Shown here: piece after piece, positions 1 to 64,000 of the stretch
Position numbering within the stretch: position 1 is the first letter of the stretch
Layout: each line of letters begins with the position of its first letter
Assembly (NCBI RefSeq): GCF_026151205.1
Contig: NC_087082.1
Location: forward strand, 4,133,408-4,197,407
Source: Bolinopsis microptera
Lineage: Eukaryota; Ctenophora; Tentaculata; Lobata; Bolinopsidae
Direction of reading: 5' to 3'
Length of the DNA: 64,000 nucleotides
The notes under the pieces: generated by a model
Told to the model about the DNA's origin: nothing
The model's database searches: none
The model's input: the letters and a program-made list of their open reading frames with translations, nothing else
Program-made: the position numbers and the translations under genes

Positions 1-2
1 GT

Positions 3-233
3 TCCTCGTCCGAGTGGCCAGCTGTAATTGTGCTGCACGAAATGACGAGGTACAGTGAGAGGGATCTGACAATACTTTACTTAGCTATATCACGAGCACG
101 TGTCCACTGCTCTGTTATTTTATACCCCTTAGAGGGTACAACTTTGGAGGATAACATACAAATGATGATCTATTTGCCGGATAGACTGAAGAGTTATGCT
201 CAGATCATACGACATAAGAATGGAGGGAAATAG
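3..233 (+). CDS. Last exon (3' end) of a helicase-like protein, partial
   Basis: The frame is open from the window edge to a TAG at 231-233 and encodes about 76 residues. The order is EWPAVIVLHE, then a short linker, then LYLAISRARVHCSVIL. This resembles motifs V-VI of superfamily-1 (UvrD/Rep-type) helicases, where an acidic VIV strand precedes an (A/V)xSRAR strand. Such C termini occur in large invertebrate ATPase/helicase-like proteins. The gene continues to the left of the window. An AATAAA at about 259 could be its poly(A) signal. It runs against the AMBRA1 exons on the other strand. Family assignment rests on this short segment only. Confidence 0.45.
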   Translation, partial: SSSEWPAVIVLHEMTRYSERDLTILYLAISRARVHCSVILYPLEGTTLEDNIQMMIYLPDRLKSYAQIIRHKNGGK

Positions 234-269
234 TTCTGGATACTGTTGGGAGCTTCTGAATAAATGAGC

Positions 270-385
270 TTTTGGTCAGCGAGGCACTTCATAACATACT
301 TTCAATGGCATATTTTTCTCTGGTACACTGTTTTCGCGGGAAGCCGTGTTAAAGTTGATGTCGTGGTGTCAGTAAAATAGTAACA
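270..385 (+). repeat. Dispersed repeat, short copy of a family also at 31.2 and 45.9 kb
   Basis: The segment ending in GTGTTAAAGTTGATGTCGTG and GTGTCAGTAAAATA recurs at 31300-31420 on the same strand and at 45830-45930 on the opposite strand. The longer copies extend another 150-200 bp. No terminal inverted repeat or coding capacity is visible. Confidence 0.6.
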
Positions 386-639
386 GATATATAAACATTA
401 AACATGTATAATAAATATATTGTCTCACTTAACTATAGTAAGATATATACGTTTAATTAATTATATATTTTTAAAATAATGAGTATAATAACTGCTTCGC
501 TAATAACGAGTGACATTTTTAATTGGTTATCATTTAATTTACAAAAATGAGCCTACGTTCTAATTAAAAGTAAACAGAAATTTGCAATCGTTTGGTTAAT
601 GAATAGTCGTGGCTAATATAAAATATATTATAAAGTAAC
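386..639. other. AT-rich spacer
   Basis: AT-rich sequence between the short dispersed repeat and the last visible AMBRA1 exon. It is probably AMBRA1 intron. No coding segment recognised. Confidence 0.4.
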
Positions 640-2442
640 CTTGGCTAGCACCACTATTGGCAGTGGAGAAGGACCTCTTTTGTCCAGCGTATATAAGTTT
701 GTTGAGCGCATTCTTTACTGTATTAAGCTTGCTGTAACGTCCGGTTTTAGGGCGTTTTGGAGTCCACGTTTCCACCTTGACCTCGGGAACTGGGGAAGCT
801 GCAGCCGGGATCACCGGAGTGGGGACTACTCGTCTTATTGCTGTGACTAGGTACCTACCGTACGGGTCAAACAGCACTCCTCTGTAAACGGAAACATATA
901 TTAATTAATATGCATGAATGTTAATTATAATATGAAAGCTAATTATAATATGATTGTTATTATATCATTAATGTTATTTAGTATTATTAATAATAATGTC
1001 AATGATTTTAATTAATAATATTGATTAATAATTAACAATGGTATTAATAAGCTAAATCAACTTTATTATATATGATATCGCGAATAATAATATCATCTTT
1101 ATCACTTTTTCATCAAACAGCAAAAATGATCTAAAAATCTTATCAATGCTGTTATCTATGCCAATACAATCCATAATGCACTTGTTGCACTTTGTTATGT
1201 CTTTAATTTCACCCAGCTCAATTTAATAAAATTCATCAATAGTTTATTTTAAAAATAGCATCATAACGTCAACATTAAATCAGCAATTCAGTGATTTTAA
1301 GAATAAAGTGTTCATAACTTGATAAATCCTATAATTTTAACAAGAACAAGATAAGAATAAAAGCAAGTACCTGATTCTCTCACTCTCGTGCTCGGTAAAC
1401 ACAGTATTGATTGGTTGGGAGGGTTGTTTAGATTCAATGTCCCACAGGGTGAGCTGCCTACATCTGCTTGCCACCAAATGTCTCCCATTAGGGTGGAATG
1501 CTATTGAGCCAATTGGGAGGTGAACAACTGAGTGCATAACCTGAGCAAACGAGAATTATATTTAAATTGAGGGTAATTTTTATTAACGTGGCAAAACTTA
1601 CTCTGAATTTTAATTAAAAAGATACCAAATATGGTTAATAACCTCATGAGTGGTGGGTTGTTGAAGAAAAGGGCACAGTTGGTGCATTTTGGTGCCCATC
1701 ATGGACTGTAAGTTCCAAAGGAAGACCTGACCTGCCAAACACCCACTAGCTAGGATGTACCGGTTTTTGGGGTGGAACTGCAGGCTTATTGGAGATCTGA
1801 CATGACCCCGCAACGTGTGGGTCAGACCAAACGGCTCGTAGCTGGTAAAATATTATTTTGTAAACAAATAGCAGTAAATGAAGCATTTAAATTGCTTGGA
1901 TGCAAAGATGATATCTACATGATGCTATACAGAACAAATTCACTTTAGGAATAGCTAATGATTATTTTAGATTCATTTCTAACAAAATGTTGTTAAATAC
2001 TTTATAACCAATATTCATGATATAATTGAAAACTCACAATAGTACTCTGATAGTATGGTCTGCATGAGTTGATGCTACTAATGTTCCGTCATGGGAGAAA
2101 GCAACAGCAAACACTGACTTAGTTTGGATATCGTGTAGCCTGAGGAGGATCAGCATTATATGCCAGTATAAAATATAGATAGACATCAAAAATATACATA
2201 GGCATCAAAAAATTCATGGGGGAAAAACAAAACGAATCTATTTTTTGATGATTTCTAGACAACACAAAGTTGATAATCCAGAACCGAAACGGCATTGAGA
2301 TTGCAATGAAAACTTACTTCACTGATGTGTAAGATGATTTCTTGAGGGTGAAAAATTTGTCCTCAACAAGACCACCAATAAGTTTATGTTCTTTTGGTGT
2401 AAACTTTCCGTTGAGTTGTCGATTATAAATAGCTTTTATCAT
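640..2442 (-). CDS. AMBRA1: AMBRA1 homologue, five N-terminal exons (WD40 repeats)
   Basis: Minus-strand exons are 2318-2442 (ATG at 2442), 2038-2139, 1643-1841, 1371-1540 and 640-881. Each internal junction has GT/AG sites and the phases agree throughout. The protein begins with a segment containing LVEDK, followed by VAFSHDGTLVASTHADHTI, LRGHVRSPISLQFHP, ASGCLAGQVFLWNLQ, IAFHPNGRHLVASR, SERIRGVLFDPYGRYLVTAI. These follow the order of the N-terminal WD40 region of vertebrate AMBRA1, the autophagy regulator and DDB1-CUL4 substrate receptor that binds Beclin 1 and cyclin D. The exon-3 donor (GAG/gttatt) and exon-5 donor (CAAG/gttact) are weak. Exon 5 ends in a low-complexity basic linker as in AMBRA1. 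The rest of the gene must lie left of the window, and would overlap or enclose the plus-strand exon at 3-233. Confidence 0.88.
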
Positions 2443-2514
2443 GACACTAGTCCGGTGTTTTGAGGTTAACTGTTAATTGACTTGATCTATTTGGTGTTTC
2501 GGGTTAAAAACTTA

Positions 2515-2548
2515 TTATTGATAACCTTACGAATAAGGTTATCAATAA
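2515..2548. other. Perfect 15-bp hairpin just upstream of the AMBRA1 start
   Basis: TTATTGATAACCTTA (2515-2529) is followed by a 4-nt loop and its exact reverse complement (2534-2548). It lies about 75 bp upstream of the AMBRA1 ATG, in the presumed 5' UTR or promoter. It could be a small MITE remnant or a regulatory structure. Confidence 0.6.
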
Positions 2549-4379
2549 AAGGTTATTTGATTAAAGGTCAGAGTGTTATAAACTATAAAGTATACATAAT
2601 GTTTGGGGATCAGCTTTTGGGTGAGCTTCAATTATAGGTCAAACAGCAAGGTTGTACAATGGTACAAGGTTGTAGCAATGCCATTCATAGTCAGAAAAAA
2701 ATACAAAACAACAGGGTCTCCATTGTCACAAGACTGTCCCCTTGCTACCAAAAGAATTGTACAGTAAAACCACGATTTACCTTACATTTTGGAAAAGGAA
2801 CACAATACAGTAAATCGAGCTTTTAATTCATGGGTCCCAGTTGGATAACATTGTTTCTTTCTGCACAGTACTAGTTCTCAATGAGGCGTAATCATTGTCA
2901 AGCACCCAATTAAAGAGTATTATCATATAATATAGTCTGACAAGCTTGCTAGACATCAGGGTCCTGTTTCACGGTATCAGGTGATAATAAGCTACAGAAC
3001 CTGTTCCCAAATATTTTGGGGAAAGGGGAGAGGTATAGCAAATCAGGGTTTTAATGTAGTTCTACAAAGATTAAATGACCTTTTTAACAATTTTTAACTT
3101 GTTGTACTGAAAATTGCTATTTTCACCATTTTCTGTCAACTTTGGAGTCCCGTTGTGATCCAAGTTCATTTTGAAATCTTTTGAAACTTTGCATGCTATC
3201 AAAATATATATAAAACACCAACATGCACAAATTTACGGAAAGGTGAGAATTTTTCTCATTCGTGATTTCGAACAAATTTTGCTTTTCCACGACAGTTAAA
3301 TGGCATTATATTTGAATTTAATGCCAACTTGAATGAGTATAAAGTTCATTTACAATTGTAATATATTAAGAAGAACTACCCGAAGGCAGTTGTACTCGGC
3401 AATAAAGATTCAATGAACATCAGCTAATTGGACACTAACTACCAACTATCCCGAAATACTATCCGAAAGCAACCCAAAGAGATTTTTACAGCATGTGATT
3501 GATGCAATTAATCGAAACTTATTACAATTCGTAAGCCGTGAATGAATGGGAGAAGTGAGCGACCGATTTCATTCTCTGTATCATTTTGCATTTGCAGGAC
3601 GCGGACGGTTATTCAAATTAATATCATTTCCTTTTGTTTGTGAAAGACTGAGAGACACTGGCCTGGCAGCCGTCCACTCTACCCATGATAATGGTCAAAT
3701 TGTCTATCGTTAGTTCAACATTATTACTTGATTAAACAGTATACATCTTTATATTACCGAAATTTTGAATGTAGCCCTATCCTTGAAAATGAAATAGTAA
3801 CAATATGTCCAGTGTCCACATTGAAAATATTAGTTTAACTATACATTAAATATAGTCCGAATTTAGAAACTATAGAGTAATAAAACTCGATAAAGTTGAG
3901 CACAAATAACAAAATTAAAATGGTAGATCAGAGCATATTCCATAACTAATAGATTGCGAACATGCAGCTCATGCGGAGCAGGGTTCTTTGATCCGAACTT
4001 ACGACTTTCACTTCATGTTTGGTTCAATTTCACGACTTTGGGAAACTTAAAGGAGCCGTAATTCTCCGTTAAACTACAGTTTATAGTGTTTGCAGTTTGA
4101 TTCATCAGTTGGGTTGTAATTTAAAAGCTAATGTGACAAGGAGTGGAGCTGATCGCGTCACTCAATGTCACCTGAAGATCAGTTAAACGACTGGGAAGCT
4201 AAAAAGTATATGATCCTCATGCGATAGATCCTTGTGTTTGGCTTGTACTAGCCCTAATTGGGTACTTCGTCATCAGTCATGCATTAAGATACCCAGAAAA
4301 CATTGCTGGCTGGCGGGCTAGCTGGAGGTGCTCTTTTTTACAGCCGGTTTGAGCTCGAGCGCGACATTAAGTACACTGG
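2549..4379. other. Intergenic region, no gene recognised
   Basis: AT-rich sequence without a convincing exon. The only marked item is at 3366-3400, where CTACCCGAAGGCAGTTGTACTC-like sequence closely matches the segment at 8645-8675 at the tail of LINE E. It may therefore be a 5'-truncated LINE 3' end. Confidence 0.4.
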
Positions 4380-4740
4380 TTGCACGCCTGACGCAATTCA
4401 TCAAATCAGAGCACAGGAATCTGCAAAGTTAAAGTTGCAAACTTTTATTTTATTCGGCCCAAAATAAGACTTTTCCGGATAACTCAAAATTTACGTTTTT
4501 CCAAATTGTGCTCCTGAGTCCTGGGGAGCTAACTTTAAATTTACAAAACGAACATTTTGCAAAAAACCGGAAGTCTCTATCTCTTTTACTTTCGGAGATA
4601 GGCCCCAGCCAGTAAGGTTTCCTGTGAGTATTATACTTTCTATTTTTGCTGTGAACAGCTGGTTTAATACGATGTGCTGGTTTAATAAGATGTGTCGTTT
4701 TCTCTCAATTGTTCCCATCAAGTATTCATTCACAAATAAT
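4380..4740 (-). repeat. Dispersed repeat with an 80-codon ORF, second copy at 22.4 kb
   Basis: The minus strand reads an ORF (4733-4491) containing GNLTGWGLSPKVKEIETSGF. At 22381-22500 on the plus strand the related but stop-broken GNLTVRGLTSEVKEIETFGF appears. Nucleotide similarity continues past the stop: TTTAACTTTGCAGATT and TGCTCTGATT occur in both. A short third match (AGGTTTCCTGGGTGAAT) is at 47821. This behaves as a dispersed repeat, not a host gene. Function unknown. Confidence 0.6.
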
Positions 4741-5111
4741 CAATGATTTATTGTACGTTACGTTTGATTGATGTAATAAACCTAACGATGCAAGACACAA
4801 TGTGACATAACGCTGAATAACGAATTATTTCACATCTCAATGGGGTTACTCAGTGGACAGTGTGTGAGTGGTAAGCCCGAGATTTTATACGCTAAGTATA
4901 AAAAAGGCGATAAAAAACGCTTTAATTTTATTTGTATATTACTGGTAACAGTAACACACTAATTATATACCTTTATCTTAATATCCACGAGACACAGTGC
5001 AAACGTTCCCTCATGAGCACAAGTCAGCTCCTATAGCTCTGAAAATTATACAAATTATACAAATTATGTAGACAATAGAACAGTTACTGTTTAATTATAT
5101 ACAAATTATAA
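4741..5111. other. Intergenic spacer, nothing recognised
   Basis: AT-rich, with no open frame, repeat or structure that I can support. Confidence 0.35.
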
Positions 5112-5577
5112 CTGGTAGTGAGGAGAATTAATCTTTGGAACAAATCCAGAACAGCTATAATCTAAGAAAAACGAGAAGATGTCAGTGACGTTGCCTGTAG
5201 AGCCAGGGAATGTTCATCTTCATAATTTTATGATAACCGAATTGAACTACGATAGAACTATAGAAGACAGTATAAAGTACCATCTAATTATATAACTGCA
5301 ATATTAATGTTAAATTATAATTCAACATTATAATATTGCAGTTAGGGGTCGTTCACGGTCAGGCCATGATTACGTAATATTGCTGTCAGGAGGGGGGGGG
5401 GGGGGGGGGGGTTGGGTCTTAATTACAGTTGATTACGGAAGGGGGGAGGGGGGTAAAAATTGCTAAAATATTGATTACGTAATATGTGAACGAACCCTTA
5501 TATAATTAAATGGTACTTTATACTGTCTTCTATAGTTCTATCTGGATTTGTTCTAAAGATTAGTCCTCACTACCAGT
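5112..5577. repeat. Foldback element with nested palindromes
   Basis: The left segment CTGGTAGTGAGGAGAATTAA (from 5112) is mirrored at 5543-5577. TAGAACTATAGAAGACAGTA (from 5255) is mirrored with about one mismatch at 5499-5540. A further self-complementary stretch (GCAATATTAATGTT and AACATTATAATATTGC) fills 5298-5340. The outer palindrome is interrupted by the MITE at 5345-5497. The whole looks like a foldback element that received a second palindromic element near its centre. Confidence 0.7.
5345..5497. mobile_element. MITE with GGGGTCGTTCAC / GTGAACGAACCC termini
   Basis: Termini GGGGTCGTTCAC and GTGAACGAACCC are inverted repeats, each followed inward by an ATTACGTAAT block. The interior holds a (G)n run of about 18 at 5393-5410. 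TTA flanks both ends, consistent with a 3-bp target duplication as made by PIF/Harbinger elements, though a 2-bp TA duplication fits the copy at 26785 better. There is no coding capacity. Confidence 0.75.
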
Positions 5578-5865
5578 TCTATAGAACCATGGTAGCAAGG
5601 GCCGAGGACTAATCTATAGGCCAAATCCAGAAAAGCTGTAAGTATAGTCTAGGAACAGCAACACTTAACTGTAACGGGATTCAGTTGTCGTTTAGTCAAA
5701 GCAAGGTGATCATAGAAAGTGGCGTAACGTTGCACGCCCCTACCCCCTGGGCCCTGGCAGTGGTTGTTGATATATACCCCTGCCCTTATATTGAATTTAT
5801 ATATCTGATATTTACTGATATTGATACTTTAATTGAAGATTGACTATTCCAAGATATTTTATGAT
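5578..5865. other. Spacer with a second copy of the foldback end
   Basis: GAGGACTAATCTATAGGCCA and AAATCCAGAAAAGCTGTA at 5604-5640 repeat the outer end of the 5112-5577 foldback in direct orientation. The rest is unremarkable. Confidence 0.4.
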
Positions 5866-6072
5866 ATACCTTACAAGACATATTTATGTGGATCATAATT
5901 AGCGGGGATCAAAATTATGGGGGAACGAAAATATGGGGATTTTTTTCAGAAATTCAGTAATTCAGTACGAAATTTCAGAAATTCAGTACAAAAATATGGG
6001 GATTTTTTCCCATTTTTTCCAAAAATCCCTGAATTTTGTACCATATAATAAATATATCTCGTAAGGTATTAT
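5866..6072. repeat. Small palindromic (MITE-like) element
   Basis: ATACCTTACAAGACATATTTA (5868-5888) is mirrored at about 6049-6069 with two mismatches. The interior is a low-complexity series of ATGGGG, GATTTTTT and AAATTCAGTA motifs. About 200 bp, non-coding. Confidence 0.6.
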
Positions 6073-7295
6073 GTATTCGTTATTTTATCTAACCAATGTT
6101 CACTTACAAGTAATAGTCTCCTGCTATTACATGATGAGATGTTTAGTGGTATGATGTGGAATGGTGGATAGCTGACAACTGCAACGCATCTTGAGTACAA
6201 TGGACAAATGTCAACAGAGCTACGTCTAAGTTGGTACAGCTACTGCAGAGTGACATGGTTGGTGACTTTTGAGTTGTTGATTGAACAGTGGGACTCACTA
6301 CCAAGGTTTTAGTTGTTAAACTATGTATGTTTTAGCAATTGGACTGAAGTGTTAGATCGGTGTGCATAAGAACACTGGTTAAATAGAGACAATTTTAGGA
6401 TATTTTCTGTTAATGCTCGTAGATAGAGTAACATCAGTCTGTAATGATCGTGGTAATCCAGATAATGAGAGATCTGGTGGTGTAACACTTTGGTTAGACA
6501 TTTATGATAGTGTAGAGGTAGTCTGCGGGAATAGTCAATAGGTATAATCGATCTGATGATTTGTATTGTTATCATTATATTTATCTTTACATGATGTTAC
6601 AATAATATTGTGTTCATGTTTGAATGAATGTGTATAAGTTTTTCGATCCATGATAATTGATTAAAGTGGTTGTTTAATGAACCTGAACTCACCCAATTTA
6701 ACACTGGCCACACTTTTGAGTGTTTAGTGATACAGATAAAGAGCAAATTTACTATACCAACTCTGGTAAATTATCTTAAGCTTAAATTATAATTATCATC
6801 AGTTCTTCAATCTATAGTTTACTCTATCAAAATGGTTTAGGTTACTACTACTACTGCCCACACCTCAAGTAATTATTTCTCTGGAATGACTATCATAATA
6901 CGGCTAGTCATTGTCATTTTTATTGTTATTCGAATCGTAGGCACGAAAGAATGAGCTAGAACGTGTTGAAATATTACTGTATATTTCAATTTTATCATGC
7001 TTAATATGAAACAACTTTTAAAATTATGAGCGATGTACGTAAACTGAAACGTTTTGATGAACAATATTAAGGAAGATGAAGACTACAAAAGAATTTGAGA
7101 ATATAATAAAAGTGTTAAGATTTGATGTTGGCAGATTGAGAGTTAGTCAAAAAGTTTTTGTTTTGGAGCCCTGACACTGCAAATCCAATGGGGCACGTAA
7201 GCGGACGCCCTGTGACGCTGACGAGACTGGAGACATCTCCTTATGGCCAGGAAACCTTCTCATTCTCGACATTTTCATTTCTCGACTCTGCCTGA
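6073..7295. other. Intergenic region upstream of the pentraxin gene
   Basis: AT-rich, with only short random frames. The last 150 bp before 7296 are GC-richer and presumably hold the promoter and 5' UTR. No TATA box can be assigned with confidence. Confidence 0.4.
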
Positions 7296-8096
7296 ATGTT
7301 TCTGTTTTATCTAACACTCCTGATCCTGTCCTACTCCGTGGAGCAGTCCTCGGCTCACGGTACCGCCACTGCTCTGAGCTTTGGCAACGATTTCCAGAGC
7401 TACATGATGCTGCAACTGGACATGGAACCGGTAAAGGAAGCCATTTCGGTCTGTTCATGGATCAACAAGAAAACAGCTGATAATGTTCATGATGCCTGGT
7501 TCACGTACAATGCACCTTCCAGGAATTATGAGATCTTAATTTCAGGCAGGATAAGGGGTTATGCTTACATGAACAAGAATGATATAGTTAACAGCCAGGC
7601 CGTTCCTTCAAATGAATGGCACCACGTCTGCATTACATGGGGCTATGAAACTAAGACCAGGGTACTATATTTTGATGGTGAGGCAATAGCACAGGAAGCA
7701 TCTGGTGACGTAAAACTGACTGTGGGAGGAACAATCGCTATAGGACAGTACCACAAGACAGCAACAATGGAGGCTTCATTCAACAACCATCCATTTGGAG
7801 GTGAACTCCTAAAGCTGAATGTCTACAAAAGGCAACTGGAAGCTGGGGAAGTAGAAGAGATGTTCTCCTCAGGGATGTGCTCTGACTTTGAGGATTCTCT
7901 TATAGCAGATACTTTCCTGCGGTGGGAGACCATCCTATATGCTACTGAGAAGTACGGAACAATCACTGAAGTGCCGATTTCATGCCATTCAGTGGTGATC
8001 ACTAAAATTTGCTCTACTTCACAGACTTTTATAATAAGGTTAGAAATGGTAATATTGTTGAAGTGCGTGACTAAAAAACTCAAAAATAACTCATAA
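7296..8096 (+). CDS. Secreted pentraxin-domain (LamG-like) protein
   Basis: The ATG is directly preceded by an in-frame TGA. Residues 1-21 form a signal peptide with a hydrophobic run (FLFYLTLLIL). The mature part is one pentraxin/concanavalin-like beta-sandwich. It has WHHVCITWGY at about 109-118 (pentraxin signature HxCxxW), LYFDGEAI, a GGTIAIGQ turn, FGGELLKLNVYKRQL and EVEEMF. A CITW cysteine and a late ISC cysteine could pair. Pentraxins are secreted ligand-binding, often Ca-dependent, pattern-recognition proteins. The frame reads on to a TAA at 8094-8096, but the last 34 residues look non-conserved. A donor after 7991 (or 7994) would splice in phase to an exon at 11282. AATAAA lies near 8203. 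Confidence 0.8.
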   Translation: MFLFYLTLLILSYSVEQSSAHGTATALSFGNDFQSYMMLQLDMEPVKEAISVCSWINKKTADNVHDAWFTYNAPSRNYEILISGRIRGYAYMNKNDIVNSQAVPSNEWHHVCITWGYETKTRVLYFDGEAIAQEASGDVKLTVGGTIAIGQYHKTATMEASFNNHPFGGELLKLNVYKRQLEAGEVEEMFSSGMCSDFEDSLIADTFLRWETILYATEKYGTITEVPISCHSVVITKICSTSQTFIIRLEMVILLKCVTKKLKNNS

Positions 8097-8295
8097 ACTG
8101 AAATTGATAATTCGATAAAGTAAAGTATTTAAGTATAATTTATGACATCACATCATCACACATGTCTACAAAATATCATAGCACTATGTGAAAAAATATA
8201 TAATAAATATTTCCCCACCAACATTAATTATTTATCAAATACAATATTTAAAAAATGTTAATTATCAAAAACATTACCCTATTTTAAAAACTTCT
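8097..8295. other. 3' UTR or intron start of the pentraxin gene
   Basis: AT-rich sequence with an AATAAA near 8203, which would terminate an unspliced transcript. Confidence 0.4.
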
Positions 8296-8362
8296 TGTCA
8301 TACGTTGTATGGTCAGGACGATAGTGAAACGACCGTGGGGGTCGCAACGTGATACAAAAAAC
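8296..8362 (-). repeat. Short dispersed element, inverted copy at 20866-20960
   Basis: CTTGTCATACGTTGTATGGT at 8298, then CGACCGTGGGGGTCGCAACG. The reverse complement reappears at about 20866-20955, where the copy has about 37 extra bp containing a GC hairpin (CCGCGCACTTCGTGCGCGG). Both contain the self-complementary blocks CATACRTTGTATG and CGACC...GGTCG. Non-coding. Confidence 0.65.
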
Positions 8363-8639
8363 TTCCCAGTGGAATAAAGATTTATAAAACGCTTCTTTGC
8401 CACATAAGGATGGAACCAAAGATAATTGTTATGTTTCTCTTTGACATAACTGGCCCCTTCAATTCTTACTAAAACTTCATTAGAAACATTCCAAAAAAAG
8501 CAATCATTTGTAATACTTTTAGCATATCTTTCGAAAGTGGAAAATTTTTAGCTGCCGGTATTCTAACTTACTAATCTTTTTGACACTTGCGACGATGATA
8601 AACCATTTTAAACATAAAACTGCGTTATAAATTACTGGT
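8363..8639. other. Spacer, probably pentraxin-gene intron
   Basis: Nothing recognisable. It separates the short dispersed element from the tail of LINE E. Confidence 0.3.
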
Positions 8640-11240
8640 GAGGAGCACTACCCGAAGGCATTACTCGGCACTAACGCCTTAAAATCTTTAATTACAATCA
8701 AATATAAATATATGCACACAATGTATAAAGTATTAATAATGTATAAAATATGATTATGCTATTAGCAAATTTAAATAGTATTATTAAGAATTTTAAATAA
8801 CTCTTATCTCTTGACATAAATTTAGAACAGCGACACAGGGTCTGAAGAATGCGCGGTGATATTTTTATCTTTTAAAAGTTGTAAATGACAGTGAAATTGC
8901 GCGGTGTCGATAGCATTGTAAAAAATGCTCGAAGATAGTCATATTTTGTTATGAGGTTAAAGTTTTGTTGCTCGTTATTATGATCAACGTATGTTGTACC
9001 AAATTATTTAAATTTCTAAAAGTACGAAATTTGAGTTGTCCCAGTCCTTGTCATCCGGTTTATGTGCTTGTGCAGTAAGCACATGCTTGTTGACTGTAGA
9101 CTTGAATGAATTTAGGAATTTGTCTTGTAGGCAAGTGGTGACATATTTTATGTCCTTGTTAATAATGTTGACTGTTTGGTTATATAACTTAGGCCCAATG
9201 TAAGAAATGCTCTTGTCTGAATTACATAAACGGTTAAATGGTACTGCAAAGAACTCAGGTTCTCTTCTAGGTGCGTTTAAGTTTGAAACAGTGAACATTC
9301 TTATAATATTTGGTGGTGCAGTGTTAGAATAAACTTTGTGCATTAAGCATAATATACATTTAGCTATCACGTTCGGTAAAGCTAATACTTCTAGTTTATT
9401 GAAAATTTCCTTTGTGTGTGAAGGTGTGCTATTCAGATCTTTGTCATAAAAATAGCGGTGGTATTGGTTATCTGCAGCGCGAATGCCCTTTTTCTGGGCC
9501 GAGAAGACTCTTTTAACGGAGTTTAGCGATCTTGTTCCCCAAACTGTGCAGCAGTAGTACAAGCGAGACTGAACAAAGCTGTTGTATATCAACTTGAGTG
9601 CTTTGTTAGGTACTGAGCCTTTGAGTTTGTAGAGAATACCCGCATTTCTAGATACTTTAGTGGCTAAATGTCTAATGTGGTGGGCCCAATTTAGCTTAGT
9701 ATCAATGATCACGCCAAGAAACTTTTCGTGATAACTTTGCTTTAGTCGCTCACCTCCCATGTAGATTTCTATATCCTTAGTTTTCTTATTTGTAAAGATC
9801 ATATATTTAGTTTTGCTAGCATTTAATTTAAGCCCGTTATTAGTAGCCCAATCAATTATCAAAGTCAGAATCTCATTCACCAATGCATTAAGTTGTTCAA
9901 ATGTATCTGTACTTATTATTAGGTTTGCGTCGTCAGCGAAATAAATATGTTTAGCTAAATTACTAATCTGAGGAAGGTCGTTGATGTAGATTATGAACAG
10001 AATTGGTCCGAGAATGGAGCCCTGTGGTACTCCGTAGTTAAGTTTGAGGTGAGAGGACTTGCAGTTGTTGACGCTCACGTATTGCTCTCTATCGGTTAGA
10101 TATGAGTGAAACCAAGATAAAGCCAACCCCCGAACTCCATAGTGCTCAAGTTTTCTCAGAAGAATACTGCTGTCAACCATGTCAAAGGCCTTGCTGTAGT
10201 CCAATAGAAGCAGTGCTGTGACCTGCTTTTTTTCTAGTGCCCTGTGAATATGGTTTTGGGCTTCTAGTAAAGCATGTTCGCAGCTGTGCCCAGCCCGAAA
10301 TCCGTATTGAGAGTCAAATAGGATTTTCTCTGTCTTTAAGTGATCTAATAGTCGCGCTTGCATAATTTTTTCAAAGATTTTTGAGAAACATGAGAGTAGT
10401 GAGATAGGTCGATAGTTTGAAACTTCAGCACGTGACCCACCTTTGTGAAGTGGAACAACTTTGGCGATTTTCAATTTATGCGGAAACTTCCCCTGATGTA
10501 GAGACGCAGAGACTAGGCAGCTAAGCACTGGTGCAAGTATATTGCTCACTTTTTTCAGGGGAAGTATACTCATATCAGAAGTCGACTTAATCTTCAAACC
10601 CTTAACTATTTCAATTATTTCTGATGCGGACGAATCTTCTAGATTCATGCTCCGCTGGCATTTGCTATCTTGAGTTTCTGTTACGATAGTCCTGCCCTCA
10701 GAGCATACGAGTCCATTTTCTCTCTTAAGAGTCTCAGCTATATTGCAGAAATAGTCATTGAAGCTATTCGCAATTTGCTGAGAATCTGTTATCTCGCTCC
10801 CATTATAGTTAATTTTGTTTATCTTAATTTTGCCTTTTTTCTTTCTGTTTAACAAGTTATTAACCATTTGCCATTGTTTTCTGCTGTCGCTAGAATATTT
10901 TGTAAAGTACGCGTTGTAATATTTGCTTTTGGCCTTATCCACGTGTTTATTCACAAATTTCTTCATTTTCTTGTACCTAATATCATTTTCAGTGGTCGGG
11001 TTTGTGACAAAATCTTCATAAAATTTATTTTTGCGATCACATGCGCACCGTAACCATTCTTGGATCCACGGCTTTGTGTTTTTACGGCGGCCTGGTTTAC
11101 TCTTTTTTGCCTTAATTGGGAAATTTCGGTCGTATAGTTCACTATATTTTTTATCGAAAGCCTCAAATTTTTCATCTACAGAATCATAGTTATTAACCAA
11201 GTTCCAGTCTACCGCAGAAAGGTGAAGTACCTAATCAAGG
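8640..11240 (-). mobile_element. LINE E: non-LTR retrotransposon, 5'-truncated
   Basis: The minus-strand element carries a long RT frame. The 3' UTR (9007 down to about 8640) ends in the motif TGCCGAGTAATGCCTTCGGG, also found at 3366-3400. The endonuclease region is absent, and the 5' edge at about 11236-11240 is where the frame stops matching a LINE. It sits between the two proposed pentraxin exons. I found no certain target-site duplication. Confidence 0.75.
9008..11240 (-). CDS. Reverse transcriptase of LINE E (no endonuclease)
   Basis: An intact frame of 730 residues from the first ATG (11200), with about 13 more open codons upstream. It starts in the linker between endonuclease and RT. 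RT motifs in order: SNYRPISLLSCFSKIFEKI (about 263-281), LLDYSKAFDMVD (about 339), YGVPQGSILGPILFIIYINDL (about 390), the catalytic YFADDAN (about 420), and FLGVIIDTKLNW (about 495). A thumb/C-terminal domain without RNase H follows, as in CR1/Jockey-type elements. Frame and catalytic aspartates are intact, so the copy is young or selected. Without the endonuclease it should be immobile by itself. It is a different family from LINEs A-D. Confidence 0.85.
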
Positions 11241-11281
11241 GGGGTACCTAAATTCGTAAATTGTAACGTTTCGTATCCCAG

Positions 11282-11395
11282 GTTGTGAAGGATGACATTC
11301 TGAAGAAGATGAAGGACCAATTCGAAGTTCTCGAAGAATTTCTGGGCCACAAAATAGGCGACCCTCTCATCCACCATCTCAGAGATCACCACTAA
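11282..11395 (+). CDS. Candidate terminal exon of the pentraxin gene (helical tail)
   Basis: After a good acceptor (TTTCGTATCCCAG) the frame reads VVKDDILKKMKDQFEVLEEF, then LGHKIGDPLIHHLRDHH and a TAA. It is 38 codons in phase 0. Codon quality and the amphipathic heptad-like pattern suggest a real exon. Joining it to 7296-7991 gives ...PISCHS followed by VVKDD, a 269-residue protein with a C-terminal helix suited to oligomerisation. LINE E would then lie within the 3.3-kb intron. The exon is visible; its partner is inferred. Confidence 0.5.
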   Translation, partial: VVKDDILKKMKDQFEVLEEFLGHKIGDPLIHHLRDHH

Positions 11396-11765
11396 ACGAA
11401 CAGTACAGCTAGAGGGGAATAATGTTTCGGAACTTTTTGTCTTAAAGCAACAGACAAGAATAGTTCCTTGACATTGAAACGTTGAATATCCATTGTTTCT
11501 CGGGCAAAAATTGTGAATTTCGGGAACTTTTATTTTTCAGCATGATTTTTAGCAAATAGTCTGAATTATTTTTCGGGAAACTTGATGGAAAATCCGCAAA
11601 ATCTATGGGTCAACTACTGAAACTGTATTGTATACTATCTTAATCATTATCAGTCTTATGATCATCATCAGTCTTATGAGTCTCAGAAATTTGTTTTTGT
11701 TGGTTACAATTCTGTCCGTCCAATTTCCTATCTGCTTGTCCTTTTCTTTTTTCTTTATCAGTTGT
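11396..11765. other. Spacer or 3' UTR before the large foldback
   Basis: No gene recognised. It could carry the 3' UTR of the exon ending at 11395. Confidence 0.35.
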
Positions 11766-13335
11766 GATACTCTAGTAGCAGGGTGTAGTTGAGTGTGCAC
11801 TTCGATGTCCACGATTTCTGACAACACAGGGTTGTTTGTTAGGTCATCCTAAACCAAAATCGTTTAGGTGCGCAATTTGTATCGCTAGAGACAACCCTAC
11901 AGGGCAAATTTTCTAAATTACCCTCAGTCGCATATACGGGATTTTTGTATTTCGGCTCCTAAAGGTCATAGCGACTTCATTTTTAGCGTAAAATTACCAC
12001 AATGTCCACATTTATATACAACTTATTAATCAATGTATGGTCTAAAATTGTTTGTTTCCGAGATATCTGCAAAAAACTAATTTTAAGCTCAGGCGTAGGC
12101 ACAAATTTCATCAAATTTGTATCTCAGCTTCTGAAAGTCTTAGAGGCTCAAATTTGGCTTAAAATGACCGCAATGCACATGTTTATATTGACACTATAAA
12201 GGTCATAAAGGCCCAAAATGCTTACTTTTGGACAAAATCCAGAAAAACTGATTTTCACTGGGGCGAATGAAAAAAATCTACTCTAGAAGCTAATTGAAAT
12301 CGAGTATGCAGTTTGGTGTCTACAACGTTTCTAGAAACCAGATCCTTTTAAGGTCATTCTGGATCAGAATTGATGAGGTACGCAATTTCTATCAGTAGTT
12401 CCAAACCTAGGGGGGAAATTTCTAAATTACCCTCAGGCGCAAATATATAACTTTTGTATCTCGGCTTCTGAACGTTGTAGGGGCCTCTCTTTTAACTCAA
12501 ACTAACTGCAAAGGCCACATTTACATACAAGCTATAAAGCAACATAGGGTTTAGTGCTTAGTTTTGGAAATATTCATTAAAAACTGTTTTAACTTTCGTG
12601 CATCCTAAAATAGTAACATCAAACATGTACTTAATTTTGGTATCCCAGGCTAAAAAAGTCTTACAGACACTTTACTTGCAGCACAGCAAAAAATAAAACA
12701 AATATCTAATAAAACAAATATTTATTTTTACGGCACAATCAAACAATATCAATAATAAATAAATCAGGGGAGGTTTGAAGAGGTTTCAAGTGCCGAAGTG
12801 CTTATCTTTAGGATTTGAGAGTGACCTGTGCTTGAAACCCCCTCAACCATCCACTACGTCAGTCGTCAATATACTTGTTATACAAATATAGAAAAATATA
12901 ATAATCTAAAATTACTTATTGGTTTAGTTTGGTGACATAGGAGAGCCCAGTTGAGTTTTAGTTTAGGTTTAGGTTTTAAATCATAGTTTAAAAGGTTAGC
13001 CATGTTTCATGGCAGAGAGAGATATCATGTGTGCAGAGCCGTTCAGCATGAAGTTCAGCATGAACACATTCAGATAATATTTATGCAACACAAGTTTCAG
13101 AAGCTCCTTCCAGCTATCTTGTCTTATCCCCAAATGTATATAATATCTAATCATCTCTCTGGTTACTTCAAACTACTTCAATCCCCAAATTTATACATTA
13201 ACATCTAACTATCTCGTTATAGCTACCACAAGTTGGGCTCTCTCCAGTACTGTTTGACTATTATGGCTAATCAACTTCAATCCCACCTCATGAAGTAATA
13301 TCTACTTTTAGTTACCTTTAATTCTGCTACCTCTA
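11766..13335 (+). repeat. Left arm of a large foldback element (satellite-like)
   Basis: 11766-12692 is the reverse complement of 19329-20255 with only scattered differences, about 927 bp on each side. After a 338-bp left-only segment (12693-13030) the symmetry resumes: GTTCAGCATGAACACATTCA, CTTCCAGCTATCTTGTCTTA and CTCTCTCCAGTACTGTTTG all recur inverted in the right arm (19295-19328, then 15110-15446). Within the arm, a motif set recurs about three times (GTATCTCGGCTTCTGAA, TAAATTACCCTCAG, TGCAATGxxCACATTTATATAC), so the arm is itself built from diverged tandem repeats of roughly 200-500 bp. There is no coding capacity. Confidence 0.85.
12693..13030. other. Left-arm-specific insertion in the foldback
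   Basis: This 338-bp segment is absent from the right arm. It is AT-rich and contains an imperfect hairpin (GGAGGTTTGAAGAGGTTTCA against TTGAAACCCCCTC, 12775-12842). Probably a small insertion. Confidence 0.5.
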
Positions 13336-15109
13336 TGCCATGCCTATTCTACCCAGCTACCACCAACACGTTATAGTTGTAGCTCTTTCTAGCAACCTCT
13401 GAATGCTACCTCCTGCTCTATACAGGTACCATCAGTGGGCAGAAACCACCAATTCCAGCTCTTTTCACGTACTTCGGCTAAATCTATTTAGCTACTACTG
13501 CAAGGTTGCCTGGCCCCTCCAACTTCTGTTCTTTCTACTTTCTAGCAAACTTAACTTAAGCTACCTCTTGCTTTTTATAGCACCACCAGCAACAATTTAT
13601 TCTGGCTCTTTCCGGCTGACTGAGCTGCATTCAACAATTTTCAGCTCATTAAGGTAGAGGAAACCTGCTATTTCTAGCAATCTCTGAATGCTACTTCCTG
13701 CTCTATCTAGCTCCCACCAACACCCACTAATTGTTGTTGAGCTACCACTAGCACCCTCAAATTCTAGCTGGAGCCTGGAGGTAGCCTAAATTAGATAAAA
13801 ACAGATAGAATTTGAGAGTGATCAACCAACTGAATAAGGAAGGATGTAGCCCGAAGTAGCTAGAAGAAGCTAAAATTTGTGGGTACCGTTTGCTAGTGTT
13901 AGCTGGATACAGCAGAAAGTAGTCTGAGGTTGCTGGAATTAGTGCTAGAATTTGCAGGTTCTGGTGATAGCTGAACAGAGTAGGAGTAAGTCTGAGGTTG
14001 CTGGATAGGGCTAGAATTTACAGGTGCTAATAGTAGCATAACAACAACTATTGGATGTTGGTGGGAGCTAGATAGAGCAGGAAGTAGCATTCAGAGATTG
14101 CTACAAAGAGCTAGAGTGGAGATTCAGTTAAACAAAAATTCAGTTAAACAAAAATTCAATTTTATGCCATTTATTACAGAGTAAACAAGTTTACAATAAA
14201 TCAATTTGATATTTAAAGGAATCCTAATTCAATGTGTAGTATGGTTGTCACTCTTTAAATAGATTAGATATAGGTTGACGGGGCAAAGGAGTGTTCGTGC
14301 TGTTCGCTATTGCTCACACCAAACGGCAACCTAGTAAAATTTTTGTATGGACACCGGTCTCCATCACGATACAAAATTAGGATTGTAGAATTTATTGTAT
14401 AACTTTTAGTGCAGTGGAGGAAGCGGTGTGGTGCATTAATAGAGTGACAGCCTACTGATTTAGAGTTGTTTTTACGTGAGCATAATGGGTATATTTTTGG
14501 ACCTAAAGGCTTTACTATGGCAACTTTAAAATTGGTTCTTTTAATCATTTATTAAATATCACTTAAAAATATATAAATCTGGAATCTGTTCACACTGTGA
14601 ACCAGTCCTATAAAAATAAAATAAAAACCTCTTAAATCAAATATTTAAAACGTCTCAATAATGGAAATAGTCATACAATTAAGAAATTTACCAAATTCTT
14701 AATATCTACCTTAAGAGAAAAATACCTACCTAAGTCAATGTCTACCTGTAATACACTAAATATTAGGTTAAATACATAGGTGGTGGAGTCAGCACACATT
14801 TACCAAAATCAAAAATTTTTTAATAGGAGGAACCTGTGGGCCGAGAAGTGAGAACACTGGATTACATTTGTTGAAGGGGATTGTTTTCAAATGACAGCTG
14901 CATTATGTCATAATCGCTTGAAGTCCATGCTGAATCATTATAAGCATGTTGCAGCTTTAGAAGTGCCTTTTTCAGGCGACTTTTAGCAAGGCTAATCTTG
15001 TAGGAGTAGTCAAAAAGCTTAAGTTTAGGTGCAATTGTGCTCCAGATTTTTGTGGATCTTGATATGAAGTCATTAGATGGGAGTTGTGAAATGAGAGTGG
15101 TTAGAATGG
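13336..15109. other. Loop of the large foldback
   Basis: It contains an internal inverted pair. 13672-13745 (AGCAATCTCTGAATGCTACT, TCCTGCTCTATCTAGCTCCC) is mirrored at 14036-14110, with a further direct relative at 13389-13470. A 94-codon minus frame (14548-14264) is unrecognised. A LINE C-terminal relic lies at 14862-15105. Confidence 0.6.
14862..15105 (-). pseudogene. C-terminal relic of a LINE RT protein
   Basis: The minus frame ends in a TAA at 14862-14864 and reads LPSNDFISRSTKIWSTIAPK, then LFDYSYKISLAKSRLKKALL and a short tail. This is the pattern of CR1-like ORF2 C termini (aromatic-rich RSxxxW, then a basic helix). No RT core is present nearby. It lies inside the foldback loop. Confidence 0.5.
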
Positions 15110-15446
15110 AGTGGAGCAGAATTGAAGGAAACTAGAAGTAGATTCTACTACATGATGAGGTTGGATTGGAGTTGATTAGCTATAATAGCCAAACAGTACT
15201 GGAGAGAGCACAACTTATGTTAAGACCGGAATCCGGGCTTAATCCCGATCCCTAATCCCGGTCCCGGTCTTAATACCGGTCACGGCACTTTTTCCAGTCC
15301 CAGTCTCGGCCAAAAAAGTGGTCCCGGTCGAGCCTTGGCTTTAACGAGATGGAAGCAACAAGAGAGATCGTCAGATGTATAAATTTGGGGATAAGACAAG
15401 ATAGCTGGAAGGAGCTTCTGAAACTGAATTGTGTTGCATAAATATT
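15110..15446 (-). repeat. Right arm of the large foldback, inner part
   Basis: Reverse complement of 13070-13335, with an extra block of about 115 bp (15218-15335) made of imperfect CCGG/CCCGGTC repeats. It is separated from the outer part of the arm by LINE C and shares the 7-bp target duplication AAATATT (15440-15446 and 19295-19301). Confidence 0.75.
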
Positions 15447-18400
15447 GATTGAAATAAATTTTCGTGCACATACAGAATGAATGGTTAATAATTTAATAAA
15501 TATGTAGACCAAGCTCTGTGCACGGGATGCTTCCTGGAAGAATCCAGTTCTTTTAGCGGGGCACCCTACCTAAAGCCAAATTGAGATATAATAACCATAT
15601 TCCTAGAGAAATAATCAGAAATCGAATACCAATCAAATAATATGATATATATGAGTAGTAACCATATTTACTATGCAAAATGCCCCAACCACATAGTGTA
15701 AATTTATATAGAGTTCAAATTCCATATCATCATTAAACCTCAATACCTAGTCAATATAATAGCCCAAGCAAAATGAAATAACTTCTTATATACCTTACTG
15801 TCATACTACAAATTAATTAAACATTTGAAATCTGTTGACCAGAGAATAAATTTCTAAGCCTAATGCAAGTGAAATAATTTAGATGCAATAATGAATGCCT
15901 AATGTGAGTATCATTTGTCAATGTCCTTGTAAAAAAGTCTGTACAAGAGATATGAGTAACTAATATAGAAGAAAAAACAGGAAGTTGTCGTCTGTTGTAA
16001 AATAAATAAAATATCTAGAATATAAATTAGAATATAAAATAACATTCAGTCAATGTGTCGTCAATAAACTGTACAATTATCAAATGTTAAAACTGGGTGA
16101 TACAGTCACCAAAAAAAAATAATAAGTATGATAAGTTAATAAATTAAATGTGGTCTATAAAACTACCACTAAGTATAATAGGTCAATAAATTAAAAGTGG
16201 TTTATAAAACTACCACTGTGGGAACCCCTTCTCCAGTTAAAACATGTCAGTCATGTGCAAAATCAATCAGAATGGTAAGGTGGTAAAAAAGGGAATATCT
16301 TTTCGATACATCAATTATGTATGCCTCAGATTTAAAAGAATTAGAAGTTACTTAGTTATCGGCGACTATGATTGCAGTGTAAAATTTGTCATATGAATTG
16401 TCGACGGTATAATTAGGGTCTGTTGTTATAGATGATAGTAGCTGTTTCTTATACGAATCACTAAAGCTTTTAACATCGGGCAGATTTCGTAGATCTGTTG
16501 GAACATTATTCCAACATTTTGCCCCCAAGTATTGAAAGTTTTTATGTGATGTTGATCTATTGACATAAAGGTTGCAGCTTTCGCCGCTCCTACTACCTCC
16601 TGATATGTAACTAAATTTGTTCATAAAGTTTGTAGGACAATTGTCATGGATGATTCTAAACATATAATTTGACAGATGGAGTTGTCGTCTAAGATGGAGT
16701 GGTAACCATTTCATGTCTCTATAAACATTAAGGCTGCTCTCTGTTTTTGGAACGTTGAGAGCTATTTTGGCTACCTTTTTGTACAGAGTGTCAAGTTCAG
16801 CAAGTTTTGTCTTGCCAGCTCTACAATAGATCGTGTCTAAATAATCGAATTGTGGCAACATGAGTGCATTGGCAAACATTTTCCTATATTTAATGGGTAG
16901 CAGTGCTTTACTTCTATACATGGCACCAATTCTCTTCATGACCTTCCTAATAATATAATCTACATGGCTTTTGAAGTTTAATTTACTATCTAGAATGAGG
17001 CCAAGATATTTTGTCTCTTTGCACTCCTTGATTGTGAAAGTTACCTCATTACACTCAATGGTTATTTCATCATGTTGGTCAACAGAATCAAACAATAGGA
17101 ATTCAGTCTTCTTTTCATTGAGTGATAATTTATTAACACTGAGCCATTTAAAGATTGTCATAAGTTCTATTTTCATGTTTATAAATGTGCTTCTGCAGGT
17201 TTGATCAAAGAATAGTGCACCATCATCTGCAAATAGAAAGGGCTTAGATAGGTTACAGGCATAAATGATGTCATTTATGAAGATACTAAATAATATAGGC
17301 CCAATGATGCTTCCTTGTGGTACACCACTCAGAACTTCTAAAAATGAGCTTAGATTGCCATTGATCCTAGTGCATTGATATCTACAAGATAAGAAGTTCT
17401 TAAACCAGGTTAAAGCAATGCCACCAATTCCATAATATGCCAATTTTTGAAGCAATATTTCATGATTCACTGTGTCAAAGGCCTTCTTAAGATCAAGAAA
17501 GATGATTCCTGGTTTATAAGACTTAGATTTACTCATATATATTTCGTCCATCAGATCGTACATCAGATAAGTTGTGGAGTGATTTTTCCGAAAGCCATAT
17601 TGATGCCGGATGAAAAGTTTGTTCTCTTCCATGTAATCAGTGAGTTGCTTGCCGACAAAGTATTCTATAAGTTTTCCTACAAGTGGAAGGATGGATATTG
17701 GCCTGTAATTATTAGGATCATCTTTCATTCCTGCCTTATGGATGGGAGTTACTCTAGCTTTTTTACAAAGGGTTGGTACAACACCTGTGTTAAGGCTCAG
17801 ATTGACAATGTGGGTCAGTGGCTCAACTATGTGTGGTACAGCTTGCTTAAGTAAAAATAGAGGCACATTGTCATATGAGGCCTTGTCATTCTTGAGCGTT
17901 TCGACATACATTAGGATATCAGTTTCATTTATTTCTTGGAATCTATCAAATGAGATATTAGAAGTTCTAGGAGGTAAAAAATCAGTAAAACTAACTCTTT
18001 CAATATTGGGGGCCTGATTTTGTAATCTTGATCCAACATTTGCAAAATGAAAGTTAAATAGCTCAGGATCATTCTCATTGATAGTTTGACAATTAGTTGT
18101 ACCAGGGGTCATATTTGATGCCAGTTTGATAGTTTTCCATATCCCTTTCTGATCATTCTTGGCACTTTTAACTTGTAGATCATCGATTACATTAGCCTTT
18201 TTGCAGGTTTTAGCTAATTTATTTCTAATATTTCTCTGAATCTTGTAGCAATCCCAGGCCTCATTACACTTTATACATTTGCTACATGTACCACATTTAT
18301 TGCAATTTCCATTGTCTCTCTTATCCTTCTTTTTACGGAATTTCTTTAGAAGAAAATGTGTATGATTAATGGCATATAAAAGTTCAGTAGAAGGTTTATG

Positions 18401-19294
18401 TATGAACTTTTCATGCCTTTCTATGGTCTTGCAAGGGAAGAAGGTTGCATATGCCTGTTCAATATGATGACAAAGGCCAGCTGTGATAGCTTCAACATCT
18501 GTACTTTCCAATAGTGGACTGTAATCAGAACAGGTGTCTAGATAGTCTAAGAATTGTTTAACATTACGTTTACAATGATTTCTAATTTCAACCTTCTCAA
18601 ATTTAGGAGCTATAGGTACTTTACAATCTATCTCACACATAATAGCTTGATGATCTCCAATACGTTCATCAAGAACAGAAGATTGGACAAAATCTGCATA
18701 ACAGTTAGTGAATATTACATCAATAGTAGTCTGGGTAACATTGTCTCCACGTTTAGCAACTCTAGTTATCCCTTGAATGGTTTGAACTAGATTGTAACAT
18801 CTCAAGGTCATATCTAATTTTTTGTACTGGGTGGATGAGATATTATTCTGGTCAATGTTTATATCCCCAATCCAGATAACCTTTTTCCCATTCAATTTTT
18901 TCATGCAAAAATGAATGTATTCAATAAAGTTATCAACACTGCAATAATTTCCAGAGCGATAGAAGCAGCAAACATTGATCTTGCTATTCTTAAGCTTCAC
19001 CCATAATGCTTCAATGTTATCAAGCTTACTATCCATAACTAATTCTGTGTAAGCTAGTTTTTTGTTTATCATTAAGCCACAACCACCCCTAGAACTTTTT
19101 GGCCTGTCGCATCGCATAAGGTTGAAGGAGGAAGGAATATTTATGGTGTCTGTGTCAATAGTATCATTAAGATTCATCTCATTTAGGGAAAGTATGTCTA
19201 ATTTATGATCTCTAATAAGTTGGGAAAGTTCATTACTTTTAGCTAAATTGAGAAGCCCTCCTTGAATGTTACAATGACCAATGCAGAGGTTGTG
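15447..19294 (-). mobile_element. LINE C: CR1-like retrotransposon, 3.85 kb, 7-bp TSD
   Basis: Flanked by perfect AAATATT duplications (15440-15446, 19295-19301), so both ends are exact. The 3' end, on the minus strand, finishes in ...GAAAATTTATTTCAATC without poly(A). The 5' end is truncated at the first residues of the endonuclease. A 0.9-kb 3' UTR (15447-16351) is shared nearly unchanged with 50372-51143, 59894-60794 and, inverted, 63332-63668. Confidence 0.92.
16352..19294 (-). CDS. Endonuclease-reverse transcriptase (ORF2) of LINE C
   Basis: One open frame of 980 codons from the element's 5' edge to the TAG/TAA at 16352; the first ATG is at 19177. AP endonuclease: IGHCNIQGG near the start, LSLNEMN, GGCGLMINK, VCCFYRSGN, WIGDINID (about 145), TIDVIFTN, IGDHQAIMCEI. 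A cysteine cluster in the linker reads CNKCGTCSKCIKC. RT: NYRPISILPLVGKLIEYFVG, LDLKKAFDTVNHE, SGVPQGSIIGPILFSIFIND, FADDGALFFD (about 687), YLGLILDSKLNF. Catalytic residues are intact, but the N-terminal end of the protein and any ORF1 are lost, so this copy is dead despite its clean frame. Confidence 0.9.
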   Translation of the reverse strand, partial: HNLCIGHCNIQGGLLNLAKSNELSQLIRDHKLDILSLNEMNLNDTIDTDTINIPSSFNLMRCDRPKSSRGGCGLMINKKLAYTELVMDSKLDNIEALWVKLKNSKINVCCFYRSGNYCSVDNFIEYIHFCMKKLNGKKVIWIGDINIDQNNISSTQYKKLDMTLRCYNLVQTIQGITRVAKRGDNVTQTTIDVIFTNCYADFVQSSVLDERIGDHQAIMCEIDCKVPIAPKFEKVEIRNHCKRNVKQFLDYLDTCSDYSPLLESTDVEAITAGLCHHIEQAYATFFPCKTIERHEKFIHKPSTELLYAINHTHFLLKKFRKKKDKRDNGNCNKCGTCSKCIKCNEAWDCYKIQRNIRNKLAKTCKKANVIDDLQVKSAKNDQKGIWKTIKLASNMTPGTTNCQTINENDPELFNFHFANVGSRLQNQAPNIERVSFTDFLPPRTSNISFDRFQEINETDILMYVETLKNDKASYDNVPLFLLKQAVPHIVEPLTHIVNLSLNTGVVPTLCKKARVTPIHKAGMKDDPNNYRPISILPLVGKLIEYFVGKQLTDYMEENKLFIRHQYGFRKNHSTTYLMYDLMDEIYMSKSKSYKPGIIFLDLKKAFDTVNHEILLQKLAYYGIGGIALTWFKNFLSCRYQCTRINGNLSSFLEVLSGVPQGSIIGPILFSIFINDIIYACNLSKPFLFADDGALFFDQTCRSTFINMKIELMTIFKWLSVNKLSLNEKKTEFLLFDSVDQHDEITIECNEVTFTIKECKETKYLGLILDSKLNFKSHVDYIIRKVMKRIGAMYRSKALLPIKYRKMFANALMLPQFDYLDTIYCRAGKTKLAELDTLYKKVAKIALNVPKTESSLNVYRDMKWLPLHLRRQLHLSNYMFRIIHDNCPTNFMNKFSYISGGSRSGESCNLYVNRSTSHKNFQYLGAKCWNNVPTDLRNLPDVKSFSDSYKKQLLSSITTDPNYTVDNSYDKFYTAIIVADN

Positions 19295-20255
19295 AAATAT
19301 TATCTGAATGTGTTCATGCTGAACAGTTTGCTGTGCTGCAAGTAAAGTGTCTGTAAGACTTTTTTAGCCCGGGATACCAAAATTAAGTACATGTTTGATG
19401 TTACTATTTTAGGATGCACGAAAGTTAAAACAGTTTTTAATGAATATCTCCAAAACTAAGCACTAAACCCTATGTTGCTTTATATCTTGTATGTAAATGT
19501 GGCCTTTGCAGTTAGTTTGAGCTAAAAGAGAGGCCCCTACAACGTTCAGAAGCCGAGATACAAAAGTTATATATTTGCGCCTGAGGGTAATTTAGAAATT
19601 CCCCCCTAGGGTTGCATTGGAACTACTGATAGAAATTGTGTACCTTATCAATTCTGATCCAGAATGACCATACAAAGGACCTGGTTTCTAGAAGAGTTGT
19701 AGACACCAAACTGCATACTCGATTTCAATTAGCTTCTAGAGTAGATTTTTCACTCGCTCCAGTGAAAATCAGTTTTTATGGATTTTGTCCAAAAGTAAGC
19801 ATTTTGGGCCTTTATGACCTTTATAGTGTCAATACAAACATGTGCATTGCGGTCAATTTAAGCCAAATTTTGAGCCTCTAAGACTTTCAGAAGCTGAGAT
19901 ACAAATTTGATGAAATTTGTGCCTACGCCTGAGCTTAAAATTAGTTTTTTGCAGATATCTCGGAAACAAACAATTTTAGACCATACATTGATTAATAAGT
20001 TGTATATAAATGCGGACATTGCAGTAATTTTAAGCTAAAAATGAAGTCTCTATGACCTTCAGCAGCCGAAATACGAAAATCCCGTATATGCGACTGAGGG
20101 TAATTTAGAAAATTTGCCATGTAGGGTTGTCTCTAGCGATACAAATTGCGCACCTAAACGATTTTGGTTTAGGATGACCTAACAAACAACCCTTTGTTGT
20201 CAGAAATCGTGGACATCGAATTGCACACTCAACTACACACTGCTACTAGAGTATG
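19295..20255 (-). repeat. Right arm of the large foldback, outer part
   Basis: 19329-20255 is the reverse complement of 11766-12692. 19295-19328 matches the inverse of 13043-13075. The arm carries the same internal satellite-like motifs as the left arm. Outside 20255 and 11766 the symmetry stops abruptly. Confidence 0.85.
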
Positions 20256-20865
20256 ACGGAATTGTAATGAACAAAATCCTTATAATTATTTATGATATGT
20301 TTGATTTCTTGTTAATGTTTGTCATTCAAATTTGGTAGACGGCCCCAACGTTAATGTGGCTCTTGCTATGTGTTGGTTCAGCCGAATTAATTATTATATA
20401 ATCAAGTTTATTTTTCTCGTTAGTTGTCATCCGGCCAAACATTAAGCAACTTATATTGCAGTACCATTTATCATTTAGTATATCAAAATATGTCATTGTA
20501 ATTTTGCATGGCTTAAATGTAACGCTTGATTTATATATATATAATGATTAATTGAATTTTCAAATAAAAATACTGGACATGAGATGACGAAGTATCTTAA
20601 GCAGCACTTTTAATTATACCTCCACTTAGAACTTGATTAGTCACGAACAATAGAATCATTATAAATCATTACAATAAAACATCTTGATCAATAAATGCCT
20701 AGCAGCACCAGACAGCGGCCGTGTACCTTTTTCGACTCCACGGAGTCCCTGATGGACTTTTGTTAATAATTTGACCGCAACCTTTCTTTCTCGAAACATA
20801 AATCCTACTGTACTTCATTACAGTATTAAGATAATATAAAGCAAATCATGTGAATATTTGTATCA
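20256..20865. other. Spacer right of the foldback
   Basis: AT-rich, no exon recognised. CGACTCCACGGAGTCCCTGA at 20734 forms a short hairpin. Confidence 0.35.
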
Positions 20866-20960
20866 CGTTGCGACCCCCACGGTCGTTTTCACTATGTGAC
20901 GATACAGGGGGAGCCGCGCACTTCGTGCGCGGCGGGTCATACAACGTATGACAAGTGAAT
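20866..20960 (+). repeat. Short dispersed element, inverted copy of 8296-8362
   Basis: GTATCACGTTGCGACCCCCA and CATACAACGTATGACAAG match the left copy in inverse orientation. The extra middle part GAGCCGCGCACTTCGTGCGC folds into a GC hairpin. Confidence 0.65.
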
Positions 20961-21164
20961 ATATGACTACGAAATAGATCTATAGATTTGTCCATAATAT
21001 TTAATACCGTATTGATGGTTTTGAATTTTGTATATTGAATTTTAATGTGAAGCGTTTACTCTTCCCCCTCGGCAATTAATTAGAAAGTTAGATGAATGAC
21101 AATAATTGCCAAATGACGTAGTAGATATAAATGTTCAATATTGTAGAGTGATTTCAAGAGTAGT

Positions 21165-21240
21165 GGTCCACAGGGGTCCGAAAAAGCCGTACAGGCACTT
21201 GGGTCCTTATCCTTGTCACTAGTCCCAATTGGATTCACTT
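21165..21240 (+). repeat. Fragment resembling the 3' UTR of the AlkB-esterase LINE
   Basis: GTGGTCCACAGGGGTCCG, then ACAGGCACTTGGGTCCTT and a terminal AATTGG align with 57080-57150 in LINE B's 3' UTR (TGGTCCCCAGGGGTTCGGT, ACAGGCAACTGGGTCCTTTT). Flanking sequence does not match, so either the motif is a conserved tail structure or the fragment is short. Confidence 0.45.
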
Positions 21241-21376
21241 AACACAAAACATGAACGTTTACAATTTAGACGTACACATTGGCACGATATTTATTAGAAA
21301 GCAAACAGTATAAAATAATACGTGCGTGCGCGGCTTGAGCCGCGCCGCATAACAATTTATGCGTTTAGGGGCTGGA

Positions 21377-21474
21377 GTACGCTTACCTGAGGACCCCAGG
21401 CTTTAATGTTGTTAAACAACAACCGAATAGAGGTTAGGCGGAATGACAGGCTGAGCGCGGCCCAGTAAGAGTAC
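21377..21474. ncRNA. Candidate structured RNA unit 1
   Basis: A conserved block (GGAATGACAGGCTGAGCGCG, then GCCCAGTAAG; 21440-21469) is shared exactly with units at 23089 and 23780. An outer stem GTACGCTTAC (21377-21386) pairs 9/10 with GTAAGAGTAC (21465-21474). An inner hairpin TGTTGT/ACAACA (21407-21421) sits where the other units have unrelated but also self-complementary sequence. Strand unknown. It could instead be a small mobile element. Confidence 0.4.
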
Positions 21475-21911
21475 GCGTGTTTACTGATTAATGAAATGTT
21501 GCATTGTAAATATTTAAAGTTGACGATATATTATATGATTTAATAGTAAATTTTTCAAAGCTGGCTTTGGACTTCGGTAAAATTATAACTTATTTATTTA
21601 AAAGAAAAAACCACGAATAGTTTTAAATTTACATAGTCGTATAACTATAATCAAGTTAATCCTGTTTTCAAGAATGCGCGGCTTTGGCGGCCAGTTATTG
21701 ACTTGTACATAAAATTGAATTTTAAATAGAAATGTGAATGTATTAAAATTTAAAACTTTCAAAACGGAGGCTTATAAATATTATTATATTATGATTGTAA
21801 AATAAAGGATAAAATTTTAAATTTGTTTCACTAATGCATTAAAAATTAGAAATGTATGTGTTTCATTTTGTTATTCACAGTATACGATCAATTAAATAAC
21901 CAATCAAGTAA
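21475..21911. other. AT-rich spacer
   Basis: Nothing recognisable. Confidence 0.3.
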
Positions 21912-22075
21912 GGGGTCGTTCACATGTTACGTAATCAGCCGAGGGGATGAGGTTTCCAAAAAGAGGGGGTTTGTAGCGCGATGCATTACTTGGCCGCGCC
22001 GCGCATCTTCTCGCAACCACCTTCCGCCGCGCAAACTATCATTTTTACTTCGCGTCGAACAGATCGTTGTTGCTT
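21912..22075. mobile_element. Broken MITE of the GGGGTCGTTCAC family
   Basis: Starts GGGGTCGTTCACATGTTACG like the elements at 5345 and 26785. The mirrored end is missing because two GC-rich elements follow at 22076. Confidence 0.55.
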
Positions 22076-22180
22076 TGCTCTATCCAGAGCCCTTGCGCTT
22101 GCAGTAGCGCGCGCCCGCCTCACGACTTGACTTGTGAAACAAGCGCGCCCACAGTGGCGCGAAAGCACATGGTTAGGTGA
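22076..22180 (+). mobile_element. GC-rich 110-bp MITE, copy i
   Basis: CTATCCAGAGCCCTTGCGCT ... GAAAGCACATGGTTAGGTGA. Nearly identical to 59543-59652, which defines the ends and an 8-bp target duplication. The CTATCCAGAGC end and the inverse of the other end (CTAACCATGTGC) are imperfect inverted repeats. Confidence 0.7.
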
Positions 22181-22183
22181 ATT

Positions 22184-22275
22184 GTTGCTCTAACCAGAGC
22201 CCTCTCGCTTGCAGTATCGCGCGACCGCCGTACGCGTAGACACAGTAGTACGCATAGACACATGGCTATGTGAAA
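22184..22275 (+). mobile_element. GC-rich MITE, diverged copy ii in tandem
   Basis: CTAACCAGAGCCCTCTCGCT starts the second copy directly after the first. Its middle diverges (TACGCGTAGACACAGTAGTA) and it ends ACATGGCTATGTGAA. Confidence 0.6.
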
Positions 22276-22319
22276 GATCGTTGCTTTGTTAATTCACAGA
22301 GCAACGATCTGGAAGGGTT

Positions 22320-22965
22320 AAGTAAAACAAAATTTAAGTAAAACAAAATATAAATTTTATTGCCGTTACAATGAATACCCAGGAAACCTTACCGTTAGAG
22401 GCCTAACTTCGGAAGTAAAAGAGATAGAAACGTTTGGTTTTCAACAAAATGTCCGTCTCGTAAAACTAAAGTAGGCTCCCCAGGAGCCAAATTCAAAACA
22501 ATGCAAATGTAGATTTTGAATTATCGCGAAAAGTCATATTTTAGGCCTTATAAAACTGCGCAGCTTTAACTTTGCAGATTTTTGTTCTCTGATTGGCTGA
22601 ATCGTTTCACGTGGTACGCGGTACAATTGCATTCTTGGAATAATTGAAGCGTGCAAATGCAATGAACTAACGAGCGCGCGCGGAGTTCAACAAGCTTTGA
22701 AAAGGCGATCATTCTGTAGTAATATCGCTAGCCGGTAAGGTCTGCTGGGTAATGATATTATAATAAATATAAGTAGACATCCGATAATAAACTTGTTAGA
22801 CGTCCAGTACAACCCAAGCTGTCGGCCGACTAACAAAATAAAAAAGCTAGTATGTTCAGTATTGTTCATAGTTTCTCAAATGAGCATACTTAGACAACGG
22901 TGAACGGAAATAGCTTTAATTCTGTGTCATCTTAGAAACTTTACATCATTTTTGAGATACAAAAA
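22320..22965 (+). repeat. Composite dispersed repeat, inverted relative at 48.4-48.7 kb
   Basis: Starts with AAGTAAAACAAAAT repeats and TTTATTGCCGTTACAATGAA, then the 4.4-kb-type repeat (22381-22610), then CGATAATAAACTTGTTAGAC, CAGTACAACCCAAGCTGTCG, CAACGGTGAACGGAAATAGC. The last part is found inverted and twice in tandem at 48360-48660. A partial copy of the first part is at 23325-23450. Confidence 0.65.
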
Positions 22966-22987
22966 TAAATATACATCAATTTACATC

Positions 22988-23143
22988 GTCAATCAATAGA
23001 TCGGCGAAATGCACCACTGGCATGGGCGGGCGGCCTCGCCTTACCTGGTGACCTCTGGCTATCATGTTCATAAACATAGAGATTAGGCGGAATGACAGGC
23101 TGAGCGCGGCCCAGTAAGCCTCGCCGAGCTGCGAAGGATTGAC
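22988..23143. ncRNA. Candidate structured RNA unit 2
   Basis: Contains the shared block GGAATGACAGGCTGAGCGCG (from 23089). Closing pairs GTCAATC (22988)/GATTGAC (23137) and TCGGCG (23001)/CGCCGA (23122) enclose it, and a short hairpin ATGT/ACAT (23064-23077) replaces the TGTTGT/ACAACA hairpin of unit 1. Confidence 0.4.
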
Positions 23144-23689
23144 ATCGTGAATCAAATCTTTTACTAAAATGACTACGCTAGTGTAATTTTGGTACTATAG
23201 CTGATAGCATTAGCTATGTGTAAAACTGATTATAGAAGGGGGAGGGGTTGTCGCGCTCACTAAATCGCTCGCCCAAACTTTTCTCATTTAACTGTTAATG
23301 CGCATTTTCGCATTGGATAAATCGCAAAATTAAGTAAAACAAAATTAAGTAAAACAAAATTTAAATTTTATTGCCATATTACAATGAATAATAATATCAT
23401 AATAAATATACTTAAACTTAAACATCTGATAATAAACTCATGAATATTGGATATGCTTACGAAATGTAAAATAATTAGCTGTCAGGCGGTTTTATTCATT
23501 ATGTTTATGATCATAATAGCCTGATGTCCCCAGGTATAGTAGTAAGGCCACGCTCATGATTAGCAAAAGATTGAAATCGTAAATCAAACGTCAAATAAGC
23601 GCAAAATAAATTGTTAGTTGTCAGTGTCCATTTAATTGTTAAAGGGTGATACTCGTAAAATAGTTGTTTCAAATATTAGGACCGCGTCG

Positions 23690-23815
23690 ACGAGTCCAAC
23701 TCAGCGCGGGTCTTGGTAGGTTATAAACATACACCATACAATTGACAATGTCCATTGTCAATAGCAAATAGACTAAGCCGGAATGACAGGCTGAGCGCGG
23801 CCCAGTAAGCGCTAC
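23690..23815. ncRNA. Candidate structured RNA unit 3
   Basis: Shared block GGAATGACAGGCTGAGCGCG (23780-23799) preceded by a perfect 10-bp hairpin ATTGACAATG/CATTGTCAAT (23741-23762). The sequence of that hairpin is unrelated to units 1 and 2. Confidence 0.4.
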
Positions 23816-26784
23816 TTTGAAGCTTTTGTGCCTAAAATTTCGAAAAGAAATAAAAGCTGCGTGCGCTACTTCGAAGAAAGTTAGACTAGTATTATCAATT
23901 ATCTGTCAAAGAATAAATAAATTATAAAACTAATTTATACATATCAAATTGTATGTGTTTCCGGTGGAAATATAGCGCGCGCTTATATTTAATACGTTAT
24001 ATTTTTGCGTTTTGACAACTTCTGTTGTAGGCTTATAAACTATTATTATCAAGACATGCGTAGAGTTGGACTTGGACGGTATTGGAACAACTTCTTTACG
24101 AGTATCACCCGTGGTAATTAACAACTTTTGGTACCAATTGGTTTATGGTTTATACTTTATAATTATATCCTCCAGATCCAGTCTAGTCTTAACCTTAAAT
24201 TTAATTGCATTGGAAATGTGGACATAACTCACAGTAGCTCTGATACGTCGGATTAGAACCTGTAAGACAGGCCTCCAGCTCGCCATTTTTGAGATTGAAG
24301 CAAATCGAGGATTTCAAAGTGTGCAGGATCAAGGATTTTCAGGTTGACAAAACACCAGTGGAAAATATTTTCGTAGGCTTTTCCATTTCCAATGTGTACT
24401 GACATGTAAATAATTTTGAAACTGATTATTTGAACAATTCTAATAGTGACAATGAAAACACCAGATTTTAAACTTATACTTATAAACTAAATATCATTAT
24501 TACGAGTCGAATGCACATATCATATATCAGTAGTATGATACTTGTTTCAGACACGGGTCACCAAGCTTCCGGTCAAAATTAAAAGATAAACAACCAAAAT
24601 GACATGGCATACAATTACAATTGTCCAGAAAACATCAGACTTAATAAAAGAATGCACCTTTTGTTCGCCAAGTAACCTTTAATACTATCATCACGTTCTA
24701 ATTGCCAGACTATATATTCGGAGATACCTAGAAACAAATATTATAAACAGCCCAAGTACATTACATATACATAATATTATCTCGACTACATTGTAATTCA
24801 TTCCATACTCTACCAATAAACTCACTTGCTATAATGAGTGGTAATCTAAATATAATTCCTCATATTACTAAATATTTGCTAGAATATTCTATAATAAAAC
24901 CTGAAGAGTTGACCAATTCGCTTTCAAGAGATTAAGATAAATTTAATTTTGAGCCAGAGAATAATTATTGTGGATCATCCAATTAAAATTTTCACATGAT
25001 ATACACAAATTAACGAATTCGGATCGTTTTCTCGTAAACTTTGTGACTTTTAACATAAATTCTGGATCAAATTTCATTCAAATATTCCACAATTAACTTA
25101 AAAAGATATTGAAATGGATGGAATCTAAGGCAAAAGTTAATGCCTATTAAGGTGATAACCTAAACGAAGCCAGTTGATAACATACTAATGAACGCAAGAT
25201 ATTTTAAACAATTTACATGATGCGACATAGTTATAACATAGTTACTTAAATATCGTTGTTCACACAAATCAAATATACAAAAAAGTAGTCCAAAATTTCA
25301 TATAACTCTCAAATGTTAACAACACAAATAGTATAATTAATAACAGAAAATTGCGGGCACAGGGTCAACGTTTTGATAAATATAGTTTCATTGTTTTAAT
25401 AGCGCTTCAAGAAAGTACCAACTGCAATGCTGGCGGGCACAGTCCAAGTTTTATACTAAGATGTTAGCTATCTAGGGTTTCCAAAAACATTACCGAATGA
25501 AATGTTTTCTTGATGTGTAGTGTAGTAGTAAGATTCAAAATCACGGATTTTCAAGTGGATAGACATTTTGAAATTTTTGAGAGAATGTATCATATTGTGC
25601 TTAAAGATAAACGGTTTGACTCCTGTGCTACAACACTGATGCCAAGGCAACAAAAAGAGTTATACTCAAAGATAACCATATATGGTAGCAAGCGGGACCA
25701 TATTTGGTATCAGGCATGCCGCATGACCATATTTGGAAAGAAACGCTGCGCTCATCTGGCATCATCAGAGTTGCATAATATATGAAGACTTCAGTTTCTA
25801 TAATACAAATACAATAACTATTACAACACTTACTATCAAATCTCACTACTCAGACTAGATAAAACCTCAGAATACTCGAATAAAACTACAATTGTTATAA
25901 TTACATAATTATAATTATACAACTTTAATCGCATAATTATATAATTATAATTATACAACTATATAAATTTATACTGTCTATTAACGTCGTTTGAAAACCT
26001 CCAATATAATATATCAACTATGTAATATGTTTCAAATCGTATCCGACTAATTTTGCACTCAGTATAAGAAAAGGTCAATACATCATATCGATGTTATTGA
26101 TTGCGAAAGCTCAGGTAATAACAAAGACCTTTAAGTTTCAGATCAATAATTTAGACCATAAATTCCCATGGGACAGAAATTAACAATAGACAATTTCATT
26201 TTTAAATCGATTAAATGAATACTTTTAGCAATAAGAGTATCTGCTAATAAACTTCAAATCCCTTGACCAAATCATCTTTTTGGTTTATTGGCGTTAATCA
26301 TGAAATTTTTCAAACAGATATAATATCTTAACGCAGTGAACGTATAAGCAATAAAAATTAAATTTTCAGTGATACCTCAGTCAGCTAAAGCTAAAACAAA
26401 TGCAGATCAAAAAACACGTGACGTGAATGATAACCCCGTTTGAAGCGAACAAGTGACGATCACAAAAATTGACACAGTATGCCACATAAAGGCGTTCAGA
26501 ACGAATTGTCCAAATACTTTCCAATACGACAGTATTAAGATAAAATTTGTCCGACTCCCTCAGCCTTAGATGCTCAATATTAACGCACTTTTAGACTGTG
26601 CTATAGTACAAACGTACAACATAATTCTCGTTCCGATAAAGCACCAAGGTCAAGGTTTGTATTCCAACATTGCTGGGGGTCGCGTCATTTTGCCATTGAT
26701 GGCGGAGATATATCTCGTCATTTTCGCCACGAATGGCGAAAAGATTGCTAAATTTTGTCATATCTATATACATTTTCACCTTTA
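23816..26784. other. Intergenic AT-rich region, no gene recognised
   Basis: Scanned on both strands: only short frames. A cluster of ACCATATTTGG-type motifs lies at 25676-25738. No exon with credible splice sites and homology is visible. Confidence 0.35.
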
Positions 26785-26904
26785 GGGGTCGTTCACATAT
26801 TACGTAATCGTTTTTTCGTTTTGACCGATTTTTACACATAATTATTATTTTAAAATACGCCCCCTCCTTCCCTCTCAGTGATTACGTAATATGTGAATGA
26901 ACCC
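26785..26904. mobile_element. 120-bp MITE, GGGGTCGTTCAC / GTGAATGAACCC termini
   Basis: Perfect-to-near-perfect inverted ends, with ATATTACGTAAT blocks just inside both. TA flanks each side. Same family as 5345-5497 and 21912. Non-coding. Confidence 0.8.
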
Positions 26905-27437
26905 TAAACGGCAAATATGGCTACTTAATTTTTGTATTTATTGCCAAAAATGTCGAAAAAAAACTGCAGAATTATCTCTTTCACCACCCCCATTGCTGTT
27001 ATCTAGTTGGAGTCGGACCCTGTTTAAAATAAATCGATTGCCCACATTAAAATGATTCCCACATATTTGTGCTAAACGTTGCCACATAATCGAGATGCAT
27101 ACCCGAGGAACATGAACAGTTAATTAACTTATTTTAATATATCCGGAGAGGGGTGGGCAATTCTAACTTATCATATTTAGAAACCTTACTTCAAATAAAC
27201 AGCTGTCAGACGTTTTTCTACAATCAGTATAAAAATAGACAAATCCGAACTTAATTTCCCTTAAAAATCGAAAATATTCTCACTTTTAACTTCATCAACA
27301 GTTATTTGTGAAATATATTATAGATACGACCGTCATTAGAGCATTATAATGGGTGCAGTCGCAAACATTAAAAATTCCAAGATCCCAGGCCTAGGCTTGG
27401 TCAGGCCTGCAACCCAGGAAACCATGCTTTGTAAGTG
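26905..27437. other. Region downstream of the INPP5A stop
   Basis: Contains the presumed INPP5A 3' UTR nearest 27438. CCAGGCCTAGGCTTGG at 27386 is a GC palindrome. No other gene seen. Confidence 0.35.
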
Positions 27438-46676
<19,239 letters not shown>

Positions 46677-48006
46677 CTGCAACTGAGAAGATTTTTTTAG
46701 ACTCACATTATTATACATTATTATACATTATGTGAATTATGTGATAAATTACATGTTATCAGACATCAAGGCTTACAAATTGTGAAAATCATTCGATCAG
46801 CAATAATAAAAATGAAATAAGCATAACATTTTAGAATTTTATATCTATTTATTTGTAGTTGTACTATTATAACCACCACATTATCTAATTTACATGCAGT
46901 AAGGTTAGTCAACAGTTTGAACCAAACTATCTTAACTTATACCAACAAAATTGTCTATAATATTACAGTTTAAAACTTTAGGTCACGTGTACGCGTTATT
47001 AAATTTTACAACTCTTTTTTAACATACTGACAGGTTCTCTGTCCAGTATTAACTACAGTATATTATAAATGTATTATTATATATACAGATAAATGTCTCT
47101 ATATCAGGCTTCTCGGGGAAAACGAAATATACACAGAAGAAAAATAGTACAGTTAAGAGAGATTCCCAGCATCTGTAGCCAAATAAAATGCCAAGTAAAT
47201 ACCTAACCCATTGGTGTGTTGTGTTGTATTACCATGGATTACAGCTTGATAAGTACTTGCATCAACATGAAATGCAATGTGAGCTCCGTTAAATGATATG
47301 TATTGCACAAATTGGCCATACACAGACTACAGATTCTATTGGGGAATAAAATGAGCTCATTATAAATAGAGCTTCAGGGTATAGAGAGGTAAAATTACTT
47401 TATATTCAACATATTATACACTATTGCCTCCCCCATTTGGATACATAGCCAATGCATCTATACTATAATTCTGAAGATTATCTCTGTACGACCGCCCACG
47501 CGCAAATTAGGTAAACAAATATAAGTTGAATAGTATCCATGGTAACGAGGGTTATATGCGCATGAGCACGTGCAAAGATTTGCGAGCAACATTTTGATCG
47601 GTTTTGACGTAATTGCATTGTGTTTAGTGCCAACTACATTTTAATCAGCTGTATCTTTGGTTGTGACAGATATTTTTTGATGCGATAAAAACTGACTACC
47701 AAAGAATACTACTACTACTAGCTTCATCCTGTACGCAGTACAGTAAAAGCTATCTAAAATCATTTGTACAGCTAGAGCTGTTACTGGAAGTGGAAACTTC
47801 GAAAATAGGTTTTTCACCCAGTAAGGTTTCCTGGGTGAATAATGAAAATCTATTGTGAAACAAGTTAAGTCAAATTGTACTTAGGACTGTTGTACATTGC
47901 TCATGTGTAAAGTTACGTGTGTTAAATAAAAAAAGCTATCATTTAAAATGCCTATAATTAGAGGACGTCATGCATTGCTATGTGCGCCGCGCGGGTTTTC
48001 ATCATT
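46677..48006. other. Upstream region of INPP5A
   Basis: Presumed promoter/5' UTR side of INPP5A, AT-rich, no recognised gene. The acceptor before exon 1 (CAGTTGCAG) implies an untranslated or very short coding exon somewhere here. Confidence 0.4.
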
Positions 48007-48241
48007 CAGGATACAAGGATACACCTAACCATGAACCATGTGCTTTAGCGCCGCTGCGCGCGCTTGTTTCACAAGTAAGGGAGGCGGGCGCGTGCCACTG
48101 CAAGCGCAAGGGCTCTGGATAGAGGAAATACAAGGATTTAAGGATACACTGATACAAAGATACAAGGATACATGGATACAAGGATACAAGGATACAAGGA
48201 TACAAGGATACAAGGATACAAGGATACAAGGATACAAGGAT
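48007..48241 (+). repeat. 8-bp tandem repeat (ATACAAGG)n split by a MITE
   Basis: Units at 48007-48026 and 48125-48241 surround the GC-rich MITE at 48027-48122. The array beyond the MITE is nearly perfect from 48170. Confidence 0.85.
48027..48122 (-). mobile_element. GC-rich MITE, copy iii
   Basis: Inverse reads CTCTATCCAGAGCCCTTGCG ... AAAGCACATGGTTCATGGTT, matching copies i and iv. It sits inside the 8-bp tandem array. Confidence 0.7.
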
Positions 48242-48359
48242 AAAAAAGTGATAATTCCTTTATTGAGTAAAGCGCCTAAGCAGCAAAAGAGGTATAAATA
48301 AATTCTTTTAACATACTCTGTTCTGCCAATCAGTTCTGACTGTTGATATAATTATTTAA

Positions 48360-48740
48360 ATTTGATTCTCAAAAATGATGTAAAGTTTTTAATATGACAT
48401 AGAATTAAAGCTATTTCCGTACAGCCTAAGTATGCTCGTTTGAAAAACTATGAACATGCTAGCTTTCTTTATTTTGTTAGTCGTCCGACATCTTGGGTTG
48501 TACTGGACATAAAATTGATGACATAAAATTAAAGCTATTCCCGTTCACCGTTGTCTAAGTATGCTCATTTGAGAAACTATGAACATACTAGCTTTTTTAT
48601 TTTGTTAGTCGTCCGACATCTTGGGTTGTACTGGACCTAACAAGTTTATTATCGGATGTCTATTTATATTTATTATGATATCATTATTCATTGTAATGGC
48701 AATAAAATTTAAATATTGTTTTACTTAAATTTTGATTTAC
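48360..48740 (-). repeat. Dispersed repeat with internal tandem duplication
   Basis: Inverse relative of 22320-22380 and 22770-22965. The segment with AGTATGCTC, AACTATGAACAT, TTATTTTGTTAGTCGTCCGA and CATCTTGGGTTGTACTGGAC is present twice in tandem (about 48405-48520 and 48528-48640). The duplication is absent at 22.8 kb. Confidence 0.75.
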
Positions 48741-49189
48741 TTAATAGTTGTAATTCATTCATGAGTTGTAATTCATGAGTACTCATTCATGAGTAGAGTA
48801 AATTGTTGCTATGCAGGGCTACGACCTTGGACCTGGAAAATTTGGCATCGTCATTCGTCAATCGATGCCTATAACGTTTAAAATATTGGTTGTTTTGAAA
48901 TAAAGTTTAGTTTGTTTGGCGGCCAGCTACAAACTTTAAATATTAAAATTGCAATAGTTGGAGGGTCAATTTTTCCCGATACGAAGTGACGCAAAAATAA
49001 TTGATAATATAATTCAATAACATTGCTCATACAGAAAAGTTTTTTGGTCCCATTATATATTAACAGTTAACGTTTTTTGGTAATTGGTATAAAGGTCGTG
49101 CTAATTTAAAAAAAAAGAAAAAAAGGGGGGACCCCCAACCCATGTAGCTGAGACACCTCACAGCAAGTAGACCAAGTAGACTTTCCCCA
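48741..49189. other. Spacer before LINE A
   Basis: No gene recognised. A GGGGGGACCCCC block at 49126 lies close to the LINE A 5' boundary. Confidence 0.35.
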
Positions 49190-50050
49190 TCCCAAAGCTA
49201 CCTAGCTATGCATTCTGATGATGAATCCACGATTCTTGCCAACTAAAAAATTGTCACAATCTCCATTGGTGCAACTAGAACTGTGCTTTTTGAGTCCAAA
49301 CAAGACAGAGACCAAGATCCTGTAAAGCTTGATGTGAAGTCTAACTCACTTTACACCATGACAAGGTCTTCACAAAATTGGTACCGCCACGGTGTGCCAA
49401 AATTATCTGATGATACCTCAACAGAGGAGAGATTTTCGATCACCTTCAGATCTCTCAGCCAGTCTCGACGAAGCATCGTTTTAATCGGTGATTCGAATAC
49501 CAAAGATGTCAACTTTGGGGATGGTACAGGTAAAGTTGGTCATTCCTTCCCTGGTAAACGAGTAAAGGCTGCCCGTGTCAAAGACATCAATCCGCACCTG
49601 TGTGCTGGATTCTCCAACGCTTTCCTTATGTGTGGCACCAACGATCTACGCTGCGAAAACGTAAAAAATGTCTCAGATATTCACGAGGCAGTGTCAACAC
49701 TGAAGAATAAACTAACGGAAATACGTCAATTGTGTCCACTTACTAACATTTTTGTTGTACCTGTTTTACCATCAAGAATCCATGAAATGAATAAAAATAT
49801 AATGCTCTACAACAACTTGGTACAGGAGATGATAAAGAACTGTTTTCCTAATATTTGGTTTCAGGGTATGTATGGTTTTTTAGATAACAATAAGCTATTA
49901 TCTGTTAAGTTCACTAGGGGTAACGACATGATTCACTTAGGAAGTAGAGGTTTAGCTAAGTTTGTAAGCCACATGAAAAACTGTGTGTTTCTGAAGGAAA
50001 AGGCGTCTAGGGAGTCAGCACAGAGGGTTGGATCCACTGGTCCAACCTAA
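49190..50050 (+). pseudogene. LINE A ORF1: AlkB-like dioxygenase plus SGNH esterase, decayed
   Basis: The frame reads SYLAMHSDDES (HxD iron ligands at 49211-49219), has a TAA at 49244-49246, then VTISIGATRTVLFES, MTRSSQNWYRHGVPK (distal His) and RFSITFR (R-x5-R, 2-oxoglutarate arginine). The esterase follows: IGDSN, CGTNDLR, PVLPSR and DMIHLG (D-x-x-H). It ends in a TAA at 50048-50050. The N-terminal part of the dioxygenase is missing (5' truncation at about 49190). It is homologous to 51680-52757 but clearly diverged, so the domain pair is a feature of the family, not of one copy. Confidence 0.82.
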
Positions 50051-50063
50051 CCGACACATTACT

Positions 50064-50371
50064 ATGATCATGAAATTAATTAAGGAGGTCTGTGAGCCAT
50101 GCTCAAGGCCCATCAACATTGGGCAGCCCCTACTAGAATGTGAAGCCTGTCGGACAGCTATTCATACTAAATGTTTTAAAGTAGCAGGTTTCTGCCCCAC
50201 CAATGGTCTATGGGTATGTAAGGTTTGTTCACTGAACGTGATACCACGCTACAACCCCTTCTCTGGGATGATTAGTGATGGTGGTGATAAATTCTACGAT
50301 GATGAAGGTGGATGTGATGACGAAACTATTCAAAAAATTTCGAATGTTCTAGACCAATGTCAGAGCTACTT
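50064..50371 (+). pseudogene. LINE A ORF2, 5' part: PHD finger
   Basis: From ATG 50064: EVCEPCSRPINIGQPLLECE, ACRTAIHTKCF, WVCKVC gives the C2..C2..HxxC..CxxC spacing of a compact PHD finger. RYNPF and a KISNVLDQCQSY helix follow, aligning with LINE B. It is cut at 50371 by a LINE 3' end and resumes at 51144. Confidence 0.8.
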
Positions 50372-51143
50372 GATTGAAATAAATTTTCGTGCACATACAG
50401 AATGAATGGTTAATAATTTAATATATATGTAGACCAAGGTCTGTGCACGGGATGCTTCCTGGAAGAATCCAGTTCTTTTAGCGGGGCACCCTACCTAAAG
50501 CCAAATTGAGATATAATAATCATATTCCTAAGAAATAATCAGAAATCGAATACCAATCAAATAATAAGATATATAGGAGTAGTAACCATATTTACTATGC
50601 AAAATGCCCCAACCACATAGTGTAAATTTATATAGAATTCAAATTCCATATCATCATTAAACCTCAATACCTAGTCAATATAATAGCCCAAGCAAAATTA
50701 AATAACTTCTTATATACCTTACTGTCATACTACAAATTAATTAAACATTTGAAATCTGTTGACCAGAGAATAAATTCTAAGCCTAATGCAAGTGAAACAA
50801 TTTAGATGCAATAATGAATGCCTAATGTGAGTATCATTTGTCAATGTCCTTGTAAAAAAGTCTGTACAAGAGATATGAGTAACTAATATAGAAGAAAAAA
50901 CAGGAAGTTGTCGTCTGTTGTAAAATAAATAAAATATCTAGAATATAAATTAGAATATAAAATAACATTCAGTCAATGTGTCGTCAATAAACTGTACAAT
51001 TATCAAATGTTAAAACTGGGTGATACAGTCACCAAAAATAAATAGTTAAGTTAATAAATTAAATGTGGTCTATAAAACTACCACTAAGTATAATAGGTCA
51101 ATAAATTAAAAGTGGTTTATAAAACTACCACTGTGGGAACCCC
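50372..51143 (-). mobile_element. 5'-truncated LINE (family of C/D), 3' UTR only
   Basis: Starts GATTGAAATAAATTTTCGTG exactly as at 15447 and 59894, and runs through the same 3' UTR to GTGGGAACCCC. It interrupts the LINE A ORF2 between the PHD and endonuclease parts. No coding region. Target duplication unclear. Confidence 0.85.
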
Positions 51144-51665
51144 ACAGCTGATCTTAATAGGGTAGTCAAGGAGCTTCAAAACTCATGTAACCTTTCATCC
51201 ACACACTCAAAATTCACATCCTACTTTGTCAACTTAGATGGTAACAAAACCAACTTCGATTGTCTTAACGTTGAACTCAAACGAATTGAACTAAATTTCT
51301 CTGTAATTGGTATCGCTGAAACAAACACAGATGAACCTCTTAAAGAACTATACAGAATACCGCAATACAACAGTTTTTATCAGGTCACTCAGGAAAACAA
51401 GCTGAAAGGGACTGGTGTTGCCCTCTATGTAGCAAATCACCTTAATGCAGAAGTCATAGAAAATTTTGGCTACTGCACGCCTGATAGTGAATCAATCTTT
51501 GTTAAGATCACTCAATCATCCAGCAAGCTCACACTCATCTCAGGGGTCATCTATCGCCCTCCAAATGGTGACATTCATAATTTCCTTAAGTCATTTGATC
51601 ACATATGTAAACTCCTCCCTAAATCTGGTGTACGTATAATGGGGGACTTTAATGTTGACCTTCTT
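51144..51665 (+). pseudogene. LINE A ORF2: first half of the AP endonuclease
   Basis: Open frame reading FVNLDGNKTNFD, FSVIGIAETNTD (metal-binding E), GTGVALYVANH, SGVIYRPPNGD, MGDFNVDLLK, all standard APE-type endonuclease blocks. It runs without a stop straight into the inserted LINE B ORF1. The other half of the endonuclease resumes at 57466. Confidence 0.85.
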
Positions 51666-52757
51666 AAAGTGAATGGTGACGCTGGTCATGGCAACAATAA
51701 GAAAACCGTGGAGATCCCTGATAAAATTGCTGCACTTGTCCTGAAAATCAATGAGGAGTTCTGTGCAGAAGGAAACCCTGTAATGAATAGCGTGTTGATC
51801 AACCGCTATGAAGAAGGCGAGGGTTATCTGCCTGAACATTCAGACAATGAACCGGTGATACATCCAGAGTCTAGCATATTGACTCTTTCCATTGGAGGTG
51901 AATGCAAAGTCCTCTTCACTGAAATGAACAACCCAGTTCACACGCACAAGTGTACTCCAAGATCAGTTTACAGGATGACCAGAAGGAGTCAGGCTCACTA
52001 CAAGCACTCTATCCAGAAGGGGTCAGTCACTGGTGCAGTACGATATAGTTTCACCTTCAGATCAATAGATGGAAAGAATCGTGCCAGTACTTGTATCTTC
52101 TCTGATTCAAATGGAGCAGGTATGAAATTTGGAGAGGATCACAAAAGGAGCTTTGGTAAGTGGCTGCCTGGTCGGAATGTTTGGACTCCTACAATAGATG
52201 ACATTAACCCATATCTTGCATGTGGATACAAGAACATTGTTATTATGTGTGGTATAAATGATGTTAGAAGACCATCTGTTAAATCTCAGCGTGAAATTTT
52301 TGCTATATTTAGTCATCTAGAATTCAAGATTGAGCAAATTCAAGAGGCCAATCCAACTGCCCAAGTATTTCTTTGTCCTCTTTTACCAACTAGAAATGCT
52401 GATTTAAATAGGAAAGTTCTTTACTTTATAGAACTTATTCGTCGTGAGCTACTCCCCAAAAACTTTGGTGTCCAGTTCGTTGATGGCTTTGATGACTTCC
52501 TTGACAATAACACTGGCTTACTTTGCCTAACCTTGTCCAGGGAGTTTGACAGATATGGCCGAACGGATTACCTGCACCTTAATTGGAAGGGAGTGGCCAA
52601 ACTTGCTACTTTAATCCGTAATACTGTCCTTGTTAGGATGCATGGAGGGACTGATAGGAGGAAGAGGGGGAGGAGGGACGGTAGAGCTGGTTCAACACTT
52701 TATTCTGATGCCGCCAGAGAACAGCCTCGTGTTGAAGGCTATCAGCCTCCAACATGA
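51666..52757 (+). CDS. LINE B ORF1: AlkB-like 2OG-Fe(II) dioxygenase fused to SGNH/GDSL esterase
   Basis: The frame is open from LINE A (ATG at 51639; numbering from there). Dioxygenase, about 24-143: NSVLINRYEEGEGYLPEHSD, with Fe ligands H67-x-D69, then LTLSIGG, distal H123 in HYKHS, and R135-x5-R141 in RYSFTFR. This is the full AlkB signature HxD...H...RxxxxxR. Esterase, about 150-330: FSDSN (Ser157), GR (about 178), CGINDV (Asn207) and DYLHLNW (D310-x2-H313), the four SGNH blocks. A basic linker ends the protein. The TGA overlaps the ORF2 start as ATGA, suggesting termination-reinitiation. An esterase ORF1 is known in CR1-like LINEs; the dioxygenase may act on alkylated template RNA or cDNA (inference). 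Confidence 0.9.
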   Translation, partial: KVNGDAGHGNNKKTVEIPDKIAALVLKINEEFCAEGNPVMNSVLINRYEEGEGYLPEHSDNEPVIHPESSILTLSIGGECKVLFTEMNNPVHTHKCTPRSVYRMTRRSQAHYKHSIQKGSVTGAVRYSFTFRSIDGKNRASTCIFSDSNGAGMKFGEDHKRSFGKWLPGRNVWTPTIDDINPYLACGYKNIVIMCGINDVRRPSVKSQREIFAIFSHLEFKIEQIQEANPTAQVFLCPLLPTRNADLNRKVLYFIELIRRELLPKNFGVQFVDGFDDFLDNNTGLLCLTLSREFDRYGRTDYLHLNWKGVAKLATLIRNTVLVRMHGGTDRRKRGRRDGRAGSTLYSDAAREQPRVEGYQPPT

Positions 52758-55700
52758 ATGTTCTTAAAAAAGAGGTCTGTGCCCACTGTTTAAAAAGTAT
52801 TTACTTAGGTCAATCTATAATTGAATGCTATCACTGTAATTGTCCCATTCACTCTAGATGTTTTAACACCAGTGACAAACAAAATAAAAAAGTTGACTTG
52901 TACTGCAATAATTGTCTCCACCTAGCAGTAAACCGTTATAACCCATTTAAGCTTCTGAATGATGACAATGATGACAACACTGATGCAGATGATGTAATAC
53001 GTAAAATCTCTGATGTACTTGAAAGCTGTGACTCATATTCTGTAAAAGACATAAACCGCACCTTTGCTAACGAATTACAAGTGCAAAACTCACTAATATT
53101 TCAAAATCTTGATGGCAACAATTCAAACTTTGACTCGCTGGCAATTGAAATAGCTAGGTTTACTAACAAATTCTCTGTAATTGGTCTTGCTGAAACGAAT
53201 GTAGGCCCTGAAATGAAAAACTTGTACGAACTCACAGGCTATGAGAGCTTCTATCAAGATACCTTCGACTCGAAAGTAAAAGGCTCAGGAGTAGCTCTAT
53301 ATGTCCTGAACTCCTTCAATGCTGTCAAAAATAACAACCTTTCCCAAGTGACAGAAAATCTAGAAACCCTCTTTGTAACTATAGGTAGTCTAGGAAACTC
53401 TACTTCTATAGGAGTAATATACCGCCCTCCAAGTGGCAATGCTGAGCAAGCTCTCCAAGAATTGTCGTCAATACTTGATAAAGCACCAAAACATACACAC
53501 ATTGCAGGTGATTTTAACATTAATCTCCATAGTAACCACAGTAGCATTATTGCACAGTATGAAGATGTCCTATTTAGTAGAGGCTTCTTTCCATTGATAT
53601 CATTAGCAACTCATGAAAAGCCTGGATGTAATGCCTCGTGCATCGACAACATCATTACAAATGACCTAGACTCTGTTACTGCCTCTGGAGTCATAACTGA
53701 TCACATATCTCATCACCTCCCTATATTTACAATATTTGACTGGGAAATTAGCAAGACCAAAAATATTCACAAGCACACCCAATACTATGACTATTGTAAA
53801 TCAAACACTGATAAATTTGCTGAAGTCTTGGGTAACAAACTAGACAATGAACCAATTATAGATTTTACTAACTTTCATGATATCTTTAAAAACAGCATTG
53901 ACGAAACCTGCAAACTAGCTGTACCCAAAACCACTAAGCGCACTATGCAGAACAACCCATGGATTACTGGCGGGATTATAGCCTCAGTAAACCACTGCCA
54001 TGGGCTGTATGATGACTGGGCGAAAGTCAGGAAAGTTAAGTGTAAACAAGGCGAAACTGACACAAAAGGGGGCACATGCGTGTGTTCTATCTGCTGTAAT
54101 AAAAGAAACCGTTATGATGACTACAAAGAATATAGAAAGGCTCTAAAAAAGGTTCGTAAAAAAGCTGTATCTGAATATTATTCTGACAAGTTTCTTGAAA
54201 CTCAGGGAAATTCCAAGAAAACCTGGGAACTGATAAATAAAATTCGTGGCAAACAGAAACGTGATATCAGACCTATATTTACCATAGACAATGAAAAGAT
54301 AACTGATCGCAGAGTTATAGCTAATGAATTCAATAAGTATTTTGTATCCCTAGCACCTAACCTTAATGCAGCCTACACAGAACTAGGAGAGATACAAATA
54401 AATCAGCTTCCAAGTTTCTGTGACTTCTTACCTAAATCGAATACAGCTAATATATATCTACATGACTGCTCACCTGAGGAGGTGGCTAAGATCATATCGG
54501 AACTTAAGAATGGCAAGGCTAGCGACATACCAGTACATATAGTAAAGGCAGTATCAGGCAAAATTAGCCCACTACTATCGGTATTGTACAACGAATGTAT
54601 GCAACAGGGATTTTTTCCAGACGACCTAAAAGTAGGTAAAATAAGTCCAATATATAAGAAAGAAAATGCTGAGCTTCTTGAAAATTACAGGCCTATCTCA
54701 ACCTTAGCAATATTCGGTAAAATACTTGAAAAAATCATATTCTCCAGGCTTTACAGTTTCTTCCAGTCGCAAGGATTATTATATGAAAATCAATATGGCT
54801 TTAGAAAAAATCACTCGACAAGCCATGCACTCAACTTTTCTGTCGACTACATTGAAAAATCTTTAAGAGATAAAAATCACGTACTAGGCATCTTCATTGA
54901 TTTAAGTAAAGCTTTTGACACAATCTGTCATGATAAACTGCTTAAAAAACTGAATGATTATGGAATTCGAGGGACTGCAAATAAATTGATAGCCAGTTAC
55001 CTTTCTAATAGACAGCAATATGTTTCAGTACTTGGAGAAGAATCCGAAAAACTGTCTGTAATATTTGGTGTTCCTCAGGGGTCAGTATTAGGTCCCTTGC
55101 TTTTCATTATCTACATCAATGAAATATATAGAGTATCAGACCTAGGTAAGTTTATACTTTTTGCCGATGACACCAACATATTTGTTGTAGATAAATGTAT
55201 AAAAACACTTTACTGCAAAGCTAATAAAATTCTTAAACTTGTTCATCAGTATATGAAGAGTAACTTGCTGCATATCAACATAAAGAAATGTTGCTATATC
55301 CACTTTAAGCCGAACTGTAGAAATGAACCAGATTCAAACACCAATGAATTAGAACTGACACTAAATAATATAGTAATTAAAAAGGTGGAGGAAACTAAGT
55401 TTCTTGGAGTCATTATTGACCAAAAACTGAACTGGGATGCTCACTTAAGAGCGTTAAACCGTAAATTGAAATGTGAGATAGGTAGACTATGTGGAATTAG
55501 ACGCTGTGTACCTAAAAAACTATATAAGGACCTGTACCACACCCTTTTTGAATCACACCTATGTTATGGAATATCTGTTTGGGGAGGTGTATCAAATAAT
55601 AAACTAGAAGCCATATTTAAAACACAAAAGAAATGCATAAGAATTCTCTTTGGTGATAATGATGCATACTTCAATAAGTTCAAAACATGTGCCAGAGTAA

Positions 55701-56137
55701 GGCCTATCACTAGGGATAAGACCGGTAAAGTTATCAAGCAGATGTTAGGCAAAGATTTCTTTGAACTAGAACACAGTAAACCAATCTGTAACGAGTATAA
55801 CTTCCTGACTGTCCACAATCTTCATAAGTTGCACTGTTTACTGGAAATGTTCAAAATTAATAAGTTCCAATCACCAATCTCAATGTTCTCTTTATTCAAC
55901 AGGTCACCAAGACGAGACAACTACTTCATCCCACCCACTCCATCCTCACTATTCATCTATCAATCAACTAGTATTTGGAATCACTGCCGTAAGTCAACAA
56001 GTGAAATAGACTTCTCCACTCCCATCAGTATATTCAAGAATAATCTTAAGAAATCTTTGTTAGAACTACAGTCTAAATATGACCGACAACTTTGGTGCAG
56101 TTACAACTTTGATGCAAATGAATTATCATTGAAATAG
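52754..56137 (+). CDS. LINE B ORF2: PHD finger, AP endonuclease, reverse transcriptase
   Basis: Intact 1127-residue protein. PHD-like zinc finger about 9-57 (CAHC, ECYHCNCPIHSRC, YCNNC). Endonuclease about 110-330: IGLAETN, GSGVALYV, GVIYRPPSG, AGDFNINL (about 251), CIDNIITN, DHISHHLPI. Cysteine cluster about 435-450 (CVCSICC). RT about 600-900: NYRPISTL (about 644), LSKAFDTI (about 718), GVPQGSVLGPLLFIIYIN (about 771), FADDTN (about 802), FLGVIIDQKLNW. C-terminal domain without RNase H. All catalytic residues are present and no frame is broken, so this may be recently active. Confidence 0.93.
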   Translation: MNVLKKEVCAHCLKSIYLGQSIIECYHCNCPIHSRCFNTSDKQNKKVDLYCNNCLHLAVNRYNPFKLLNDDNDDNTDADDVIRKISDVLESCDSYSVKDINRTFANELQVQNSLIFQNLDGNNSNFDSLAIEIARFTNKFSVIGLAETNVGPEMKNLYELTGYESFYQDTFDSKVKGSGVALYVLNSFNAVKNNNLSQVTENLETLFVTIGSLGNSTSIGVIYRPPSGNAEQALQELSSILDKAPKHTHIAGDFNINLHSNHSSIIAQYEDVLFSRGFFPLISLATHEKPGCNASCIDNIITNDLDSVTASGVITDHISHHLPIFTIFDWEISKTKNIHKHTQYYDYCKSNTDKFAEVLGNKLDNEPIIDFTNFHDIFKNSIDETCKLAVPKTTKRTMQNNPWITGGIIASVNHCHGLYDDWAKVRKVKCKQGETDTKGGTCVCSICCNKRNRYDDYKEYRKALKKVRKKAVSEYYSDKFLETQGNSKKTWELINKIRGKQKRDIRPIFTIDNEKITDRRVIANEFNKYFVSLAPNLNAAYTELGEIQINQLPSFCDFLPKSNTANIYLHDCSPEEVAKIISELKNGKASDIPVHIVKAVSGKISPLLSVLYNECMQQGFFPDDLKVGKISPIYKKENAELLENYRPISTLAIFGKILEKIIFSRLYSFFQSQGLLYENQYGFRKNHSTSHALNFSVDYIEKSLRDKNHVLGIFIDLSKAFDTICHDKLLKKLNDYGIRGTANKLIASYLSNRQQYVSVLGEESEKLSVIFGVPQGSVLGPLLFIIYINEIYRVSDLGKFILFADDTNIFVVDKCIKTLYCKANKILKLVHQYMKSNLLHINIKKCCYIHFKPNCRNEPDSNTNELELTLNNIVIKKVEETKFLGVIIDQKLNWDAHLRALNRKLKCEIGRLCGIRRCVPKKLYKDLYHTLFESHLCYGISVWGGVSNNKLEAIFKTQKKCIRILFGDNDAYFNKFKTCARVRPITRDKTGKVIKQMLGKDFFELEHSKPICNEYNFLTVHNLHKLHCLLEMFKINKFQSPISMFSLFNRSPRRDNYFIPPTPSSLFIYQSTSIWNHCRKSTSEIDFSTPISIFKNNLKKSLLELQSKYDRQLWCSYNFDANELSLK

Positions 56138-57465
56138 GTTGATTTAGTAAACATAATCACATGAGTAAACCACGGTGTTATTGCAAAAAACCATGACAAG
56201 GGTATCAGACCTATATTGATCTAAGAGACGACACAAAACGAATCATCATACAACAAATTTTAAAATCCTGCGGCACAGGATCCTGTTGTTTTCCTACTCT
56301 ACCTCTCCCAAACCCCTCTCTCCTTCTCCTCTCTTCAGGTTTATTCTTCAATTTTTTTAAATTAGATAGCAGATGTATTTTCTTTTAAATGAAGTAATGG
56401 CATTATACATTGATTGGTATCGTATGTATGTTGTGTATAGTGTTTGCTGACTGGGTATATGCTATATATTTTGAGGCTCACGACGTCTCGTCCCATGGGT
56501 GGAGTTGTAGGCTGAGTATGTGTTCTCCTTACTTCGTATGGGGAAACATTGACAGGTTTGCCTTAGCCTTTGGGACGAGTGTTTGCCCACCGGGGATCCA
56601 AAAATATGATTATCATGGACATTACTTTAACACATAAACTAATCAAACGACTTGAATGATTCCAGAAAATTTTACTAACTGCATTTAGCTAGTTTATAGT
56701 AAATACACACGATCGCAGAATAGAGGAGCACAATTGGGTTCTTTGTTCTGCGACTGTGTTTCCTCGGTGGGCCGACAGGTTTTTTGTTGTGTAGTAGTGC
56801 TGGGGAAAAAAAAAAAACGCTTTAACTTTCAATGAGAGTACAAATTTTTAATTCTTGACCTTAGTGCCACAGTTTCTGTGGTAAAAACAAATTTATAGTT
56901 AAACGTTATATAATGTAGAAGGGCATGATTTACTCACATCACTAAGCATCTGGATGGATAATTAGCACACAAGGATAAACTGACCTTTAAACATGACCAC
57001 CAACTATACCACGTAACCATAGCTCCGAAATAAATATATTGCTCTACATAGAAACATCTGGCCTGATCCTATCACATTGTGGTCCCCAGGGGTTCGGTAA
57101 AGCCCTTACAGGCAACTGGGTCCTTTTACCAGCCACAATAAAATTGGTCATGCCAGTACTGTCATAAACTGTAACCAACTATTTAAAAATTAGACATCTT
57201 TAGCTAAATTTTAAATTTTAAGTCATAGAGCAATCTTCTTAATTTTAAAATTTTTAAGAATTATATTTTACCCTAACTATGATGTGGTGGCATTTCATAC
57301 TTAACTAAATTTCAACTTTGAAAGTAAATAGATTATTAGTGACAACAAATTATAGTTTAAGACATCCATTCTGCATTGTGTTTCCAATATTAGAATTTAT
57401 GATATGTATTGATTGAATAATTGGTAATAAATTTAACTTTTGTTTTATTAAAAACTTTTGTTTTA
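56138..57465 (+). other. LINE B 3' UTR
   Basis: Non-coding tail with poly(A)-rich run at 56804, the block TGGTCCCCAGGGGTTCGGTA at 57080 (related to 21165), and an 18-bp direct repeat at the very end. Confidence 0.65.
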
Positions 57466-59893
57466 TTAACTATACTCTTTTTGAAGAATGCTTATTTAGA
57501 AATGGTTTCGCTCCTGTTATTTCGATACCTACACATGAGAGACCAAATTGCAAACCATCTTGTATTGACAACATCCTCACAAATGACCCTGGTAACTGTG
57601 TTCTCTCAGGTTGTATAACAGATAGAATTGGTGAACATGCTCCAACATTTGAATTCACTGACATCGAATTCGAGGTTGGTCCAAAAAGTGAAAAACATGT
57701 CCAGTACTACGACTTCAGCAATGCCAACCTTAATAAATTCCTAACCCTACTGAACACTGACCTCTCAAAGCTCCACACTTCTCATGAATTCTCGGATTTT
57801 ACTAAATTATTTGATCATGTACTTGATTCAACATGCAAACTTGTAAAGCCAAAAACTACTAAACGGAATCCTATCAATAACCCCTGGATAACAGATAGTA
57901 TTTCATCAGCCGTTGAAAAAAAAACATGAATTAAAAGATGCCTGGATTACATCTAAAACTAAGGCAAACCCTGATGGAAACCAGGATCTCGAGCAAACCT
58001 TCAAGGTATACCGAAGGATCCTCAAATCTGTAATTAACACTGCAAAAAATACTTACTCTTGCAACCAAATCATAGAAAATAAGCACGACCGTAAGAAGAC
58101 ATGGCAAATCATTAATGAACTCAGAGGGAAGTGTAAAAAGAGTATCAAACCCTCATTTATAATCGACAACAGAAAAATAACAGATAGAAGGGTTATTGCA
58201 AACGAGTTCAACAAATACTTTAACTCCATTGCCTCCACTCTAAATGAATCAATAGCTGACCTGCCTATACAGGCTTCTGAATTTTCAACATTTGAAGACT
58301 ACCTCCTGCCATCCAACAACAACTCTATATTTCTAACTGACTGTTCACATACTGAGCTCATGGAAATAATTTCCAAGTTGGAAAATGGCAAATCTAGTGA
58401 TATCCCAATCCGTGTGATCAAAAAGTCAGCTCATCTAATCTGCCCTGTTTTAGCCCAACATTTCAACAAACTGATGATGAGCGGGGTATTTCCCGATGTA
58501 TTGAAAGTTGGGAAAGTTACTCCTATATCTAAGAAAGGAAACGAAGAGGATGTAGGAAACTACAGACCTGTCTCTACTCTGCCCATATTTGGTAAGATAT
58601 TTGAAAAGGTGATATACAGCCGTATCTATAGTTTCGCTTTGTCACAAAATATCCTTGATGAAAACCAATTTGGCTTCCGCAAGTCCCATTCTACTAGCCA
58701 TGCTGTTAACTACTCTGTTAGGATTATTGAAGAGAGCATAAAAAAACGAAACCATGTTCTAGGAATATTTATAGATTTGAGTAAAGCATTTGATACAATC
58801 GACCATAGTACACTCCTAACAAAACTAGATAGGTATGGAATAAGAGGCAATGCAAACTGTCTCATTAAAAGCTACTTATCAAATAGAACACAGTACACAG
58901 AAGTCCTCAATGAAAAATCCGAAAACCTCATCATTAAATATGGAGTTCCACAAGGCTCTGTTTTGGGACCGCTCCTTTTTCTTCTATACATAAATGATAT
59001 TTCCAATTCCTCAGATTTAGGAACTTTCATACTATTTGCCGACGACACCAACATTTTTATTAATGGCAAAACTGTAGAAGAAGCTTATGAGAAAAGCAAC
59101 AAATTGCTAAGCTGTATAAAAAAGTATATGATCCTTAACAAACTACACATCAACATGTCAAAGTGCTGTTATTGGTTATATGCATTTTAAACCAAAGGCT
59201 AGTAACCCAGTAAAATTTCCAGATTCGCTTCAACTCCATATTGATGGCTTTCCGATTAAAAAAACCAAAGCAACAAAGTTTCTTGGAGTTGTTATTGATG
59301 AACAGCTTTCCTGGGGGCCTCATATAACAGCACTTAAACGAAAGTTAAACTATGCCTCTGCCACCTTAAATAGAATTAGGGACTCTGTACCGAAGGAACT
59401 CCATAAAGACCTATACCACACACTATTTGAATCCCACCTTACATATTGTATCTCAGTTTGGGGTGATGCAGCACTCTTTAGGACAGCAAGTATTTGGTTG
59501 TCTCAGAAGCACTGCGTACGGGTCCTCTTTGGTGATAAAGAGGTTGCTCTATCCAGAGCCCTTGCGCTTGCAGTAGCGCGCGCCCGCCTCACTTTTCTTG
59601 ACTTGTGAAACAAGCGCGCCCGCAGTGGCGCGAAAGCACATGGTTAGGTGAAATAAAGAGGCATACCTAAACAAGTTCCTAACATGTGCAAGAACAAGAG
59701 AGTTTGACAGCCAGGCACTTGACCATACATTCTTCTAACTAGAGCACTGTAAACCACTTTTCAAGCAACAAAACATCCTGGCTTTCAAAAATTTATATAC
59801 ATATCACACTTTTATGGAAGTTTTTAAAATACTGAAATTAAGATGCCCAGCATCACTGCAACAGCATTATCAGCCATCTTCTAGAAAGGATTT
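57466..59893 (+). pseudogene. LINE A ORF2, second part: endonuclease C terminus and RT, broken
   Basis: Resumes with YTLFEECLFRNGF, CIDNILTND, GEHAPTFEF (endonuclease end). A +1 frameshift lies in an A-run at about 57916-57924. RT motifs: NYRPVSTLPIFGKIFEKVIY, DLSKAFDTIDH, GVPQGSVLGPLLFLLYIND, FADDTNIF. A second frameshift near 59172 (KCCY to MHFKPKA) and the 110-bp MITE at 59543 follow. The frame ends at 59893, where LINE D is inserted. The remaining C terminus would lie beyond 64000. Confidence 0.88.
59543..59652 (+). mobile_element. GC-rich 110-bp MITE, copy iv, with 8-bp TSD
   Basis: Inserted in the LINE A RT gene between GGTGATAAAGAG and GCATACC. ATAAAGAG is duplicated (59535-59542 and 59653-59660). 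Removing it restores the reading GDKEAYLNKF. The 8-bp duplication and imperfect inverted ends (CTATCCAGAGCCC / CTAACCATGTGC) suggest a hAT-type non-autonomous element, though the ends are not classical. Confidence 0.85.
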
Positions 59894-60794
59894 GATTGAA
59901 ATAAATTTTCGTGCACATACAGAATGAATGGTTAATAATGTAATATATATTATGTAGACCAAGGTCTGTGCACGGGATGCTTCCTGGAAGAATCCAGTTC
60001 TTTTAGCGGAGCACCCTCCCTAAAGCCAAATTGAGATATAATAATCATATTCCTAAGAAATAATCAGAAATCGAATACCAATCAAATAATATGATATATA
60101 GGAGTAGTAACCATATTTACTATGCAAAATGCCCCAACCACATAGTGTAAATTTATATAGAATTCAAATTCCATATCATCATTAAACCTCAATAGTCAAT
60201 ATAATAGCCCAAGCAAAATTAAATAACTTCTTATATACCTTACTGTCATACTACAAATTGATTAAACATTTGAAATCTGTTAACCAGAGAATAAATTTCT
60301 AAACCTAATGCAAGTGAAATAATTTTGATGCAATAATGAATGCCTAATGTGAGTATCATCTGTCAATGTCCTTGTAAAACAGTCTGTACAAGAGATATGA
60401 GTAACTAATATAGAAGAAAAAACAGGAAGTTGTCGTCTGTTGAAAAATAAATAAAATATCTAGAATATAAATTAGAATATAAAATAACATTCAGTCAATG
60501 TGTCGTCAATAAACTGTACAATTATCAAATGTTAAAACTGGGTGATACAGTCACCAAAAATAAATACTAAGTATGATAAGTTAATAAATTAAATGTGGTC
60601 TATAAAACTACCACTAGGTATAATAAGTCAATAAATTAAAAGTGGTTTATAAAACTACCACTGTGCGAATCCCTTCTCCAGTTAAAACATGTCAGTCATG
60701 TGCAAAATCAATCAGAATGGTAAGGTGGTCAAAAAGGGAATATCCTTTCGACATAAATTATATATGCCTCAGATTTAAGAGAATTAGAAGATGC

Positions 60795-61657
60795 TTAGTT
60801 ATCGTCGACTATGATTGCAGTGTAAAATTTGTCATATGAATTGTCGACGGTGTAATTAGGGTCTGTTGTTATAGATGAGAGTAGCTGTTTCTTATACGAA
60901 TCACTTAAGTTTTTAACATCGGGCAGATTTCGTAGATCTGTTGGAACATTATTCCAACATTTTGCCCCCAAGTATTGAAAGTTTTTATGTGATGTTGATC
61001 TATTAACATATAGGTTGCAGCTTTCGCCGCTCCTACTACCTCCTGATATGTAACTAAATTTGTTCATAAAGTTTGTAGGACAATTGTCATGGATGATTCT
61101 AAACATATAATTTGACAGATGGAGTTGTCGTCTAAGATGGAGTGGTAACCATTTCATGTCTCTATAAACATTAAGGCTGCTCTCTGTTTGTGGAACGTTG
61201 AGAGCTATTTTGGCTACCCTTTTGTACAGAGTGTCAAGTTCAGCAAGTTTTGTCTTGCCAGCTCTACAATAGATCGTGTCTAAATAATCGAATTGTGGCA
61301 ACATGAGTGCATTGGCAAACATTTTCCTATATTTAATGGGTAGAAGTGCTTTGCTTCTATACATGGCACCAATTCTCTTCATGACCTTCCTAATAATATA
61401 ATCTACATGGCTTTTGAAGTTTAATTTACTATCTAGAATGAGGCCAAGATATTTTGTCTCTTTGCACTCCTTGATTGTGAAAGTTACCTCATTACATTCA
61501 ATGGTTAATTCATCATGTTGATCAACAGAATCAAACAATAGGAATTCAGTCTTCTTTTCATTGAGTGATAATTTATTAACACTGAGCCATTTAAAGATTG
61601 TCATAAGTTCTATTTTCATGTTTATAAATGTGCTTCTGCAGGTTTGATCAAAGAATA
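60795..61657 (-). pseudogene. LINE D ORF2, RT C-terminal part
   Basis: Reads FKWLSVNKLSLNEKKTEFLL, KYLGLILDSKLNFKSHVDYI, the CR1-type C-terminal domain and the stop at 60795, nearly identical to LINE C. The catalytic FADD block is split from it by the insertion at 61658. Confidence 0.88.
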
Positions 61658-62611
61658 TGTAAGCAGTCATCGCTTGCTTCAGATTCGTAGATTATTTGTA
61701 GTAATTTAGGTTACGAACAACAAAAACGAAAGTAATAATGATGGTAAAAAGGGTAAGAAACAAAATGATTAACAATTCAATTACTTACAAAATACACTTC
61801 CTAATTACTCTGACTTATACCGCCCTACATCTAAGTTGTAAAACACACGCCCTTACTCTACGTTCACCTATCACGGTTAACCATCGTTAACCGTCTCTAA
61901 CGGAGTCTTACCCTTAAACTACACTTACATAACACTTTCAGTCCTCGCTGACCGTCCTTATATCAGGCCCAAATCCACTATAGTTAATTCTCTCCACTCT
62001 CTCTACGCTTAAGCCAGACTGCTCATGTCCTCCGCACAGTTCACTAACTACAGTCTACGATAATGCTCTCTCCAGGACCCTAAAGTAACAGGTCCTGGCT
62101 CCAAAGTAACCTACATCAATGGCCCTCGAATCGGGCAAACTCAATCTCCCTCTGCCAGGTCCAGTCCCCAGATATAAATACTGCCGCGTCCGTGGTTTTT
62201 CGCCCGACCTCTCTAACCAGACTCACGTGCCCCTGCTCACAACTTTGGCAGCTGGTCTTATCTCCCACTAAAGCTTCATTGTCCCGAGTCCAGGTGTTAC
62301 GACTATTCATCTTTTATCCAAAGCTTCCTGTCTGATGACCTCTCTTAGAACTCACATCTTTTAGGAGCTATCTTCATCTACACAAAGGCTTTACGTCTGA
62401 GGTTTCCTAAATTCATTGTCTCTCCTCTAGAGGGTGATATATTTCTCGTCTGCCCAGGTGAGGTTCCACCCATTATCGCCATTGTCTTCTCTTTCCCTAA
62501 CTTTCCCTAACCACAGACCAGAACTGGATGTTCCACTTCCACTGCCTTATTACACAATACTGCCTTATTACACAATACTATATAAAATCTATTAAATAAT
62601 CACTGCTTACA
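61658..62611. mobile_element. Probable solo LTR (954 bp) in LINE D
   Basis: Begins TGTAAGCAGT and ends ACTGCTTACA, with AATA duplicated at 61654-61657 and 62612-62615. TG...CA ends, a short inverted terminus and a 4-bp duplication fit a solo LTR. A TATAAATA at about 62174 in mid-element would suit a plus-oriented LTR promoter. There is no coding region. The alternative is a non-autonomous DNA transposon with 10-bp ends. Two copies of TTACACAATACTGCCTTA-like sequence lie near 62550-62575. Confidence 0.65.
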
Positions 62612-63331
62612 AATAGTGCACCATCATCTGCAAATAGAAAGGGCTTAGATCGGTTACAGGCATAAATGATGTCATTTATGAAGATACTAAATAATATAGG
62701 CCCAATGATGCTTCCTTGTGGTACACCACTCAGAACTTCTAAAAATGAGCTTATTTTGCCATTGATCCTTGTGCATTGATATCTATTACATAATATGCCA
62801 ATTTTTGAAGCAATATTTCATGATTCACTGTGTCAAAGGCCTTCTTAAGATCAAGAAAGATGATTCCTGGCTTATAAGACTTAGATTTACTCATATATAT
62901 TTCGTCCATCAGATCGTACATCAAATAAGTTGTGGAGTGATTTTTCCGAAAGCCATATTGATGCCGGATGAAAAGTTTGTTCTCTTCCATGTAATCAGTG
63001 AGTTGCTTGCCGACAAAGTATTCTATAAGTTTTCCTATAAGTGGAAGGATGGATATTGGCCTGTAATTATTAGGATCATCTTTCATTCCTGCCTTATGGA
63101 TGGGAGTTACTCTAGCTTTTTTACAAAGGGTTGGTACAACACCTGTATTAAGGCTCAAATTGACAATATGGGTCAGTGGTTCAACTATGTGTGGTACAGC
63201 TTGCTTAAGTAAAAATAGAGGCACATCGTCATATGAGGCCTTGTCATTCTTGAGCGTTTCGACATACATTAGGATATCAGTTTCATTTATTTCTTGGAAT
63301 CTATCAAATGAGATGTTAGAAGTTCTAGGAG
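62612..63331 (-). pseudogene. LINE D ORF2, RT core, with deletion
   Basis: NYRPISILPLIGKLIEYFVG, LDLKKAFDTVNHE, SGVPQGSIIGPILF are present, but about 45 bp that encode YGIGGIALTWF in LINE C are deleted at about 62785-62795. The copy is therefore non-functional. Confidence 0.85.
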
Positions 63332-63668
63332 ATAAGAAGTTATTTAATTTTGCTTGGGCTATTATATTGACTATTGAGGTTTAATGATGATATGGAAGTT
63401 GAATTATATATAAATTTACACTATGTGGTTGGGGCATTTTGCATAGTAAATATGGTTACTACTCCTATATATCATATTATTTGATTGGTATTCGATTTCT
63501 GATTATTTCTCTAGGAATATGATTATTATATCTCAATTTGGCTTTAGGTAGGGTGCCCCGCTAAAAGAACTGGATTCTTCCAGGAAGCATCCCGTGCACA
63601 GACCTTGGTCTACATATATATTAAACTATTAACCATTCATGCTGTATGTGCACGAAAATTTATTTCAA
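63332..63668 (+). mobile_element. 337-bp 3' LINE fragment inserted in LINE D, 8-bp TSD
   Basis: A 5'-truncated 3' UTR of the same family, sense strand plus, ending GTGCACGAAAATTTATTTCA+A. TCTAGGAG is duplicated at 63324-63331 and 63669-63676. The uninterrupted site is visible in LINE C at about 17968. Confidence 0.92.
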
Positions 63669-63676
63669 TCTAGGAG

Positions 63677-64000
63677 GTAAAAAATCAGTAAAACTAACTC
63701 TTTCAATATTGGGGGCCTGATTTTGTAATCTTGATCCAACATTTGCAAAATGAAAGTTAAATAGCTCAGGATCATTCTCATTGATAGTTTGACAATTAGT
63801 TGTACCAGGGGTCATATGTGATGCCAGTTTGATAGTTTTCCATATCCCTTTAAGATCATTCTTGGCACTTTTAACTTGTAGATCATCGATTACATTAGCC
63901 TTTTTGCAGGTTTTAGCTAATTTATTTCTAATATTTCTCTGAATCTTGTAGCAATCCCAGGCCTCATTACACTTTATACATTTGCTACATGTACCACATT
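63677..64000 (-). pseudogene. LINE D ORF2, endonuclease-RT linker, cut by the window edge
   Basis: Same linker sequence as LINE C (FHFANVGSRLQNQAP, KRNIRNKLAKTCKKAN-like), reaching the start of the cysteine cluster at the right edge. Confidence 0.8.

Follow-up and report, generated by a model that had tools for sequence, protein, structure and literature searches.

We report here that two LINE copies of Bolinopsis microptera, A and B, carry an ORF1 in which an AlkB domain stands directly before an SGNH esterase. By their predicted domain make-up the elements are CR1-like non-LTR retrotransposons (endonuclease-RT LINEs), and sequence comparison indicates that selection has kept the core active-site residues of AlkB in several LINE families. 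The window analysed is a 64-kb stretch of NC_087082.1 (GCF_026151205.1, positions 4,133,408-4,197,407, forward strand), and the coordinates below are those of the window.

Nested LINE copies in the window

A preliminary description of this DNA had reported two copies with the make-up of a LINE. Both are present, but they are nested: copy B (51696-57467) lies inside the endonuclease of copy A, which resumes after B, extends past 56137 (57468-59543 and 59653-59890) and reaches 59890. Given that the uninterrupted site was found in a relative (L055), we conclude that copy B was inserted into copy A. The features are as follows.

49178-50047, + strand: remainder of copy A ORF1, C-terminal part of AlkB fused to SGNH (start from the match to L055)
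about 49193-49459, + strand: copy A AlkB, C-terminal part, with one in-frame stop at 49244
about 49463-49984, + strand: copy A SGNH
50048-50050, + strand: copy A ORF1 stop codon TAA
50064-50369, + strand: start of copy A ORF2 with a PHD-like zinc finger (Pfam scores under the cut-offs)
50370-51138, - strand: insert in copy A, an F3-family LINE 3′ end (the DNA is that of 15445-16228)
51139-51695, + strand: copy A endonuclease, N-terminal part, containing ATG 51639
51696-57467, + strand: copy B, 5′-truncated LINE within the copy A endonuclease (uninterrupted site in L055)
51696-52061, + strand: copy B AlkB, 2OG-Fe(II) dioxygenase core (PF13532 5.3e-12; AlphaFold2; PDB matches)
52074-52634, + strand: copy B SGNH (GDSL-type) esterase in the same ORF as AlkB (PF13472 5.6e-6, below gathering; invariant S, G, N, D, H)
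52755-52757, + strand: copy B ORF1 stop codon TGA, overlapped by the ORF2 ATG
52754-56137, + strand: ORF2 of copy B, comprising a zinc finger (assigned by homology with that of A), endonuclease and reverse transcriptase
about 54656-55417, + strand: copy B RVT_1
57435-57469, + strand: 17-18-base repeat, two copies, at the 3′ end of copy B
57468-59543, + strand: continuation of copy A (endonuclease C-terminal part, then reverse transcriptase; frameshifted)
59653-59890, + strand: further part of copy A ORF2, beyond a short repeat at 59544-59652

The position of AlkB directly 5′ of SGNH, as first described, was borne out in both copies. Both are 5′-truncated, copy A at 49178, and copy B has lost the N-terminal part of AlkB in this way and is without a start codon of its own; ATG 51639, previously taken as its start, opens codons (51639-51695) that belong to the endonuclease of copy A, not to B. 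The two junctions of copy B have at most 3 bases (AAC) in common as a candidate target-site duplication, as read by eye from the flanks.

ORF2 had been described as PHD, endonuclease and RT. The endonuclease, the RT and a finger are there, but the finger is only PHD-like: that of copy A has Pfam matches to PHD and to further zinc-finger models, all under the cut-offs, while that of copy B had no match in the Pfam scan and was identified by its alignment to the finger of copy A (E 2.8e-12) together with a weak C1 match in the relative L077. Where PF00628 (PHD) was found, it scored 16.8-23.8 bits, under its gathering score of 24, and the Pfam scans listed none for L079 ORF1, the window copy B ORF2, F2, F3, F4 or L062. 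In ORF1, the Cys/His pattern is invariant across six sequences, and the complete ORF1 of the B family reads as a PHD-like finger, AlkB and SGNH. Copy B ORF2 matched RVT_1 at 5.6e-36 and Exo_endo_phos at 6.6e-4, the latter below gathering; Exo_endo_phos is above its gathering score in F2, F3, F6 and W1. The catalytic columns of SGNH (Ser, Gly, Asn, Asp/His) are invariant in A, B, the relatives of B and F6. Pfam E values for SGNH were 8e-6 to 1e-3 in F2, F3 and W1, all below gathering, and the domain is weak in F4/F5, where it is read from a Pfam match of 0.057 in L062, with no match in L057, and from its motifs.

Fold and active site of the AlkB domain

PF13532 matched copy B with 46.8 bits (5.3e-12) and copy A with 40 bits (6e-10), the gathering score being 31.2, and scored 50-84 bits in the 12 LINE ORF1s of this genome that were scanned. 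A sequence search of the PDB with the AlkB of copy B retrieved ALKBH2 (E 7.5e-5). A first model built from a pair of sequences was unusable (pLDDT 39); structure prediction of the AlkB segment, proposed beforehand as a check, yielded with AlphaFold2 a double-stranded beta-helix for copy B (pLDDT 86.4, pTM 0.78). The best 20 PDB fold matches of this model were ALKBH2, ALKBH8 and ALKBH3 (TMq 0.69-0.78); the top ones were ALKBH2 on double-stranded DNA, several had been solved with m1A or m3C, and ALKBH5 appeared only from rank 33. Among the best 20 viral fold matches, 7 were named proteins of RNA viruses and 8 were proteins of giant viruses; the other 5 had no name.

The residues earlier listed for copy B, numbered from 51639, are all present (H67, D69, H123, R135 and R141 of AlkB; S157, G178, N207, D310 and H313 of SGNH), and all of these positions are invariant in an alignment of six diverged ORF1s of this genome. 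A family-wide loss of HxD/H/R was looked for, and the residues were found retained across families, with HxD, His and Rx5R kept in all LINE and Helitron rows of the alignment that cover the stretch. The first Asn of R-x-N-x-T-x-R is Ser in the LINE and Helitron rows and Asn in the 3 host and 6 bacterial rows. The N-x-Y pair is retained in A, B, B46, B48, F2, F4, F5 and the Helitron rows and altered elsewhere (Asn to Thr in F3 and W1, Asn to Ser in F6, Tyr to Phe in B52). We take this first Asn and the N-x-Y pair to be 2OG contact positions. FTO also has Ser at the first of them, and therefore we do not treat these changes as excluding membership of AlkB/ALKBH, for which the positions are typical, not defining. 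The AlkB profile is matched from position 47-94 onward in LINE copies except F4/F5 (13-14) and from 10-43 in host genes, which indicates, at the level of the profile, a short or diverged upstream lid in LINE AlkBs other than F4/F5.

That some of the secondary 2OG contacts differ between families would be consistent with an AlkB fold that serves only to bind nucleic acid, in place of the RRM or zinc knuckles found in other ORF1s, with catalysis irrelevant; esterase-type ORF1s, moreover, have been noted in PMC3905857 (section 13) to be without a known structural RNA-binding domain. However, all three Fe ligands and the two arginines are invariant across diverged families, whereas a domain used for binding alone would be likely to have lost some of them, and we consider this reading unlikely.

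AlkB in other elements of the genome and selection

Genome searches gave 250 non-overlapping AlkB places among the matches listed. We inspected 25 loci, which comprise 16 LINEs, 6 Helitron-type elements and 3 probable host genes; at 16 of the 25, AlkB, an SGNH region and RT follow one another on one strand. Copies with ORF1 and ORF2 both open occur elsewhere in the genome. AlkB occurs in ORF1s 27-43% identical to that of B and also in more distant LINE groups, and two further families with relatives that carry an AlkB-SGNH ORF1 are represented in the window.

9011-11230, - strand: W1, third LINE family, ORF2 piece (relative L081 has an AlkB-SGNH ORF1)
15444-19297, - strand: F3, fourth LINE family, ORF2 and 3′ end (relative L068 has an AlkB-SGNH ORF1)

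The copies compared for nonsynonymous/synonymous ratios were chosen by protein score, so that the ratios are biased downward: in the B family (nine copies, 36 pairs) they were 0.033 in AlkB and 0.078 in SGNH; between L057 and both L059 and L062, a comparison of two families, they were 0.04-0.05 in AlkB and 0.15-0.16 in the C-terminal SGNH region, with 0.07 in ORF2 for L057 and L062; and in the A family they were 0.20-0.23 in AlkB, 0.14-0.17 in SGNH and 0.12-0.13 in ORF2. The AlkB of the A family is thus under weaker constraint than its SGNH and ORF2. The dN/dS check proposed for AlkB therefore gave ratios well below 1 in the B, A and L057 comparisons alike, and a codon-phase test of A versus B gave p 0.0002.

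These data bear on whether AlkB is a passenger, either a host gene fragment that one family picked up accidentally or a decayed pseudogene. The 5′ truncation of both window copies and the in-frame stop in A would fit such an origin. Against it stand the spread of the domain over diverged ORF1s and more distant LINE groups, the 96 of 100 B-query matches that cover the AlkB motifs without an in-frame stop, and the low ratios; in the families that we examined we consider it refuted and give it practically no probability. The AlkB and RT trees place the families in a similar order (the RT tree holds this genome's LINEs only), as though AlkB and RT had been together for a long time.

In the Helitron-type element L053, one frame of 2459 aa carries Helitron_like_N (3.7e-22), PIF1 (1.3e-20), SGNH and AlkB; the Rep-like domain and the PIF1 helicase that mark a Helitron lie in a single protein. 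The Helitron AlkB is related to the LINE AlkBs of the same genome. Helitrons are not known to have an RNA replication intermediate, and this relationship suggests that the benefit of AlkB is not restricted to RNA templates. It also counts, as do the top solved structures, for an AlkB that acts on DNA, by repair or demethylation of target DNA or cDNA or by removal of a DNA mark at the promoter of the element, together with the PHD fingers. However, resemblance in fold to ALKBH2 does not settle which substrate is used, and the AlkBs of RNA-virus polyproteins match comparably. We consider action on DNA unlikely. On a broader scale, we give somewhat less than an even chance to AlkB with R-x-S-x-T-x-R being a module of one origin common to eukaryotic mobile elements, which would be old, would have descended vertically together with SGNH in four or more deep LINE groups, and would have crossed between unrelated element classes, from LINE to Helitron (also with SGNH), countering base methylation for RNA- and DNA-replicating elements.

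Predicted role and relation to known systems

Given that its active-site residues are held by selection, the LINE AlkB may allow the elements to repair or un-mark nucleic acid themselves, although its substrate is not inferable from sequence. We lean slightly towards AlkB being an active nucleic-acid dealkylase of an ORF1 particle. Working inside the particle, it would bind the RNA of the element, or cDNA or target DNA, and strip base methyl groups. The likeliest targets would be m1A, m3C and similar lesions of the Watson-Crick face; these would block the reverse transcriptase, and their removal would permit full copying of the template. PHD would tether the particle to chromatin and SGNH would tether it to lipid or membrane. 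Against an active dealkylase stand the changes at 2OG contact positions, the short or diverged upstream lid of LINE AlkBs other than F4/F5 and the weaker constraint on AlkB in the A family.

The same enzyme could instead erase m6A or another regulatory mark on the RNA of the element, which would let it escape host control. The Ser shared with FTO is in keeping with this, whereas the best solved folds are those of ALKBH2, ALKBH8 and ALKBH3, with ALKBH5 far behind. The AlkB of an orchid Gypsy element demethylates RNA in vitro, m6A RNA included, and its authors proposed such a role (PMC9289625); in human L1, however, the m6A writer METTL3 helps and ALKBH5 suppresses (PMC7873242). We consider an m6A eraser rather unlikely.

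Among LINEs, PHD and SGNH esterase ORF1s of types III/IV are described in CR1/L2 elements of the Jockey superfamily (Kapitonov and Jurka 2003, as cited; PMC4120745 and PMC3905857). Our elements resemble these in their two ORFs, the APE-type endonuclease and RT of ORF2, the putative PHD-like fingers of several families and the esterase at the ORF1 C-terminus, but differ in the AlkB directly before it. The esterase ORF1 is confined to vertebrate groups according to PMC4120745 and occurs in many animal phyla according to PMC3905857. Within a very limited literature search, the words AlkB, dioxygenase, 2OG and oxygenase are absent from the main text of the ORF1 survey of Metcalfe and Casane 2014 (PMC4120745). 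Its table of ORF1 types has no AlkB type, though the subgroups L2_1 and CR1_2 are left unclassified in the survey; the main text of Schneider 2013 (PMC3905857) likewise has no AlkB, dioxygenase or oxygenase. Since Repbase esterase ORF1 proteins are noted there as lacking a known structural RNA-binding domain, AlkB could fill this gap, and its conservation offers a testable candidate answer to how such an ORF1 touches nucleic acid. If this is true, many retrotransposon families of a single genome would have direct reversal of base methylation at their disposal, beside the known precedents of RNA viruses and the orchid Gypsy element.

With ALKBH2, ALKBH3 and E. coli AlkB the LINE domain shares the predicted fold and HxD...H...Rx5R, and in B also N-x-Y; unlike them, it is part of a retrotransposon ORF1, has R-x-S-x-T-x-R in the LINE and Helitron rows and, except in F4/F5, has a shorter or diverged N-terminal part. 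Positive-strand RNA plant viruses (Flexiviridae) carry AlkBs that are interpreted as serving RNA repair (PMC544882). Here too a replicating RNA element has its own AlkB, and the predicted folds are close in the fold comparison, but the viral domain lies within a replicase polyprotein and not in an esterase-type ORF1. The orchid Gypsy element is likewise a retrotransposon with an AlkB domain, which is ALKBH5-like and lies in ORF2; it is an LTR element with AlkB in a separate ORF, reported in PMC9289625 as a recent acquisition in Phalaenopsis, whereas in B. microptera AlkB is a domain of ORF1 across many LINE families.

Two nested LINE copies with an AlkB-SGNH ORF1

Sequence comparisons establish that LINE families represented in this window carry an AlkB domain (2-oxoglutarate/Fe(II) dioxygenase) with its Fe ligands and arginines, linked to the element and under selection. 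We found the domain in two stop-to-stop open frames, 49247-50047 in copy A (PF13532, E 6.2e-10) and 51123-52754 in copy B (E 5.3e-12), both above the gathering score. In both copies an SGNH esterase domain lies in frame on the 3' side of AlkB (PF00657/PF13472, below gathering), and an ORF2 with endonuclease and RT follows. The zinc finger at the start of the A ORF2 matched PHD and other finger families, all below their cut-offs; the B ORF2 finger aligns to it and had no hit in Pfam. All the AlkB and SGNH residues that the preliminary description had named are present in B, and the best match of this copy among PDB sequences was ALKBH2 (E 7.5e-5).

Comparison of the window with itself and with relatives revealed that A is a single element split by later insertions, as listed below.

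Pieces of copy A and the elements inserted in it
49178-50369: copy A, piece 1 (from self-comparison and relatives)
50370-51138: 3' end of another LINE, inserted in A
51139-51695: copy A, piece 2
51696-57467: copy B, inserted in A
57468-59543 and 59653-59890: copy A, later pieces

The junctions of B fall between adjacent codons of the A endonuclease, and the related locus L055 has this site uninterrupted, indicating that B was inserted within the A endonuclease. Therefore, the ATG at 51639, previously taken as the start of B, and the codons through 51695 belong to A, and the N-terminal half of ORF1 is missing from window B. A search for a target-site duplication at the B junctions gave no clean one. 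By tblastn, A and B are 33% identical in ORF1, 37% in the finger, 45% in the endonuclease and 58% in the main piece of the RT.

The 3' ends of A (from L065 and L066) and B consist of repeats of about 18 bases, and that of the F2 family (L054, L052) is a short ATTCTA-like tandem repeat of about six bases. An A-family 3'-end fragment at 14123-15102 (-) adjoins the F3 LINE, and F3 may have inserted into it. Long simple-repeat arrays, reading as SLSLSL/ERERER frames, occupy 40722-44897.

AlkB carriers across the genome

We searched the 264.65 Mb assembly (232 contigs), in which all AlkB counts are lower bounds. The PF13532 profile gave 151 matches, with 150 of 587 first-look candidates scored, and B ORF1 as the query gave 112 scored rows from 925 candidates. 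The AlkB motifs were spanned by 100 of these 112 rows, 96 of them free of in-frame stops, and 97 of the 112 covered both ends of the stretch from the AlkB HxD to the SGNH Asp/His. Since 150 PF13532 rows and 100 B-query rows do not overlap, AlkB-like stretches occur in at least 250 places, including a few host genes.

We then inspected 25 loci, comprising 20 PF13532 rows (a non-random set picked for varied frame length), four B-query rows and one W1 relative. Sixteen are LINEs with the order AlkB, SGNH region, RT. Six (L053, L056, L058, L060, L061 and L063) are Helitron-type and encode SGNH and AlkB, upstream of a Rep-helicase in the five whose fetched stretch includes it; L063 showed SGNH and AlkB only. 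The other three carry AlkB without any element domain and are probably the host's own ALKBH genes (L049, 234 aa; L050, 505 aa; L051, 296 aa). The SGNH queries for this check included each family's own C-terminal part, so that the check shows where the region lies and is no proof of its fold. SGNH was supported independently by weak Pfam matches for A, B, F2, F3 and W1, by invariant catalytic columns for A, B, the B relatives and F6, and, for F4/F5, by a Pfam match in L062 (E 0.057) with a motif reading by eye.

LINE families and their loci
A family: L055, L065, L066
B relatives at 46-52%: L078, L079, L080
F6: L067
W1: L081
F2: L052, L054
F3: L068
F4/F5: L057, L064, L059, L062

A complete B-family ORF1 is found in L077, spanning 716 aa stop-to-stop. 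Residues 62-109 match PHD (23.8 bits, just under the cut-off of 24), 352-485 match AlkB and 535-662 match SGNH; the ORF2 has 1133 aa. In L077, L078 and window B the start codon of ORF2 overlaps the stop of ORF1, which is not so in the other families listed.

All four LINE families identified in the window (A, B, W1 and F3) are AlkB-carrying, although only ORF2 and 3' parts remain of its W1 and F3 copies. W1 had been considered as an AlkB-free relative; this was rejected, as the AlkB-SGNH pair is in place in L081 and, among 45 compared W1 RT rows of at least 95% identity, 11 have a listed AlkB row no more than 6.5 kb away. A second W1-like family, with an ORF2 of about 1231 aa, was also seen (rows of 60-65% identity; compare window 9011-11230 (-)).

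Catalytic residues, predicted fold and selection

Every LINE, Helitron, host or bacterial row that includes the stretch retains the HxD, His and Rx5R residues. Across six diverged ORF1s, the invariant columns include the PHD Cys/His set, the AlkB HxD/His/Rx5R and, for SGNH, Ser, Gly, Asn, Asp and His. The remaining contact positions are variable. LINE and Helitron rows read R-x-S-x-T-x-R, whereas the three host and six bacterial rows read R-x-N-x-T-x-R. N-x-Y is retained in A, B, B46, B48, F2, F4, F5 and the Helitron rows; however, the pair is not universal, as F3 and W1 have T-x-Y, F6 has S-x-Y and B52 has N-x-F. AlphaFold2, run on the window B domain with 28 further rows, predicted a double-stranded beta-helix (mean pLDDT 86.4). 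With this model, the best 20 Foldseek rows in PDB were ALKBH2, ALKBH8 and ALKBH3, followed lower down by E. coli AlkB and ALKBH6, with ALKBH5 first at rank 33. The best 20 viral rows comprised seven named RNA-virus proteins, eight giant-virus proteins and five without a name.

Selection ratios were calculated from copies picked by protein score and are thereby biased downward. The 36 pairwise comparisons among nine B copies (the window copy and L070-L077) gave nonsynonymous/synonymous ratios of 0.033 for AlkB and 0.078 for SGNH. Between window B and L077, AlkB differs by 14 synonymous and two nonsynonymous changes, and ORF2 by 18, 13 and 91 differences at the three codon positions. For A against B, where synonymous sites are saturated, AlkB differences by codon position were 52, 44 and 75 (phase permutation p 0.0002). 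L057 compared with L059 and L062 gave dN/dS of 0.04-0.05 for AlkB and 0.15-0.16 for the C-terminal SGNH region, and L057 with L062 gave 0.07 for ORF2. Helitron copies compared with L053 gave 0.14-0.29 for AlkB and 0.33-0.56 for the linker.

We lean towards the reading that AlkB acts on nucleic acid within the ORF1 particle, where the favoured target would be RT-blocking methyl lesions on element RNA, which the enzyme would remove. The A family counts against this reading, as its AlkB (0.20-0.23) is under less constraint than SGNH (0.14-0.17) and ORF2 (0.12-0.13), and so does the downward bias of the ratios. The invariant Fe ligands make it less likely that AlkB is purely a nucleic-acid binder. 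Erasure of m6A is a serious though less probable alternative, but m6A aids human L1, the LINE examined in PMC7873242, and ALKBH5 suppresses it. Action on DNA, which gains strength from the AlkB-carrying Helitron, appears slightly less probable still.

AlkB in other elements and its history in LINEs and Helitrons

RNA viruses of plants (PMC544882) and one LTR lineage of orchids, Gypsy (PMC9289625), are known to carry AlkB. Neither AlkB nor dioxygenase is mentioned in the main text of the Jockey-superfamily ORF1 survey, in which two subgroups are unclassified (PMC4120745), or of the esterase structure paper (PMC3905857). Of the papers listed that name AlkB together with non-LTR retrotransposons, the one on orchid Gypsy alone, judged by title, concerns AlkB inside an element. 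Judged from the survey, the structure paper and one literature search, AlkB in a LINE ORF1 is likely new to the literature, although novelty is not established. IMG/VR scans with B ORF1, B ORF2, A1 and A6, and a scan of GTDB genomes with A1, gave no related element, returning generic bacterial/phage SGNH and AlkB genes or nothing. Searches of phage and plasmid sequences by tblastn retrieved 1 and 22 records, and the 21 rows listed all match in the AlkB part alone.

The midpoint-rooted RT tree gave the family order F4/F5, F2/F3, W1, F6, A, B group; the program flagged that F2/F3 and F4/F5, both on long branches, join. In the AlkB tree F2/F3, W1, F6, A and the B group follow one another as in the RT tree. 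Support for this order is modest (bootstrap 86-97, with only a minority of the forks starred). The Helitron falls within the LINE group, and a starred branch (99/95) has F4/F5 on its cellular side. The grouping of all transposable-element AlkBs received 67/37 in one tree and 73/89 in another, and the tree is compatible with a possible single origin. Constraining the LINE AlkBs together without the Helitron was weakly rejected (p-AU 0.036), and not rejected when F4/F5 was left out (0.269). The simplest account would be an old AlkB capture that diversified with the RT, plus one later exchange with a Helitron; the F4/F5 AlkB may be of separate origin.

On the Helitron side, L053 encodes SGNH, AlkB, DUF6570, Helitron_like_N and PIF1 in one 2459-aa frame, and the Fe ligands of the Helitron-type AlkBs are intact. 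Of 41 Helitron_like_N matches, nine rows (eight loci) have a listed AlkB row no more than 7 kb away, indicating that at least some Helitrons of this genome carry AlkB. Against a six-sequence database, the LINE SGNH profile left L053 and F4 unmatched and, of the two Helitron proteins, matched L056 (E 9e-6). SGNH precedes AlkB in the Helitron, and this order is reversed in the LINEs.
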